Assembly: GCA_020974905.1 (NCBI GenBank)
Contig: CP087563.1
Span: 6,262,001 to 6,326,000 of the forward strand
From: Planctomycetes bacterium syqfu
GTDB lineage: Bacteria; Planctomycetota; Phycisphaerae; Phycisphaerales; Phycisphaeraceae
Direction: 5' to 3'
DNA length: 64,000 bases
Below the pieces are notes generated by a model that saw nothing but the letters and a program-made list of their open reading frames with translations, searched no databases and had not been told where the DNA came from. Each line of letters starts with the position of its first letter. Within the stretch, counting starts at the first letter, position 1. Of the stretch, positions 1 through 64,000 are shown piece after piece. Both the position numbers and the translations under genes were made by a program.

Positions 1-1108
1 TGATGTAGATTTTGCCTGTGTCGGATTGACGGACGTCGACGTAATCCCCGCCGACGTATTTGCAGGGTTCAAAGCCGATGGCAATGTCGGCCTGATCGAG
101 CTGGATTTTCAGGGGGATCAGCGCGTTTTGGATGTTGGATGCCTGGCGCAATTCCTTTTCGATGGCCGCTTGTTCCTGAGCCTGCAAACGGGCGACCCAG
201 GCGGTGTTGGTTTGTTTGTATTGTTCGACTGCGAGGGTTGCCAATGCTAACCAGTCTGCCGTGCCGTACTCGGCGGGGAAGGTGGCATAGAGCACCTGCA
301 TGGACGTGTCGGTGATGGTGATGGGGCAGGCCAAGGCAGCGAGGGTTTGCTTGTCGTCAGCAAGGGATAATGCCATGACGCTGTCGTCTGCTGATTCGGT
401 GTTGGTTGCAATGACGGGGGACTGATGTTCGAGCACACCGCGGAGTAAGGTCCGTGAGACGTAGGGTTCTTCGTCACTTCGCCAATTGTGTGCGTACTGC
501 GGTTCGATCAGCGGGATGGGGGTTGTGTCCGGATCGTTGAGGTCCAGTTCGATGGTGACCGCTGCAATGCCGTGGTAGAGCTTACTGATGAGGATGCGAG
601 CAAGCTTGAGCAGTCGGTCTGCAGGGTCGGGGGTGTTGAGCAGGTCTTCAGCAAAGCGGATGAGTGTTTGCAGATGGGCTGCATCGATGGGCGGCGCCTG
701 CTGGGTGTCGAGTCGCGTGATCGGGCCGGTGGGTTTGTCGCTGACGTTCAGGCCATGCATGGAGGTGCCTGCGCGCACGCCACGTCGAGCGGGCATGTCG
801 CCCTGGACATTGAACTGGAGAATGAAGTGTTCGATCTGGACCGCGTCGTCGGGTGCGAGCATGTGGTCCTGCGTGATGCGTTGGCCGTTGACCAGGGTGC
901 CGTTGCGTGAGTGCAGGTCTTTGATCCACCAATGCCCATGTGCGTCGGCATAGACTTCGGCATGTTGTCGGCTGACGGTTTGATCCGGCAGGGTGATATC
1001 GACATCAGGCGATCGGCCGATGACTTGCTGAGAACCGACGAGTGGGACCTGCCGGGTGTCGATGCCCTGGGCTTTGATCTGAAAGTAACAGTTGGCAGCT
1101 TGGGTCAT
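1..1108 (-). CDS. FHA domain SpoIIE/PP2C-type serine phosphatase, 3' end beyond the window
   Basis: The gene reads leftward from an ATG at 1108 and stays open to the window edge, giving about 369 visible residues. An FHA domain fills residues 1-100, with GRS (31-33), SRQH (46-49) and NGT (69-71), the usual phosphothreonine-binding signature. A GAF-like region of about 160 residues follows. A helical linker then leads into a SpoIIE-type phosphatase start, where a GGDYVDV stretch carries the expected metal-binding Asp. The catalytic remainder lies outside the window. Proteins of this build dephosphorylate STAS anti-sigma antagonists, and a STAS gene lies directly upstream on the same strand. 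The FHA part is certain; the phosphatase part rests on its first 40 or so residues. Confidence 0.85.
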   Translation of the reverse strand, partial: MTQAANCYFQIKAQGIDTRQVPLVGSQQVIGRSPDVDITLPDQTVSRQHAEVYADAHGHWWIKDLHSRNGTLVNGQRITQDHMLAPDDAVQIEHFILQFNVQGDMPARRGVRAGTSMHGLNVSDKPTGPITRLDTQQAPPIDAAHLQTLIRFAEDLLNTPDPADRLLKLARILISKLYHGIAAVTIELDLNDPDTTPIPLIEPQYAHNWRSDEEPYVSRTLLRGVLEHQSPVIATNTESADDSVMALSLADDKQTLAALACPITITDTSMQVLYATFPAEYGTADWLALATLAVEQYKQTNTAWVARLQAQEQAAIEKELRQASNIQNALIPLKIQLDQADIAIGFEPCKYVGGDYVDVRQSDTGKIYI

Positions 1109-1150
1109 GCTGTCATTGTAGGGCAGGGGGAGGGGATTTCGAATGTTTTG

Positions 1151-1350
1151 ATTTCGAATTTGGGATATTGAATTTTCGCAAGCGTTGTCGTGGGCGGTTG
1201 TATCTTGGCGACGCGAAATGTGCGCGCGGAGATATCGTTGCGCTAAACCGCAAGCGGTTTGTGATGTGTGGATTGGTATGAATGAATCACAGCGATGTCG
1301 TGAAGCATTGGATCAACGCTTGCGACAATTCGAAATTCAAAATTCGAAAT
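1151..1350. repeat. 200-bp inverted-repeat element with TTCGAA-rich arms
   Basis: Arms of about 34 bp at 1151-1184 and 1317-1350 are imperfect inverted copies, AT-rich and built around TTCGAAT, each ending in TCGCAAGCG at the inner side. Between them sits AAACCGCAAGCGGTTT (1245-1260), a 7-bp stem with a 2-nt loop. No coding sequence is supported inside. The layout is that of a miniature palindromic repeat lying between the STAS and phosphatase genes. Confidence 0.55.
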
Positions 1351-1356
1351 GGAAAT

Positions 1357-1728
1357 TCAGCCACCGACGAACTTGGGATCCAATGCGGCCTGCGAGGTCT
1401 TGTAGATCTTGAGGACTTTGTCCAGGCGGGTGAGTTTGAAGACTTCCATGAGATTCTTGTCGATGGAGCTTAAACGCAATTCACCCTTGGCGGACTTGAC
1501 GGCTTTGTTGACGGCCATGAGCGTGCCGAGCATGGCTGAGGAAATGTGCTTGACATTTTCAAAGCTGATAAGGATCTTGGGATGGCCGGCCTTTTCGATG
1601 ACGCCAAGCATTTGCTCTTTGATGCGTTCGATGACGATCTGGTCAAGGATATTGGTTTCCATGAATTCGATGATGTGGACTTCACCGATACGTTGAACCA
1701 TCAGTGCGCCGGAGTTCGTTTCAGCCAT
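1357..1728 (-). CDS. STAS domain anti-sigma factor antagonist-like protein
   Basis: This 123-residue protein is a single STAS domain. The segment FENVKHISSAMLGTLM matches the SpoIIAA-type helix where a conserved Ser (here 63 or 64) is phosphorylated by an HPK-like anti-sigma kinase. The ATG at 1728 is chosen because AAGGG stands at a normal distance before it; the longer open frame upstream has no domain match and would run into the divergent gene's leader. The FHA/SpoIIE phosphatase downstream on the same strand is the natural partner that would reset this protein. The kinase member of the switch is not visible here. Confidence 0.85.
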   Translation of the reverse strand: MAETNSGALMVQRIGEVHIIEFMETNILDQIVIERIKEQMLGVIEKAGHPKILISFENVKHISSAMLGTLMAVNKAVKSAKGELRLSSIDKNLMEVFKLTRLDKVLKIYKTSQAALDPKFVGG

Positions 1729-1807
1729 GATTACTGCCCTTGTGTCTTGCTGATACATATTTTTTTTCAAACGGGGTATCTTGTTAATCGTCCCGTTTTT
1801 ATCATGA

Positions 1808-2164
1808 ATGTCAAGCATGGCCATATACAACAGACCAAACCTCTATCCTTTCATCGTCGCGCAGTCGGTGTCGCTTGAGGCCCAACAGCAGCTGATGGGC
1901 CTTTTCTGGACATTGGCGCTGGCGGTGATTCTGTTATTTCTGTTTGTGGGGATCATGATGGCCATGTTCCGGGTGATCCGGCGGCGGATGCGTCTGAATG
2001 ATCAGTCCCAGAATCGGCGCAAGTCTGATAACCCAGGCGCCCAAGCCGACGCACCAGACCCCTGGGGCGAGTCGGGAAAACGGTTGAAGCAGGTGGGCGA
2101 ACTGGATTTTGACGATCAAGAGCCATCTGACGACTGGGATGAGCCGGATGGGGATAAAAAATGA
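1808..2164 (+). CDS. small single-pass membrane protein, function unknown
   Basis: This 118-residue protein has one hydrophobic helix at about residues 31-54, followed by a basic stop-transfer stretch (RVIRRRMR) and a hydrophilic, acidic C-terminal tail ending in EPDGDKK. The start is uncertain: ATG at 1808 or at 1817; neither has a clear Shine-Dalgarno sequence. It diverges from the STAS gene with about 80 bp between. I do not recognise a family; the topology suggests a short periplasmic N-terminus and a cytoplasmic tail. Confidence 0.6.
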   Translation: MSSMAIYNRPNLYPFIVAQSVSLEAQQQLMGLFWTLALAVILLFLFVGIMMAMFRVIRRRMRLNDQSQNRRKSDNPGAQADAPDPWGESGKRLKQVGELDFDDQEPSDDWDEPDGDKK

Positions 2165-2548
2165 CCATTTGGGTACCAATTTACCCAATGGCCAGATCGT
2201 GCGGTGTTTGGGGAGATTGGCGGACTTCTGGAGATCGTTTAGTCTGAAGACGGCGGCTTGAAATTAGGTCGGATCGATGGCGTGGCGGACCTGTAACTTG
2301 CAAGTCGATCGGGTGGGGCGTCCAGATAATTTCAGGGGCAGGATGCAAATTGGGGTGTTCTTGTCGTTTGATGGATGTTAAAATAAAAGTTTGTCGTCGT
2401 GTGGCAGGGGTTGCCAACGGGCGTATTCGGGGCAAAAATGACTGAAAATGGAGAGTTTTCGTGGCGTGTTCCAGGCTTTTCAGGCCGCTTGGGAGGGACA
2501 AAAAATAACATTTCTGACAAGTCAAGGTGAAATTCGCCTTGACAGGAC
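2165..2548. other. non-coding stretch upstream of rpoB
   Basis: I see no supported gene here. A short hairpin (CCATTTGGGTA with TACCCAATGG, about 2163-2191) follows the small membrane gene but lacks a T-run. The open frames are proline/histidine-rich, lack start signals and overlap one another. Notably, no rplK, rplA, rplJ or rplL gene precedes rpoB. Confidence 0.5.
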
Positions 2549-2577
2549 TTGTGTTCCTATTTTTTTTACGCTATACT
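2549..2577 (+). promoter_or_regulatory. putative sigma-70-type promoter of rpoBC
   Basis: TTGTGT (2549-2554), a 17-bp spacer and TATACT (2572-2577) make a good vegetative promoter about 90 bp before the rpoB start. A better -35 hexamer, TTGACA at 2539-2544, lies 27 bp from the same -10 and is too far to pair with it. Confidence 0.5.
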
Positions 2578-2667
2578 GACTCTCTTACCTATGGAAAATG
2601 TGGTGCTGGGATACGGCGTAAAGCTAGCATATACAACACTTTGTAATGAGCATGATCGGAGTGATCG

Positions 2668-6459
<3,792 letters not shown>

Positions 6460-6475
6460 CTTAAAAACCATCAAT

Positions 6476-6507
6476 GCCCTGTCCTGTGTCAATGCACGGG
6501 ACAGGGC
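6476..6507 (+). other. rpoB-rpoC intercistronic hairpin
   Basis: GCCCTGTCCTGTG (6476-6488) pairs with CACGGGACAGGGC (6495-6507) through 12 of 13 positions, leaving a 6-nt loop. It starts 16 nt after the rpoB stop. No T-run follows, so it is not a simple terminator; an mRNA processing, stability or attenuation element is more likely. Confidence 0.6.
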
Positions 6508-6602
6508 GTTGCGGTGTTTTCCCACTTCCCGCTAAACGAGTTGCGACGGGATGGGTAAACGGAAATAGATTTTTAATCGCCAACTTGGAGGCGAATCCAA
6601 AC

Positions 6603-9600
6603 ATGGTTGATAATCCCTACGATCGCGTAAATGATTTTGGTTCGGTCAAGATCTCACTGGCAAGCCCCAACGACATCCGTTCGTGGAGCTTCGGTGAAGT
6701 CAAGAAGCCCGAAACCATCAACTACCGAACCTACCGTCCCGAAAAAGACGGTCTGTTCTGCGAACGCATCTTCGGTCCCGAACGTGACTACGAATGTGCC
6801 TGTGGCAAGTACAAGGGCACCAAGTTCAAAGGCATCATCTGTGACCGCTGTGGTGTGAAAGTCACCCACTCCCGCGTCCGTCGTAAGCGCATGGGTCACA
6901 TCAACCTGGCAGCGCCCATCGTGCACATCTGGTTCTTCAAAGCCATCCCCAGTCACCTGGGTAACCTTCTTGGCATGAAGACCAGTGACCTTGAAAAGGT
7001 TGTCTACTTCCAGGACTACGTTGTCACCGATCCCGGCGATACCGAACTCAAAGAACGTCAGCTGCTCACCGAAGACGAATACCGTCACGCCTACGAGCAG
7101 TACGGCAGCAAGTTCACCGCGCAGATGGGTGCCGAAGCCGTCAAGGAATTGCTGATCAATCTTGACCTGCATGCCCTGAACGACGAAATTCGCCTCGACA
7201 TCACCAAGACCCGTTCGAAGCAGAAGATTAAGGACCTCTCCAAGCGTCTTCGCATTGTCGAACAGATCCGTCACTCGGAAAATAAACCCGAATGGATGAT
7301 CCTGGACGTGATTCCCGTGATCCCGCCGGACCTGCGTCCGTTGGTGTTGCTCGAATCCGGCAACTTTGCCACCAGTGACCTTAACGACCTTTACCGTCGT
7401 ATCATCAACCGTAACAACCGTCTCAAGAAGTTGATGGACCTCAACGCACCTGAAGTCATCATCCGCAACGAAAAGCGTATGCTTCAGCAGTCCGTCGACG
7501 CCTTGTTTGATAACGGCCGTTGTCGCCGCCCGGTGCTCGGTTCGTCCAGCCGCCCGCTCAAGTCGCTCACCGACATGATCAAGGGTAAGCAGGGGCGTTT
7601 CCGTGAAAACCTGCTGGGTAAGCGCGTTGACTACTCCGCCCGTTCGGTGATTGTGGTCGGCCCGGAACTCAAGCTTCACCAGTGTGGTCTTCCCAAGAAG
7701 ATCGCCCTTGAACTGTTCCAGCCGTTCATCATCCGCAAGCTCAAAGAACACGGTCTGGTTGACACCATCAAGTCCGCCAAGAAGATGCTCGAACGTCGCG
7801 ACCCGCAGGTGTGGGACGTGCTCGAAGAAGTCATCTATCAGCATCCGGTGCTGCTTAACCGTGCTCCCACGCTTCACCGCATGGGTATCCAGGCATTTGA
7901 ACCGGTGCTCGTTGAAGGTAACGCCATTAAGGTTCACCCGCTGGTGTGTTCCGGTTTCAACGCTGACTTCGACGGTGACCAGATGGCGGTTCACCTGCCG
8001 TTGTCCGTCGAAGCCCAGGCCGAAGCCGAAGTGTTGGTGCTTTCCCCGCACAACATTTTCTCGCCCGCCAACGGTAGCCCGATTATTTCGCCTTCGCAGG
8101 ACATCGTGCTCGGTGTGTACTTCCTGACGGTCTCTCAGCAGATCGCCACTGCCAAGCCCGAAGACTGCAAGAGCTTCAAGGACCCCGTCGAAGCCTTCCA
8201 CGCTCATCAGCTTGGCAAGATCGACATTCATGAACCGATTCTCGTGCGTCTGCCCAAGGGCCGTTACGTCGACACCGTCAACCAGGAGAAGGGTGCGATT
8301 GAACCGCTGCCTGCCAACCTGCGTGTGATGACCACCGTCGGTCGTTTGATCCTTAATGACATCCTCGAAGAAGGCATGCCTTACTACAACTGCTCGTTGG
8401 GTAAGAAGGGCTGCTCACGCGTTATTGACGACACCTATGCTCGTTCCGGTCGTCCGGCCACCATTGACTTGCTCGACAAGCTCAAGGAAACCGGCTTCAA
8501 GAACTCCACGGTGGCGGGTCTGTCCTTCGGTATCACCGACCTGCGTATTCCCGCAGCCAAGTATCAAATCATTGATGCGACCCAGAAGAAGGTCAACCGC
8601 GTTGAGAAGGCGTTTGATGCCGGTGCCATTACCGAGCGTGAACGCTACAACCAGTTGCTCGACCTTTGGACGCACTGTCGTGAAGAAGTCACCAAGGAAC
8701 TGCTCAAGGAACTCAAGGCTGACCGTCGTGACGAGAAGGGCCTCCCGGTTCCGATCGACTCGACCGAAGGCAAGCCGTTCCTCAACCCGGTGTGGTTGAT
8801 GTCCGACTCGGGTGCTCGTGGTAACGTCTCGCAGATTCAGCAGCTTGCTGGTATGCGTGGTCTGATGTCCAAGCCATCCGGTGAAATTATCGAAACGCCC
8901 ATTAAGGCCAACGCTCGCGAAGGTCTGAACGTTCTCGAATACTTCTCCTCAACGCACGGTGCCCGTAAGGGTCTGGCTGATACCGCTCTGAAAACCGCTG
9001 ACTCGGGTTACCTCACACGTAAACTCGCCGACGTCGCTCAGAACGTGTTCATCGCTCACCACGACTGTGGCACCAAGCAGGGCATCACCAAGAAGGCCAT
9101 CTACAAGGGTGAAGAAATCGACGTTCCGCTGCGTCAGCAGGTTGTCGGTCGTATCGCTCGCGAAACCATTCGCAACCCGATCACCGACCTGCTCATCGTC
9201 AAGGAAAACGACGTCATCACCCCCGATGCCGCTGCACAGATCGAAGCGCTGGGTATTGACAGCGTGATGGTCCGCAGCCCATTGACCTGTGAAGCCAAGC
9301 AAGGCGTTTGCGCCCTGTGTTACGGTCAGGACCGCAGCACAGGCCAACTCGTCGAACAAGGTTTGGCTGTCGGTATCATGGCAGCCCAGTCCATCGGTGA
9401 ACCCGGTACCCAGCTGACCATGCGTACCTTCCACACCGGTGGTGTGGCTCACACCGGCGTCACTGAAACCGAATACCGCACGCAGAACTCCGGTACCATC
9501 CAGATTTCCGATGCTTCGGAAGTCCCGGTCAAGGACGAAGACGGCAACGACGTGCTCGTTGTCCTCAAACGTGCTGGCGAATTGTCCATCCACGATGCCA

Positions 9601-11021
9601 AGGGCCGTGAACTCGAAAAGACCAAAGTCCAGTACGGTTCATACATCCTTGCCAAGCCCGGCGACAGCGTCCGCAAGGGACAGGTCGTCGTCAAGTGGGA
9701 CCCGCACCGTACCCCGATCCTCGCAGAAAAGGGCGGTACCGTTCGCTTCGAAGACATCAAGATCGGCGAAACCGTCCGTCTGGAAAACGAACAGGGTGCC
9801 AACAAGGACGAAGGCAAACGCGAACAGCTTGTGGTCATCGAACACAAGGGCGAAATGCACCCGCGTATCGTCGTTGAAGATGCCACCGGCAAGATTCTCG
9901 ACTTCCATTACCTGCCTGCCAAGGCACGCATCGAAGTCGTCGAAGGTCAGCAGATCGAAGCCGGTCACATGCTCGCTCGTCAGCCGCGTGACAGTAAGGG
10001 TGCAACCGACATCGTCGGTGGTCTGCCCCGTGTCACCGAAATTTTCGAAGCTCGTAAACCCAAGGAAGCAGCCGTCATGGCTGACATCTCCGGCCAGGTT
10101 GAACTTCGCTCTGACAAGCGTAAGGGCAAGATGACCATCATCGTCCGCTCTGAGTCCGGTCTTGAAAAGGACCATCACGTGCCTCAGGACCGCCACTTGC
10201 TGGTTCACACCGGTGACTCGGTCAACGCAGGTGATCCGCTCATCGACGGTCCGTTGGTCCCGCAGGACATTCTGAGAATTAAGGGTGAAGAAGCACTCTT
10301 TAACTACCTGCTCGAAGAAGTCCAGAACGTCTATCGTGCACAGGGTCAGACCATTGACGATAAGCACTTTGAAATCATCATCTCCCAGATGATGCGTAAG
10401 GTGCGTATCGACAATCCTGGCGACACCCATCTGCTGCCCAACGAAGTGGTCGACAAGTTCCGCTTCCGCGAAGCCAACGATGCTGTGTCCAACCTCGGTC
10501 GCATCAAGGAACAGGGCGGTACCTCACTGGTCCCCGACACCCTCGTTACCAAGAGCGAACTCAAGGAAGCCAACCTCAAGGCAGAAGCCGAAGGCAAGGA
10601 ACCCTCCAAGGCCGTCAAGTGTCGTCCCGCATCAGCCACCACGCTTTTGCTGGGTATCACCAAGGCATCGTTGCAGTCCGAAAGTTTCCTCTCCGGTGCA
10701 TCCTTCCAGGAAACCACCAAGGTGCTCACCGATGCCTCGCTTGCAAGCCGCATCGACGAACTCCAGGGCCTCAAGGAAAACGTGCTTCTTGGTCACCTGA
10801 TCCCGGTCGGTACCGGCTTCAAGCTCTACCAGGACATGAAGATCGTCAAGCTCGCCGAACCGCCAGCCGATTCCGATCCGTCCGCCAACGAGCAGCTTGA
10901 AGATGCCGCCCAGGCCGCCATTGCTGCGGGTGCCCAAAACCCCAACGAGATCCAGACGACCGTCGGCGAATCCCGCCTGGTCGCCCAGCTCCTGGGTGAA
11001 GATACCACCGGCAAGAGCTAA
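6603..11021 (+). CDS. rpoC: DNA-directed RNA polymerase subunit beta'
   Basis: The 1472-residue beta' subunit starts at the ATG at 6603, where GGAGG (6587-6591) precedes [13 protein letters not shown]; the longer open frame to 6474 reads through the intercistronic hairpin and is not protein-like. The N-terminal zinc ribbon has CACG and CDRCG near residues 65-84. The catalytic NADFDGDQM motif with three metal-binding Asp lies near 452-460. A second zinc site uses DCG near 821 and [11 protein letters not shown] near 896-906. It sits 143 bp after rpoB and is presumably co-transcribed, with a strong terminator downstream. Confidence 0.98.
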
Positions 11022-11080
11022 CCCCCGGAAGCATTCCCTTGAGAATGGGGGGGCTTCAAACGACAATCAAATAAACTCAA

Positions 11081-11113
11081 AAAGCCCAGAGCATTTGTTC
11101 TGGGCTTTTTTTA
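11081..11113 (+). terminator. rho-independent terminator after rpoC
   Basis: AAAGCCCAGA (11081-11090) and TCTGGGCTTT (11099-11108) form a perfect 10-bp stem with an 8-nt loop, followed by a T-run. It lies 60 bp after the rpoC stop and ends the rpoBC transcript. Confidence 0.92.
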
Positions 11114-11129
11114 TTCGTTTGAATTTGAA

Positions 11130-11508
11130 CCGCCAAGACGCCAAGAACGCCAAGTTTTCAAGACAGAGGAGGGGAATGAGAGTTGTTCGCAAGCTTGAGT
11201 TTGATCGTAGCGAAGACTCATACCAATCCCATTTATAACTCGTGCGTTTGAATTCATTGAGCACCGGGTGTCAACCCGGTGCGCCATGGAACAACGTTGA
11301 CACAACGGGCACCGGATTGACATCCGGTACTCATTCAAGCACGAGTTGTTACCAGGATTGGTATCAGATGCCTGCGTCAACCGTTGATCAAAATCACTTC
11401 GTGTAACTTTGGACTTTATAGCAGTTCAAACAATTAATCTCGATGTCATCTTCGATTTCCAAGAATTGATTTTCTCTCTACGACCTTGGCGCACTTGGCG
11501 TCTTGGCG
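11130..11508. repeat. inverted pair of CGCCAAG-type short tandem repeats
   Basis: Three copies of CGCCAAG-like units occupy 11130-11154, and their inverted counterpart, CTTGGCG-like units, occupies 11485-11508. The two 24-bp arms are nearly identical when one is reverse-complemented. They bracket about 330 bp of non-coding DNA that contains the palindromic element at 11221-11363. The 120 bp between that element and the right arm hold nothing I can identify. Confidence 0.6.
11221..11363. repeat. 143-bp palindromic element with nested hairpins
   Basis: Outer arms of 25 bp (11221-11245 and 11339-11363) begin TACCAATCC and end GGATTGGTA; they pair imperfectly. Inside are two hairpins, GCACCGGGT/ACCCGGTGC at 11261-11282 and ACCGGAT/ATCCGGT at 11311-11328. 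The second hairpin is the reverse complement of the first with a paired G-C to A-T change that preserves its stem. The whole unit is symmetric about 11292. No protein is encoded. Confidence 0.65.
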
Positions 11509-11528
11509 ATTTTAAAAAAATGCCCTGA

Positions 11529-12698
11529 TCACCCACGCCCTGTAAACCGCAGGCCACCCGTTGAGGGCATGTCGGGGACGTTGAGTTGCTGGGCAGCGAG
11601 CAGTTGTTCGTAGACAGTTTTGAGGTCACTGCCAAAGCGGGTGCGGGAGTAGAAGCTGAAGGCTTCGTGGCGGGCGGTGTCGCGGAGTTTGTAGGTTTGC
11701 TGCGGGTCGGTGAGCACGGTTTGGAGTTTGCCAGCAAGATGACGCAGTGCAGGTTGACCGGGGGCGACCAGTAACGCGGAGTGGTGATCTTCGACCCATT
11801 CGCAAATCTCGGCTGTCGCATGACCGATGATGGGTACGTTCGCTGCCATCGCCCAGGGGAGTGACAAACCTGCACCACCGTCCTGCATGGCAATCACCGC
11901 GTCACATCCTGGAAGTACTTGCCAGGGGACCGCAGCACGTGCGTCGGAGATGATCAGGTGTTCGCTATTTAGCGGGCGCATCGGGTTCAGGGCAGCGAGT
12001 CGGTTTTTCTGATCCGGGTGAATCAGCAGATGCACCGGGCGATTGGGATTATTCAAACTCACATTGGTCAACCCCAGCATCAAGGACGCATCCGATGCAT
12101 CAGACTGCGTTGCGGGGTCCGACAGCAGCATCACCACGAATGGTTCATTGCCAGCAAGTTCCCAACTTTCACGCAGGGCTTCGCGATCCGATGCTTTGAC
12201 CAAACCCATATCAATGCCGGGGCGCAACACATCCACCGACTCAGGACGGACACCTTTGGTCAGCAGGGCACGGGCGATGCCACTGCTAATGGCAACGATC
12301 CCCAGCTTGTCCCCAGCCTCAGCAGCGAGCATCCGAAGCAGGTGAATCTCACGCTTGCTGGGCATCACCGTCAATGTCAACAGTCTTGGCGTACTGCGGA
12401 ACATCAGACTCGAAAGCAGCAGCGTCCCAACCGACCAGCAGTGAACCAGATCGGGTTTGGGGTTGTTGGTTAGCCAGTGACGAAGGCGAGGCATCGCGGT
12501 TAACGCATGTCCGCCGGGGATGCCCATGGTTTGAAAGTCGGTGACCTGCGCCGCGGTCGCAGCGTCGGAGAGAGGCGCACCACCGAGCAGGAGCAACTGG
12601 TGTGCAGCGGGGACTTTTTCCATCGCCGTTGCCACCAGGTTCATCGTCGGGGCAGAGGCTTGCGGGGAAGCTTGATTGATCAGGTGAAGCACGCGCAA
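11529..12698 (-). CDS. GT-B fold glycosyltransferase (GT4-like)
   Basis: This 389-residue protein starts MRVLHLINQ, typical of family 4 retaining glycosyltransferases. The middle has the acceptor-to-donor transition (VAISSGIARALLTKGV, then VLRPGIDMG), and the C-terminal half has a nucleotide-sugar binding layout ending near AICEWVEDHHSALLVAPG. It would transfer a sugar from an activated donor in the cytoplasm, probably to a cell-surface glycan or lipid; the substrate cannot be told. The start is a TTG at 12698, supported by AAGGA nine bases before it. It lies 6 bp after the lipoprotein gene on the same strand, so the two are probably co-transcribed. Confidence 0.8.
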   Translation of the reverse strand: MRVLHLINQASPQASAPTMNLVATAMEKVPAAHQLLLLGGAPLSDAATAAQVTDFQTMGIPGGHALTAMPRLRHWLTNNPKPDLVHCWSVGTLLLSSLMFRSTPRLLTLTVMPSKREIHLLRMLAAEAGDKLGIVAISSGIARALLTKGVRPESVDVLRPGIDMGLVKASDREALRESWELAGNEPFVVMLLSDPATQSDASDASLMLGLTNVSLNNPNRPVHLLIHPDQKNRLAALNPMRPLNSEHLIISDARAAVPWQVLPGCDAVIAMQDGGAGLSLPWAMAANVPIIGHATAEICEWVEDHHSALLVAPGQPALRHLAGKLQTVLTDPQQTYKLRDTARHEAFSFYSRTRFGSDLKTVYEQLLAAQQLNVPDMPSTGGLRFTGRG

Positions 12699-12704
12699 AA
12701 CAGA

Positions 12705-13427
12705 TTATCCTTCGGTGCTGGGTTTGCCGGGACCTTTGCCATCTTCCTCTGCCGGATGCTTGTAGAAGACACGCGCTGCCTGGTAGCCGATCTGTTCGGC
12801 AAGCTGGCGGTACAGCAGGTTTTGCGTACCCGAGTCAACATCCATCATCACGCTGCGAGGCAGTTCCACAGAGATGCGGTAACCGCGTTTGGAGGTTTCC
12901 AGCCCTTCAATATCAGAGACCGGCGAGGGTTCGGGGAACAGGCGGACAGCTTTGTTCACGTCGATGACTTTGAGGGTGACGATGGCTTTGGGTTCGATGA
13001 TTCCCGGTTGAACAGACATTTGAACATAGTCGATGTTTACGTGGATGACCTGGTCCGCACCGAGTGTCCGGCCGATCTCGTCGACGGGGGTGCGTTCGAA
13101 GTCCGTGCCGAGTTTACCTTCCAGATCACGGACGAAGCGATAGTTGACGGTCTGTTCCTGCGTGAGTTTCTGGCTTTGCACGAAGTCAAAAATCATCCGC
13201 TGAGCAATGACGCCGGTGTGATTGGGATCACCGAGTTGGTTGGATGTGTCATCCACGAGGATGGCTGTCCGCACAGGCGGCAGATCAAAGACGGCAGGTG
13301 TTTTCTCCGGTGAGATCACCTGCGTGAAAAATGCAAACGCCTCACAGCCTGAGATCGAAAAGAGCATCGTCAGCAGCAGGCAAGCAAGGCAGGTTTGTTT
13401 GAGTGGTTGGATCATTGGTTTATTCAT
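12705..13427 (-). CDS. predicted lipoprotein, paralog of the upstream gene
   Basis: About 240 residues with a lipoprotein signal peptide; the lipobox is ISGC with the modified Cys at about 28. The mature part has an alpha/beta pattern (RTAILVDDTSN, GADQVIHVNIDYV, AIVTLKVIDVN) and no motif I recognise. It shares layout with the next gene upstream: lipobox, a threonine/proline-rich spacer, then a strand carrying IHVNIDY or LVLIDIVQY. The in-frame ATGs are 13445 and 13427; the latter gives a compact signal peptide and an 8-bp overlap with the upstream gene. It is probably anchored in the envelope. Confidence 0.7.
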   Translation of the reverse strand: MNKPMIQPLKQTCLACLLLTMLFSISGCEAFAFFTQVISPEKTPAVFDLPPVRTAILVDDTSNQLGDPNHTGVIAQRMIFDFVQSQKLTQEQTVNYRFVRDLEGKLGTDFERTPVDEIGRTLGADQVIHVNIDYVQMSVQPGIIEPKAIVTLKVIDVNKAVRLFPEPSPVSDIEGLETSKRGYRISVELPRSVMMDVDSGTQNLLYRQLAEQIGYQAARVFYKHPAEEDGKGPGKPSTEG

Positions 13428-14070
13428 GGATGATGATGTATTCATAAAACAGGCGTCCGATGGTGGTGGTCAGATTGCTTAGCAGGGCGAGTCGGAATTC
13501 CTGCTCGTCAGCGTTGACCATGCCGATGGCCGAGCCGACGGGGTGCGTCGCTTTGACGACTTTGCTGTAAACCAGTGTATTGCGATGCTGCTGATCCGCA
13601 ATGGAGACATTGGCAATGGCGGTGCCTTTGTAGACGTTTGCATTACCTTTCTCGTGAATCTCGTATTGGACGATGTCGATGAGTACGAGTTTATCGACAT
13701 TGAGTTTGGCGATGATCTTGTCATGCGGCATTGTGGTCCAGTACGGGTTGTGCTCGGTGAATTCGATGACATCCGCCGGATCAAGGGCAACCGACGTTGG
13801 CACATGTTTGGCGATCTCACGCGTCACTGCTACACACAGACCGCGCGACGCTTCAGGGCTTTGGTAGAGCGTGTTGGCGTCGGCACTGACCATTACGGCA
13901 AAGTGACTGTTTTCCAGCCCCTTGTACTCGGCGGGGACGGTCTCCTCTTCCGGACCCGTCACGGCATAGACAAGAAACCCGAGCGTGTCACAGCCGGACA
14001 TGAACAACATGCCGGTAATGAGCAGTAGCAACGATGCGACGCTGCGTTGGTGAATCATTCGAGACTTCAT
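13420..14070 (-). CDS. predicted lipoprotein, paralog of the downstream gene
   Basis: This 216-residue protein carries a lipobox MSGC with Cys at about 27 and a mature domain of alternating strands and helices (HFAVMVSADANTLY, VDKLVLIDIVQYEI, GTAIANVSIADQ). It has the same general build as the following lipoprotein and overlaps it by a few bases, as expected of tandem duplicates translated from one message. The ATG follows directly on the stop of the DUF2752 gene with GGGA in front. I know no function for either copy. Confidence 0.72.
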   Translation of the reverse strand: MKSRMIHQRSVASLLLLITGMLFMSGCDTLGFLVYAVTGPEEETVPAEYKGLENSHFAVMVSADANTLYQSPEASRGLCVAVTREIAKHVPTSVALDPADVIEFTEHNPYWTTMPHDKIIAKLNVDKLVLIDIVQYEIHEKGNANVYKGTAIANVSIADQQHRNTLVYSKVVKATHPVGSAIGMVNADEQEFRLALLSNLTTTIGRLFYEYIIIHE

Positions 14071-14559
14071 TTAGTTTCCCACATACACAAGTAGAATTTT
14101 GTATCCCCAAGCCAACCCGACAATGATGCCAACCAGAAGAAAACACTTTGGTTTGACCAGCAGCTGCAGTAACGGTGTGATGCTGATGCCGATGATCAAG
14201 GTGTACAGTGACAGGATGGCAAAGATCGCCAGCATGAGACACAGCAGCATGCCAGCAGGTTGGACAAGAAACGATTGGATGAGTTGGCCATGGGTTGCAT
14301 GCGCAAACGCGGTGGTCATGCCACAGGTGGCGCACGGCAGGTGGGTCGCTTCCTCAAACGTGCAGGGGCGCAGACCCAGTTGGACATGCGTGCCGATACC
14401 TGCGGGGTCCGGATCAAGCCATGCGGCGATCCCCAGCAGGGGTAAGCAGGCGGCGAAGACCAGCAGGCTGATCAGGCGGGCTTTGAGATACGAGTGGGGC
14501 GCAGGGGTGGCCTGTGGCGTGGTGGCAGGTGTGATGTCTGCTGTCGATGCCCAGGTCAT
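14071..14559 (-). CDS. DUF2752 family membrane protein
   Basis: About 162 residues. The motif CTFEEATHLPCATCGMTTA is the hallmark of DUF2752, in which a Cys-rich turn joins membrane helices. Three or four helices are visible: LISLLVFAACLPLLGIAAW, AGMLLCLMLAIFAILSLY and a C-terminal one. The start at 14559 is chosen because AGGAA lies ten bases before it; the longer frame has no membrane or family features. Its stop abuts the start of the lipoprotein gene, so the four minus-strand genes from here to the glycosyltransferase look like one operon. The function of DUF2752 is not known. Confidence 0.8.
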   Translation of the reverse strand: MTWASTADITPATTPQATPAPHSYLKARLISLLVFAACLPLLGIAAWLDPDPAGIGTHVQLGLRPCTFEEATHLPCATCGMTTAFAHATHGQLIQSFLVQPAGMLLCLMLAIFAILSLYTLIIGISITPLLQLLVKPKCFLLVGIIVGLAWGYKILLVYVGN

Positions 14560-14645
14560 GTGCGTTCCTATTGCGTGTTGGTGAAGCGTGAAGCGAGTGT
14601 GTGTGTTAATCGATTTACCGCTTGGATGTTGAGTTTTGCTCAATC

Positions 14646-14664
14646 CCGCGTTGACACAACGCGG
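14646..14664. repeat. short perfect palindrome sharing a core with the 11.2-kb element
   Basis: CCGCGTTG and CAACGCGG form an 8-bp stem with an ACA loop. The core GTTGACACAACG also occurs at 11295-11306, inside the larger palindromic element, which suggests the same repeat family. Confidence 0.45.
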
Positions 14665-14838
14665 CTCGCCTGAGTCAAAACAGTGACACGCTTTTATCCA
14701 GAGACGAAAGGTCAAGGGGTGCCAATGTTTTGCGATTCGGAGTATGATACCTTATCTATGACCAATCGTCTGAAAGAATCAGTGGTGAAGCCGCAGCAAA
14801 GTCCGACGGACTCGGCAACCTTGCCGGAGAAAGATGCG

Positions 14839-15744
14839 ATGAAACGCTCGACAAAACCTGTCGCTACGCGATTGTCCCGTCGCCAGCGTGCCAGGCAGAA
14901 GACGGTGGCGATTTTGCCGTCGATGCTGACACTTGGGAATTTGCTCTGCGGGTTTACCAGTGTGTTTCTTGCCAGCCGACCGGAGACAATGGACCTGCCC
15001 TGGGGTTGGACGCCGTTGACGTTTGCAGGGGTGTTTGTGTTTCTCGGGATGGTGTTTGATGCCTTTGACGGCTCGGTTGCACGGTTGACGCATAACACCA
15101 GTGAACTGGGTGAGCAACTGGACTCCATGGCAGACATGGTGACGTTCGGCGTGGCCCCGGCGTTTATCGTGGTCCAACTCATTGGCGTCGAGGTGCCGTT
15201 TATCTCCGAGATCTCCGATGCATATCTGGACCGAGCAGCGATGGTCATCGCGGGGATTTATGTCTGTTGCGTGGCATTGCGGTTAGCTCGATTCAACACT
15301 GAAATTGATGAACCCGACGAAGCGGATCACATGTCCTTCAAGGGCCTTCCCTCACCAGGAGCAGCGGGCACTGTGGTGAGTCTGATCCTGCTGCATCAGC
15401 ACTTTTTCGCGCATCTGGATGAGCATCACCTGTTCATCCGTGCCACCGCAGTGAGCATGGTTGGCATCATGCTTTTGGTTGCGTTGGCGATGGTCAGTAA
15501 CCTGCGTTACCCGCACTTTGTCAATCGCTACTTCCGAGGCCGCGCCAAGTTCGGCAAGTTTGCCCTGGCGTTGATGCTGGTGATGTTGCTGTTTATCTGG
15601 CCTCAGCACAGCATCGCTGGCGCGTTTGTCATCTATGCCTTGTTCACGCCGGTAACGTGGGGCTTGAGTCACCTTATGCGAAAGAAGAACAAGCCCGATG
15701 CCGTGACCGAAGCTGTCGGAAAATCCGATCATGACGGGGAGTAA
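14839..15744 (+). CDS. pssA: CDP-diacylglycerol-serine O-phosphatidyltransferase
   Basis: An integral membrane CDP-alcohol phosphatidyltransferase that makes phosphatidylserine from CDP-diacylglycerol and L-serine. The family signature D-G-x2-A-R-x8-G-x3-D-x3-D is complete, from DGSVAR through GEQLDSMADM. Around it are the expected hydrophobic segments (LTLGNLLCGFTSVF, FAGVFVFLGMVFDAF, VIAGIYVCCVALRLARF). I choose the ATG at 14839 because GGAGAAAG (14826-14833) precedes it; ATG 14758 and GTG 14683 are open alternatives that add a hydrophilic extension. At about 301 residues it is of normal family length. Assignment to serine rather than another alcohol rests on overall resemblance. Confidence 0.85.
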   Translation: MKRSTKPVATRLSRRQRARQKTVAILPSMLTLGNLLCGFTSVFLASRPETMDLPWGWTPLTFAGVFVFLGMVFDAFDGSVARLTHNTSELGEQLDSMADMVTFGVAPAFIVVQLIGVEVPFISEISDAYLDRAAMVIAGIYVCCVALRLARFNTEIDEPDEADHMSFKGLPSPGAAGTVVSLILLHQHFFAHLDEHHLFIRATAVSMVGIMLLVALAMVSNLRYPHFVNRYFRGRAKFGKFALALMLVMLLFIWPQHSIAGAFVIYALFTPVTWGLSHLMRKKNKPDAVTEAVGKSDHDGE

Positions 15745-15777
15745 AGTCTGATCACGAGAAGTCGCGGGGATCGTGCC

Positions 15778-16233
15778 ATGGCTCAATTGCCACCAGCACC
15801 GGATGATCTAGTATATGAAGATGTCGTCCTGCGCTGTGATCGGATCGTGATGGCATTGTCCGATCCCAGCTACGTCCCGTATTACCATTTTCACATTTAC
15901 GACACGCAAGGCACGGAATTGGGGCACATCAACTTCCGCGTGGGGGACACCGAGCATATTCATCTTGTTGCTGGGCATATCGGCTACGCCATCCATTCCG
16001 AGCAGCGGGGTAACGGCTATGCCGCCCGCGCCTGCGAAGCGATCCGACCTTGGGTCAGACATTTCTATGACGAAGTCTGGATCACCTGTGACCCGCAGAA
16101 CACGGCTTCACGGCGGACCATCGAAAAGCTCGACACCCGCTACGTGGACACCATCGACATCCCCGAACACGAGAAGCAGTACCAACTCGGTACCCGGCAG
16201 AAATGTCGGTATCGCTGGCGTGTGACCGGTTGA
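15778..16233 (+). CDS. GNAT family N-acetyltransferase
   Basis: A 151-residue single-domain acetyltransferase. The acetyl-CoA binding loop is GYAIHSEQRGNGYA (the R/Q-x2-G-x-G/A motif), followed by the helix ARACEAIRPWV and the strand VWITCDPQNTASRRTIEKLD. This sequence style resembles RimJ/RimL-type enzymes that use the later Asn and Ser residues to hold CoA. A GGGGA sequence precedes the ATG. The gene stands 33 bp after pssA and may be co-transcribed with it. The acceptor substrate is unknown. Confidence 0.85.
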   Translation: MAQLPPAPDDLVYEDVVLRCDRIVMALSDPSYVPYYHFHIYDTQGTELGHINFRVGDTEHIHLVAGHIGYAIHSEQRGNGYAARACEAIRPWVRHFYDEVWITCDPQNTASRRTIEKLDTRYVDTIDIPEHEKQYQLGTRQKCRYRWRVTG

Positions 16234-16411
16234 CAGAGACATCATCGTCTCAGGCGAGCTGCCGCATGTCGCGGCGGGATTGACTGCAAGCCAAATTCAT
16301 GTCGGATCATAACCCCTGTTTAACAGTTCGCTGACTTGCCCTGAAACTGGCGAAAATAGTCGATCTGCGGTATTTTATGGCTCTTTACCAAACACCATGC
16401 AGGAATGTCCG

Positions 16412-17311
16412 ATGTCCATCCAACTTGCTTTGAGCACCGCCATTTGCCCGGATTACACCGCCCAACAAGTCATTGAACTGGCCAAGGCGGTCGGAATCGA
16501 CCAGGTCGAACTGATCACCACCAGCACCGAATATCCCACGCTGGCCTGTGATCCGATGGTCGGTGATTCGCACAAGCTTGCCCAGCAGTTCAAGGACGCT
16601 GACATTAAGGTCGCATGCATCCAGTTAAGTGTCTGCATGCATCACGATCAGCCGAGCGACATCGCCAAGGCACGTTCCCGCGTGGAGCACGCTTTCCGTG
16701 TCGCTCGCACGTTGAATTGTCCCTACGTCCGCATTCAGGGCAACAATGTCAAGCCCCACGAATCCCGCCGTCGCGTCATCAGCCGCATGGTGGAGAATGC
16801 GCATCCCCTGGGTGAAAAGGCAGCAGAGCATGGCGTGACATTGCTCTTTGAGAACAACGGTTCCTTTGCCAAGGCCAAGGATTGGTGGACGCTGCTTAAC
16901 ATCGTCGAACATCCGATGCTCGGCATTTGCTGGAATCCGACCAACGCTCATGCAGCAGGTGAGATGCCCGGCATTTCCATCCCGCTGCTTCATCACCGCA
17001 TTCACATCGCCCGCGTCAATGATTTGGCTGAAGGTTCGGGCAATGATTTCGTTGCCATCGGCGAAGGCAGTGTCCCGGTCCGTGAAGTGATTCACCGCCT
17101 GATGGGGATCGGTTTTAACCGCGTGATCACCATCGCCTATGACAAAGCCTGGTTACCCGCAGGCGTGGACATCGCAGAATTTCTCACCGGCATCCGCGAG
17201 ACCCTCACCAACTGGATGGCAGAGTCCGCCCAGGCCATCGAAGACGCCCAGGCCAAGATCGACAAACTCGCCAAACGCAACGCCCCCAAACCCCGCGTCC
17301 GCGCCAGTTGA
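16412..17311 (+). CDS. sugar phosphate isomerase/epimerase-like TIM barrel protein
   Basis: About 299 residues of the AP endonuclease 2 / xylose isomerase-like barrel. Characteristic pieces are the QVIELAKAVGIDQVEL opening, the strand LLFENNGS with a metal-binding Glu, ICWNPTNAH, and HIARVNDLAEG before AIGEGSV near the end. These residues usually hold one or two divalent metals and catalyse isomerisation or epimerisation of small sugars or cyclitols. AGGA lies seven bases before the ATG at 16412, so the ATG at 16397 is not used here. The C-terminus is basic. The substrate is not evident; no sugar operon surrounds it. Confidence 0.75.
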   Translation: MSIQLALSTAICPDYTAQQVIELAKAVGIDQVELITTSTEYPTLACDPMVGDSHKLAQQFKDADIKVACIQLSVCMHHDQPSDIAKARSRVEHAFRVARTLNCPYVRIQGNNVKPHESRRRVISRMVENAHPLGEKAAEHGVTLLFENNGSFAKAKDWWTLLNIVEHPMLGICWNPTNAHAAGEMPGISIPLLHHRIHIARVNDLAEGSGNDFVAIGEGSVPVREVIHRLMGIGFNRVITIAYDKAWLPAGVDIAEFLTGIRETLTNWMAESAQAIEDAQAKIDKLAKRNAPKPRVRAS

Positions 17312-17373
17312 TCAAATATTTCAACGCAAATCACCGACCCCATTTAGCCGCATCGCTTGTGATGCGCTTTGAC

Positions 17374-20250
17374 TTATTTGGCTTCGAGAACGATACAGCC
17401 GTTAAATTCGTCGGGGTGTTCGCGGTGGCGATCGCATTGGCGGTGATAGAATGCACTGAATTTGTCGCCACCCATCGCCTGTTCATATGTATCAATCGCT
17501 TGATCACACGATGCAAAATCACCTGCTTCAAAAGCCTCAACGATTGGTGCACTGAGTTGAGCCAATTGCGTCAACCGATCTGTTGCATCGCCTGCAAGAC
17601 ACAGCGGTTCCCATGTCATGATGCTTTCGCTCTTACCCACCACCTGGAGTTTACCCACCGGTCGCAGTAAAAACGTCTCGCCAAGTTGTCTCTTACATGT
17701 GTCGTTGATCAGGATTGCTGTCCCCGTGTACTTGTTGGCAGACTCCAGACGGGCGCCCAGGTTCACGCTGTCACCCAGTACGGTATAGTCCGAAGCATCT
17801 TCGCTGCCTGCATCACCGACAACCATGTTCCCCGTGCTGATGCCGATACGCACGGACACCTGTGGCAAATCCTGCGAATGGAGCTTGCGGTTGAAGTCCA
17901 CCATCGCGTGTTGTAGTTCCAGTGCCGTCTTCACCGAGTCGACAGCATGATCTGGATTATCGATGGGGGCAGCATAGAAAAACATCATGCCATCACCCAG
18001 AAACTTGTTGACGTACCCGCTGTACTTGCGAATGATCGGCACCATCAAACCCATGTACTCATTGAGAATCGGCACGGTCCGTTCACGCAGCTTTTCCGAC
18101 AATGTGGTGAACCCTGCCAAATCGGTGAACACCACCGTCATCTCCTTGAGTTCACCATCCAGCCGTGCAGTGTCGGGGTTGTTGATCACGTAATTGACCA
18201 ATGCCGGATCAACATAGCTGGAAAAGCGTTTGGTGATGCGTGCACGGTCAGTGCGTTCGATGATGAAGCGGTTTAGCGTGCAGCCCGACCACACCATGCC
18301 CACCGTCAGCAGCGGGGAAGCTGCTGCGACCAACAAACTCATCCGATCAAAAAGCACCAGACCGTTTACCGCGAAGTACAAACCTGCAATACTGACACAA
18401 CCAATCAACGCAGGCACCGGCGAAAGTCTCGCGACAAGTACCGTGGCAATGAGTCCAAGAATGATGATGATCGCGATGTCGACGACAGCCGGTGAACGCG
18501 TCCAACTGCTGCCGGTGAGAATGGCATTGAAAATCGCACCATGCACCACCACGCCCGGACATTTGTGATGCAGGGAGGTTTGCACGAAGTCGGCGATGGT
18601 TGCTGTACCGGTCCAGCCGATGAGGACTGCCTTGCCCGAGACGGTTTGTTTGAGTTGATTGCGCGCATCGACAATCTGTTTTTCCCATTGCACATTTCTG
18701 GCAAGCGCTTCGTCCATCGCGCGGTAGGCTTTGATCAATTCCGATTTGAAATAGCGATCGGTTTCGTTGAGATCCTCGTCCTTGAGTTTGACGAAATCCT
18801 GGTACACCGCAGAAACAAAGTCATCTGCTTTGAGTTTGGCAACCATCGCCTTTCTTGCCTGCGTGTCCGAAGCAGGGGGGCGATGGTCACGGTAACTCTT
18901 GCCAAGGTCGGGGTTGAGTTTGAGTTTGTAGTCGGCATCATCGTCGAGCACGATGCTGATGGCTTTGTCGATCTGCTGATTGTTGGTGACAATCTCCTGC
19001 TGGTAGCTGGTGATTCGGTAAACCGCATTGACCGGCAGGTGTTGGCGGGATTGCATCTGCTGCGGATCGTACATGTACTCCCAGCGATCCACCGGCCCGA
19101 ACCAGGGCACGTCGTAGAGATAACGCACATGTCGATTCACCGACGCCACATATTCCTGACGCAGCGGCAGGTCGATCACCTTGCCATCCGGTTTGGTGAT
19201 TTGCACACTGTTTTCCGTGAAGTGCAGGTCACGTGGGGCAACTCCCAGATAAGCACAGGCGAGCATCAACCCCAACTGTGGGATGACTTTCTGCCCGTCA
19301 TACACGGCCATCGGCACGCTGCGGACCACACCGTCGGAGTCCGGCAGGTAGGTGACGAAACCCGCACCCATGGCAGCCTGACTTAGCAACGAGATTGGAG
19401 GCAACTGTGCTTCAACCGTCACCGGTGGTTGCTGGACTTGAGTCAACGGCGTCGTGTATCGGTGGATCGCCTGCATGGATTGTGCACGATCAAACTGATT
19501 TTTCAGCGTGTTGAGAAGTGGCGAACCGCCAATCAAATCGACATCCAAATGAGGCAGAATGGTTTGACGCGCGTCATAAAATCCGGCTTGCGGATTGTCC
19601 TTGAGTAAGGCGATCGAACGCTGGTAAAGCACCTGCTTGCGCGTGCGGATAAACAAGGAGTCCACGTTGACTGCCAGTTGTTGGACTTGCTTGAATATCG
19701 GCCGGGTCTTGAGTTCTTTTTCAAATGCATCACGCGATAACGTCAGGTCATCGTCAATCAGATCCGTTGCAGTTTTCTGAATCAATGCCTTGGTGTCATC
19801 CGCAGCGGGAATCTCCACCGCAACCGATAGCAGGCTGTGATGCGAGTGGTCCAGCGAATCAGCAAGCAGGCGGTCATCGCGAATCAAATCACCCACGACA
19901 AGACCGTTGTCATTTAACGCATACCGTGGCTTCTGCGGTTCGGGGAACACCACGTCCAGGCCAACCACCTTGGCGTTGGCAAGGGTTAACTCGTCAATGA
20001 CCTGTGCCAAGACCTGTCGATCCCACGGCCAGGCTCCGATGGCTTGAAGCGTTGAATCGTCAATATCCAGATGGACCAGTTGATTCGTAGGGGGTGTCTG
20101 TTGAAATTGACAGGTTTGCGCTCGGACATCATAAAACCACCGCTCAAGACTCTGAATCCAACCCAGGCGATTGGCAACAACCATTGACAGGCTGATGACC
20201 AATCCCAGGAGCGTGTTACGGATAAAAAGCTTGCGTTCCGGTGGTGTCAT
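17374..20250 (-). CDS. CHASE2 domain adenylate cyclase (class III)
   Basis: A 958-residue membrane sensor. One N-terminal helix leads into a long extracytoplasmic CHASE2 domain (about 40-580, with HLDIDDSTLQAIGAWPWDR and CPGVVVHGAIFN), then two or three helices (about 590-655) and a class III cyclase domain (about 700-880). The metal-binding Asp residues are in FTDLAGFT (near 707) and FLGDGMMFF (near 750). NKFLGDG and DYTVLGDSVN contain the Lys and Asp expected for adenine recognition, so cAMP is the likely product. It is the last gene of a four-gene operon, 20 bp after the FecR gene. FecR and CHASE2-cyclase proteins are often neighbours, which suggests the envelope proteins feed the sensor. 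Confidence 0.92.
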   Translation of the reverse strand: MTPPERKLFIRNTLLGLVISLSMVVANRLGWIQSLERWFYDVRAQTCQFQQTPPTNQLVHLDIDDSTLQAIGAWPWDRQVLAQVIDELTLANAKVVGLDVVFPEPQKPRYALNDNGLVVGDLIRDDRLLADSLDHSHHSLLSVAVEIPAADDTKALIQKTATDLIDDDLTLSRDAFEKELKTRPIFKQVQQLAVNVDSLFIRTRKQVLYQRSIALLKDNPQAGFYDARQTILPHLDVDLIGGSPLLNTLKNQFDRAQSMQAIHRYTTPLTQVQQPPVTVEAQLPPISLLSQAAMGAGFVTYLPDSDGVVRSVPMAVYDGQKVIPQLGLMLACAYLGVAPRDLHFTENSVQITKPDGKVIDLPLRQEYVASVNRHVRYLYDVPWFGPVDRWEYMYDPQQMQSRQHLPVNAVYRITSYQQEIVTNNQQIDKAISIVLDDDADYKLKLNPDLGKSYRDHRPPASDTQARKAMVAKLKADDFVSAVYQDFVKLKDEDLNETDRYFKSELIKAYRAMDEALARNVQWEKQIVDARNQLKQTVSGKAVLIGWTGTATIADFVQTSLHHKCPGVVVHGAIFNAILTGSSWTRSPAVVDIAIIIILGLIATVLVARLSPVPALIGCVSIAGLYFAVNGLVLFDRMSLLVAAASPLLTVGMVWSGCTLNRFIIERTDRARITKRFSSYVDPALVNYVINNPDTARLDGELKEMTVVFTDLAGFTTLSEKLRERTVPILNEYMGLMVPIIRKYSGYVNKFLGDGMMFFYAAPIDNPDHAVDSVKTALELQHAMVDFNRKLHSQDLPQVSVRIGISTGNMVVGDAGSEDASDYTVLGDSVNLGARLESANKYTGTAILINDTCKRQLGETFLLRPVGKLQVVGKSESIMTWEPLCLAGDATDRLTQLAQLSAPIVEAFEAGDFASCDQAIDTYEQAMGGDKFSAFYHRQCDRHREHPDEFNGCIVLEAK

Positions 20251-20270
20251 GTGTGCGTTTAGCGGCGGTG

Positions 20271-21521
20271 TTACTCGGTTTCAGAGGGACTTTGCAGACC
20301 CGGTGCTACGACAAGATCGTGTTCATGAGTTTCATTGTCATGAATGTTGTCATAGATGTAATGGATGGTGTTGAAGTATTCTTCGTTGTTCTTCTTGGCC
20401 TGGACGGTGAGGGTGTAATCGACATTGGTTGGCAAGCCGTTAATGTCATGGATGGAAAAGCCATCGACGCCCACGGTGTATTTACCCAATGGGAAAGTTG
20501 GACCATCCCAGCGAACGTTTTCCATGACATAGGTGCCATAGTATGTTTGGGGGCCTTCGCCACCAGTTTCGTATTCGCTGACAAAGTCCTGGCCGGCAAC
20601 ACCACCTGAAAGGTTATGTTTGGCATGGTCGAAGGTACCAATGGTCACGTCACCGGGTGCCGGTGATTTGACCCACAGGTCCAGGTCCGCATAGTCGCCG
20701 GGATTGTAAGTACTCCATGAAAGTTCAAATTTGATTTGCCCCAACGCCAGCCCCAGGAAATTGGGGTTGTCCGGGATGATCGGTCCTCCCGGACGTCTGG
20801 CCCCCGAGCCAAAGATGGGCGAGTTGCCTGCTCCTGGACGCATCCCCGGTTTGTAGTTGGCGTCTTCACCGCCGTCATACATCCGGGTATCACCAGCAAC
20901 GACCTTGCCTTTTTGCTTCTGGGTATCCGCTGGGCCTTGGGATTCACTATCCACGCCGGTGTCTTCGCCGAAGGTCATGGTTTGACGGCGATTCTGGTCG
21001 AAGACGCGAGCACGGCTTTCCGTGGACCATGCGACGAAACCCATCGCACCATCCTGGATACCGACTTTGGTCCCGCGGACCGAGAGGGTGGCCGAGGGGC
21101 TACGGATGGTTGATTCGTGTTCGAAGCCGGCCTTGCGGATGTCGTATCGCGTGCGGCCGTAGGTCATGCCGATGTCGGTTTTGATCTTGTTATTTTCGGC
21201 AACAGCGGTGAGGAGTTTGACGGTACCCAGACGGTCAAGTGTGATTGTCTGATCCGGCGGGATTTTAAATTGGACAGCACTGCGCGGGCCGGTGCGAAAC
21301 TCGGCGCCTTGGGAGAGCTTCATGCCGTTCTCTGCTTTGACCCAGGGATCGGCTTCGCTCTGGCGAATCTGAACCATCCCACGAACACCGGTGACCACGC
21401 CTTCGAGCGTTTGGTCAGCAATGGTCTTGGTCGGATCGACCGGTGAGTCGTCTGCAAAGCTCGGCAGGTTGATCGCCAAAAGACAGATAAGCAGGCTGAG
21501 CATGAGGTGTTGGTATTTCAT
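20271..21521 (-). CDS. exported FecR domain protein with DUF2135-like C-terminus
   Basis: About 416 residues with a cleavable signal peptide (residues 1-22, ending SFA). Residues about 45-165 form a FecR domain (GVRGMVQIRQ, GAEFRTGPRSAVQF, SATLSVRGTKVG), the fold found in surface and iron-transport regulators but also in exported proteins of unknown use. The C-terminal part contains DLDLWVKSPAPGDVTIGTF and YTVGVDGFS, resembling the DUF2135/YfaP-type beta-sandwich that often binds metals. The ATG at 21521 follows GGAG by seven bases; a much longer frame upstream lacks any such support. It is placed between the lipoprotein and the cyclase gene in the same transcription unit. Confidence 0.82.
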   Translation of the reverse strand: MKYQHLMLSLLICLLAINLPSFADDSPVDPTKTIADQTLEGVVTGVRGMVQIRQSEADPWVKAENGMKLSQGAEFRTGPRSAVQFKIPPDQTITLDRLGTVKLLTAVAENNKIKTDIGMTYGRTRYDIRKAGFEHESTIRSPSATLSVRGTKVGIQDGAMGFVAWSTESRARVFDQNRRQTMTFGEDTGVDSESQGPADTQKQKGKVVAGDTRMYDGGEDANYKPGMRPGAGNSPIFGSGARRPGGPIIPDNPNFLGLALGQIKFELSWSTYNPGDYADLDLWVKSPAPGDVTIGTFDHAKHNLSGGVAGQDFVSEYETGGEGPQTYYGTYVMENVRWDGPTFPLGKYTVGVDGFSIHDINGLPTNVDYTLTVQAKKNNEEYFNTIHYIYDNIHDNETHEHDLVVAPGLQSPSETE

Positions 21522-21570
21522 GATGAACTCCAATTTTCTGAGCATCAATTTCATTCGTATCCGTGGATCA

Positions 21571-22206
21571 TTAACCGTTGGACGCGGTGTTCTCGTCACT
21601 TGTCGGTTGCTTGGTTTCGTCGGTGGGTTGGGCTTGTTCTTGCGTTGAAGCGTCGAGTTTCTCAGCATTGGCTTTGAGGTCCGCATTGATCTGGTAATCC
21701 TCGACACGTCCCATGATTTCAAGATACTGGGCGCCGTTAAGTACCTGCTGGGACGAGGAAGTCGGGAAGATGCGGAGCGCAACCATTTCCTTTAAGGCAT
21801 AACGCGGGGTCGGGCCGAAGATTCGCATCATCACGCCACCATCAAGCTCGACCATCTTTGCAAGCAACGCTGCCAACTGACCGCGGGTGATCGCTTCATT
21901 GTCAGCGCCGGAGAAGCTGTCAGGCAAAAAGCCGTCTTCCTTCAGACGCCAGACGCGTTCGTCATAGTTTTTTGAATGATCCTCGCCACAGTAAAACAGC
22001 AAGGCACCGTGGAAGGCTTCGTCGTTGCTGATGAGCTTCTTGTCGTTGAGTGAATGCCAGAAATTCATCTGGCTATCCAGGTTGTTACCTGCATATTGTT
22101 CTGTGAGGTTTTCGGTGACCTGTGCGGACTGACAACCGGTCATGGCCAGGGGCATCACACAGGCAAGCAGGAGACTGATTCGGATCAGGGGGTGAGCATG
22201 TTTCAT
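21571..22206 (-). CDS. predicted lipoprotein in the FecR/cyclase operon
   Basis: A 211-residue protein with a lipobox AMTGC (Cys near 25). The mature part is charged and mostly helical; EAITRGQLAALLAKM resembles the start of an S-layer-homology motif, but only one copy is visible, so that is weak. The C-terminus is a low-complexity tail rich in Glu, Gln, Thr and Asn. It begins 4 bp after the stop of the beta-barrel gene and is followed by FecR 49 bp later. It may bridge the outer-membrane barrel and the FecR protein; its function is unknown. Confidence 0.7.
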   Translation of the reverse strand: MKHAHPLIRISLLLACVMPLAMTGCQSAQVTENLTEQYAGNNLDSQMNFWHSLNDKKLISNDEAFHGALLFYCGEDHSKNYDERVWRLKEDGFLPDSFSGADNEAITRGQLAALLAKMVELDGGVMMRIFGPTPRYALKEMVALRIFPTSSSQQVLNGAQYLEIMGRVEDYQINADLKANAEKLDASTQEQAQPTDETKQPTSDENTASNG

Positions 22207-22210
22207 GGGA

Positions 22211-23671
22211 TTAAAATGCCAAAGTCAGACTGGTATAGAAAAAGTTACGCGGATTATCTTTGTTATTCAGGGCATCACCGCCGAAGAAGATGCCATAACG
22301 TGTTGCAAATGACAGGTCGTTGGTGATCTGCCAGTTGGCATAGATATCGGTTTCGACGCCCAGGAAGGTGTGATCGCTGGTGGATTCGTCGATGGGTGCG
22401 TTTTCGTTGAGCTTGCCGAAGAGGTACACGTTGGCACCAATTTGCAGACGCTTGAATCGTTCGTGGTTGATCAACGGGAAGGTTGAAATCCCGGTGCGAA
22501 GCATCATGAGGTTGGAGACTTCCGGGGCGAAGGCAAGGCCGGTGTCCATGGAGCCAAAGGCATTAAAGGCGGTGTCGTTGGAACCGGGTTGATTGCCCCC
22601 ATAGGACGAACTGGTTGAAAAGACGCGATCCCCATCACCGGAGGCCAGGATGATTTCACCGTCGAGTCGGGTGTAGTTGTCACTTTTAAATTGGTAGGAG
22701 AGGTTCATTGCCATCGCCCAGGCTGAGACGTCTTCCTTGGTTTGGTTGACCGAGGTATAACTGTTGTCAAAGGCGCTGGACATACCACGCCCGCCTTCGT
22801 AGGCAAACTCCACATTGTAGAGCAGTTGGTCGGAGAAACTGCCTTGCGAGCCGATACCCAGGTACCACGTTTCGTAGTCGAAGACGGTGGTCGTGCCGGT
22901 GTAGATCGAGTCAACATAGTTGCCTGTATCGTTGTGATCCTGTTGATACATTGCATAGACAAAGGGGGTGTGATGTTCGTTGATCTGGTAGCTGATGGCA
23001 CCAGCGAAAAAGTCACGATGCGTATCGGTATCGTAGTTGGGGCGGGCTGAGTCAATGTCGATGGTGCGCCGCGTGGTGGTACCCGCCAAGCCGGTGAGTG
23101 CGAGCTTGTCATGTTCGACGGTGACCATCACGCCATCGAGTTCGTCGCTGAAAACCAGACCGGTAAACCAGTGGATGTATTGGCGTCCGCCTTCGAAGAT
23201 CAGATTGGTGGTCGGGGGCTGTTTGCCTTGTGCAGCGATGGCTTTACCCAGGTCAAAACGGTAGACCGCGCGGTCGAGTTTGAATTCCTCCCAGTCGTCA
23301 CCGTGGGTATCAAACGAATCGGAAGCAGGATGGAAATCGCGGTAAGTCGAACTGACACGGGCAAAGAAGTTGTGTGCCCCGTCCAGGTTCATTCGGACAA
23401 AGCCTTGGAGTTGATACTGGTTAAACAGGTGCGTGTCGTAGGTTGAGTCGTCAATCGCTGCATAGCTCAACGTCAACGATGCACCGTAATCAATGAGCAG
23501 TCGCTGATCCACCGGCACGTCCATGTTGGCCTGCTCACGCGTCTGCATACGAATTTGATCGAGCTGACGCTCAAAACGTTCCAATGCTGTGTTGGTTGTC
23601 TGAGCCCACAATGTGTGACCACTGGCCATCAATAAAATGGTCAGTACGATCGAGGTGAATTTCAAGTGCAT
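22211..23671 (-). CDS. outer-membrane beta-barrel protein (alginate-export-like)
   Basis: About 486 residues with a signal peptide ending LWAQ. The body alternates short amphipathic strands rich in aromatic residues and Asp/Asn loops (NFFARVSSTYRDF, LLYNVEFAYEGG, FFYTSLTLAF), and the last residue is Phe, both typical of outer-membrane barrels inserted by the BAM machinery. Its closest style is the alginate-export/porin group, but I cannot prove a substrate. The ATG at 23671 has AAGG nine bases upstream; a GTG two codons earlier is possible. It is the first gene of the operon that continues through the lipoprotein and FecR to the adenylate cyclase. About 250 bp of AT-rich DNA before it should carry the promoter. 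Confidence 0.75.
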   Translation of the reverse strand: MHLKFTSIVLTILLMASGHTLWAQTTNTALERFERQLDQIRMQTREQANMDVPVDQRLLIDYGASLTLSYAAIDDSTYDTHLFNQYQLQGFVRMNLDGAHNFFARVSSTYRDFHPASDSFDTHGDDWEEFKLDRAVYRFDLGKAIAAQGKQPPTTNLIFEGGRQYIHWFTGLVFSDELDGVMVTVEHDKLALTGLAGTTTRRTIDIDSARPNYDTDTHRDFFAGAISYQINEHHTPFVYAMYQQDHNDTGNYVDSIYTGTTTVFDYETWYLGIGSQGSFSDQLLYNVEFAYEGGRGMSSAFDNSYTSVNQTKEDVSAWAMAMNLSYQFKSDNYTRLDGEIILASGDGDRVFSTSSSYGGNQPGSNDTAFNAFGSMDTGLAFAPEVSNLMMLRTGISTFPLINHERFKRLQIGANVYLFGKLNENAPIDESTSDHTFLGVETDIYANWQITNDLSFATRYGIFFGGDALNNKDNPRNFFYTSLTLAF

Positions 23672-23927
23672 CCCCACTACCTTTTATTTGAGTCAGTTCA
23701 TCGAACGATGTCGCTCTTGTGCAGGCCAAGTGATATCAGTCGGTACCCCGAACCAACTTTCAAACCCCAAACCCTATAAGTGCATTGATAGACAACAGGT
23801 ACCGCTAGCAATATAGCATAGTTTAACGCTCTTACCATATCCAGGCTATTAAATTTTCGCAGACAATTATTAATAGCTATTGGTGTTTTGATATGAATGC
23901 CACATCTTTCTCAGAAGGTGGCGAAGA

Positions 23928-24533
23928 TTATGCCTTGAAATAGTCCGGCTCGTTGCCCGGGGTCCATTTGATATTGCAGCCCATTGATGGCTTTTGCGTT
24001 TCGCTGGGTTTCTCACCTGCCAACACCGCGTCGATGGCATTCCGCAGGTCTTTGCCATTCGGTGCATTGCTTGAGTCATACACACCTGAACGAATACGCG
24101 TGGGACGGGTGTCATCGAGTTGCCCGCGGTAAGCCAGTTTGCGGTCCGCATCAAACAAAAAGAAGTCCGGCGTGCAGGCTGCGGTGTATGCCTTGGCGAC
24201 GGCCTGGTCCTCATCGTACAGGTAATGGAAGTTATACCCGCGCTCCTCCTTTTCCTTGACCATCATCTCCGGCGCATCATCCGGATGGGAATTGATATCG
24301 TTGGACTGAATCGCCACGATCCCAAGCCCCTTGTCTTTGTAGTCATTGCCAATGCGTGCCAACTCCGGCGCGACATGTTTGACGTACGGACAGTGATTGC
24401 AGATGAACATCACCAATAGCGCCTTGCAGTGTGTGTAATCAGCCAACTGAATGGTGTCGCCTTCGGTATTGGGCAGTGCAAAGTCCGGGGCGGTGGTCCC
24501 TAACGGTAACATCGTGGAGGGGGTTAATGCCAT
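23928..24533 (-). CDS. thioredoxin-like peroxiredoxin/AhpC-TSA domain protein
   Basis: About 201 residues. APDFALPNTEGDTIQLADY is the classical AhpC-TSA opening, then VMFICNHCPYVKHVAPEL places the CxxC-type redox pair (Cys-Asn-His-Cys) at about 45-48. YRGQLDD and the C-terminal region complete the fold. A cytoplasmic thiol-disulphide oxidoreductase or peroxidase role is likely; there is no signal peptide. AGGAG stands eight bases before the ATG at 24533, which rules out the longer frame to 24587. It is transcribed leftward behind a structured intergenic element. Confidence 0.87.
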   Translation of the reverse strand: MALTPSTMLPLGTTAPDFALPNTEGDTIQLADYTHCKALLVMFICNHCPYVKHVAPELARIGNDYKDKGLGIVAIQSNDINSHPDDAPEMMVKEKEERGYNFHYLYDEDQAVAKAYTAACTPDFFLFDADRKLAYRGQLDDTRPTRIRSGVYDSSNAPNGKDLRNAIDAVLAGEKPSETQKPSMGCNIKWTPGNEPDYFKA

Positions 24534-24649
24534 GAGGTTTCTCCTGTTCGTGTTTGTTTCTGTTGACACATGCATGATAAACGTCATGTCGTGAGATGAA
24601 AAATCAACCGTCGTTGGTTTATATGCTCACATTGGGTTGTGTAATCGCA

Positions 24650-24731
24650 AAAGCCGTGTCGCTGCTGCGGCATGGGTTGGCTTGTCACCTTTCTCACAAG
24701 ACAACCCGTGACTCAGGAGAGCCACGGCTTT
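24650..24731 (-). ncRNA. 82-nt nested hairpin, candidate structured RNA or leader
   Basis: An outer 9-bp stem pairs AAAGCCGTG (24650-24658) with CACGGCTTT (24723-24731). Inside, 24671-24685 pairs with 24696-24710 through 14 of 15 positions (one G-T pair, one mismatch) around a 10-nt loop. On the minus strand the loop reads GAGAAAGGTG, and the outer stem ends in TTTT. It lies between the terminator of the CARDB gene and the start of the thioredoxin-like gene, about 115 bp from the latter. It could be a small RNA, a 5' leader or a processing site; strand is inferred. Confidence 0.45.
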
Positions 24732-24754
24732 GAAACGTAAATCAAACCGATACA

Positions 24755-24793
24755 CACAAAAAAATGAGCACCGGCGATGAACCGATGCTCATT
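24755..24793 (-). terminator. rho-independent terminator of the CARDB gene
   Basis: Read on the minus strand, AATGAGCATCGG (24793-24782) pairs with CCGGTGCTCATT (24774-24763) around a 7-nt loop and is followed by a run of seven T. It starts 30 bp after the CARDB stop. Confidence 0.85.
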
Positions 24794-24822
24794 GGAAGTT
24801 TCAAGTTGTTATGGCTTGTCGT

Positions 24823-27800
24823 TTACCTGGCTTTTTCAATCACGATCGTCAAACCGGTCTGACCTTCTGGACGCAGGTCTTCGCCCTTGATGTCGATCTG
24901 GTCATACGCAGGATGCACTGACAGATCACCTTTACCCACTGTCTCAAGATGATCTGCAATTCGAGCACAGAGTACGCGAACGGCAGAGCGATACAGGTAG
25001 GTATCTTTAATCTCAGTGAGTTCGCCGACGGTCATGCGTTGTGACTCTTCTTCATAACGTTGAGCCACGAGGCCGGCATAGGACTTGGTGAGTTTGAGTT
25101 CCAGTGCCTTAAGTTGCTGAACCGACGGGTCCGCTGGCACGCCCTTGTATTGAATGGTGATGCCGTTGACCATGTAACGACGCGGGCCGTCCGAATCAAA
25201 CGGGACGGGCATGTTCTTGATGCGGAAGCGGCGACCCAACGCAATCACGCGATCCTCGGCCTTGGCGATGTTGTTGGTTTCATCAACTTCCCGAAGCAGG
25301 TCCGTTGAGTCGATCTTGGCAACAATCACATAGTCATCGGTTGGCATGTTCGTTGTCGAGAACATCACTTCTTCGCGGAAGGTGCGTTCCAGACCCGGAG
25401 CAAGATTGCTGACATCCAGCGATGCCATACGACCCAGTTGCAGGTCCATGTCCGGGAGTTTGCCCAGTGACACGGGACGGGCATAGAGCATGACATCGAC
25501 GGTCTGCTTGGCGTCGAGCGGGATATTGCCACGGTTGGCAATCTTGACGTAGACACTGACTTTCTGAGCTTCGAGGATAATGCCACCCGAGGGGCGAACC
25601 GTTTCCAGTGAGCCGATCAGGTCATAACGCGGTGCGTCGACCTGCATGGCAAGACCCTGGTCAGCGAGTTGGTTGTTGTTGTTTTCATCCGACTCGGTCA
25701 CCTGTGATGCTGTGTCGATTTCCAAACCAACAAGGTAACGCCCAACACCCATGGCAGGGGGGAACTTCACGGTTGCGTCCATCGTGCGAACACTACCTGA
25801 CGCCAGGCCTGCCAGAGATTGATCGCTGAGTGTGGCAAGGACGATGTCCTGTGCTTTGCGATCCAGCGGGCGGGCAAAGAGTTTGATACCCACAGCGGCC
25901 TTGTCGTCCAAAGCGATATTGCCCTGGTTGGTGATGTGGATCGGCACGGTGACATCCGAAGCGTGACCGGCAACGATCTGTCGCGGCAGCTTCGCCGAGT
26001 CAAACTGACCCACCAGGTCGACGAACGGTGCAACGACTTTGATCGCCTGATTGGCGGTCGTCACTGCCACGTTGTTCTCGCGTTTGGTTTCCACCAACGC
26101 ATCACCTGCCGGCTCAACCTGCACTCGCAGGCCGTAATCCCCAACGGAGACCGAGGAGGGGATGAGCAGGACCATGGAGGCATCGACACTGCTGCCTGCA
26201 CCAAGACTCTCGACATTGACATTTTGCTGATCGATGCGAACCGCACGACCACCTGCAGCACCTGCCTGGTCGGTGGACATGGCATAGGTACTCACCGTGA
26301 GTTTCTGATCCGCAGGCAGGGGGACATTACCCTGATTGGTCAGACGTACGACAAACTCAAATGCCGGACCGTGACCTGCGATGACCTGCGCGGGAACGCT
26401 CGGTGAGACGATCGCGGTTGCGATGTCGATAAACGGACGCGATACGGAGATCGCATGTGCCTTGACGGTGGCAACGCGGTTGTTGGCGGGATCGGTATCA
26501 CCGGTCGCAGTCGTCGGATCGATCTCAGCGGTGAGGTTGTATTGTCCTGCAGCCAGGGTTGCAGGCAGACTCACGCTTGCTGGTGCCATCACCGAAGCAC
26601 CCGGTGCCAAGGCCCCGACTTCGATGGCTTCCAGTGATCCGACCGCCACACGCTGACCACCTTCGCCGGTGTTCACCGCGTGGATGCGCAGGTTCACCTG
26701 CATCGACTCAGGCATCGCAATGTTGCCTTGATTCGTCAGACGCAACGGCAGGTTGATCGGCTTGGCGTAACCGGCAATGACACTGCCCGGAAGCGAAACC
26801 GGATCAAGGGCCAAAGCAAGATCCACAAACGGACGCACCACGTTGACCGCATCAGCTGCAACCTGAATCGCCATGTCATTGGCAGCTTTTTCATCACCGG
26901 CAGCGCGACTGTTGAGAATCGACGCACCAAGCACATAACGACCGGCAGTGAGTGTCGCAGGGAAGCTGCCCTTGGCGGTGATCACGATTGATTGGCCGGA
27001 TTGCAGGTTACCTGCTTCGACTTCACCCAGTTCCGTGAGTTGGGTTTTGCTCTGACCATTGTCCGACGAACAGAACATGCTGATGCGAAGCTTGGTCTGC
27101 GGACCCGTTGGGATGTTACCCATGTTCGTCACACGCAGCGTAGCGGTCACTGGTTGACTATGGCCGGCAATGGCCTGGGCGGTGGTGATGGCGCTGTCGA
27201 TGTTGATCGCAAGGTCCACGAACGGCTCGGTCACCAACCATGCATTGGCGCCAGCAGTCTGAGCGATGTTGTTGGTCTTGGTGGTTTCGGTCACGACATC
27301 CGATGTGTCCACCTTGGCGATGAACACATAACGGCCTTTCTCAGCGGACACCGGCACGCGTGCGGTCGCGGAGAACGTGACCGATTGACCGGACGCCAGT
27401 TTGCCAATGGGTTGGCTGGCTAACGTGGAGACGAGTATTTCTTTCTCACCATTGACCGGCTTGGCGAAGACCTTGATGTCAATTTGCGTATCCGCTGCCA
27501 CCGCGACATTACCAGCGTTGGTGACCTGCACGGGGATCGTGGCATCAGGGCCATGACCGGCAACCGTGCTGGGGGGCAACTGCGGGTTGACGATGTCAGC
27601 CACCAGGTCAATCACCGGCGCGACCACGTCAAACGCCTGCCCCGGTGCGATGGTCAACAGGTTGTTGGCTTCGTCTTCTTCCTTGAGTTTGTTGGTCGCA
27701 TCGATGTGAGCCACCAGCAGATACTTGCCACTTTCCACGTTGGACGGAATGGTGACGGTGGACGTAAAGGTCAGCGAATCACCCGGTGCCAGGGAAGCAA

Positions 27801-29991
27801 CCGGTTTGTCGATATCCAGGGCAAGGTCAATGTCCTTGTCACCGTCGGTCCCAAGCTTGCGGGCAGAGACTTTGATATCCACATACTGATCTGATGGCAA
27901 AGCGATGTTGCCCTGGTTGATGATTTTCACCGGCAAAGCAAGTACCGTCCCCTGACCAGCAATGACCGAGGTCGGCAGGCTCAGGTTCACGATCTGGGCA
28001 CCCAGATCAACACGTGGTGCAGCGATCTCCAGAGCATGAGCAACCGGCGCAACGGCGTAGTTGTTTTCATCATCAGGCTCGACCACGACGGCATCGCTGT
28101 CCACCTGGGCAACGAGTACATACTTGCCAGCAGGCATCCGGGCAGGGAACTTGGCCTGAGCCTGGAAAAGTTTCTCAGTCCCCGGTTCCAGATCACCAAG
28201 ATTCACATTTTCAATCACACCCAATTCAACATCGTTGGACGTCTTGTCCAACGCACCCAGCGGGCGACCACTGACACGGATATTCACCGGCACGTTGGCG
28301 TTGGGGCGGACGTTACCCTTGTTGGCAACTTTCACCGGCACGGTCAACACGTGATCCGAACCTGAGACAATCGCACGAGCAGGACGCAGTGTCACGATAC
28401 CCGCAACCAAATCCACAAACGGTTTTTCAACCGCCATGGTGTGTTCGTATTCCGGTGTGTTGTTGGTTTCGTCTGCTTCTTCAATCTTGTTGGACGCATC
28501 GACGATGGCAATGAGTTTGAATCGGCCGTGCTGCATGTCCGCAGGCAATGCAACGTCGAGGTTCACGATCATGGATTGACCGGGCATCAAGCCGGAGACG
28601 GGGCGGTCTTTGATTTGATTGAGGACAATATCACCGGTCTGATCCAACGCGTCGTCGGGACGCGCGATGAGTTTGATATCAATGGCGGGGGCGTCGGATG
28701 AGAAGGGCACACTGCCGGAGTTGGTGATTCGTAACGGCATCACCAGCAGCGGACTTTCGCCACTGATCACGCGGCGCGGTGCACGGGCGTCCATGAGTTG
28801 GCCATCAAGATCAACCACCTTGGCAAGCACGCTGATGGGTTCAAGCAGCATCGCCACATTGTTTGATTCGTTGGCTTCCTTCACACGGTTGGTCGGGTCA
28901 ATGATCACCCGCATGGTGTAGGTGCCCTTGGCCATGGTCGGGGGCAACTTGCCTTCGATGTCCAGTTCCATGGTCTTGCCCGGGCCGAGTTGCGCAAGCG
29001 AGTTGCCCTGCGAAAAGGCAAGCAGCACGTCTTCGCTGTCATCATCAATGTTCAATGCCGGACGCGCGACGATTTTCACATCTACCGTCTGATCCAAATC
29101 AAAACCAAGATTACCCGCGTTGGAAATCTTGATCGGCACGGTGATCTGCTTTTCCGAACCTGAAACAATGCCCTTGGGAAGCTGGACGTTGTTGAGGTCA
29201 ACCAGCAGGTCAATGTTCTGACCCGTCACCGCGATGGTGTCAGGCATCTGCGCGGTGTTGTTGTTTTCGTCACGTTCGTTGACGGTGTTGGAACTGTCAG
29301 CCACAGCAATGATGTTGTAACTCTGAACAGGCAACTGGCCGGGGAACTCACCGATGAGTACGACCTTGATCGTCTCACCCGGTTCCATCCCGCCAATGGA
29401 TTCGTTGGCAGCGGTGGCAATGGTCACGTCCTGTGATTCGTCAACTGCCGTGGCAGGACGGGCGACGATCTTGATGTCGATGCGCTGTTGGCGGACGGCT
29501 GCCAGGTCACCTTTGTTGGTGATGGTGACCGGGAAACGCGCGACACCTTTGCCGCCGGAGACGATACGCTGGGGTAACGTCACACGACCGAATTCGATGG
29601 CAAGGTCCACCGCACCGAGATTGGATTCGGTCACCGTGTTGCCTGCATCGATGTACGCCCATAAACCGTAAGACTCACGCGTGATGTTCTCAGGCAGTTC
29701 GACGGTCACCTTGTATGCACTGGCTCGGCCGGTCGACACCGATTGGATCGGTTGGATGGTCTTGACGTTCAACTGAATGTCGTTGGTGGTCTTGGCACCA
29801 TCGGTGATGGGGCGCGCGTAGAGCTTGATGTCCACGTCATCAACACGCCGCGTTGCCTGCCCGGGAGTCTTGACCACCACGGTGACTTCGCGACTGGATT
29901 GGGCTTGCAGCGTTTGCCCGGTGATAAACACCACGGACAAGGTCAACAGACATAAAAATGTTTTGGCGTGCGTGAACAAGGTATGAATCAT
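24823..29991 (-). CDS. giant exported CARDB-repeat protein
   Basis: A 1722-residue protein with a signal peptide (about 1-30, ending LQAQ). The rest is a tandem array of CARDB-type immunoglobulin-like domains of roughly 115-130 residues. Each opens with VDL or IDL, then a SGxxxxVPVxxxNxGN strand, a DIK-type strand and an EDDENNN-type loop. I count eleven full repeats after a partial first one. The last 150 residues are unrelated and charged. Such arrays form rods or adhesive fibres, and the acidic ENNN loops often bind calcium. No anchor motif or C-terminal sorting signal is visible, so it may be secreted or held by another protein. The start is the ATG that gives the signal peptide. It has a terminator directly behind it and stands alone. 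Confidence 0.88.
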   Translation of the reverse strand: MIHTLFTHAKTFLCLLTLSVVFITGQTLQAQSSREVTVVVKTPGQATRRVDDVDIKLYARPITDGAKTTNDIQLNVKTIQPIQSVSTGRASAYKVTVELPENITRESYGLWAYIDAGNTVTESNLGAVDLAIEFGRVTLPQRIVSGGKGVARFPVTITNKGDLAAVRQQRIDIKIVARPATAVDESQDVTIATAANESIGGMEPGETIKVVLIGEFPGQLPVQSYNIIAVADSSNTVNERDENNNTAQMPDTIAVTGQNIDLLVDLNNVQLPKGIVSGSEKQITVPIKISNAGNLGFDLDQTVDVKIVARPALNIDDDSEDVLLAFSQGNSLAQLGPGKTMELDIEGKLPPTMAKGTYTMRVIIDPTNRVKEANESNNVAMLLEPISVLAKVVDLDGQLMDARAPRRVISGESPLLVMPLRITNSGSVPFSSDAPAIDIKLIARPDDALDQTGDIVLNQIKDRPVSGLMPGQSMIVNLDVALPADMQHGRFKLIAIVDASNKIEEADETNNTPEYEHTMAVEKPFVDLVAGIVTLRPARAIVSGSDHVLTVPVKVANKGNVRPNANVPVNIRVSGRPLGALDKTSNDVELGVIENVNLGDLEPGTEKLFQAQAKFPARMPAGKYVLVAQVDSDAVVVEPDDENNYAVAPVAHALEIAAPRVDLGAQIVNLSLPTSVIAGQGTVLALPVKIINQGNIALPSDQYVDIKVSARKLGTDGDKDIDLALDIDKPVASLAPGDSLTFTSTVTIPSNVESGKYLLVAHIDATNKLKEEDEANNLLTIAPGQAFDVVAPVIDLVADIVNPQLPPSTVAGHGPDATIPVQVTNAGNVAVAADTQIDIKVFAKPVNGEKEILVSTLASQPIGKLASGQSVTFSATARVPVSAEKGRYVFIAKVDTSDVVTETTKTNNIAQTAGANAWLVTEPFVDLAINIDSAITTAQAIAGHSQPVTATLRVTNMGNIPTGPQTKLRISMFCSSDNGQSKTQLTELGEVEAGNLQSGQSIVITAKGSFPATLTAGRYVLGASILNSRAAGDEKAANDMAIQVAADAVNVVRPFVDLALALDPVSLPGSVIAGYAKPINLPLRLTNQGNIAMPESMQVNLRIHAVNTGEGGQRVAVGSLEAIEVGALAPGASVMAPASVSLPATLAAGQYNLTAEIDPTTATGDTDPANNRVATVKAHAISVSRPFIDIATAIVSPSVPAQVIAGHGPAFEFVVRLTNQGNVPLPADQKLTVSTYAMSTDQAGAAGGRAVRIDQQNVNVESLGAGSSVDASMVLLIPSSVSVGDYGLRVQVEPAGDALVETKRENNVAVTTANQAIKVVAPFVDLVGQFDSAKLPRQIVAGHASDVTVPIHITNQGNIALDDKAAVGIKLFARPLDRKAQDIVLATLSDQSLAGLASGSVRTMDATVKFPPAMGVGRYLVGLEIDTASQVTESDENNNNQLADQGLAMQVDAPRYDLIGSLETVRPSGGIILEAQKVSVYVKIANRGNIPLDAKQTVDVMLYARPVSLGKLPDMDLQLGRMASLDVSNLAPGLERTFREEVMFSTTNMPTDDYVIVAKIDSTDLLREVDETNNIAKAEDRVIALGRRFRIKNMPVPFDSDGPRRYMVNGITIQYKGVPADPSVQQLKALELKLTKSYAGLVAQRYEEESQRMTVGELTEIKDTYLYRSAVRVLCARIADHLETVGKGDLSVHPAYDQIDIKGEDLRPEGQTGLTIVIEKAR

Positions 29992-30202
29992 GTGCGATGT
30001 GTCCCTGAATCGATAACTGAATGAAGTTCACTTGGCGAGTGTAAATGAATTTAACTGAAAATTATAACGGCAGATGGGGCACCAAAGCCAATTTTGAGGG
30101 TAGCTTGAACAGGGAAATGTGCATAGGACACCAACCCAGGCGCGTTACAAGCTGTGTTGGAACGCAGGTTCGGTGGGTGTGAAGGGATAGGAAACAGCCT
30201 GA

Positions 30203-30622
30203 TTACAGGTTGGCTTTGATCCGCTCCATGAACAGGTCCGTGTAGGGCAATACATCGGGATCGGCTGCAATTTCCTCGAAACTCAGCCACAAAATCTCGC
30301 TGACTTCATTCGGATCAGGGGTCGGATCGAAGGTTTGCAGATCACCTAACCAGCCCCACAGGGTCAACGGTCGGTCGGGATACTCAAAATGCCAGATTTC
30401 TTTCTGGAGACGGACCACCAGGCCGGTCTCTTCCCGAATCTCGCGGACTCCGGCCTGCGCGTGGGTCTCGCCATGTTCAATCGCACCCCCGGGAAAGCAT
30501 ATCCCCCCAGCCAAGGCAACACCCTTGGCGCGCCGGATCAGCAGCCACTTCCCAGCTTCATTGCGCGCAGCGACGATACACCCATGCACGCGACCGTCTT
30601 CCTGTACAGGTCGTTGACTCAT
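30203..30622 (-). CDS. NUDIX hydrolase
   Basis: About 139 residues. The NUDIX box GGAIEHGETHAQAGVREI, continuing REETGL, fits G-x5-E-x7-R-E-U-x-E-E-x-G-U exactly; the Glu residues bind Mg2+ for hydrolysis of a nucleoside diphosphate linked to another group. VHGCIVAARNEAGKWLLIRRAKG precedes it in the typical alpha/beta/alpha order. ATGs at 30622 and 30634 are both plausible; the longer frame further upstream has no family features. The substrate is unknown. It is transcribed in the same direction as the PAS-GGDEF genes upstream, with about 95 bp between. Confidence 0.87.
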   Translation of the reverse strand: MSQRPVQEDGRVHGCIVAARNEAGKWLLIRRAKGVALAGGICFPGGAIEHGETHAQAGVREIREETGLVVRLQKEIWHFEYPDRPLTLWGWLGDLQTFDPTPDPNEVSEILWLSFEEIAADPDVLPYTDLFMERIKANL

Positions 30623-30717
30623 GGGGCGTATCATAGCGGATTCGGCAAACGGATATCGCAACGCATGTTTGCGATCTGTGATCATGACTTGCTCTGAGAT
30701 GTCATCAATGCGTACGC

Positions 30718-31620
30718 TTAAGCAGCCTGGTTGTTGGCTGAAACATTTGTCGTCAACTGCTGCAACAGGGTGTTGAGACATTGTCCCGGTTGAATCAGAC
30801 TGCTTTGCACATTGACCGTGATATTCAAACGCTCATCGCCCGCTTCATAAGTGCATCGGCTCAGAACTTGCTCAAGGTTGTTGGCAATTTGTTTGAGTTG
30901 ATCCATATCCTGCATTGCAGTGAAGACCACCAGGTGATTCTCGGCCACACGCCCAACGGTGTCCTGTACGCGACAGTTGGCAATGAGGGATTGGCTGACA
31001 ATCTGCATGATCTTTTCAGTGAGTTGTCGACTGTGTTCTGTTTTGAGTTGGTCGAACTTGCAGACCTGTAGTTGCAGCATGCCAAAGGGTTCGCCGGACT
31101 TACTGGCATTGGTGAGTTTGATTTTCAGGGTCTTTTCGATGAACCGAGCATTGGGCAGCTTGGTGGTCGGGTCTTGAAGTGATTCGTTTTCGGTTTGGGT
31201 GATGCGATCAAACAGACTTTCTGAGTGCATCTGGAGTTTGAAGACTTCAACACAGGCAATCACACGCCCACCGATCCCGAGAATGGGATTGCCCCGCACC
31301 TGCACGGGTAAGCGATAACCGCGACGGTGTTGCATGATGACATCCATCTCCTGTCGCTGGCCGGTTTCAATGACGTGGGATAACGGGCAACCATCGCTGC
31401 ATAGGGCGCATCCCTGTTGATTGACGTGCATGAGGATGCCGTCCTGGCAACGCGTGCCGATGACATCTTTCGCCGAAAATCCGGTCAAATTTTCAGCTGC
31501 CTGATTCCAATAAATAATCCGACGATCCGGGTCCACGATGTATACCCCGTCATTGAGCGTATCGAGTACCTCGGTATTGGACAGCAGATTTTCCAGTTTT
31601 TTTTGATCACTTTGATCCAT
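30718..31620 (-). CDS. PAS-GGDEF protein with a degenerate active site and intact inhibitory site
   Basis: About 300 residues: a PAS domain (20-135) and a GGDEF-like domain (145-300). It is a clear paralog of the next gene upstream: both share GVYIVD, WNQAAE and a Cys-rich insert (here Cys 58, 71, 74, 78). Where the active site should be it has AENHL (226-230) instead of GGEEF, so it cannot be expected to make cyclic di-GMP. The product-binding inhibitory motif RVQD (217-220) is kept at the correct spacing. Such remnants often act as cyclic di-GMP receptors. The start is the ATG at 31620; a GTG four codons earlier is possible. Confidence 0.82.
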   Translation of the reverse strand: MDQSDQKKLENLLSNTEVLDTLNDGVYIVDPDRRIIYWNQAAENLTGFSAKDVIGTRCQDGILMHVNQQGCALCSDGCPLSHVIETGQRQEMDVIMQHRRGYRLPVQVRGNPILGIGGRVIACVEVFKLQMHSESLFDRITQTENESLQDPTTKLPNARFIEKTLKIKLTNASKSGEPFGMLQLQVCKFDQLKTEHSRQLTEKIMQIVSQSLIANCRVQDTVGRVAENHLVVFTAMQDMDQLKQIANNLEQVLSRCTYEAGDERLNITVNVQSSLIQPGQCLNTLLQQLTTNVSANNQAA

Positions 31621-31780
31621 GGATGCATTCACTTCTCACAACAGCTTGGCGTGAATATGGAATTCACGGAGTCATTTACCTTTTGCCTATCGGAACGATC
31701 ATGCAGTGACTTGATAAAGCGTTGCAATACAAAATCGCGAACCGATTGCTCTTCAGCAAACGCAGACCGTTATCCGGTCA

Positions 31781-32716
31781 TTATCCGAACTTGACGGTGT
31801 TGCGCCCGGCATTCTTGGCATCAAGCAGCAAGGCGTCCGCACGGGCGAACAGAGTCTCCACGGTGTCATAGGTGTTTGAGAGTGTCACACCCAATGAAAC
31901 GCTGACACTGATGTGGCATTGTTGATATTCCAGACAGGAACGACTGATCGCGTGTTTGATCCGGAGGGCCAAAGCAACGATCTGTTGCTGTTGCATGTCC
32001 TCAAGAATCAATGCAAACTCTTCACCACCCCAACGCGTCGCGGTGTCATAGGCACGGCAGTGACCACTGAGCGTGCGCCCGACCATGCCCAATAACATGT
32101 CACCAACCTGGTGACCGTAGAAGTCGTTGACCTTCTTGAAATGGTCGATGTCCACCAGGATCAAACCGAAGGGCTTGCTGATCTGACGTTGAAAGTCGTT
32201 GAGCGTTTTTTCCAGTGTGTCATCAAACAACCGGCGATTGCCCAAGCCGGTAAGTGGATCAAGCAAGGCCTGGTTTTCCAGCTTGGCAAGACGCTCCATC
32301 ATGCTCTGTCGGGGGGTGTCATCATTGAACACTTCCACGCAACCGATGACCTGATCGTCGGTGCCGAATATCGGAGTGCCACGGACATGTACGGGCACAC
32401 GGTGTCCGTCCTGGTGACTCAGATAGACATGGGCTTCGCGGGAAATGCCGTCTTGCATGATGGCTTGTAATGGGCAACCATTTTCGCAAAGACACCGACC
32501 ATCTTCATCGACATGTCGCAGAAGATTATCATTGCATAGACTACCAACCACTTCGTCGGAGTCGTAACCTGTCATCGTTTCAGCAGCTTGATTCCAGAAG
32601 AGAATTTTTCGGTCACGATCGACGATATAGACGCCGTCCGTCAAGCGACGCAGGACATCACTGGTTAACACCAAATCAGCTTCTTCACTTCCAACGACAG
32701 CATGATCAATCATCAT
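31781..32716 (-). CDS. PAS-GGDEF diguanylate cyclase
   Basis: A 311-residue cytoplasmic diguanylate cyclase: PAS domain (25-135) followed by GGDEF (150-311). DPLTGLGNRRLF opens the catalytic domain, DIDHFKKVNDFYGH carries the metal-binding Asp, and RWGGEEFALIL (GGEEF 230-234) is the active site that joins two GTP into cyclic di-GMP. RAYD (221-224), five residues before it, is the inhibitory site for product feedback. The PAS domain holds conserved Cys 61, 75, 77 and 81 in a CxC-x3-C arrangement that could bind a metal or respond to redox state. GGGAGG directly precedes the ATG. The gene downstream is a degenerate copy. Confidence 0.92.
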   Translation of the reverse strand: MMIDHAVVGSEEADLVLTSDVLRRLTDGVYIVDRDRKILFWNQAAETMTGYDSDEVVGSLCNDNLLRHVDEDGRCLCENGCPLQAIMQDGISREAHVYLSHQDGHRVPVHVRGTPIFGTDDQVIGCVEVFNDDTPRQSMMERLAKLENQALLDPLTGLGNRRLFDDTLEKTLNDFQRQISKPFGLILVDIDHFKKVNDFYGHQVGDMLLGMVGRTLSGHCRAYDTATRWGGEEFALILEDMQQQQIVALALRIKHAISRSCLEYQQCHISVSVSLGVTLSNTYDTVETLFARADALLLDAKNAGRNTVKFG

Positions 32717-32972
32717 GGCCTCCCCGAGGATGATCTGAAAATCGATTCATAGATCCACGAATACTGGATGTATCGTTTCTTTGTTTTGAGTACTTGATGA
32801 ATACATGACGATTTTAAACGGGCATTTTGCCACGCTATACCTTTGTTATATACGTAATAAGTGTGAGATGACCAGGCTTGTCTCAATGCGTCCGAAATGA
32901 GTCCGATTAGCCAGAGACGACGGAACTGTTAGAATGTTGGGTCTGATAAGATACTTAGTTAGAGAAAACACC

Positions 32973-34268
32973 ATGGATGATTTTCAGTATCGTAACGGGC
33001 AACTCTTTGCTGAAGACGTGAATATTGATGAATTGGCAGCCAAAGTCGGCACGCCGATGTACGTCTATTCCAAGAAGACCCTGTTGACTCACTTCAATAA
33101 ACTCCGCGATGCCTTTGCAGCGGTCGACCCGGTGATCTGCTATTCGATTAAGAGCTGTGGCAATATCAACCTGCTTAAACTCCTGGCTGGCGAAGGGGCT
33201 GGCATGGACGTGGTCTCCGGCGGTGAGCTTTACCGGGCGCAACTGGCTGGTGCGGACATGAGCAAGATCGTCTACGCCGGTGTTGGCAAAACCGACGCCG
33301 AAATCCAGCAGGGCATCGAAGCCGGGATTGGTTACTTCAATATCGAGTCCGAAGCCGAGTTTGAAAACATTGCTGCCATCGCTCAGCAGATGGGGAAGAC
33401 CGCCCATGCAGCCTTGCGTGTGAACCCGGACATCTACGATCCCAAGACCCACGACAAGACCACGACCGGCAAGAAGGAAACCAAGTTCGGTGTCGACATC
33501 GAACGTGCCAAGCGTTTCTTCGACAGCTATGGCAATAACCCGCACTGCAAGCCGACCGCAATCCACCTGCATATCGGTTCACCGATTTACAGTCCCGAGC
33601 CTTACGTCAAGGCCATTGAAAAGGCGCTCGTGCTCATCGATGAATTGCGTCAAGCTGGTTACACCATTGACACATTGGATATCGGTGGCGGTTTTGCTGC
33701 GGACTATGAATCGGGTAAGAGTCCTGATTGGCAGGAGTATGCCGACGCCATCGTCCCGCTGGTCAAGGACAAGGGGTTGAAGATCATTCTCGAACCGGGG
33801 CGTACCATCTCCGGTAATGCCGGCATTCTGGTCACGCGTGTGCAGTATCTGAAAAAGGGTGGCAACAAAAAATTCGTCATCGTTGACACCGGCATGCATC
33901 ACCTGATCCGTCCTGCAATGTATGACGCGTTTCACTTCCTTTGGCCGACGCAATGTGATCCCTCGCAGGCACCGGTTGAACGCAAGGCAGAAATGGATCT
34001 GCCCGGCCTGGAACTCACCGACGTGGTGGGACCGGTCTGTGAAAGCTCCGATGTCTTTGCCAAGCAGCGCATGCTCCCGTCGATGGAGCGTGGTGATCTG
34101 ATCGCCATCTACACCTGTGGTGCTTATGGGATGGTGATGGCCAGCAACTACAACGCGATGGTCCGTCCCCCGGAAGTATTGGTTGATGGTGATTCGGCGA
34201 CGATCATCCGTCAACGTGAAACCTACGAACAACTGGTCACCGGCGAGACCGAACCCCAAGCTGTTTGA
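32973..34268 (+). CDS. lysA: diaminopimelate decarboxylase
   Basis: This 431-residue pyridoxal-phosphate enzyme converts meso-diaminopimelate to L-lysine, the last step of lysine synthesis. The PLP lysine is Lys60 in CYSIKSCGN. IHLHIGS, DIGGGFAADY, EPGRTISGNAG, VCESSDVF and CGAYGMVMASNYN are the other family landmarks, including the Cys that reaches into the partner subunit. The ATG at 32973 gives the standard N-terminus with GAGA before it; the frame is open for 13 codons further upstream. It stands as a single gene with about 250 bp of upstream DNA that probably carries its promoter. Confidence 0.95.
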   Translation: MDDFQYRNGQLFAEDVNIDELAAKVGTPMYVYSKKTLLTHFNKLRDAFAAVDPVICYSIKSCGNINLLKLLAGEGAGMDVVSGGELYRAQLAGADMSKIVYAGVGKTDAEIQQGIEAGIGYFNIESEAEFENIAAIAQQMGKTAHAALRVNPDIYDPKTHDKTTTGKKETKFGVDIERAKRFFDSYGNNPHCKPTAIHLHIGSPIYSPEPYVKAIEKALVLIDELRQAGYTIDTLDIGGGFAADYESGKSPDWQEYADAIVPLVKDKGLKIILEPGRTISGNAGILVTRVQYLKKGGNKKFVIVDTGMHHLIRPAMYDAFHFLWPTQCDPSQAPVERKAEMDLPGLELTDVVGPVCESSDVFAKQRMLPSMERGDLIAIYTCGAYGMVMASNYNAMVRPPEVLVDGDSATIIRQRETYEQLVTGETEPQAV

Positions 34269-34301
34269 CCATTGAATCTCACAGATACATAAAAATCACT
34301 T

Positions 34302-34330
34302 AACGTCTTGCCAAGTTTGAGCAAGGCGTT
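34302..34330 (+). terminator. possible hairpin terminator after lysA
   Basis: AACG-T-CTTGC (34302-34311) and GCAAG-G-CGTT (34321-34330) form an interrupted 9-bp stem with a 9-nt loop, 34 bp after the lysA stop. There is no T-run, only ACATTAAT, so it is a weak call. Confidence 0.35.
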
Positions 34331-34388
34331 ACATTAATCAGTCCACTAACTCATTTTGACGGGGGATGACCCCAGGAGAAACACGCAT

Positions 34389-34814
34389 ATGCAGATCAAA
34401 ACGATCACCGTGAACAAGACCGAAAAGAACAAAGAAGGCGTGAAGATTGATGTCGTCGTGCCCTCGTCTGATGTTGAAATCGAAACGCTGAGCTTCCTGA
34501 TGGCTGGCTACATCCGTGATGCGGCTGCCAACGGTAAGTTCAAGGTGGACCTGCCCGAGCAGTATCGTCTGACCTACCAGGCTGAAGGTTCATTCCTGCT
34601 GACCACCGAACCGGGTGTGTCTGCTGCCAAGTCCGGCGGTAATCCGTTCTACACACCGCCCAAGCCCGTGGCCGTCGTTGCCATCCAGCGCTTTGGTAAG
34701 CGTTACGATCTGGCTTACGCTGCCATCAACCAGGAAGCATTCAAGACCCAGAAGGCCGCCGCTCCCGCAGCCGCCAAGGCACCGGTCAAGAAGAAGGCTT
34801 CGCCCAAGAAATAA
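34389..34814 (+). CDS. small protein with Lys/Ala-rich C-terminal tail, function unknown
   Basis: About 141 residues. The first 110 are a compact alpha/beta sequence with alternating strands (KIDVVVPSSDVEIETLSFLMAG, FKVDLPEQYRLTYQAEGSFLL, VAVVAIQRFGKRYDLAYAAIN). The last 25 are almost entirely Lys, Ala and Pro, ending KKKASPKK, as in nucleic-acid-associated tails. AGGAG lies eleven bases before the ATG at 34389. It is followed 27 bp later by the Coa1-like gene, which shares its downstream terminator. I do not recognise the domain; a nucleic-acid or membrane-surface association is only a guess from the basic tail. Confidence 0.7.
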   Translation: MQIKTITVNKTEKNKEGVKIDVVVPSSDVEIETLSFLMAGYIRDAAANGKFKVDLPEQYRLTYQAEGSFLLTTEPGVSAAKSGGNPFYTPPKPVAVVAIQRFGKRYDLAYAAINQEAFKTQKAAAPAAAKAPVKKKASPKK

Positions 34815-34841
34815 CACGCGTTTGAAAGTCGGGGAAGCATC

Positions 34842-35288
34842 ATGCAGGATCAAGCAGTGCCACAAAAATCATGGTTCGGACGCAACTGGAAATGGGTTGT
34901 TCCCGTCGGTTGCTTAACACCGATCCTGATTTGTGGCGGTTTTTTTACGCTGATTTTTGGTGCCGTGTTCGGGTTGATCAAGTCATCGGATGTTTACAAA
35001 CAATCCCTTGCCATGGTGCAATCCGATCCTGCTGTGATTGCTGAGTTGGGACAAACCATTGAGCCGGGCTTTTTTGTGACCGGCAGTATCAACATTCAGA
35101 ACTCGTCAGGTGATGCCGACATTTTTTACTCGGTCTCCGGTCCCAATGGCCAAGGCCAGGTACATGCCGTCGCAACACGTAGCCAAAGTGTCTGGATGTT
35201 TGAAACGGTGAAGATCACCATTGGCTCGAACGTCATTGATGTACTTGCCAATGCTGAAAAAGCCAGTGACCCAACAGCCAAGCCTTAG
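34842..35288 (+). CDS. Coa1/Tim21-like single-pass membrane protein
   Basis: A 148-residue protein with a WKWVVPVGCLTPILICGGFFTLIFGAVFGLI helix near the N-terminus and a small C-terminal domain reading SDVYKQSLAMVQSDPAVI, then GSINIQNSSGDADIFYSVSGPNG and VDVLAN-type strands. That is the layout of bacterial proteins called cytochrome c oxidase assembly factor 1 (Coa1) family. No oxidase gene is near, and many bacterial members are of unknown use. GGGGAAG precedes the ATG. The terminator after it also serves the previous gene. Confidence 0.72.
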   Translation: MQDQAVPQKSWFGRNWKWVVPVGCLTPILICGGFFTLIFGAVFGLIKSSDVYKQSLAMVQSDPAVIAELGQTIEPGFFVTGSINIQNSSGDADIFYSVSGPNGQGQVHAVATRSQSVWMFETVKITIGSNVIDVLANAEKASDPTAKP

Positions 35289-35313
35289 ACATTCAAAGCA
35301 ACGCAATCAATAA

Positions 35314-35343
35314 AAAGCCCAGGTGTTTTGCCTGGGCTTTTTT
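35314..35343 (+). terminator. rho-independent terminator after the Coa1-like gene
   Basis: AAAGCCCAGG (35314-35323) and CCTGGGCTTT (35331-35340) form a perfect 10-bp stem with a 7-nt loop and a T-run. Its stem is almost the same sequence as the rpoC terminator. Confidence 0.92.
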
Positions 35344-35481
35344 ATTTGGTTGGATCGTTGTCTGGCCGGTATTCACGCTTGACCGCTTACTGCGTGCACG
35401 GCTCATTGGTTTTGATTGATCGTGAAAATAGCTGTGACACTAAATGTCGCTGATGCCATGCAATACTTCAAGATGTGATGA

Positions 35482-36066
35482 TCAATCTGGCTCAATCGTT
35501 TCGACATGTCCGTCGTGATAGAGCATGTTCATTTTGGTGTTGTTCATGTGACGCTTCATTTTGCTGCCGTTGAAATTGCTGCAGGTGTAATTCCAACTGG
35601 CATGGACAGCGTTTTCGTAGATCCATCCCTTCTTGCTCAGATTGCCGTATTTGAGTTCAAGCATGTCAATCCGCCATGCATAGGGAACCCACGATCCATT
35701 TCTCAGCGCGTAATTTTTGGAATAGCCTGCGCAATAGGCTTTGTTGGTGCTGCTGAAATTACTTCTGGGAATGGGAAGCGCTTCAGGACAGTAGAAGATT
35801 TGATTCATGCCCGAGCGAACGTTGACATAATCGTCAAGCTTCTGCTTCCAGTAATGTTCACGGTAGGGCAGCCAGCCCCCATTGTCATCAGTGTAGAGAT
35901 GCGTCACTAGGCCGATCTGCTTCATCCGCGTCATGCAGTCCAGGCGTTTGGAAGTTTCACGCGCTGACGCCAGTGCCGGCAACAGGATCGATATGAGCAT
36001 GGCAACGATCGAGATGACCACCAGCAGTTCGATGAGTGTAAAAGCATGGGGGTGTGTTTTACGCAT
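35482..36066 (-). CDS. pseudopilin-like protein with DGH motif, coupled to a GntR regulator
   Basis: A 194-residue protein whose N-terminus [18 protein letters not shown] is a prepilin cleavage/methylation signal with the conserved Glu at +5 of the mature form. The middle holds paired Cys (DCMTRMKQIG, FYCPEALPIPR, YTCSNFNG) and the C-terminus ends with NMLYHDGHVE, the motif shared by the large planctomycete families of H-x-DGH pseudopilins. It is likely membrane-anchored and exported to the cell surface by a type II/IV-like machine. AAGGAAG lies six bases before the ATG at 36066. The start overlaps the regulator gene by 8 bp, so the two are translationally coupled. The same pairing recurs at 38641-40394. 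Confidence 0.85.
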   Translation of the reverse strand: MRKTHPHAFTLIELLVVISIVAMLISILLPALASARETSKRLDCMTRMKQIGLVTHLYTDDNGGWLPYREHYWKQKLDDYVNVRSGMNQIFYCPEALPIPRSNFSSTNKAYCAGYSKNYALRNGSWVPYAWRIDMLELKYGNLSKKGWIYENAVHASWNYTCSNFNGSKMKRHMNNTKMNMLYHDGHVETIEPD

Positions 36067-37216
36067 GATCGCTTCCTTGTTTGGGCCCCTCGGATAAGCC
36101 AATGTTGGCAAGCAGATTCTGCAAGTCCGTGTCAGGCATGCGACGTCCACCGCAGCTTTGTCGAATTTTCAGATACATGGGTTTGCTATGGCATTCCTGC
36201 ACGACTTTGCCTGCTGCCAAGCCCATGGCGTTTTTGAGCATCCATTGCGCAGGGTGTTCATAGTCACCATAAAAACTCGTTAACGGTGGGTCCGAACTCT
36301 CGCAGGCCGGGGTGTTGTTCCAGCCGATGATGCGGTAATCCGTGGGAGCCTGCAGGCCGATCTTGTGCATCGCTGTGATCATCCGCAGAGCATGTTCATC
36401 ATCAAAGCAGACGATGCCCAACCGACCACGAAACACAGCAAGCTTGTTGGCTAACTGATCCATCTTCCCGTGATCCGGCAAGAGCAGGTGGCAGTGGTTA
36501 TCCAATTCGTGTTCCGCGCAGAAAAGGCTGTAGCCAATGATGCGGCGTTCAAGCGTGATGTTCTGTCTGAGGTACGGGCCGACAAAAGCAACCTGTGAAC
36601 ACCCCAGTTCGCGAAGGTACTCACCAGCCAACTGGATGTAATGAGCACCACTGACACCAAACGTACGCGGGTCGGAAAAGTAGTGCTTGTCCAAGCCGGG
36701 TAACGCCACCGGAACACTCACCGGGATGGGGGCGTGGCGCACAAGGTTTGCCAGATTTGAGCTCTGATCCCATGGCAACCAGGGCACGATCGCACACGGG
36801 CATCCGGCTTTGGCCATCTCGTTGATCGCCTTGTGGGCCTGCTCCTTGAAGTCGGAGACCAGATGCGTGTGCAGCGTCAGTGATTGAGCGTTGGCAAGGT
36901 TGGCGATATTGCCACTGATCCGCATCCCATAGCTGTCGGCGTCGGCATGGATCAAAACCCCCACGTGATCAATCTTGCTGTTGGCGGTAGCGGGGTTGGC
37001 AACAAACGTCCCGGCACCAGTCCGGCGTTCAATCATGCCTTCGTCAGCCAGAAGTGAAAGTGCTTTGCGGACTGTTTGCATATTGCACTGGTTCAATCTC
37101 GCCAAATCACGCTCCGAAGGCATGCGACTTCCGGGTTTGAGATCCTTGATGCTGTTGAGAATGGTTTTTCTAACACTCTCGTACTTATAAGTTTTAGGTT
37201 CTTTGAGTTGAGTCAT
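36059..37216 (-). CDS. GntR-type regulator with LacI-like ligand-binding domain (copy 1)
   Basis: A 385-residue transcription factor. A GntR-family winged helix (8-75: SIKDLKPGSRMPSERDLA, then NMQTVRKALSLLADEGMIERRTGAGTFV) is joined to a periplasmic-binding-protein-like sensor (80-385) with segments such as [28 protein letters not shown] and YLRELGCSQVAFVGP. It presumably binds a sugar or oligosaccharide and controls its neighbours. Its recognition helix matches copies 2 (39237-40394) and 3 (47224-48384) closely. Two TTGCTATG motifs lie directly upstream. Its stop overlaps the start of a pseudopilin gene. Confidence 0.92.
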   Translation of the reverse strand: MTQLKEPKTYKYESVRKTILNSIKDLKPGSRMPSERDLARLNQCNMQTVRKALSLLADEGMIERRTGAGTFVANPATANSKIDHVGVLIHADADSYGMRISGNIANLANAQSLTLHTHLVSDFKEQAHKAINEMAKAGCPCAIVPWLPWDQSSNLANLVRHAPIPVSVPVALPGLDKHYFSDPRTFGVSGAHYIQLAGEYLRELGCSQVAFVGPYLRQNITLERRIIGYSLFCAEHELDNHCHLLLPDHGKMDQLANKLAVFRGRLGIVCFDDEHALRMITAMHKIGLQAPTDYRIIGWNNTPACESSDPPLTSFYGDYEHPAQWMLKNAMGLAAGKVVQECHSKPMYLKIRQSCGGRRMPDTDLQNLLANIGLSEGPKQGSDHA

Positions 37217-37230
37217 GAGCTTGCTTTGTA

Positions 37231-37301
37231 AATTGCTATGTATCGTTTGTGTTTAATTGTTTCATATCAATTTTAAAAGTCAAGCTAATTGCTATGCATA
37301 T
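37231..37301. promoter_or_regulatory. two TTGCTATG motifs, putative GntR operator
   Basis: AATTGCTATGTATC (37231-37244) and AATTGCTATGCATAT (37287-37301) are direct repeats between the start of GntR copy 1 and the terminator of the GH5 gene. The same core occurs upstream of both other GntR copies. Confidence 0.6.
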
Positions 37302-37325
37302 GGGTGAGATTTGTGAAATTCAGAC

Positions 37326-37359
37326 TATAAAAAACAGCGGCAAGTAAAGACCGCTGTTT
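37326..37359 (-). terminator. rho-independent terminator of the GH5 gene
   Basis: On the minus strand AAACAGCGG (37359-37351) pairs with CCGCTGTTT (37340-37332) over a 10-nt loop and is followed by TTTTAT. It is 36 bp after the stop of the GH5 gene. Confidence 0.87.
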
Positions 37360-37395
37360 GGACATGTGGTTTGGATGGGCTTTAAGCGGGTGGGA

Positions 37396-38538
37396 TCAGC
37401 GCATTTTCTTGATCTCGAATTGTTTTCCTGCCAGGGCATCCTTGGCAAATTGACCCCAGAAGGGGGTTGGGGTGAAGTCCCAGTCTGCGAGCATGCGTGG
37501 TGCCGATGCCGTATGGAAGCACCAGCCGGTCCAGTGCAGTTTGTATTTCTGAATGCAGCCCAAAAAGTCGGGGACCCAGGTATACGGGTCTTCTGGCGTA
37601 ATGCCAAGTTCGGTTAGAAAGCGCATGGGACGGCTGTCAGCACCGAGTTCGCCGATGAGGACCGGATATTTTTCAGCGGTCTTGAGGAAGTAATTCTTCC
37701 AATCGTTTTTCCAGTTGTAGCAGTGCGCTTCGTAGATGATGCCGTTACCACCGCGATCATCGATGGTAAAACCGTTAAGTGGTCCGGAGATGGTGGCAGC
37801 CCAATGGATACCGCTGACAGTGCAGACATTTTTCGCGCCGGTCTTGCGGATGCGGTCCATCAAGGCCTGCATGCCAGGTGACTCAAACGTTTTATATTTC
37901 AAATCGTTTTCCGCGACGACGCCCGGCTTGGGTTTGATTTTCTTCTTGACGGTGCCGCCATCTTTCCAGACTTCCCAAGTGATGCCATGTGGTTCGTTGA
38001 ATAGGCCGAAGATGACGGCGGGATGATTTTTGTATCGTGTTGCTGCATCTTCCCAGAAGTCCAGATGACGATCCTGCACGGCTTTGAATTCATGTAGATC
38101 CAACAGCAGGTATGCCCCACGCGAAGCGGTTGCCTTGACGAGTTTGTCGACCAACTCGCGGTAGGATTTGCCACCATCGCGTTGGTACTTGGTTTGACCG
38201 AACCAGAACTGTGCCTGCACCGCCAGCCGTATGATGTTGGCATGCCATTCCTCGATGGCAATGACGGTGGAAGGGAAGACATACTCGCCATGCACCGACC
38301 AACCCAGTGATGGGACATTAAGTCCCTGAAGCCAGACTTCATTGCCTTCGGTGTCCACGACTTTGTTGCCAACGGTCTTCAGGGCTTGCGGGAATGGTTT
38401 ACCGCCATCGACCGGGAACTGGACTGTTTTAGCGCGGGGTAATGGTTTGTCTTTGTTGCTTTCGGGCGTGCCGGCAAATGACGTGATGGCCATGGCAAAG
38501 ATAAGCAATATGGTAAGGCGAGGGGAAAATAGGGACAT
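37396..38538 (-). CDS. secreted GH5 family glycoside hydrolase (no binding domain)
   Basis: About 380 residues with a signal peptide (about 1-24, ending SFA). The catalytic TIM barrel is of the GH5/cellulase type. The acid/base Glu is in FGLFNEPHG (near 182) and the nucleophile Glu in PVLIGELGAD (near 295), with HCYNWKNDW and WTGWCFH in between or after. It would hydrolyse a beta-linked polysaccharide such as a glucan or mannan outside the cell. GGAG lies ten bases before the ATG at 38538. It differs from the two related enzymes at 43689-47016 by lacking their N-terminal binding domain. Third gene of the GntR copy 2-pseudopilin-GH5 unit. Confidence 0.9.
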   Translation of the reverse strand: MSLFSPRLTILLIFAMAITSFAGTPESNKDKPLPRAKTVQFPVDGGKPFPQALKTVGNKVVDTEGNEVWLQGLNVPSLGWSVHGEYVFPSTVIAIEEWHANIIRLAVQAQFWFGQTKYQRDGGKSYRELVDKLVKATASRGAYLLLDLHEFKAVQDRHLDFWEDAATRYKNHPAVIFGLFNEPHGITWEVWKDGGTVKKKIKPKPGVVAENDLKYKTFESPGMQALMDRIRKTGAKNVCTVSGIHWAATISGPLNGFTIDDRGGNGIIYEAHCYNWKNDWKNYFLKTAEKYPVLIGELGADSRPMRFLTELGITPEDPYTWVPDFLGCIQKYKLHWTGWCFHTASAPRMLADWDFTPTPFWGQFAKDALAGKQFEIKKMR

Positions 38539-38640
38539 ACAAACCGCTCCAAAAGGTTTTTGATTTGAGAAAATGAATTTGATGATGTGTTGCAGATATT
38601 CAGTAAGGTGTATGACGTAGCGTGTCATGACGAACGCTGG

Positions 38641-39240
38641 TCATTGATCCATCTCAGTCGTGACATGTCCATCATGCCAGAGTAGATTGGCTTGGGTGTC
38701 GGCAACGTGTCGATAGTAGGTTCCGACGTTGTAGTTGCCACAGGTATAGTTCCAGGCTTCGACAACGCGTGCTTCTTTGATCCAGGTGATCTGGCTGAGT
38801 GTTGTTTTTTTGTAGGGTGCCAGTTCGTCTAATTTCCACGCATAGCGATCTCCGCCGGATAAGTGCGAAAAGGCTGGATTGATGCGATAGTTTGCCGAAT
38901 ATGCCTTGTTGGTACCGCCGTATTTGTTGCGTGGGATATTCACAGCGTCCGGACAATAGAAAATCTGTTTAATCCCGAATCGGGCACGGGGAGGCACGTA
39001 ATCGTCCATACGTTGCTTCCAGTGGTCAGGTTTGAAAGGCAGCCAGTTGTTGTAGTCTTCGATGTAGGTGAAGGTCAGCACACCTATCTGCTTCATGCGT
39101 GTTGCACAATCAAGTTTCCGTGATGCTTCGCGCGCGCGGGCCAAGGCTGGCAGGAGGATTGCGATCAGCAGCGAGATGATTGAGATGACGACGAGAACTT
39201 CAATGAGTGTGAAAGCATTGTTGTTGTGCCTGGTTGTCAT
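38641..39240 (-). CDS. pseudopilin-like protein with DGH motif, coupled to GntR copy 2
   Basis: A 199-residue protein beginning [19 protein letters not shown], a prepilin cleavage/methylation signal. Its Cys pattern ([28 protein letters not shown]) and C-terminal [10 protein letters not shown] parallel the pseudopilin at 35482-36066 closely. The regulator's stop and this gene's start share ATGA (39237-39240), the tightest possible translational coupling. Between it and GH5 lie about 100 bp. The role is unknown; surface display or holding an extracellular polysaccharide near the cell are possible. Confidence 0.87.
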
Positions 39241-40394
39241 TTTTGATTCTCCTTGACATCGCGCAGTGTGAGGCCGACTTTTTTCAGAATGGCATCAAGC
39301 TCATCCGGGGCAAGCTCGCTCCCGCCACAGGTTTGGCGAAGATGCAGTTTCAAGCCGGTCCAGTCGGGATCCTGCATCACCTGCCCGCGCGTCAATCCGA
39401 TGGCATTTTTGAGCATCCACTTGGCGCCGATCTGATAGTTGCCACTGAAACTTGATAATGGGGGATCACAGGATTCGGCAGGGGATGTATCTCCCCAACC
39501 CAGGATCACGAAGTCCCGAGGCGCTTCGTAACCGAGTTTGTGCATTGCCGTGATGAAACGGATCGCATGCGAATCATCAAAGCAGGTCACCGCCAACTTG
39601 GGAGCATACCTGGCAAGCTTCGTCGCCAATGCGTTCATGGCCTGGTTGTCCATGGCAACCAGGTGGCAGAGATTGTCCAGTTGGTGTTTGCTGATGAATT
39701 GTGTGTAGCCGATGATCTTGCGTTCGACAATGTCATTGCCTTCGACCAGTGGGCCGATGAAGGCGATGTGTTCATAGCCCGTCTCGTGAAAATACTCACC
39801 AGCCAGTTGAATGAATTTGATGTCGGATTTGCCGAACGTCTCAGGCTTGGCAAAGCAATGACTTTCCAAACCGGGCAGCAGCATCGGGATGGTCAACGGG
39901 ATATCAGCTCGGCGAACCAGGTCCGCCAACTGCTGATTTTGATCCCAGGGCAGCCAAGGCACGATCGCACACGTGCAGCCAATGGCTTGAAGGGTCGCGA
40001 GGGCTTTATTCGCGCTGTCATCAAAGTCGTGGACGATTTGCGTGTGCAATGTCACCTGTTCATTGACCGCTTCCTGGTCGATGAGACTGCTGATCCGCAG
40101 AGCATAAGCGTCGGCCTGAGCGTGAAGCAGGATGCCCACATGACGTGTCTTGGGTGCTGCCGAAGTGCGCTCGGTGACAAAGGTGCCTGATCCGACACGG
40201 CGCTCAATGCGACCTTCCTCCACCAGCAGTGACATGGCTTTGCGGATGGTCTGCATGTTGCACTTGTTTTCCTGGGCAAGCTCGCGTTCGGAGGGCATTT
40301 TGGCGCCCGGGTCCAGCTGGCCAATCATGTCCATGATCGTGCTTTTGACATTCTGATACTTGAATTTTTTAGGGCTTGGTGCCTGTGTGGTCAT
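39237..40394 (-). CDS. GntR-type regulator with LacI-like ligand-binding domain (copy 2)
   Basis: A 385-residue protein with the same plan as copy 1: winged helix ([22 protein letters not shown], wing ending RRVGSGTFV) and a sensor domain including [11 protein letters not shown] and [13 protein letters not shown]. Many residues in the sensor also match ([33 protein letters not shown]), so the three copies probably sense related ligands. An AGG sequence precedes the ATG at nine bases. It heads the unit regulator, pseudopilin, GH5. An inverted pair of the shared motif stands 26-66 bp upstream and probably mediates self-regulation. Confidence 0.92.
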
Positions 40395-40419
40395 GAAGGG
40401 ATACCTGAATGCTCTGGTG

Positions 40420-40460
40420 AATGCTATGCAAATAACTATGGTTTATTTTTGCATAGCATT
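40420..40460. promoter_or_regulatory. inverted pair of TATGC motifs, putative GntR operator
   Basis: AATGCTATGCAAATA (40420-40434) faces TATTTTTGCATAGCATT (40444-40460), giving a 41-bp dyad directly before the GntR copy 2 start. The half-site matches those at 37231, 37287 and 47185. Confidence 0.7.
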
Positions 40461-40781
40461 TGTAGAAGTCAAGTAGATCAATCAGGAATTCCCGGAGGTT
40501 CCCTGGCATGGGGAATTTATGGTTTTCATGGACATCTGGTGATGGATTATCCACACTAGACCGACTCAAATCTCCTCAGCCAGTGGCTGAAAACGAAAAG
40601 ATGGCGCGATCTTCGAATTTTCTCAATGAGATCACCGAGCCTGCCAGCGATTGGTTTGATTGGTCGCAAATTGTTTTAAGACAGTTGCTTGTGGATTAGT
40701 TTCGGAATGCTGAAGCGGCATTGGGGCATGGGGCAGACCATCATGGAGAGCAGCGAAGGGGGCCAAAGCCATATTTGTCTG
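40461..40781. other. non-coding stretch between two divergent units
   Basis: I find no supported gene here. A 63-codon open frame at 40508-40699 has no start signal and no family resemblance. Confidence 0.45.
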
Positions 40782-40811
40782 TTGACATCCAGATCAGAAT
40801 AGCGCTATATT
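40782..40811 (+). promoter_or_regulatory. strong sigma-70-type promoter of the Fur-box unit
   Basis: TTGACA (40782-40787), an 18-bp spacer and TATATT (40806-40811) form a near-consensus promoter for the pseudopilin gene that starts at 40934. Confidence 0.7.
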
Positions 40812-40818
40812 GTAACGC

Positions 40819-40839
40819 AAATGAGACTCGATCTCATTT
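40819..40839. promoter_or_regulatory. Fur-box-like palindrome
   Basis: AAATGAGA (40819-40826) and TCTCATTT (40832-40839) are perfect inverted repeats around CTCGA. The 19-bp core fits the Fur pattern AATGAGA-N5-TCTCATT. It lies just after the -10 element, at the expected transcription start, where a bound repressor would block initiation. Confidence 0.6.
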
Positions 40840-40855
40840 AATGTATTTTTGAAAG

Positions 40856-40896
40856 GCGGCGGCCGGTGTCACTTTGGCCAGCGATCCGGCCGCCGC
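40856..40896 (+). other. GC-rich hairpin in the leader of the pseudopilin mRNA
   Basis: GCGGCGGCCGG (40856-40866) and CCGGCCGCCGC (40886-40896) form a perfect 11-bp stem with a 19-nt loop, 24 bp before the Shine-Dalgarno. No T-run follows. It may slow translation, stabilise the leader or act as an attenuator. Confidence 0.55.
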
Positions 40897-40933
40897 ACAT
40901 TTTACGCTCACCCCTAATGCAAGGAGTATCGCG

Positions 40934-41743
40934 ATGTCTGTATCTTCGCATATCCCACTCACCCTGACCAGTCCGTCTCAGCCTGATGCTAAGAGGGCAT
41001 TCACACTCATCGAATTGCTGGTGGTCATCAGCATTATTGCTCTACTCATTGGCATTCTCCTGCCGGCTCTGGCCGGGGCACGTGAAGCAGGGCGGTCAGC
41101 CAGTTGTCTGAGTAACACCCGGCAGGTCAACACCGCCTTCCTGGCATTCTCCGTGGACTACAAAAACCGCATGCCCAGCTTCTCCACCGGGGGCAAGTAT
41201 CCCGATGCCTACTGGTACGGACGGGTCGACTGGACCAACGAAATTCTCTACATGGGGCAAGGCATCATTGGTCGCTACCTGGGTAAAGGCAACGTCTCGG
41301 GTTGTGACTCTGCCTTGTACGATGTCATGGATTGGTCCACCGGCCCGGTTGATTATGGGTACAACCGTTTCATGGCAACCGAACAAGGCAACGACTCGGA
41401 CATCCGCACCGCTGCCATCGTCGACCACTTTCTCGATCCCATCAACACCTGCGTCATTTACGATGCCACCGGCTTTGTCCGCAGCTCCGATCCGCCGCAG
41501 ACCGAAGCCTCCCCCTACGGTTGGCAGCCAAGCACGGGTAAGGCCTCACTGCACGGTCGGCATAACGGGCACGTTGCCAATGTCGCCTGGCTGGATGGTC
41601 ATTCCAGTAACACCGCGGTCTACTATCCGGCGGACAGCAGTGATCTCAAATCATCCACCGTCGATGAACTTAAATCCAAACATCGTGGATTTCTTGATAG
41701 TGACGATGACATGTCCACCGACGAACTTTACGACTACCAATAA
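40934..41743 (+). CDS. Fur-box-controlled pseudopilin-like protein
   Basis: A 269-residue protein. After about 19 hydrophilic residues comes [19 protein letters not shown], the prepilin cleavage/methylation signal. The C-terminal [15 protein letters not shown] is the DGH motif of planctomycete pseudopilins in its fullest form. The middle is Asp- and Tyr-rich with two Cys. AAGGAG lies seven bases before the ATG. Unlike the two others in this region it is not coupled to a GntR gene but follows a Fur-box-like site and precedes a PepSY protein, so iron may control it. Confidence 0.87.
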
Positions 41744-41815
41744 ACCCTCTGCAAAAACAGGTGCTCGGCAGTGTCTCTGTGCTGCCGGGTACCTGCGGGG
41801 GGTAATGAGAAAACG

Positions 41816-42850
41816 ATGTTTAGGAAAAAGAAAAATACGGGTTCAGGTTCATCCCGAAAAAACATTACCATGCGTCGCAAGTACAACCAGTTTTTGAAAC
41901 TGGTCCGTCGGACACATATGTACACCGGCTTATTGCTGCTGCCCTGGGTTTTACTGTTTGGTTTGAGTGGCTTGTTTTTCAATCATCCCAATTGGGCAAC
42001 ACCCACCGACACCGTGCATGTGGCCCAAGCCAGCGTGGTCCAGCAAACCATCGGCTTTACGCCCATCGATTCACAGCAAATGGCTGAGCAGATCATTGAC
42101 TTTCTCAATCAAATGGGTGACGAAAAATATGCAATGGTCAACGGCTCATCGCGCATCACCGGCAAGTTGACGATCAACGCTGCAAGCGAAAAAGCCAGTC
42201 ATGCAGCACGCGTCAATCTCGTAACCGGCAAAGCTGAGATTCAAACCACCCCGCAGGATCAGCAGGAAAAAGACGAGCCGGACTTTGCGGGTCAACGTAT
42301 TGATGATTTAACCATCGATACCGATTTAATCAGTGACGGTGCAGCAGCCTTGTTTGAGACAGCAGGGATCACAATCGACCAGCGTCCACGCATGCGTTTA
42401 CGACCCGCTCCCGAATTACAGTTTCAACTCACCGATCTTACAGGCAAGGTTTGGAACACCACGTTTAATCTTGCCAACGGTCAACTAGCGGGACGTGCAG
42501 CACAGAGCCCTTCCGGGTTGGGGTTTCGTGATAGCCTGACGCGCTTGCATCGACTGCATCAATATCCCGATGCAGTGGGGGCGCGATGGTTCTGGACTTT
42601 CCTGGCTGATGCGACCGCATTAACCATGGTGTTCTGGGGCATCTCCGGTGCGCTCATGTGGTGGCAGATCAAACCCACGCGCCTGCTGGGAGTCGGGGCG
42701 GTGAGTGTTGCTATCGTCATCGCCTGGTTAATCATCGCGGGAACCTTGGCGGAATTGACGTTCGGCCCAACTTCATCCCGACGTGGTGGTGGGGAAGGCG
42801 GTGGACACGGACACCGTGCTGCAGCAGAAGGTGAACAACATCTGCTTTAG
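41816..42850 (+). CDS. PepSY-associated membrane protein, possibly iron-regulated
   Basis: About 344 residues. An N-terminal helix (MYTGLLLLPWVLLFGLSGLFF, with RRTHMYTG before it) is typical of PepSY-TM proteins (COG3182, described as iron-regulated membrane proteins). A PepSY-like domain follows, then RLHRLHQYPD, a helix pair (FWTFLADATALTMVFWGISGALMWW and a second), and a Gly/His-rich tail (GGGEGGGHGHR). The His residues around the helices could bind haem or iron. The start is inferred as the ATG at 41816. It sits 72 bp after the pseudopilin in the same direction, under the same Fur-box-like site. Confidence 0.8.
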   Translation: MFRKKKNTGSGSSRKNITMRRKYNQFLKLVRRTHMYTGLLLLPWVLLFGLSGLFFNHPNWATPTDTVHVAQASVVQQTIGFTPIDSQQMAEQIIDFLNQMGDEKYAMVNGSSRITGKLTINAASEKASHAARVNLVTGKAEIQTTPQDQQEKDEPDFAGQRIDDLTIDTDLISDGAAALFETAGITIDQRPRMRLRPAPELQFQLTDLTGKVWNTTFNLANGQLAGRAAQSPSGLGFRDSLTRLHRLHQYPDAVGARWFWTFLADATALTMVFWGISGALMWWQIKPTRLLGVGAVSVAIVIAWLIIAGTLAELTFGPTSSRRGGGEGGGHGHRAAAEGEQHLL

Positions 42851-42870
42851 GTCAACGGGGTGGCAGGCGG

Positions 42871-42978
42871 ATGAGACTCACAACCGAACAAGCGTCGGAC
42901 ATTGAATCGCGCATGCGCCGTCGCCGCGCCAATCAAAAATCATCTGACAGTGGTGAATCAGACACCAATGAAGAATAA
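42871..42978 (+). CDS. possible 35-residue protein downstream of PepSY gene
   Basis: An ATG at 42871 after a GGTGGCAGGCGG purine-rich stretch opens a short frame that reads MRLTTEQASDIESRMRRRRA and ends in an Asp/Glu/Ser-rich tail. It begins 20 bp after the PepSY stop, in the same direction. A basic helix followed by an acidic tail is a reasonable small-protein composition, but there is no homology evidence, so it may be non-coding. Confidence 0.4.
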   Translation: MRLTTEQASDIESRMRRRRANQKSSDSGESDTNEE

Positions 42979-43004
42979 TGGTTGACGGTAACCAAACAGC
43001 AAAC

Positions 43005-43036
43005 AAAAAAGCACAGGTGTTGAGCCTGCGGCTTTT
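43005..43036 (-). terminator. imperfect terminator between convergent units
   Basis: On the minus strand AAAAGCCGCAGG (43036-43025) pairs with CCTGTGCTTTT with one bulge, followed by TTTTTTG. It ends the carbohydrate-binding/GH5 operon and may also stop the plus-strand Fur-box unit, which converges on it. Confidence 0.6.
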
Positions 43037-43071
43037 GTGTTGATCGGTTGTTGGTGTTGGACTGCGTTGAA

Positions 43072-43632
43072 TCAGTCAACATATTCAAGCGTGAAATCGT
43101 CGAAGTCCATCGTACCTGCCTTGACATTAAACAGCACAGGCATGACTTCGAATTTGTGTGCGCCTTCGGGGACTTCAAATTCCAGGACCTTGTTTTCCCA
43201 TTCGGCATGGGTTCCTGCCATGCGTGGGATCTTGCTCACGCCTTTGACTTTTTTGCCCGCCGAGTTTTTGAACTGGATAAACAGCGTGCCGGAGAACCAT
43301 GATTTCTGTCCCTTTTCGATGCCGTTGCATCGCATTTTGAACGTCATCTTCATCTTCTTACCATAGTCCGCAGGCTTGATGAAGAACTGACGATAGACCA
43401 TGTACATCTTGCCTGGTTCCATGGAAGTCAGACGAAGGAACTTGTTTTCGCCCTCGGTCTCCCAACTGCTGCCTTTTTCAGGATTGACACCCCAGTGTGC
43501 GGGGGTGCCGGGTTTCTTGGGATTTTCTTGCTGCAGGTCACCACCTTTGAAAAGATTATCGCCTGCAAAGACGCCGGTGGTCATCATCAACAATGCCAAT
43601 GCAGCACAAAGTCCGGTCCATTTTTTACTCAT
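43072..43632 (-). CDS. stand-alone secreted carbohydrate-binding-like protein
   Basis: A 186-residue protein with a signal peptide (1-23, ending VFA). The rest is a single beta-sandwich of about 160 residues (NLFKGGDLQQ, KFLRLTSMEPGKMYMVYRQFFIKPADYGKK, MKMTFKMRCNGIEKG, GTMDFDDFTLEYV). It is plainly the same domain as the N-terminal part of the two GH5 enzymes that follow it upstream, resembling the family 4/9 carbohydrate-binding modules. It would bind the polysaccharide without cutting it. GAGGAG precedes the ATG. It is the last gene of a three-gene operon and has lost, or never had, a catalytic domain. Confidence 0.82.
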   Translation of the reverse strand: MSKKWTGLCAALALLMMTTGVFAGDNLFKGGDLQQENPKKPGTPAHWGVNPEKGSSWETEGENKFLRLTSMEPGKMYMVYRQFFIKPADYGKKMKMTFKMRCNGIEKGQKSWFSGTLFIQFKNSAGKKVKGVSKIPRMAGTHAEWENKVLEFEVPEGAHKFEVMPVLFNVKAGTMDFDDFTLEYVD

Positions 43633-43688
43633 GTCTAGTCTCCTCGTGATGAGTTTTACAAATGCAAGTTCTCGCGTTGATCACAAAC

Positions 43689-45305
43689 TCAACGCATTTT
43701 CTTCATCTCAAATGGCTTGCCTGAAAGTGCGTCCTTGGCAAACTGTCCCCAGAACGGTGTGGGCGTGAAATCCCAGTCCGAAATCATGCGTGGTGTGGAG
43801 TTGGTATGGAAACACCATGCCGTCCAATGCAGCTTGTGCTTCTGAACACAACCCAGAAAGTCCGGCACCCACGTGTAGGGATCTTCCTGAATCTCCTTGG
43901 GCAGAAAGTCCATCGGCTTGATGTCCGCACCAAGTTCGCCCATCAGGACCGGATACTTTTTCGCGGTGTTCAGGAAGTGACCTTGCCAATCTTTTTTCCA
44001 GTTGTAGCAGTGGGCTTCGTAGATGATGCCGTTGCCGCCGTTGTCCACAATGGCATAGCCTTCGAGCACACCTGCGACGGTTGCTGCCCAGTCCAGACCA
44101 CTGACGGTGCATACATTTTTTGCACCGGTTTGGCGGATCACGTCCATGCACTTTTGCATGCCCGGTGACTCAAAGGTCTTGTAATCAAGCTTGTTTTCTG
44201 CTGCAACGCCGTCTTTGGCTTTGATCTTTTCTTTGACCGTGCCACCATTTTTCCAGACATCCCAACTGATGCTATGCGGCTCGTTGAACAAGCCGAAGAT
44301 CACTGCCGGGTGATTGGCGTATCGCGTTGCTGCGTCTTCCCAAAATTTCAGATGCTTGGGTTGGATCGCTTTGAACTCATGGAGATCAAGCAGCAGATAC
44401 GCACCGCGTGACGCAGTCGCTTCAACGAGTTTGTCGACCAGTTCGCGATAGGCTTTGCCGCCGTCATTCTGGTAATCCGATTCACCGAACCAGAAATTGT
44501 GACGCACCGCCAAACGGATGACGTTGGCATGCCATTCGTCAATTGCAACGACGGTGGACGTGAAAACCTGTTCACCTTTGGCGGACCAACCCAGTGAAGG
44601 GATGTTGATACCTTGCAGCCAGACTTCCTTGCCTGCCGAGTTGATGACTTTGTCGCCGACGACTTTGAGTTCAAGCGGGTGGGCTTTACCACCATTGACG
44701 GGAAACACGGCAGTGTGTGCACGTTGCTTGGGAGCCGGCTTGTATTTCTCACCCATCGCACTGATGTATTGCAGTGAGAAGTCATCCAGATCCATCGTGC
44801 CTGACTTGACATTAAAAAGCACCGGCATGATCTGCAGCTTCACTGCTTTATCAGGAATGACCATGTCGACGGACTTGTCCTGCCAATCCATGGTGCCTTT
44901 GACACGCGGAATACCACGGACGCCCGGGGAAAGTTTCTTGTTGTTCTCATCGACGAACTGGATAAACAACGTGCCAACGAACCACGGTTTTTCACCGCGT
45001 TGCAGGTCATTGCAGCGCATCTTAAATGACAGTCTCAAAAACTTGCCAGCATCATCGGGTTTGAAATAAAACTCGCGATAGGTCAGCACGGTCTTGCCCG
45101 GCTCAGTGCTTGTCAATCGCAGGAAACGGTTATCGCCCTGCGTTTCACAACTCACGCCTTGCTCGGGTTTGAGTCCCCATTTGTAAGGTGACTGCAATGA
45201 TCCGGCATGGAGATCACCATTGAGAAAAAGATTCTCCTGAGCATGTGTTGGCATGCATGACATCGTGATGATGGTGCATATCAAGATGCAAAACCAATAT
45301 CTCAT
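43689..45305 (-). CDS. secreted carbohydrate-binding + GH5 hydrolase (copy A)
   Basis: A 538-residue protein: signal peptide (about 1-22), binding domain (about 24-190) and GH5 domain (about 205-538). The acid/base is Glu in FGLFNEPHS (near 340), the nucleophile Glu in LMGELGAD (near 455). GLDWAATVAG, HCYNWKKDW and WTAWCFH are shared with the other two enzymes. TMSC near the signal's end could be a lipobox, in which case the protein would be membrane-anchored. AGGA lies ten bases before the ATG. It is the middle gene of the operon, 103 bp after copy B. Confidence 0.9.
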   Translation of the reverse strand: MRYWFCILICTIITMSCMPTHAQENLFLNGDLHAGSLQSPYKWGLKPEQGVSCETQGDNRFLRLTSTEPGKTVLTYREFYFKPDDAGKFLRLSFKMRCNDLQRGEKPWFVGTLFIQFVDENNKKLSPGVRGIPRVKGTMDWQDKSVDMVIPDKAVKLQIMPVLFNVKSGTMDLDDFSLQYISAMGEKYKPAPKQRAHTAVFPVNGGKAHPLELKVVGDKVINSAGKEVWLQGINIPSLGWSAKGEQVFTSTVVAIDEWHANVIRLAVRHNFWFGESDYQNDGGKAYRELVDKLVEATASRGAYLLLDLHEFKAIQPKHLKFWEDAATRYANHPAVIFGLFNEPHSISWDVWKNGGTVKEKIKAKDGVAAENKLDYKTFESPGMQKCMDVIRQTGAKNVCTVSGLDWAATVAGVLEGYAIVDNGGNGIIYEAHCYNWKKDWQGHFLNTAKKYPVLMGELGADIKPMDFLPKEIQEDPYTWVPDFLGCVQKHKLHWTAWCFHTNSTPRMISDWDFTPTPFWGQFAKDALSGKPFEMKKMR

Positions 45306-45408
45306 TCTGCTTGATCCTGTAAGACGGCGTAACGGGTCAGTAACGTGATCAACTCGGGCTCTGTGTCTCTGTGACGCTGTGGTTCAACCCAGCAAAACTC
45401 GACAACCT

Positions 45409-47016
45409 TTACCGCATTTTCTTCATTTCGAATTGTTTGCCCGCAAGTGCTTCCTTGACAAACTTGCCCCAGAAGTCCGTGGGGGTGTAGTTCCAGTCAG
45501 CCAGGACGCGCGGGTTGGCATTGGTGTGAAAACTCCATGCCGTCCAGTTGAGTTTGTATTTCTGGATGCAACCGATCATGTCCGGCGCCCAGGTGTAGGG
45601 GCTTTCGGGATTGGTTTGCCAAGGCATGGGCTTGGTATCGCAGCCATTTTCACCCAGTAAAATAGGGTGTTTTTCAGCAATATCCAGGAACTTGCCTTGC
45701 CAGTCGGACTTCCATGGGTAGACGTGTGTGTCGTACATGATGCCGTATCCGTCGGGGTCTTTGATGTCGTAGCCTTTGAGAATGCCCGAGAGATCGTAGG
45801 CCCAATCCAGTGCGCCGATGACGCAGATGTTTTTCGCACCGGTCTTGCGGATGGCATCGACACAGGCCTGCATGCCCGGTGATTGGAAGGTGTTGTAGGT
45901 GATCTTGTTTTCCGCTGCCACGCCTGCTTTGGCTTTGACTTTAGACTTGACTTCACCGCCGTATTTCCAGGTTTTCCAGTCGATGCTATGCGGTTCGTTG
46001 AGCAGTCCGAACATCACCGCCGGATGGTTCTTGTATCGCTTGGCTGCATCAATCCAGAATTCAATATGCTTGGGTTGGATGGCCTTGTATTCGTGAAGAT
46101 CGAGTACGAGGTATGCGCCACGCGATGCGCAGGATTCAACGAGTTTATCGACGATCTCGCGATAGAGTTTACCCCCGTCATCTTCCCAGCCGCTGGTCCC
46201 AAACCAGAAGGGGGACTTGACCGGCAGGCGGATGATGTTGGCGTTCCATTCCTCGATGGCAATGACCACGGAGTTGTGAATGTAGTCACCGGTGCGCGAC
46301 CATTCGAGACTGGGAATACTCACGCCTTGAAGCCAGTATTCCTTGCCATTGTCATCGACGAGTTTGTTGCCTTTGACTTTGAGCATGGGCGGGTTGGGTT
46401 TGCCACCATCCACCGGGAAGCTTGCCAATTGGGCGCGGGTTTTGGGTTTTTCAATCATCTTGTCGATGTACTTGAGGTGCATGTCATCGACGTCGAACGT
46501 ACCGGCCTGCGTGTTAAACAGGCAGGGCATGATTTCGAGTTTGTTGGCACCTTCGGGGATTTTCATCTGGAAGGTTTTGTGGACCCAGTCCTTCTTGGTG
46601 CCTTTGATGTTGGGGGACTTGGCACCTTTGAGTGTCTTGCCGTCCGAGTCCTTGAAGTTCATCATGATCCGGGCATCAAACCAGGGGCGAGCACCGGGGA
46701 CGACGCCATCGCAGCGCATCTTCACTTCCATTTCCAGCGCCTTGCCTGCATCTTCGGGTTCGAAGTAGATTTCGCGATAGACCAGATTCATTTTGCCCGG
46801 CTTGACGGTTTTGAGTCGCAGAAAGTGGTTACCGTTTTCCGACGCCCATTCCTGTCCATTGTCGGTTTTCAGTCCCCAGCCATCGGGTTGACCGGTCTTG
46901 CGGGTGCTGGCTTCGAAGTTGCCGTTGGAGATGAGATTTTTCTCAGCAGCCTGCGTCGTTGCGGTCATGGCAGCGACACATAACAACATTGCTGTGATGG
47001 CCCATCGTTTGATCAT
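45409..47016 (-). CDS. secreted carbohydrate-binding + GH5 hydrolase (copy B)
   Basis: About 535 residues with a signal peptide (about 1-23, ending TQA), a family 4/9-like binding domain (25-190) and a GH5 domain (200-535). The acid/base Glu is in FGLLNEPHS (near 339) and the nucleophile in LLGENGCD (near 453), where the neighbour has GELG. That suggests a somewhat different specificity. AGGAG lies eight bases before the ATG at 47016. The gene heads the operon that includes copy A and the binding-only protein, and diverges from GntR copy 3, with two TTGCTAT motifs in the shared 207-bp region. Confidence 0.9.
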   Translation of the reverse strand: MIKRWAITAMLLCVAAMTATTQAAEKNLISNGNFEASTRKTGQPDGWGLKTDNGQEWASENGNHFLRLKTVKPGKMNLVYREIYFEPEDAGKALEMEVKMRCDGVVPGARPWFDARIMMNFKDSDGKTLKGAKSPNIKGTKKDWVHKTFQMKIPEGANKLEIMPCLFNTQAGTFDVDDMHLKYIDKMIEKPKTRAQLASFPVDGGKPNPPMLKVKGNKLVDDNGKEYWLQGVSIPSLEWSRTGDYIHNSVVIAIEEWNANIIRLPVKSPFWFGTSGWEDDGGKLYREIVDKLVESCASRGAYLVLDLHEYKAIQPKHIEFWIDAAKRYKNHPAVMFGLLNEPHSIDWKTWKYGGEVKSKVKAKAGVAAENKITYNTFQSPGMQACVDAIRKTGAKNICVIGALDWAYDLSGILKGYDIKDPDGYGIMYDTHVYPWKSDWQGKFLDIAEKHPILLGENGCDTKPMPWQTNPESPYTWAPDMIGCIQKYKLNWTAWSFHTNANPRVLADWNYTPTDFWGKFVKEALAGKQFEMKKMR

Positions 47017-47053
47017 GTTTCGGACTCCTGTGCGTGCGGACTGAAGTTGGTTA

Positions 47054-47067
47054 CAATTGCTATAAGC
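47054..47067. promoter_or_regulatory. TTGCTATAAGC motif before GH5 copy B
   Basis: CAATTGCTATAAGC at 47054-47067 matches the AATTGCTATG half-sites of the other GntR regions in eight of ten positions. It lies 38 bp upstream of the GH5 copy B start and could act with the sites at 47171-47196. Confidence 0.45.
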
Positions 47068-47170
47068 GTGTGATGACACCGAGGTCGGGTTTATTCAATG
47101 ACACTTGCTGTCCTGAAGTTTCATAATCCTATCCGAGATTTGTCATCAATCAATAGCGATATGGGATAAA

Positions 47171-47196
47171 TTTGCATATCACTAGCATAGCAATTG
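47171..47196. promoter_or_regulatory. TTGCATATC and GCATAGCAATTG, putative GntR operator
   Basis: Read on the minus strand CAATTGCTATGC (47196-47185) is an exact match to the shared core, followed by GATATGCAAA (47180-47171). Together they precede GntR copy 3 by 27 bp in the divergent promoter region. Confidence 0.65.
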
Positions 47197-47223
47197 TCTG
47201 TTTTGACTCTCGGGAATCTGTCC

Positions 47224-48384
47224 ATGGCCAAGATATTTGATCGCAACAATCTGAAATATCAACAAGTTAAGGTAAGTATTGAGTCTGTTGTGGATCAGCT
47301 TCAACCCGGTGATAAAATTCCATCCGAGCGAGATTTGGCAAAGCAATATGACTGCAATTTTTTAACTGTCCGTAAAGCACTGGCCTTGCTGGTCGAAGAG
47401 GGACGCATCGAAAAACGCACCGGCTCAGGCACCTTTGTCACCGATCCCAATGCTATAGCAAAGAACGTCAACCACGTCGGCATTCTCCTGCATACCTTCT
47501 CGGACCCCTATGCGTTGCGGATTGCAGGCTGCATCAGTCAGACGGCGACCGACCGGAAAATCACGCTGCATACCAAGATGATCCAGGACTATGAAGGCTC
47601 TGCCATGCAGGCTGTCGAGAGTCTGCAAGCTGAGGGCTGTTGTGCGGTCATCATCCCGTGGTTCCCGTGGGAGCAGACTCAGCAGATGCTCCAGTTTGTC
47701 GGCAATTCGCCCATCCCCGTGAGTATCCCCGCGGTCTTTCCCGGTTTGGAAGATCAGTGCTTTGCCCGCGCTGCGACCTTCGGCAAGAGTGCCACCCACT
47801 ACACCGACCTCTCCGGCAAATATTTTCAAAAACTCGGTTACAACAACATCGCCTTCATCGGCCCACTCTCGGTGGACAATGACATTCTTCATCGCAAGAT
47901 CATCGGCTATACCAACTTCATCGGCCAGGCCGGGTTGGATAATCTCTGCCAACTCATCGGCCCGGATACCAAGGCCATGGACAAAGTTGCCAGCAAACTC
48001 AAGCAATACAAGGGGGACCTGGCGGTGATCAGTTATGACGATCAACATGCCACGCGCTTCCTCACCGCCATGCACAAACTTGGACTTCAAGCGCCGCAGG
48101 ACTTTGGCATTCTCGGTTACAACAACACCGATGCCGCCGAACATGCCGACCCACCGTTGTCCTGTCTTTATGGTGATTATGTGCATCCTGCCCAATCCAT
48201 GCTTGAGAATGCGTTGGGCCTGGCGCAGGATAAAGTTGTGCAGACCACGCATTGTCGCCCGTTGTATTTCAAACTCCGTGAAAGCTGCTCGGGCAAGTTG
48301 CGTATGGGCGACAAACTCCCTGCCTTGCTCGAGGAGATTGGTTTCCTGGACATGCCTCAAGAGTTGCCGGTTCAGGACATCTGA
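47224..48384 (+). CDS. GntR-type regulator with LacI-like ligand-binding domain (copy 3)
   Basis: A 386-residue protein with the same plan and length as copies 1 and 2. The winged helix (IPSERDLAKQYDCNFLTVRKAL, wing RTGSGTFV) and the sensor (AVIIPWFPWEQ, YNNIAFIGPLSVDN, PPLSCLYGDYVHPAQ) align throughout. I use the ATG at 47224 with GGGAA close by; a TTG start ten codons earlier would be out of line with the other two. It diverges from the GH5 operon and precedes the GH116 gene. A ligand released by these enzymes is the natural inducer. Confidence 0.92.
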   Translation: MAKIFDRNNLKYQQVKVSIESVVDQLQPGDKIPSERDLAKQYDCNFLTVRKALALLVEEGRIEKRTGSGTFVTDPNAIAKNVNHVGILLHTFSDPYALRIAGCISQTATDRKITLHTKMIQDYEGSAMQAVESLQAEGCCAVIIPWFPWEQTQQMLQFVGNSPIPVSIPAVFPGLEDQCFARAATFGKSATHYTDLSGKYFQKLGYNNIAFIGPLSVDNDILHRKIIGYTNFIGQAGLDNLCQLIGPDTKAMDKVASKLKQYKGDLAVISYDDQHATRFLTAMHKLGLQAPQDFGILGYNNTDAAEHADPPLSCLYGDYVHPAQSMLENALGLAQDKVVQTTHCRPLYFKLRESCSGKLRMGDKLPALLEEIGFLDMPQELPVQDI

Positions 48385-48509
48385 ACAACTTCACGTTCAG
48401 CTCTCAATGCCAATGACTGCATCGCTGTGCGATAAAGATGTGATGTGATGTCGGTTGATCACGCATGGGATCATTGCGTCAAAAATCTTAGATTAACATG
48501 ATCAATCTC

Positions 48510-48549
48510 TTGACGAGAATTGTGTGCTTGCATATCGTGTAATTACACG
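48510..48549 (+). promoter_or_regulatory. promoter with overlapping palindrome before GH116
   Basis: TTGACG (48510-48515), a 17-bp spacer and TATCGT (48533-48538) resemble a sigma-70 promoter. The -10 region is overlapped by the perfect palindrome CGTGTAATTACACG (48536-48549), and TTGCATATCG (48528-48537) resembles half of the GntR-region motif. This is a likely repressor site. Confidence 0.45.
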
Positions 48550-48565
48550 AAAAGGAAAATATGCA

Positions 48566-51058
48566 ATGACACATCCATTCAATCAAGCATACGCCGACGA
48601 ACATCTCACCCGCAGCGGCTTTCCCCTGGGCGGGATCGGGGCAGGGATGATCTGCCTGGAAGGCTCCGGGAAACTCGCGCAGGTCTCCGTCAGACATCAT
48701 CCGCAAATCTTTTTTGAACCGCTGATTTTCTCTGCCATCCATGTCAAAGGCGTGGATAACGGCACGCGTCTGCTTGAAGGTCCGGCACCGGATTGGAAGT
48801 TGGGAGCCCGTTGGGCGGGAAGCAATAATTTTCACCAGAGTTCAGGCAACGGGTTTTACAACAAGACCTATGGCATGCCTCATTTTCAGTCCACGCAGTT
48901 CACCGCACGCTTCCCCTTTGCCACCGTTGATATGACGCACCCGGACATGCCTTTGACCTGTCAACTCAAGGCGTTCAGTCCGTTTGTCCCTGGCGATTCA
49001 GAGTCCGCATCGCTACCGGTGGTATCCATGCAATACACGTTTACCAACACATCCGACAAAGCTGTTGAAGCGGTGTATTCGTTTCATGCTCATCGTGATG
49101 TGATTGCCAGTGCAGCCAAGGATCAGAAAAACAATCTCTGGCCCAACGTCATTCAGGAAGATTCCGGCTTTGTGATTTCACAGGGGGCACCGGTGGACAA
49201 CCCTGCCGGTGCCGGTGAGTTTGGCGTGTGGTGTGATGCAGCGGATACGACCGTCGATACCGCGTGGTTTCGTGGCGGTTGGTTTGACACGTTGACCATG
49301 CTCATGAAGAAAATCACCAGTGGTGATACATCCGCCAAAGCGTCGTATACCGATGGTGATCCCAGCCAGGGCGGAAGCTTGTTTGTCCCACTGCAACTTG
49401 ATCCGGGTCAGAGCCAAACCGTGCGTGTTCTGCTGAGTTGGTTTGTTCCTGTCAGTGATCTCAAAGCAGGGCAGACCGATGAGACTTCCTGTGGCTGTGA
49501 TGATGGTCAATGCTGCACGCCCAACGAGCCGGACACCTATCGCCCGTGGTATGCTTCGCGCTTTGGCAGTGGGGCGAATCTCAGGCATTTCTGGAAGCTC
49601 AAGCATGGCACACTCCAGCAGCAAAGTGCTTTGTTTTCTGACACTTTCTTTGCAAGCACGTTACCCGATGAAGTCCTAGAAGCGGTCTCAGCAAACCTGA
49701 GTATTCTCAAATCACCAACGGTGCTCCGTCAACACGATGGCAGACTTTGGGCGTGGGAAGGATGTCACGATGATTCGGGTTGCTGTCATGGCAGTTGCAC
49801 GCATGTCTGGAATTATGCCCAGGCCATCTGTCACCTGTTTCCCGATCTGGAACGGACTTTCCGCGAAACGGAGTTTGGTCCGTCCCAGAGTGCTGAAGGT
49901 GAACAGGTCTTTCGAACCAACCTGCCGATCTCCAATGCGACGTTTGGATTCCATGCAGCATCCGATGGGCAACTTGGTGGCATTGCCAAACTCTATCGCG
50001 AGTGGCGTATCAGCGGGGACACGGATTGGCTCAAGAAACTCTGGCCTGCTGCAAAACAGTCGTTGGAGTTCTGCATCAAAGCCTGGGACCCGGATGAATT
50101 GGGCATGCTCATTGAACCGCATCATAACACCTATGACATTGAGTTCTGGGGACCCGATGGTATGTGCACCTCGTTTTACCTGGCAGCACTCAAAGCTGCA
50201 TCACGGATGGCGATGGCGTTGGGCGATGAACACGAACGCTACGATCAACTCTACGCTCGTGGCAAAGAGGCGATGGAAACCCAACTCTTTGACGGTGAAT
50301 ATTTCATTCAACAGATCCGCTGGAAAGACCTTCAAGCCAAGCCGGAATTCGAACATCAAAACAAGGACCGCTGCTATTCACCCGAAGCCGTTGCCATCCT
50401 CCAGGAGGAAGGCCCGAAGTATCAGTACGGCAAAGGCTGTCTCTCCGACGGGATTCTCGGTGACTGGATCGGTCGAACCAGTGGCCTTGAGCCGGTGGTC
50501 GATGAAGCAAAAATCACATCGCATCTTGAAAGTGTCTTCAAGTACAACTTCCGAACATCACTGGCTGATCACGTTAATCCCCAACGCTGCGGTTATGCTT
50601 GTGGTGATGAAGCGGGATTGCTGCTGTGTACATGGCCAAAGGGTGGCCGCCTGAGTTTGCCGTTCGTCTACAGCGAAGAAGTCTGGACCGGCATTGAATA
50701 CCAGGTCGCATCGCACCTGATGATGTCAGGCAAAGTTCAAGAAGGTCTGGCCATCGTCCGTGCTGCACGCCAACGCTACGACGGCAGGAAACGCAATCCG
50801 TTTAATGAGATTGAATGCGGACACTGGTACGCTCGCGCGATGGCAAGCTACGGTCTGATCCAGGGACTCACCGGCATCCAATATGACGCGGTCGATCAAA
50901 CCCTCACCGTCAAGCCCCAAATCTCCGGCGATTTTCAGAGTTTCCTGAGTACCGCGACCGGCTTTGGTCTGGTCAGCGTCAAAGACAATCAGGTATCCGT
51001 CGAAGTCAAGCATGGCAAGATTGATGTCAAGCACATCGACTATCAACCCTGCGAGTGA
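48566..51058 (+). CDS. GH116 beta-glucosidase / glucosylceramidase-like enzyme
   Basis: An 830-residue protein without a signal peptide. The N-terminus (SGFPLGGIGAGMICLEGSG) and the (alpha/alpha)6 C-terminal half (HNTYDIEFWGPDGMCTSFY, GYACGDEAGLLLCTWPKGG, FVYSEEVWTGIEYQVASHLM, NEIECGHWYARAM) are diagnostic of GH116, whose members cleave beta-glucosides and beta-xylosides. A cytoplasmic enzyme of this kind would process oligosaccharides brought in after extracellular GH5 attack. A palindrome overlaps its probable promoter. GGA lies ten bases before the ATG at 48566. No transporter gene is visible nearby. Confidence 0.87.
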   Translation: MTHPFNQAYADEHLTRSGFPLGGIGAGMICLEGSGKLAQVSVRHHPQIFFEPLIFSAIHVKGVDNGTRLLEGPAPDWKLGARWAGSNNFHQSSGNGFYNKTYGMPHFQSTQFTARFPFATVDMTHPDMPLTCQLKAFSPFVPGDSESASLPVVSMQYTFTNTSDKAVEAVYSFHAHRDVIASAAKDQKNNLWPNVIQEDSGFVISQGAPVDNPAGAGEFGVWCDAADTTVDTAWFRGGWFDTLTMLMKKITSGDTSAKASYTDGDPSQGGSLFVPLQLDPGQSQTVRVLLSWFVPVSDLKAGQTDETSCGCDDGQCCTPNEPDTYRPWYASRFGSGANLRHFWKLKHGTLQQQSALFSDTFFASTLPDEVLEAVSANLSILKSPTVLRQHDGRLWAWEGCHDDSGCCHGSCTHVWNYAQAICHLFPDLERTFRETEFGPSQSAEGEQVFRTNLPISNATFGFHAASDGQLGGIAKLYREWRISGDTDWLKKLWPAAKQSLEFCIKAWDPDELGMLIEPHHNTYDIEFWGPDGMCTSFYLAALKAASRMAMALGDEHERYDQLYARGKEAMETQLFDGEYFIQQIRWKDLQAKPEFEHQNKDRCYSPEAVAILQEEGPKYQYGKGCLSDGILGDWIGRTSGLEPVVDEAKITSHLESVFKYNFRTSLADHVNPQRCGYACGDEAGLLLCTWPKGGRLSLPFVYSEEVWTGIEYQVASHLMMSGKVQEGLAIVRAARQRYDGRKRNPFNEIECGHWYARAMASYGLIQGLTGIQYDAVDQTLTVKPQISGDFQSFLSTATGFGLVSVKDNQVSVEVKHGKIDVKHIDYQPCE

Positions 51059-51068
51059 TATCATTCGG

Positions 51069-51117
51069 CTAGTCCCTAGTCCCTAGTCCCTAGTCCCTAG
51101 TCCCTAGTCCCTAGTCC
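51069..51117 (+). repeat. seven tandem copies of CTAGTCC
   Basis: The heptamer CTAGTCC is repeated seven times without change, ending 8 bp before the ATG of the LacI-type gene. A unit of seven is not a multiple of three; slippage would shift any reading frame across it, but here it is non-coding and would change leader length or promoter spacing. Confidence 0.9.
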
Positions 51118-51124
51118 CTGATTC

Positions 51125-52075
51125 ATGATCTCATCACTTGAACTAGCCAAACGCTGTGGGGTGTCGCAAGGCACGGTTGATCGTGCGCTGCACAACCGAC
51201 CGGGCATCTCCGCCAAGACGCGCGATCGGATTCTCAAAGTCGCAGCCGAGCATGGCTATCAGGCCAACCCTGTAGCAACGGAGATGATGCAGGGTAAGAG
51301 CATCATTGTCGGTGGTTTGGTTCCCAGTCTTAACAGCATCTTTTTCATGGACCTGTTTGAAACGATCTCCCGCAAACTCGATGCGATGGGGTTGCGGTTA
51401 CAGGTTTGCAGTTATGATTCACCCCAGTCCTGCATCAGTATCCTCACCGATTTTGCTGCCCGTAAGTCGGCGGGTGTGATCATGGTCCCGCCGGTGGAAG
51501 TGGATTGGAACAATATCAAGCCGATCCTCAAAAGTTTGCCAATCATCAGCCTGATTCATTCCCCGGAGATTGGTGATGTGCATGGTGTTCACCCGGATGA
51601 AGTGACAACCGGCAAAGATGCGGTCAAGGGGTTGATCAAACACGGGCATCGCCAAATCCTGATGGTCGATTATGACAACGCATCACCTGCGGTTCGCCAG
51701 CGTGCACAGGGTTATGAACAGGCCATGATCAATGCTGGCTTACAACCGATGCGCGTCTGCAAGCCGGACACCAAAACGCTGCTTAAACACATCGAAGAAC
51801 ACAACATCACCGCGGTGTTCTGCCACAATGATTGGCTGGCTTTGGAAGTGATCCGTCAACTGAACTCCGCATCACTGCGCGTGCCTGAGGAGGTGTCGGT
51901 GTTAGGCGTGGATGATAGTCCGACGTTTATCACGCTATGCGATCAGGTGACCACGATGCACTATCCCGCAGAGGATATCGCTGAACATGTGGCCGCGATT
52001 CTCAAGGGCAAACCCCTGAAATGCCGGGTCAAACCATGCACATGGATCGGGCGCAAAAGTGTGCGTGCGATTTGA
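51125..52075 (+). CDS. LacI family transcriptional regulator
   Basis: A 316-residue repressor. The helix-turn-helix (LELAKRCGVSQGTVDRAL) and hinge (HNRPGISAKTRDRILKVAAEHGYQANPVA) are followed by a sugar-binding domain (GGLVPSLNSIFFMDLFETI, GVIMVPPVEVDW, VFCHNDWLALEVIRQL, VLGVDDSPTFITL). It should bind a palindromic operator and release it on binding a sugar. It sits 67 bp after the GH116 gene behind the heptamer repeat, and converges with the GH29 gene. GH29 and GH116 are the likely targets. There is no clear Shine-Dalgarno: the repeat occupies that space. Confidence 0.92.
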   Translation: MISSLELAKRCGVSQGTVDRALHNRPGISAKTRDRILKVAAEHGYQANPVATEMMQGKSIIVGGLVPSLNSIFFMDLFETISRKLDAMGLRLQVCSYDSPQSCISILTDFAARKSAGVIMVPPVEVDWNNIKPILKSLPIISLIHSPEIGDVHGVHPDEVTTGKDAVKGLIKHGHRQILMVDYDNASPAVRQRAQGYEQAMINAGLQPMRVCKPDTKTLLKHIEEHNITAVFCHNDWLALEVIRQLNSASLRVPEEVSVLGVDDSPTFITLCDQVTTMHYPAEDIAEHVAAILKGKPLKCRVKPCTWIGRKSVRAI

Positions 52076-52111
52076 AACACATCGGTGTATTTGAGATGTC
52101 TGTAAAAATGC

Positions 52112-53413
52112 TCAAATGCAATGCAGTTCCATGCTGCGGAGTTTGACCGGGCCGTCAGCGTCGAGCACACGCAGTCGGAGTTTACTGCAGTAAAACTCGG
52201 GCAGGCGGATGATTTGTTTGTGGCCAATGGTCAGGCCCTGATGCATCGAGAAAAACCGACCTTTACCAAAGCCGTTGATGTCGATGGTGTAGCGTTTGAC
52301 CGCTTCGCCGTCGGTCAAGTCTTCCTGGATAACGATGAAGTTGCAGTCGCTTTTAGCGGTATTTTCATTGTCATAGGTCCAGGTCATGCCATCGTCACTG
52401 GCTTCAAAATCTGCCAGCGTTGCAAAGGGTTTGGCTTGACGCTGGGCGATGTACTGTCCCATACCGATCAGCGATTGGCTATCGAGTTCCGGGAGCAGGC
52501 CACGTCGATCCGGGCCGATGTTAATGAGCATATTGGCGCCGCGTCCGACGGACATATCGTAGATGTCAACGCATTGTTTGACGGTTTTGACGGTGTGGAC
52601 ATCGTTCTCACTGTAGAACCAATTTCGCCTGCGCATCCGCATGTCGCATTCGACGGGTAACCAGCGTAACGCTGCATTGCCAAGATCGTCTTTCTCGTCG
52701 GTTTGAATGGAGAAGTCCACGGCAGAGACGACGTTGGTGTTGTCCAGGCCGGTGTAACCTTGTTCGTTGCCACACCAGCGGTAGTCGGGATCACCCATGT
52801 TGAAGATGAGGATGTCGGGTTGCATTTTTCGGATCTCGCCGGTGATGCGGGCCCAGTCGTATTCGTGACCTTCCGAGCCGCAGCCATCGAACCAGAGACA
52901 GTCGATCTTGCCATAGCGTCCGTCGAGCAGTTCGCTGACCTGGTTGATGAAATAGTCATCGTAGCCACCTGCATCTTTCATCGAGACATCAGCAGGCAGG
53001 CCCGAGAGTCCGTCAGCCTGGGCGGGGGAGTAGTAAATGCCGGGCTTGATGCCGAACTCGGCACAGGCATCGACGTACTCACGGACGACATCCCCTTTGC
53101 CGTCTTTCCAAGGGGAATTCTTCACCGAGTAAGGTGTATACTCACTGGGCCAGTTGGCAAAACCGTCATGATGCTTGGCGGTGAGGACTGAGTATTTCAC
53201 ACCCGCGTTTTGACACACCTGCATCCACTGGCGGCAATCAAGCTCCGTCGGATTGAAGCCCGAGGGCGGCATCGGTTTGCCATCCCAGTCTTTGTGACCT
53301 TCATAAAACGTACGGATGCCAAAGTGCAGAAACAGGCCCAGTTCCCAATCCTGAAATTCGAGTTGACGGGACGTGGGGACGGGACGGGTGACGGTGGGGG
53401 CGATGTCGGACAT
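52112..53413 (-). CDS. GH29 alpha-L-fucosidase-like hydrolase
   Basis: A 433-residue enzyme without a signal peptide. WELGLFLHFGIRTFYEGH, KYSVLTAKHHDGFANWPS and KIDCLWFDGCGSEG are GH29 landmarks; the Asp in WFDG is the catalytic nucleophile, and the His pair in AKHHDGF lines the fucose pocket. The C-terminal 100 residues form a small beta-sandwich. It would release L-fucose from oligosaccharides inside the cell. GAGAG precedes the ATG. It converges with the LacI-type gene, 36 bp away, and fits with the neighbouring GH116 in breaking down a fucose-containing glycan, such as that of brown algae. Confidence 0.9.
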   Translation of the reverse strand: MSDIAPTVTRPVPTSRQLEFQDWELGLFLHFGIRTFYEGHKDWDGKPMPPSGFNPTELDCRQWMQVCQNAGVKYSVLTAKHHDGFANWPSEYTPYSVKNSPWKDGKGDVVREYVDACAEFGIKPGIYYSPAQADGLSGLPADVSMKDAGGYDDYFINQVSELLDGRYGKIDCLWFDGCGSEGHEYDWARITGEIRKMQPDILIFNMGDPDYRWCGNEQGYTGLDNTNVVSAVDFSIQTDEKDDLGNAALRWLPVECDMRMRRRNWFYSENDVHTVKTVKQCVDIYDMSVGRGANMLINIGPDRRGLLPELDSQSLIGMGQYIAQRQAKPFATLADFEASDDGMTWTYDNENTAKSDCNFIVIQEDLTDGEAVKRYTIDINGFGKGRFFSMHQGLTIGHKQIIRLPEFYCSKLRLRVLDADGPVKLRSMELHCI

Positions 53414-53565
53414 GCAACACTCTCAGCCATGTTCAGATCAGCAACGAACAGGTTGACGCTCAACCTTTGGACAAGCATTGTAATACGTCACCGTTGTCTA
53501 AGGCAGGGACCAGTTGTGTCCGAAAGACGAGAAGATGTATCCACGACAGGGCAGGACTTGGCGGA

Positions 53566-54654
53566 TCACGATTGTTGGAGGAAATGGGACTCAAGTCGAC
53601 GATACCACATGATCGCCACGATCACTAAACAGACAGCAGCAGCCAGTTGTATCCATGTCCCCAGACCCACCGCACGGTGAAAGACCATGGCAGCGAAGCG
53701 TGTATCCCCCATGTCCGTAAAGGCCAACCCCAGATGTATCAGCCAACCGCTTAGCAGTAGGCAGATACTCCCGACCGCCAGGCGTCCAACCCAATGGATT
53801 GAACCGTTGGAACAGCCGTGTCTGATGGTCATCAGGCGTGTGGCCAGGTAGACGCTTAACCAAATCCCCATGGCCATGATCAGGAACCAGGCTGAGTGAT
53901 AACCACCTGTCCGATTGAGAATGGCCGGATGCCTGCCTGTGACGGCTTGCCCGATGATCGTCAGCGTGACCGCCAGACTCGCCAGAGCCGTGAGTGTAAT
54001 CGGTAAGGTCCAGTTGTTACGCATCCACTTTGCTATTGTCGGGACGCATTGCAGCCATGTGATAATCATCAGACCCAAAGCAAAACTCAGGCATGGGCGT
54101 ATTGGTGATGTGTGATGGATGACGATCCCGTGATACACCAGTGGATCCCCATTGGCAACGAAGCGATGCCAGGCATCCCATGAGAGCATGTTCAACACAC
54201 TGCAGAAAATGGCCATGCATCCCAGGCAGATCGGCAGGGCGACAAAGAGTTGGGTGAGTCCCTTTGACAACCTTGTTTGCCTTGGGATCAGGGCACTGTA
54301 GCAGGCCGTCAACGGGATCAACAGACTCACGAGCAGGGCATAGGCTGCGTACTGCCAACCACCGAGCCAGGGCATGTTCTGGCCATGGAGTTGGAATTGC
54401 TCTGGTATCCTGCCGTTAAACCCCATGACATTGAGCATCATCGCGTTGGGCAGATCGGTTGTCAGATGCATCCAACGTGATTCTATCGGATGGGGTAATG
54501 TGCTCAAAAACCACACCAGCCAAAGTAGAACAGTCAGTCCAACCCAGATGGGGCGGATGATCGTCAACAATAAATCGGATGTTGATTGGGTGTGTCGACT
54601 TGAAAGAGGCCGATGTCTTTGACGCACACCCCCCGGATGCGAGAGCTTTTCCAA
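53566..54654 (-). CDS. multi-pass membrane protein, function unknown
   Basis: A 362-residue protein with about eight hydrophobic helices (IIRPIWVGLTVLLWLVWFLST, AAYALLVSLLIPLTACYSALI, VALPICLGCMAIFCSVLNML, FALGLMIITWL, LTALASLAVTLTIIGQAV, FLIMAMGIWLSVYL, AVGSICLLLSGWLIHLGLAF and a last one). The long basic N-terminal extension is cytoplasmic. No motif I recognise is present. The start is a TTG at 54654 with GGGGGA before it; it is uncertain. Confidence 0.6.
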   Translation of the reverse strand: MEKLSHPGGVRQRHRPLSSRHTQSTSDLLLTIIRPIWVGLTVLLWLVWFLSTLPHPIESRWMHLTTDLPNAMMLNVMGFNGRIPEQFQLHGQNMPWLGGWQYAAYALLVSLLIPLTACYSALIPRQTRLSKGLTQLFVALPICLGCMAIFCSVLNMLSWDAWHRFVANGDPLVYHGIVIHHTSPIRPCLSFALGLMIITWLQCVPTIAKWMRNNWTLPITLTALASLAVTLTIIGQAVTGRHPAILNRTGGYHSAWFLIMAMGIWLSVYLATRLMTIRHGCSNGSIHWVGRLAVGSICLLLSGWLIHLGLAFTDMGDTRFAAMVFHRAVGLGTWIQLAAAVCLVIVAIMWYRRLESHFLQQS

Positions 54655-54808
54655 AACGTCCCCCTTGCACTTTCAATTCCCGTGCGACAGGGGATACCAT
54701 AGCTGATAGCCAACCGGTTCAAGATCACTTAATCAGGTGAAAAAGGCAGGTTTGTCGGTCTTAACAGATCGTATTGTCAATCGGTGTTTTCAGATATGTG
54801 ATACTCAC

Positions 54809-55324
54809 TCATCGCTCAAACCCAACATCTCTGGCAAGTTGCCCATTGGCAGGCATGATCCCGGCAGAGATCATCAGACGTAGCAATGCACACAACGGTT
54901 TGTCTTCGATCAAACGTGTCTTGTTCAGGAAAGTCAGATAGTCCTGGCCATGCTGCAGAAAACACAGGTCGACCATTGCGCCCAGCAGTGCCTCCAATCC
55001 CAGTTTCTGCATGGCAGCGATCGATGCGGATTGTTCAGGTGGTTGTCGCATCTCACGGGCCATTACCCAACTCTGCCAAACCAACTGGACTTCATCGATC
55101 ACAAACCGGCTGTGTGCTGCAATCTGGAGTAGTGCCTGTTGTGGCAGGTGATACTGGTACACCGGATACCCCGGCCGAATCGTGTTGCTCAACTCCAGGT
55201 AACTTAACGCAATCCGGTGCCCACACTCCGGGCAACTGCTGTCCTTGGCCAGCGTCCGCAGATTGTACCCACAGCTCAAGCAGAAAAAGTCATGCGTGAT
55301 GGTCGGGGAGTAGGTCCACTGCAT
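54809..55324 (-). CDS. zinc-ribbon protein, paralog of the gene at 56846
   Basis: A 171-residue protein. FCLSCGYNLRTL and CPECGHRI form a Cys4 zinc ribbon (near 14-35). The rest is helical, with PQQALLQIAAHSRFVIDEVQLVWQSW and LGLEALLGAMVDLCFLQHGQDYLTFL and an end SAGIMPANGQLARDVGF. That end and the helical order vaguely resemble the Minf_1886 family of planctomycetes and related phyla, a low-confidence resemblance. It is 5 bp from the membrane gene that also ends in a zinc ribbon, so the three ribbon genes make a small family. Function unknown. Confidence 0.7.
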   Translation of the reverse strand: MQWTYSPTITHDFFCLSCGYNLRTLAKDSSCPECGHRIALSYLELSNTIRPGYPVYQYHLPQQALLQIAAHSRFVIDEVQLVWQSWVMAREMRQPPEQSASIAAMQKLGLEALLGAMVDLCFLQHGQDYLTFLNKTRLIEDKPLCALLRLMISAGIMPANGQLARDVGFER

Positions 55325-55329
55325 GCGTA

Positions 55330-56310
55330 TCAGGATACTCGATCCGCGTGTTTTTGAGCAGCGACTTTGGCGACGTCCAGTGACACTTCAATACGCTGGC
55401 CACACTCCGGGCAGCTGTCAATGCCTGCAAGCAGACTGCCGGTCAGATCGTACTGACAGGTCTGGCATTGCCAAAGCGGAGTATCACTTAACAGGTTGAC
55501 GCCTTGTTCGGTGGCAACACGTTTGATGTGCTCAACGGATGATTCCTTGGGAGGCAGCCAGATATAAGCAAGGAGCATTAACACATGCCATGACCATGTT
55601 GCAACCAGTAGAAAATGGATGTTGAGAATCACAATGCCGCGGTTTCTCTGGGGGTTGAGTATGTCCCATTTACTCAAGACACCCAAAACGATAAGACATG
55701 GGATATAGCCCAGCAGTAGCGCCACAACACCGGTTGCATGGAAGTAAAACCGTTGAATCCAATTCCAGCGTCTGGCTTGACTCACCGTCAAACCACCGTA
55801 GCAAATCAAGATGGACAGCATCAACATCAGGATTGGGCCGAGCATCCTCGTGCTGGGAATGCTTTGCCCATAGCTTCGGATACTACCACGTTTGGATTGG
55901 GTGATGATCCACCAGAAATTGGTTTTCGTGTATGTGAATACAAGCAGGACCAAAGCCATGAGCAACAGGCCCAATGGAATCGCATCCAGGAGTGTGTGAA
56001 TCTTTCGGTGGACCGGTGTTTTGCGTTGAAACAGTGCAATCCAGACCGTCGCGACAATCATCAGGATCGGCATCCCGAATCCTGGGAGATTGACGATCCA
56101 ATCATCCGGCCGGACACTGTCTGAGCCGACGTGTTTGACCCGCCATGCAATGAGTCCGTCCCACCCCATGATGCCCAGCAGACCATTGCTGATCATGGCG
56201 AAGTGAAAGAGCCCAAGCAGCAATGCCAGAAAAATCGTTGGCTTGATGGGATGTAAGATGCTTCGTCGAAGATAAGGTAATTCAACGATCGTTTCTGTCA
56301 TATCCGACAT
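55330..56310 (-). CDS. multi-pass membrane protein with C-terminal zinc ribbon
   Basis: About 326 residues. Roughly seven hydrophobic helices (PTIFLALLLGLFHFAMIS, GFGMPILMIVATVWIALF, IPLGLLLMALVLLVFTY, LGPILMLMLSILICYGG, GVVALLLGYIPCLIVLGVL, LLVATWSWHVLMLLAYIWL and one more) are followed by a cytoplasmic segment ending in CQTCQYDLTG, then CPECGQRIEV, a Cys4 ribbon. The ATG at 56310 is taken; 56337 is open too. It is 5 bp before the zinc-ribbon gene at 54809-55324. No known family is evident. Confidence 0.65.
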   Translation of the reverse strand: MSDMTETIVELPYLRRSILHPIKPTIFLALLLGLFHFAMISNGLLGIMGWDGLIAWRVKHVGSDSVRPDDWIVNLPGFGMPILMIVATVWIALFQRKTPVHRKIHTLLDAIPLGLLLMALVLLVFTYTKTNFWWIITQSKRGSIRSYGQSIPSTRMLGPILMLMLSILICYGGLTVSQARRWNWIQRFYFHATGVVALLLGYIPCLIVLGVLSKWDILNPQRNRGIVILNIHFLLVATWSWHVLMLLAYIWLPPKESSVEHIKRVATEQGVNLLSDTPLWQCQTCQYDLTGSLLAGIDSCPECGQRIEVSLDVAKVAAQKHADRVS

Positions 56311-56398
56311 GTTTGGATTCCCCGGAGTTGATAGCAAGCGAGCTTCACTTCTTCCACGTCAGCAGCATACCGACGCCAACGATCATATCACGAACCAA

Positions 56399-56797
56399 TC
56401 AATGCATCGCTTGTTGCATGCAAAACAAAACAATTGGCAGCAGGACCAACCAGATCAAAAACAAGGCCCAGACTCTACCCGCTTTGAGGTTGTAATCGTT
56501 AAGCAGAACCGGCCAGGATTTTTTCATGACAAAGTGACCAAAGCCAAACTCAAAGGCCACCGTCATCAACAGCCAGATCAGACCAATCGCAATGGCATCT
56601 GTGAGTTGATCAAGCGGTCGAAATAGGTGTAAGACGAACACGGCTGCGGTGATGAGAATACTGCCGGTGATCGTGGAAAGTTGATGTGCTCGCAGTTCGC
56701 TGTAGCGAGATAACAAGACTTTCTCACGAAACGCACCATTGGCAATGGCGAGTATCATCAACACAAACCAGAAGCAGGTGTAAAGGAGGATGATCAT
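56399..56797 (-). CDS. small membrane protein with four helices, function unknown
   Basis: About 132 residues from the ATG at 56797 with four hydrophobic segments (MIILLYTCFWFVLMILAIANG, ITGSILITAAVFVLHLF, AIGLIWLLMTVAFEFGFGHF, VWALFLIWLVLLPIVLF). A GTG at 56845, adjoining the upstream stop, would extend it to 148 residues. It follows the zinc-ribbon gene in the same direction, so both may belong to one operon. I do not recognise the family. Confidence 0.65.
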   Translation of the reverse strand: MIILLYTCFWFVLMILAIANGAFREKVLLSRYSELRAHQLSTITGSILITAAVFVLHLFRPLDQLTDAIAIGLIWLLMTVAFEFGFGHFVMKKSWPVLLNDYNLKAGRVWALFLIWLVLLPIVLFCMQQAMH

Positions 56798-56845
56798 GGA
56801 GAATATTACACTCTTTTTTGCATAATGTATTCTGGCATGCTTCAC

Positions 56846-57508
56846 TCAATGATAAACGCATCTTAACTCATGGATGGAAGCTTGAGATGACTCTTGAAGT
56901 CTCAACAGTGGATGATTATTGGGGACAATCATGGCGTCAAAGCCAATGTCTTTAGCCAGTTGACTTTTGGTCGGAATGATATTTGCTATTGCCATCAAGG
57001 TTAGCAGATAACGGATTGTATTTTCATTCGCAAGACCATGTTCAGTCAATGCTTCATGATATTCGTTTCCATATAAAACATAGAACACGTCAGTTAATGC
57101 ATCAAGCAACTGCTCAAAACTAATTTGGTGGATCAGGTTGTCCATGTGTAATTGATGATCATTAGGATTGGTGCGCAGTTTTACGGTCAAATTAAAACAC
57201 TGGTATACCAAGTGAACATCTTCGAGTGATAACCTGCTACATGCTGCAACATTGACTAATGATCTGTTATACATTACGCCATGTTCAGCGTTTTTACTTT
57301 GTAACGATCGAATCAATAACAGATAGTTTTCTGCTATTGGCTGATCGCATACTGGACAAACCCCGTCTTTATCTTTCGACTTCAGATTGAAGTTGCATTT
57401 TCGGCAAAACAAATCATGTTTTATTGTGTTGGAATACTCTGGCATTGCTGGCCAATTAAAGTTGATATCAAAATATGAAATACTTCTGCTGAGTCCTATT
57501 TCTTCCAT
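56846..57508 (-). CDS. zinc-ribbon protein, paralog of the gene at 54809
   Basis: A 220-residue protein with the same build as the other copy: FCRKCNFNL and CPVCDQPI (Cys4 ribbon near residues 34-57), then a helical domain (NVAACSRLSLEDVHLVYQCF, SFEQLLDALTDVFYVLYG, MAIANIIPTKSQLAKDIGFD). Similarity with the other copy covers the whole length; this one is longer at both ends. Its start lies inside the O-methyltransferase end (13-bp overlap). Function unknown; such ribbons often bind nucleic acid or protein. Confidence 0.68.
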   Translation of the reverse strand: MEEIGLSRSISYFDINFNWPAMPEYSNTIKHDLFCRKCNFNLKSKDKDGVCPVCDQPIAENYLLLIRSLQSKNAEHGVMYNRSLVNVAACSRLSLEDVHLVYQCFNLTVKLRTNPNDHQLHMDNLIHQISFEQLLDALTDVFYVLYGNEYHEALTEHGLANENTIRYLLTLMAIANIIPTKSQLAKDIGFDAMIVPNNHPLLRLQESSQASIHELRCVYH

Positions 57509-58152
57509 GCCAATAGCATACCGCCACCAACACCGACGATCATGGCATCGACGCGATCGTCTTCGCGGACACTCATGTTAAATTCGTGCATGAAGTGATC
57601 CATGTCGTAGTCTTCAGCATCGTCCTTGATGTGCATGAGAATGTTGTCCAGCACGATCACGCCACCATGTTTGAGCAGGGTGTAGCAGCGTTCGTAATAG
57701 TCGGGATAGGGCGGTTTGTCTGCATCAATAAACGCGAAGTCGAATTGACCGGCCTGCCCCTGTTCAATGAGTTGATCAAGTGTTTCGATGGCAGGGGCGA
57801 TCCGCAGATCAATCTTGAAATCGACATCCGCCTGTTTCCAGTAGGGCTTGCCAATGGCGGTCCATTCGTCACTGACATCGCAGCAGATCAGTTGGCCATC
57901 ATGCGGCAGGGCGGTAGCAAGACACAACGCGCTGTATCCGGTGAACGTGCCAACTTCGATCGCGCGTCGTGCGTGGGTCATCTTGATGAGCAAGGACAGA
58001 AACGCACCCTGATCCGGGCTGACCTGCATGTTGCTGTTGGGCAACTTGGCGGTCTCTTCACGTAACTGCTGTTGCAACTCCGATTCATGGATCATGGTCT
58101 GATTGATGTAGCTGGCGATGAGTTCAGATTTGAGATTGGACTTAAAGGCCAT
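57496..58152 (-). CDS. O-methyltransferase (class I, CCoAMT-like)
   Basis: A 218-residue enzyme. The SAM-binding motif I is AIEVGTFTGYSALCLA (near residues 62-76), DVSDEWTAIGKPYWKQA follows, FAFIDADKPPYPDYYE carries the metal and substrate residues, and GGVIVLDNILMHI comes next. That is the cation-dependent catechol or caffeoyl-CoA O-methyltransferase family. It transfers a methyl group to a hydroxyl of a small phenolic compound; the true substrate here is unknown. GGAG lies eight bases before the ATG at 58152, excluding the longer frame. Confidence 0.9.
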   Translation of the reverse strand: MAFKSNLKSELIASYINQTMIHESELQQQLREETAKLPNSNMQVSPDQGAFLSLLIKMTHARRAIEVGTFTGYSALCLATALPHDGQLICCDVSDEWTAIGKPYWKQADVDFKIDLRIAPAIETLDQLIEQGQAGQFDFAFIDADKPPYPDYYERCYTLLKHGGVIVLDNILMHIKDDAEDYDMDHFMHEFNMSVREDDRVDAMIVGVGGGMLLAWKK

Positions 58153-58252
58153 GCAGATTCTCCCGAAATTGGAGGATGATTCGGACAGTATCAGTGTACA
58201 CCGATTGGCTGGCAATGACATCCCTGAATTGCAACAGTGTTTAATCTGATCG

Positions 58253-59545
58253 CTACTTTGCCAACGGGTTTTGTTCCCATTGCTTGCGATAGGTTTGGTT
58301 GCCGAAGTTGGGCAGGTCTTCAAAAAACAGCATCATGCCCGAGCCGCGCAGCGGGTGGCCGTTTTCAAGGCAGTCAACCATGTACCGCTGCAAGGATGAA
58401 TCGCGTGGCAGGGTCGCAGGATCAATGTTCTCATCTTGCTTGAGGAAGACGAAATTGATACCTGAACGACCGCTCGTGGGGATGGGATACAGATACAACT
58501 CGCGCAACAGCTTGGCCAGGTTTGAGTCGGGCAATGCCGTATCAAACGCAGGATTCAAAATCCATGATTGGCAGACAATGGTCTTGGGCAATTCATCGGG
58601 GAAATGCTTGGGGAAAAAGGTCTGCGCCTGTTTGAATGATGCCAAACAGTTGGGCAGAGACATCCCGCCCCCCGGTGGGATATGCATGTTCAACACCATG
58701 TCACCCGGCTTAAGCACACATTGCCAATCCGCCATATCCAACGTGATTGCATTTGCCAGGGCATGTCCGTTGGGATGAATCGGATGGCCGATGACGCGAT
58801 CCTGATAGATGGAAAGTTTGGATGTCCAGCCGTGTGTTTGATCGAATTGATCATTGATGCCATCCACGTAGCCTTGCCCGTCATAACGCACGTCATCAGG
58901 AGCCAGCAGCAGTTTTTGTTTGGATTGGCGGTGTTCGTATACCTGATACTGGCAAGGCAACGGTTCCAGACAAAACTCCAACCGACCCAGGCGAAACAGG
59001 CGGCCTTTGGGATAGTCTGAGAGCCAACGGAACTGGCTTTGCAGCACGCCAGGATTGCCATCGTGAGCCAGTTGATGATTTTTGTTAAAACCCATCAGTT
59101 CCAGGAGCGTGTCATGGGTGACTTCCGGGGCGATACCCAACTGACGGTGTTTGGCTTGTGTCAACGGGACATGTCCCAGACCGATGATCAGGTAGAACAT
59201 CCCTGCCAGCGATTCGCCGAGTTGTTGATCAAACCGAGGCCAATCTTTGAACACCATCGTGTCAGCCATGTAGTTCTGGAAGTAGGCATGCCAGGCGAGT
59301 GCGGTGAAGGCAGGGGATGCCGTGATGCGCTTGGCGGTCTGATGTAATGCCTCATCCACTTCCGGCTCAATTGAGCAGGCTTGGCGGGCAAGTGTGTATT
59401 GTTCAGGGCGAAGAAAATCGGGGATGTCATCGCAGGCCGCGTTCATGGATTGTTGCCAACCGTCACCGATGATGGGCGTGAGATTCTCCGGGAGATTCAA
59501 TTCTTGGATGACGGATTGTAAATCGCGTTGATGCCAGGGGTGCAT
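58253..59545 (-). CDS. GNAT-like acyltransferase domain protein (NAT_N/GNAT_C)
   Basis: A 430-residue protein. The C-terminal half has RLGRLEFCLEPLPCQYQVY, VLNMHIPPGGGMSLPNCLAS and FFPKHFPDELPKTIVCQSWILNP, which I recognise as the GNAT-like C-terminal domain of two-domain acyltransferases (NAT_N plus GNAT_C). The N-terminal half (PEVDEALHQTAKRI, YFQNYMADTMVFKDWPRFDQQLG) is helical, as expected of NAT_N. The acyl donor and acceptor are unknown. The ATG at 59545 is the first plausible start, though its Shine-Dalgarno is weak; the frame is open to 59662. Confidence 0.75.
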   Translation of the reverse strand: MHPWHQRDLQSVIQELNLPENLTPIIGDGWQQSMNAACDDIPDFLRPEQYTLARQACSIEPEVDEALHQTAKRITASPAFTALAWHAYFQNYMADTMVFKDWPRFDQQLGESLAGMFYLIIGLGHVPLTQAKHRQLGIAPEVTHDTLLELMGFNKNHQLAHDGNPGVLQSQFRWLSDYPKGRLFRLGRLEFCLEPLPCQYQVYEHRQSKQKLLLAPDDVRYDGQGYVDGINDQFDQTHGWTSKLSIYQDRVIGHPIHPNGHALANAITLDMADWQCVLKPGDMVLNMHIPPGGGMSLPNCLASFKQAQTFFPKHFPDELPKTIVCQSWILNPAFDTALPDSNLAKLLRELYLYPIPTSGRSGINFVFLKQDENIDPATLPRDSSLQRYMVDCLENGHPLRGSGMMLFFEDLPNFGNQTYRKQWEQNPLAK

Positions 59546-59683
59546 AGTCAGTGTCCAATGGTTTGCGTCGTGTGTGTGGAGCGTTGAGGGCTTGTGTTCT
59601 GAGCAGTAAATGCTGATGACCTGCCGATTATTCCCCGTCGAATGAAAGGTCTTGATCGTCACAGTATCCGCAAGATGAAAGCA

Positions 59684-59851
59684 TCACTTGGACTTCTTGG
59701 CAATGATCCAGATGGCATGCACCAGACCCGGCACATAACCGCAGATCGTCAGCAGGATGTTCAGCCAGAAATGCAGGCCGATGCCGACGCGGAAGAAGAC
59801 GCCCAGGGGCGGCAGGAGGATGGAGAGTATCACGCGTATCAAGTCTGCCAT
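59684..59851 (-). CDS. YqaE/Pmp3 family small membrane protein
   Basis: A 55-residue peptide with two helices (LIRVILSILLPPLGVFF and FWLNILLTICGYVPGLVHAIWII), LPPLGVF and the CGYVPG turn, the exact features of the UPF0057/PMP3 family. Members affect membrane potential and stress tolerance. AGGA lies nine bases before the ATG at 59851. It stands alone. Confidence 0.92.
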   Translation of the reverse strand: MADLIRVILSILLPPLGVFFRVGIGLHFWLNILLTICGYVPGLVHAIWIIAKKSK

Positions 59852-60078
59852 GAGGTGATTCCTTTTTAATCGATTGCTTGAAGATACATCATAATCCAAT
59901 CAGCAATATTTTGGCGGTGGTCATTGCTTCGGATCAGCCCCAAGCCTGAAAATGCTTTGCTTTTGCATCATTTGACGTAGAATAATGACATGGTGTTTGT
60001 CACTTCAGACACGCCATCCCACCCGCATCGGACAGCGCTCTGCTCTGTCTCCCGCCTGATGAATTGAAAGGAATCGAC

Positions 60079-61647
60079 ATGGTTTCTAAGCACGCTTTGG
60101 TGATATTGGTTTTGTCATTGCTGAGTCTTGTCCTGACCACCGTCAATGTTGCACAGGCTCAGAAACTCAAACCTCAGGCACAGATCGGCATCAACCTCGC
60201 AGGCATTGTCGATTGGAACACCGAACTGCCACTCAAGGATGTGTTTAAAATGTCACGCAACTGGATCAGCCAACGCCAGGGCCAAAGTTGGGGCAAGGGG
60301 CCTTCGCTTGATCTGGATGAACACGGCTATGTCACCAAGCTCGATGACGGCTGCTATGTTGAAACGCCCATGCGGACCATCGACGGCGGACATTATCCCA
60401 GCGGTCGCTATGTGTTGACCCACAAGGGCAAAGGTGATATCGAGTTCTGGGGCGCAGCCCGCATCCTCGATGCCCAACCCGGTCGGATCGTAGCCGATGT
60501 CGATTCACGACGCGGCACCATCTGGTTACGCATCAAGTCCGTCGATCCCAATGATCACATTCGTGATATGCATTTGATGCTCGAATCCGATCTGGAAACC
60601 TACGAGCAAAACCCGTGGGCGGCACACTTCCTCCGACGTTGGCAAGGCTTCGCAACACTGCGGTACATGAATTTTATGGCAACGAATCGCAACCACATCC
60701 GCACATGGGAAGACCGCCCGAAAGTGGACGATGCCAACTGGACGGATCGCGGTTTGCCCCTTGAAATCATGTGTGATCTGGCTAACCGTCTGCAGATCGA
60801 CCCGTGGTTCTGTATCCCGCATGAAGCTGACGATAACTATGTTCGCCAGTTCGTCAAACAAGCCGATCAACTGCTGGACCCGAACCTGAAAATGTACATC
60901 GAGTACTCCAACGAAGTCTGGAACGGGATCTTTGAAGCTAACCGCTATGCAGCGAAAAAAGGGCAGGAGATGGGCCTTGCAGACAAGCCATGGGAAGCTG
61001 CCTGGTCGTATTACTCGGTTCGAAATATTGAGATTTTCAAAATCGTTGCAGATGTTTTCGGTGACCGATTGCAGGATCGCGTCGTCCGCGTGCTTGCATC
61101 ACAGGCAGCAAACAGTTGGGTGAGTAACCGCATCTGTGAATACCGTGGGGCACACCAGTATGCGGACGCCTTGGCGATTGCGCCTTACATCTCCATGAAC
61201 ATCAACACCGAGCAGGCGCCGCAGGTGGTCAGCCAATCCGTGACGCAGATTCTGGATCATGTGGAAAATGAAGCGTTGCCTGAGTGTATCAAGTGGATGC
61301 AGGACAATAAAAAAGTTGCTCAGAAGTATCACCTCAAGCTCATCGCTTACGAAGGTGGTCAGCATTTGGTGGGTATCCAAGGCGCGGAGAACAATGATGC
61401 GCTGACCGAGAAACTCCAGGCAGTCAATCGTCACCCGCGCATGGCAGGGATTTACAAAAAGTATTACGACGCATGGGCCAAGGCAGGGGGCGGTGTCTTT
61501 GCGACGTTCATCTCCACCGAACGTTGGCATAAGTGGGGCAGTTGGGGCTTGGTCGAGTTCTACGACAGCAACCCCGCGGACTATCCCAAGATGCAGGCAA
61601 CCTTGCAGTGGGCCAAGGAACACGGCCAGAAGGTTAATTTGCGGTAG
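60079..61647 (+). CDS. exported glycoside-hydrolase-like TIM barrel protein
   Basis: A 522-residue protein with a signal peptide (about 1-28, ending AQA). The C-terminal three quarters look like a TIM barrel of the GH clan A type: PWFCIPHEADDNYVRQF, IEYSNEVWNG (a Glu where the acid/base usually stands), then LIAYEGGQHLVG (a Glu in the nucleophile place). A small N-terminal beta-domain (QIGINLAGIVDW, PMRTIDGGHYPSGRYVLTHKG) comes first. Such proteins are sometimes annotated as cellulose-binding. AGGA lies seven bases before the ATG. It is unlinked to the GH5 island but would fit with it in polysaccharide breakdown. Confidence 0.72.
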   Translation: MVSKHALVILVLSLLSLVLTTVNVAQAQKLKPQAQIGINLAGIVDWNTELPLKDVFKMSRNWISQRQGQSWGKGPSLDLDEHGYVTKLDDGCYVETPMRTIDGGHYPSGRYVLTHKGKGDIEFWGAARILDAQPGRIVADVDSRRGTIWLRIKSVDPNDHIRDMHLMLESDLETYEQNPWAAHFLRRWQGFATLRYMNFMATNRNHIRTWEDRPKVDDANWTDRGLPLEIMCDLANRLQIDPWFCIPHEADDNYVRQFVKQADQLLDPNLKMYIEYSNEVWNGIFEANRYAAKKGQEMGLADKPWEAAWSYYSVRNIEIFKIVADVFGDRLQDRVVRVLASQAANSWVSNRICEYRGAHQYADALAIAPYISMNINTEQAPQVVSQSVTQILDHVENEALPECIKWMQDNKKVAQKYHLKLIAYEGGQHLVGIQGAENNDALTEKLQAVNRHPRMAGIYKKYYDAWAKAGGGVFATFISTERWHKWGSWGLVEFYDSNPADYPKMQATLQWAKEHGQKVNLR

Positions 61648-61696
61648 CATTTTTCAGTTGAAGATAAAAAAATCGGTTCAAGGTAATGGGGTATTT

Positions 61697-62692
61697 ATGT
61701 CTGTCGGATTGGTGTCGCCGGAACTTAAAGCATGTCTTGATGATGGCGCATTCAGCGGTGTCGTACAGGTGAAACTTCACGGGCAAATCTGCCTGGAGCA
61801 TGTCGCAGGGCAGAAGCAGTTGGCAGGGGATGATCCCATTGTGTTGTCAACCCGGTTTTCAGTCGCTTCGATCACCAAGATGTTCACTGCAGTATGCGTG
61901 ATGCAGTTGGTTGAACAAGGACTGGTTGCGTTGGATGCTTCATTGGTCAGCTATTTGCCGGAACTTGCGGGGCAGTTGCCCCAAGAGATGACGGTGGATG
62001 GTTTATTAACGCATCGTTCGGGTTTGGGGGATTATCTGGATGATGATGCTCAATTACCATTCGAACATTTCCCGCTTAAGCAGTTGGATCATGTACGTGC
62101 CTTTCTGCCTTACATCTTGGATGCACCAAGGTATGAAGCAGGGCGTTTTCGTTACAGTTCTGCGGGGTATGTGTTGCTGGGTTTGCTGATCGAAGAACTC
62201 ACGGGAGTGTCCTATCAGGATGCAGTCAAGCAGATGATTCTTGAGCCTGCCGATTTAGTGCAAACCGGTTTTGATGCGATGGATAACCCTCTCACGGATT
62301 TTGCAGTTGGCGTACTGAGTGATGGTCGATCCAACCTTGCTCATCTCCCAGCAGTGGGTGGGCCCGATGGCGGGATATTGACCAACCTGCCGGATTTGAT
62401 TGCTTTCTGGGATTGGTTGAATATGGGGTCAGGACTCAGTGCGAATCATCGTGAATTACTCTTTGAGAAAGTCACGATTCACAATCCGTCTGTTGCTTAT
62501 GGGCGTGGGTTTGATGTATTGACTTTTGCGAATCAGACTTGGTGCGGCCACACCGGCAGTGACCCGGGCATCTCTGCTCGTACGGTCTTTGCCCGTGAGT
62601 CGGACAGCCATATCATCGTGCTCTGTAATCGCATTTCCATTGCGTTTAAGATATTCAGATTGATCCGAGAAGAGTTGATGAACACTGGCTGA
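61697..62692 (+). CDS. serine beta-lactamase-family hydrolase
   Basis: A 331-residue protein of the class C beta-lactamase/D-Ala-D-Ala peptidase-like group. The catalytic motif SxxK is Ser58-Ile-Thr-Lys61 in FSVASITKMFTAV. RYSSAGYVLLGLLIEEL is the second (Tyr) element and CGHTGSDPG the third (HxG). No signal peptide is visible, so it probably acts in the cytoplasm as an esterase or amidase rather than on peptidoglycan. The ATG at 61697 lies 50 bp after the previous gene with a GGGG stretch before it; a longer frame overlaps that gene. Confidence 0.85.
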   Translation: MSVGLVSPELKACLDDGAFSGVVQVKLHGQICLEHVAGQKQLAGDDPIVLSTRFSVASITKMFTAVCVMQLVEQGLVALDASLVSYLPELAGQLPQEMTVDGLLTHRSGLGDYLDDDAQLPFEHFPLKQLDHVRAFLPYILDAPRYEAGRFRYSSAGYVLLGLLIEELTGVSYQDAVKQMILEPADLVQTGFDAMDNPLTDFAVGVLSDGRSNLAHLPAVGGPDGGILTNLPDLIAFWDWLNMGSGLSANHRELLFEKVTIHNPSVAYGRGFDVLTFANQTWCGHTGSDPGISARTVFARESDSHIIVLCNRISIAFKIFRLIREELMNTG

Positions 62693-62758
62693 TGAGATGA
62701 CGTCAGAGGTGGATATTGATAGGATCGTGCAACTGCGTTAAGTGTCCGGGGACTGTGC

Positions 62759-63364
62759 ATGTCCGAGCTTGAAGATTCACGAATCCAAATCAAAAATGAC
62801 GCTCGATCTTTGGCGGTGACAATCCTGCCACGACCGATGGGGCGGTCATTTGCCCGGATCATGGCCTGGCTGATGTGCTGGGCGTTTGCATCATCACTGA
62901 TGCTCTATGCAGGCGTCTACTTCTGGCAATTCACATCCATGCATGCTGAAGGTATCCGTGGCGGGGGATTGGCCAAGGCTTTTATCCTCATTGCCATGCT
63001 GTTCTGGTTCGGATTGTGGTTTAAGCGGGGGATGCGCAGCCTCTGGAAGCTGGCCTGGTGTCTGACCGGCCGACACGAACTCTTCGTCAGCGTCAATACC
63101 TTCGTATCCACCCGCTATTGCTGTGGCTTCAAGTGCGAAAAAAAATTGCATCTCCCGGACATCAAACACCTGCACGTGATGCGCGATGAGGAATTAACCG
63201 AGAGTATGGACGTTTCCGAGTTGCTGCTGGACAACAGCTACCTGTCCTACCAACAACGCGGCGTCTTCCGATACATGCATTTTGAGATGTCAGTGGGGGC
63301 GCTAAGTGAGATTTTTTCGGAGATTCGCAGATTACTTCCGGGGTGTTGTGATAAACAATCGTGA
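62759..63364 (+). CDS. membrane protein, paralog of the following gene
   Basis: A 201-residue protein with two adjacent helices (MAWLMCWAFASSLMLYAGVYFW, FILIAMLFWFGLWF), then a C-terminal domain of strands ending SEIFSEIRRLLPGC. The C-terminal region resembles bacterial PH-like domains that follow a membrane pair. The next gene ends the same way (WSEINQLLPEHC), so they are duplicates. Start ATG with GGGGA before it. Function unknown. Confidence 0.65.
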   Translation: MSELEDSRIQIKNDARSLAVTILPRPMGRSFARIMAWLMCWAFASSLMLYAGVYFWQFTSMHAEGIRGGGLAKAFILIAMLFWFGLWFKRGMRSLWKLAWCLTGRHELFVSVNTFVSTRYCCGFKCEKKLHLPDIKHLHVMRDEELTESMDVSELLLDNSYLSYQQRGVFRYMHFEMSVGALSEIFSEIRRLLPGCCDKQS

Positions 63365-63394
63365 TTGAACCAGTTTGGGTGGGAAGCGATTACC

Positions 63395-64000
63395 ATGGCT
63401 TTGATTAAACCGGCACAACCGAGACATCGAAAAGAAGTCATTTTGAATGGCTTACGCTATATCATCCCAGCTCAGCGACAGTGGCTTGGGATGTTGTTTA
63501 TGGTTGCTTGGTTATCTGTGTGGGCAATTGCTGAAATTGGAATTTTGAGCTTTTGCTTCTCTTGCATCAGGTCGATTTGGACGGACGGTTTGCCAAAAGG
63601 AGGGGCACTATTCGGTGGGGCATTTATCGGTCTATTGATCACTATTTGGCTGGCATTTTGGACATATGGCGGGATGGTCGCGATTGCATCGATTGTCTGG
63701 CAGCTTTTCGGCAGAGAAATCCTTACAGTAACGCCTTTGATTTTGAGCATTGAAAATCGAGCATTGTGTTTGAAACGTTCCTATGAATACCCAATCTCCG
63801 AGGTAAAAGATATTCGTGTGAATCGCTGGCCGGTTTCTAGTGATGACGATAAGCAGACAGAGGATGAGGCAGGTGGTTTGGCAATGGATCACGGGATGGC
63901 CACGATTTATTTCGCTCAAGAGATCGAAGAAGCTGAAGCCAAATGGATCTGGTCAGAGATTAATCAATTGCTACCCGAGCATTGTACGGATGTATTTCAT
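63395..64000 (+). CDS. membrane protein, paralog of the previous gene, truncated by the window edge
   Basis: 202 residues are visible and the frame is open at the window end. Two helices (WLGMLFMVAWLSVWAIAEIGIL and GGAFIGLLITIWLAFWTYGGMV) are followed by a domain with ILTVTPLILSIENRALCLKRSYEYPISEVKDIRV and WSEINQLLPEHC, matching the previous gene. A GGGAAG sequence precedes the ATG. It begins 31 bp after that gene, in the same direction. Function unknown. Confidence 0.65.
   Translation, partial: MALIKPAQPRHRKEVILNGLRYIIPAQRQWLGMLFMVAWLSVWAIAEIGILSFCFSCIRSIWTDGLPKGGALFGGAFIGLLITIWLAFWTYGGMVAIASIVWQLFGREILTVTPLILSIENRALCLKRSYEYPISEVKDIRVNRWPVSSDDDKQTEDEAGGLAMDHGMATIYFAQEIEEAEAKWIWSEINQLLPEHCTDVFH

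Follow-up and report, generated by a model that had tools for sequence, protein, structure and literature searches.

A pilin-like protein encoded behind sugar-sensor regulators in a planctomycete genome and its possible part in polysaccharide capture

Why would a bacterium place the gene of a pilin-like protein directly behind that of a sugar-sensing regulator? In the window, i.e. the whole stretch of 64,000 nucleotides of planctomycete DNA analysed here, this arrangement occurs twice (Table 1), and by titles and abstracts we found no report of such a regulator-pilin pairing in the literature. The first-pass annotation had described overlapping regulator and pilin genes, and these overlaps are real (8 bp in unit 1; 4 bp, ATGA, in unit 2). 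It had also seen one unit continue into a secreted GH5 enzyme, which we confirm for unit 2 alone, where the product matches the Pfam GH5 family 'Cellulase' and has a signal-like N-terminus. This N-terminus and a similar spacing in NAT22, whose GH5 counterpart begins 98 bp after its pilin, led us to prefer the start at 38538. In unit 1 no enzyme follows the pilin. Unit 2, with its co-directional sensor and secreted glycan enzyme, is therefore a polysaccharide utilisation locus in the broad sense, and unit 1 is not.

Table 1. Features of the two regulator-pilin units and their surroundings in the window
Feature	Position	Strand	Remarks
Terminator-like hairpin after unit 1	35312..35342	.	between convergent genes; listed on + only
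Unit 1 pilin-like protein	35482..36066	-	194 aa; ATG at 36066; 8 bp overlap with regulator
Unit 1 sensor regulator	36059..37216	-	385 aa; GntR + Peripla_BP_3
Operator-like half sites ATTGCTATG	37232-37240 and 37288-37296	.	upstream of unit 1
Unit 1 promoter-like site	37256..37283	-	TTGACT-16-AACAAT; consensus match only
Terminator-like hairpin, end of unit 2	37332..37359	-	after GH5
Unit 2 secreted GH5	37396..38538	-	ORF listed from 38628; start 38538 preferred
Unit 2 pilin-like protein	38641..39240	-	199 aa; ATGA overlap with regulator 39237..40394
Unit 2 sensor regulator	39237..40394	-	385 aa; GntR winged helix + LacI-type sugar-binding domain
Perfect inverted repeat AATGCTATGCAAA/TTTGCATAGCATT	40420..40460	.	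13-nt arms; unit 2 promoter region
Unit 2 promoter-like site	40445..40472	-	TTGACT-16-AAAAAT, TG before second hexamer; consensus match only
Additional pilin-like gene	40874..41743	+	divergent from unit 2; conserved in NAT22
GH5 paralogue	43689..45305	-	additional N-terminal domain
GH5 paralogue	45409..47079	-	divergent from third GntR
Third GntR, subfamily of units 1 and 2	47227..48384	+	without downstream pilin; CATAGCAAT half site at 47186
GH116 enzyme	48524..51058	+	downstream of third GntR

Both window regulators consist of an N-terminal GntR and a C-terminal Peripla_BP_3 domain, all above the Pfam cut-offs of 27 and 26.5 bits (51.1 and 58.6 bits in unit 1, 52.8 and 52.2 bits in unit 2), and thus belong to the GntR/LacI hybrids. 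The winged helix of a solved arabinose repressor was among the structural matches. AraR is a GntR/LacI hybrid repressor with palindromic sites upstream of its own gene. The window regulators resemble such AraR-like repressors in the fusion of a GntR-type DNA-binding domain to a LacI-type sugar-binding domain and in the palindromic sites upstream of their own genes, but differ in being linked to a pilin. Judged from its sequence, the perfect inverted repeat in front of unit 2 is likely to be the operator of this unit. Sites resembling TTGCTATG occur nine times in the four own promoters where 0.77 are expected, a flattering count since the motif was chosen by eye from the very promoters counted. 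Promoter-like sites are no more frequent in this region than shuffling allows (13 vs 8.8, sd 3.1), and 22 terminator-like hairpins compare with 12.5 in shuffles.

By their N-terminal part, the proteins fall into the superfamily of type IV pilins and pseudopilins. For the pilins of units 1 and 2, the prepilin motif lies above the curated cut-off (TIGR02532, 26.0 and 26.5 bits, cut-off 16.3), as does N_methyl (27.2 and 33.0 bits, cut-off 21.2), and the pilin profile matches the N-terminal helix of solved PilA and GspG chains at positions of about 10-68. With 29.6 and 25.2 bits against a cut-off of 88.85 in TIGR01710, neither is the major pseudopilin GspG of type II secretion systems (T2SS). The pilin of unit 2 has the cleavage motif A-FTLIE, the conserved Cys45 and Cys96 and a C-terminal DGHV. 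An AlphaFold2 model from nine sequences reached a mean pLDDT of 50 and is reliable for the N-terminal helix alone. Values of dN/dS of 0.015/0.41 for one paired pilin and 0.026/0.46 for the divergent pilin indicate purifying selection, which argues against non-functional genes.

The two units are not an isolated case. In the 7.4 Mb genome at least 77 of 151 located sugar-sensor regulators, AraC-type ones with the same sensor domain included, are followed on the same strand by a pilin no more than 400 bp from the end of the sensor domain, while 0.88 would be expected by chance (at most 5 in 500 random draws). This is a lower bound because the regulators comprise 150 of 215 first-look candidates plus the window's own, added by hand, and the pilins 150 of 290-301 first-look candidates. 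A random sample drawn from regulators outside the loci already found by similarity to window proteins gave the same picture: over 60 stretches (L061-L120; 90 planned) a pilin came next in 42 of 82 regulator rows, which represent 81 regulators with one counted twice, vs 13 of 265 other genes of these stretches (odds ratio 20, p 4e-20). These numbers bear on the view that pilins of such abundance land near everything or ride in mobile glycan islands with no functional link to the regulators. The genome does encode about 300 pilin candidates (290 and 301), and transposase and integrase genes occur among the upstream neighbours; yet a pilin rarely follows other genes, the arrangement is directional and recurs in other genomes of the class, and purifying selection acts on those genes that were tested. 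We regard a chance or hitch-hiking association as highly improbable.

When the random sample was combined with the loci found by similarity to window proteins, 63 of 110 regulators had a downstream pilin, 13 a divergent pilin and 34 none on either side. By Pfam, the 63 paired regulators include 43 of LacI and 16 of GntR type, and an AraC-type domain is absent among their matches listed (25 of 47 families); the other 47 include 28 LacI, 11 GntR and 7 AraC-type regulators. The single subfamily proposed at first thus holds for the 51% identical window pair, whereas the pairing as such extends to LacI-type regulators. All 63 paired pilins have Gly or Ala before Phe at the prepilin cleavage site and 62 have at least two Cys after the helix; Glu5 had been specified in the search pattern and provides no independent test. 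By sequence, the paired pilins appear export-competent. Candidate machine genes are found elsewhere in the genome, with 18 matches to T2SSE, 9 to secretin and 2 to the A24 peptidase.

The pairing is also conserved in relatives. The overlap is kept at all four subfamily loci from two named Phycisphaerae genomes, and in a more distant member of the class three of three homologues have a pilin downstream by direct scan (L130 at 29 bp, L132 at 18 bp, L134 at 37 bp). An Opitutaceae homologue has a divergent pilin alongside. Since the pairing is conserved and repeated dozens of times in the genome, the lack of conservation that the first-pass annotation had named as its refutation does not apply. 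In samples of high-scoring, i.e. not randomly chosen, regulators from three other Phycisphaerae genomes, 8 of 20, 9 of 27 and 12 of 17 have a pilin. In one of the other-genome samples the limit was 260 bp rather than 250 bp, the clipped loci L145 and L150 gave no row, and L164 gave two. Beyond the Phycisphaerae, the layout was rare among the few groups that we covered: none of 18 Verrucomicrobiota regulator rows had a pilin downstream. For one of these rows (L257) the downstream sequence was limited to 98 bp, and rows L221, L241 and L257 of the sample that includes them were read by a fall-back rule.

Strict translational coupling, as first proposed from the window, is not the rule. Codons overlap in only 9 of 63 pairs and in most pairs the two genes do not touch (median distance 46 bp), which rules out the overlap as an essential feature, although overlaps may be undercounted because the pilin start was set to the ATG nearest the motif; in L130, for example, this rule passed over an in-frame ATG that overlaps the regulator stop. 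The earlier suggestion that the pilin reports the presence of the polysaccharide fared no better. If the pilin sensed glycan outside the cell and fed back on the regulator, coupled translation would be explained, and the nine overlapping pairs together with the four subfamily loci of the two relatives point in this direction. The regulator has its own sugar-binding domain, however, and in 37 of the 42 randomly sampled pairs the genes lie 15-130 bp apart. Moreover, across the 63 pairs the correlation of regulator and pilin similarity (Mantel Pearson 0.23, p 0.001) stems from recent duplicates only, as the Spearman coefficient is -0.01 and the Pearson value falls to 0.02 once similar regulators are left out. 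Such a signalling role is very unlikely.

Of the genes next after the pilin, we scanned 34 with Pfam. The random stretches contributed 32 of them, L055 one, and the last is the window GH5, which stands in for the spurious ORF L001:160-633; the short genes L076 and L088 were covered by the pooled scan only. A polysaccharide-degrading GH/PL domain exceeds the cut-off in half of them (17/34) and falls below it in one more, and 14 encode neither GH/PL nor pilin. By a simple hydrophobicity rule rather than a trained predictor, 27 of 29 next genes have a signal-like N-terminus vs 14 of 39 upstream genes. The Pfam scan of the upstream neighbours covered 34 of 50 genes, with 25 of 64 families among the matches listed, and is therefore a weak control.

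The main rival to glycan capture is a function in export, in which a minor pseudopilin would recruit the enzyme of its own unit to a shared type II secretion machine, with the regulator merely switching the pair on. The gene order of regulator, pilin and secreted enzyme fits such an adaptor, several T2SSE and secretin matches are present, and the authors of PMC13274419, in the part of the paper considered here, suggested T2SS export of alginases. Two GH10 units, in a comparison from which pilin-like next genes were left out, are more alike than the median in enzyme, pilin and regulator. However, the correlation between enzyme and pilin over 32 units (r 0.23, p 0.003) disappears (r 0.05, p 0.24) when one GH10 unit is taken out, and pilin similarity then tracks neither enzyme nor regulator similarity. 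Unit 1 lacks an enzyme, in 16 of 50 pairs the pilin is not followed by a gene on the same strand over the next 400 bp, and single regulators are followed by runs of two and of five pilins, the latter without an intervening enzyme. These runs fit parts of a fibre better than one adaptor per enzyme, and we consider the export function somewhat unlikely.

Alternatively, the prepilin leader could be a membrane anchor only, and the C-terminal part would retain glycan fragments in the periplasm, which is large in planctomycetes, with no filament involved. The related family is named SBP_bac_10 in Pfam (DUF1559, PF07596), and the pilin of unit 2 lies just over its cut-off (23.7 vs 23.3 bits; unit 1, 21.7 bits). 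In addition, the 301 pilin candidates far outnumber the 18 T2SSE matches, and counterparts in Tuwongella, according to the part of PMC8567305 considered, were found in detergent-soluble fractions. Against a tethered binding protein, the SBP_bac_10 match does not extend beyond the first 28-31 of 268 positions, and the invariant Gly/Ala at the cleavage site goes beyond the need of a mere anchor. We judge it improbable.

The reading that we favour, if tentatively and with appreciable doubt, is that each unit is an inducible cassette of a sensor, a glycan-specific minor pilin and an enzyme, in which the pilin grips the glycan. From its family and the promoter anatomy, the LacI- or GntR-type sensor would repress its own operon via an operator overlapping the promoter and release this operator once a sugar derived from one polysaccharide has entered the cell. 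Pilin and often a secreted polysaccharide-degrading enzyme would then be made from the same transcript, which adjacency suggests rather than proves. Prepilin peptidase would cut the pilin, as its motif implies, to yield a minor subunit of a general pilus or pseudopilus machine encoded elsewhere. In the weakest step, the variable and probably disulphide-bonded C-terminal domain may hold the polysaccharide at the cell surface; the machine would in this way acquire a grip suited to the glycan on offer, and the co-encoded enzyme would cut the same glycan. Display or capture of the polysaccharide, as already raised by the first-pass annotation, would fit the neighbouring enzymes as well as the published binding of dextran to pilus-like fibres, for which the cassette would offer a molecular basis. 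Pilin-like proteins form very large planctomycete families, and a fixed place between sensor and enzyme provides them with a testable function. With an own sensor and often an own enzyme per unit, the glycan bound by each pilin could be guessed beforehand.

Classical Sus-like polysaccharide utilisation loci combine a local sensor with secreted glycan enzymes, are substrate-specific and occur many times per genome. The cassettes resemble them in sensor, enzymes and number but differ by the pilin within the cassette. Exchangeable minor pilins might even replace the outer-membrane glycan receptor of the classical loci, with the 77 or more separately regulated pairs re-tipping one or a few shared pilus machines according to the polysaccharide at hand. 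We put this forward as a doubtful extension; if true, such pilin-based loci would provide a job for part of the largest unexplained planctomycete protein family and name candidates for the dextran-binding fibres.

Published observations, as far as the portions of the papers considered here extend, offer several points of comparison. In Planctopirus and Gemmata, gold-labelled dextran was located mainly at pilus-like fibres (PMC5394234). These fibres of crateriform structures bind polysaccharide, as we propose for the pilins of the cassettes, and the polysaccharide then reaches the periplasm, but they belong to other species. In Verruconatronum alginivorum, one pseudopilin was over-expressed on alginate in a proteome with one replicate per treatment, and another, which has 67 genomic homologues, lies within the induced alginate cluster (PMC13274419). 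These pulG-like proteins likewise occur within, or are induced with, a polysaccharide-lyase cluster, but the species belongs to the Verrucomicrobiota and no adjacent sensor regulator is described in that portion of the paper. The planctomycete N_methyl/SBP_bac_10 (DUF1559) family shares the prepilin leader, comprises tens to a hundred paralogues and often has neighbours with signal peptides (PMC8567305). It is the largest group in Planctopirus with 68 paralogues (PMC10632474), numbers 74 in Rhodopirellula (PMC2754498), and mass spectrometry of Tuwongella identified 31 of 100 N_methyl proteins, chiefly in the detergent-soluble fractions (PMC8567305). The considered portions of PMC8567305, PMC10632474 and PMC2754498 do not mention a regulator-pilin pairing for this family. 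In contrast, the window pilins, which match the family at its start only, stand behind LacI/GntR regulators and in front of secreted glycan enzymes.

The GntR-pilin overlaps that the first-pass annotation had claimed for both units were confirmed, as was the GH5 gene said to follow one of them (see table). The regulators of units 1 and 2 are 51% identical, and the pilin of unit 1 has no enzyme gene behind it. A further pilin gene, divergent from unit 2, is followed by a gene for a PepSY_TM protein (40874-42850), and both have counterparts in Phycisphaeraceae NAT22.

Features of the two GntR-pilin units
Feature	Position	Strand	Pfam match or remark
Unit 2 GntR regulator	39237-40394	-	GntR + Peripla_BP_3
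Unit 2 pilin (pilin 2)	38641-39240	-	N_methyl; 4 bp overlap with GntR
Unit 2 enzyme	37396-38538	-	GH5
Terminator-like hairpin closing unit 2	37332-37359		3' of GH5
Unit 1 GntR regulator	36059-37216	-	GntR + Peripla_BP_3
Unit 1 pilin (pilin 1)	35482-36066	-	N_methyl; 8 bp overlap with GntR
Terminator-like hairpin after unit 1	35312-35342		

The pairing of sugar-sensing regulators with pilins is real and genome-wide. In the syqfu genome (7.38 Mb, one contig), sensor regulators were located by Peripla_BP_3 and pilins by prepilin motif and similarity. At least 77 of the 151 regulators listed have a same-strand pilin start within 400 bp past the sensor-domain end, a lower bound given that it was counted from the regulators and pilins listed, versus a mean of 0.88 and a maximum of 5 pairs in 500 draws of random pilin placement. 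Gene borders were read from 60 stretches, taken in random order from the 90 that were planned. In these stretches 42 of the 82 rows for regulators (one of the 81 regulators appears twice) have a pilin within 250 bp downstream, as against 13 among 265 other genes (odds ratio 20, p = 4e-20). Together with earlier loci, which came from similarity searches and bias the set towards pairs, 110 regulators were compared: 63 have a pilin directly behind them, 13 more a divergent pilin and 34 neither. The two modules first noted in the window are thus part of a genome-wide architecture. It is not defined by an overlap of codons, since only 9 of the 63 direct pairs overlap (by 8 bp in two, 4 bp in six and 1 bp in one) and the median gap is 46 bp. 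Among the 63 paired regulators 43 match LacI and 16 GntR (Pfam, E 0.01), so that the pairing concerns LacI- and GntR-type sugar sensors generally. They also match several small general helix-turn-helix models, and no AraC-type domain occurs among the 25 families listed for them out of 47; the remaining 47 regulators, with a divergent pilin or none, comprise 28 LacI, 11 GntR and 7 AraC-type matches.

A search of relatives found the GntR-pilin overlap kept at all four subfamily loci in NAT22 and Phycisphaerales UBA7800 (4, 8, 4 and 4 bp). NAT22, the nearest named relative (regulator 88% identical), keeps the order GntR-pilin-GH5. Unit 1 has its counterpart in the 8 bp-overlap pair of UBA7800, at 63% identity for the regulator and 68% for the pilin; that pair has a chondroitinase-B-type enzyme behind it. 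Two of the four loci carry pilin runs, of five and two; at UBA7800 locus L123 (9170-12731) one GntR regulator precedes five consecutive pilin genes. Few Phycisphaerae genomes contain this subfamily (2 of 198 at E 1e-40). In G017, a more distant member of the class, the three homologues are followed by a pilin after 29, 18 and 37 bp. For sensor regulators generally, sampled by high score, direct pairing was found in 12 of 17 rows in G017, 8 of 20 in NAT22, 9 of 27 in UBA7800, and 3 of 14 and 1 of 5 in two further class genomes (G026, G018). Six other class genomes gave 0 of 16 rows, two of these 16 having a divergent pilin; in one of the six (G039) a separate sample contained a pair at its best regulator. 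A class-wide sample, made up for the most part of each genome's best regulator, gave 4 pairs in 29 rows, one of them from syqfu; Planctomycetota of other classes gave 2 in 22 (genomes G199 and G217). These counts indicate a layout spread across the class, strongly expanded in some lineages, with few cases in other classes. In three Verrucomicrobiota genomes 0 of 18 rows were paired, one with too little sequence to judge; four GntR homologues from three genomes of this phylum have no downstream pilin, one having a divergent pilin. That divergent pilin stands beside the homologue of the window GntR in an Opitutaceae genome (L126:7051-7710), and the link may therefore occur outside planctomycetes in a different arrangement.

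The next gene was callable for 50 pairs and lies on the same strand in 36, within 400 bp in 34. Among these 34, with the window GH5 substituted for a spurious ORF at its place, 17 encode a glycoside hydrolase or polysaccharide-lyase-type domain above the Pfam cut-off (GH5, GH10, GH16, GH39, GH42, GH2, arabinofuranosidase, heparinase-like, pectate-lyase-like); the others are one GH71/GH99-like below cut-off, two pilins and 14 beta-helix, BNR, DUF or matchless proteins. By a hydrophobicity rule applied to genes of at least 200 aa, 27 of 29 next genes (excluding pilins and the window GH5) have a signal-like N-terminus versus 14 of 39 genes upstream of the regulator, a mixed set (34 of 50 genes scanned; 25 families listed out of 64). 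With signal-like N-termini and glycan-type domains so frequent in the next genes, unit 2 is a typical three-part cassette.

Four close GntR subfamily members exist in syqfu, at 44-51% identity to the unit 2 regulator (next match 25%). The third (47227-48384) has a GH116 gene in place of a pilin; the fourth, at 4.63 Mb, overlaps a downstream pilin by 4 bp, and more pilins stand behind it. TTGCTATG-like half sites occur 9 times within 120 bp upstream at the four promoters versus 0.77 expected (0 of 1000 shuffles reach 9), and 15 times versus 1.5 with four relatives' promoters added, although the motif was chosen by eye from these very promoters, which flatters the counts, and the promoters are mutually related. 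At unit 2 a perfect 13-nt inverted repeat (40420-40432/40448-40460) overlaps a promoter-like site; such promoter-like sites are not in excess over shuffles (13 versus 8.8, sd 3.1). Half sites and inverted repeat at a promoter have the anatomy of autoregulation, with putative operators. Elsewhere in the window, the stretch separating the GH116 gene from a LacI gene contains 7.3 perfect tandem copies of the 7-bp unit CTAGTCC (51069-51119); three exact head-to-tail copies are absent from the rest of the genome. A 186-aa protein without Pfam match (43072-43632) shares 49% identity with the N-terminal region of the adjoining GH5 (43689-45305) and is possibly a free-standing binding module. Two adjoining proteins at 30718-32716 are presumably PAS-type, with a GGEEF signature in the upstream one, seemingly missing in the other.

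All 63 paired pilins have Ala or Gly preceding Phe and 62 have at least two Cys past the helix; Glu at position 5 belonged to the search pattern, so its presence proves nothing. A nine-sequence profile matches the N-helix of solved PilA and GspG chains, and Cys45, Cys96, Asn185 and Asp190-Gly191 are invariant in 17 aligned sequences that resemble one another along most of the chain; the AlphaFold2 model is of low confidence (pLDDT 50). Against NAT22, dN/dS is 0.015/0.41 for pilin 4, another regulator-paired pilin, 0.035/0.47 for its regulator and 0.026/0.46 for the divergent pilin beside unit 2; low dN versus dS indicates that selection maintains the genes examined. With a dN of 0.20 (dS not estimable), pilin 2 evolves faster than its neighbours, exceeding the dN of its regulator (0.081, dS 0.59) about 2.5-fold and the dN of the GH5 (0.060, dS 0.59) 3.3-fold; pilin 4 does not evolve faster. 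The genome has 18 T2SSE (GspE/PilB-type ATPase), 9 secretin and only 2 A24 peptidase matches, besides some 300 pilin candidates, and few A24 peptidases may serve many machines and pilins.

The direct observations are the order, direction and frequency of the genes, their operator-like sites, sequence features of the export type and, for the genes examined, selection. The reading of the unit with the best support is an inducible glycan cassette made up of a sensor, a pilin and an enzyme. The three genes would be co-transcribed and induced by a sugar, and the pilin would be assembled and bind the glycan. The first-pass interpretation, that the pilin displays or captures the polysaccharide or reports its presence, is supported in part. 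A good share of probability belongs to the main rival, a pilin that acts as an adaptor for enzyme export; the sole trend in favour, similar enzymes occurring with similar pilins, hangs on a single pair of units. Surface capture is our preferred reading, since pilins are found several in a row and with no enzyme beside them, and since pilus-like fibres of planctomycetes reportedly bind dextran, a polysaccharide that also gets into the periplasm (PMC5394234).

Earlier reports describe the expanded N_methyl/DUF1559 family as a large one whose function is unknown (PMC10632474, PMC2754498, PMC8567305), its genes being "often flanked" by signal-peptide genes (PMC8567305). According to excerpts of PMC13274419, an alginate-induced cluster of Verruconatronum includes a pulG-like pseudopilin with 67 homologues in the genome, and another pseudopilin, outside both clusters, was over-expressed on alginate (one replicate per treatment). 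In the accessible part of a paper on CAZyme clusters in Planctomycetota, pili are named once, for adhesion (PMC11131199). LacI/GntR-pilin pairing was not found in the titles and abstract beginnings of the matches listed from an open-access library. The cassette is akin to glycan-utilisation loci; should the pilins prove to be glycan receptors, a larger claim than a variant of such loci would become possible.
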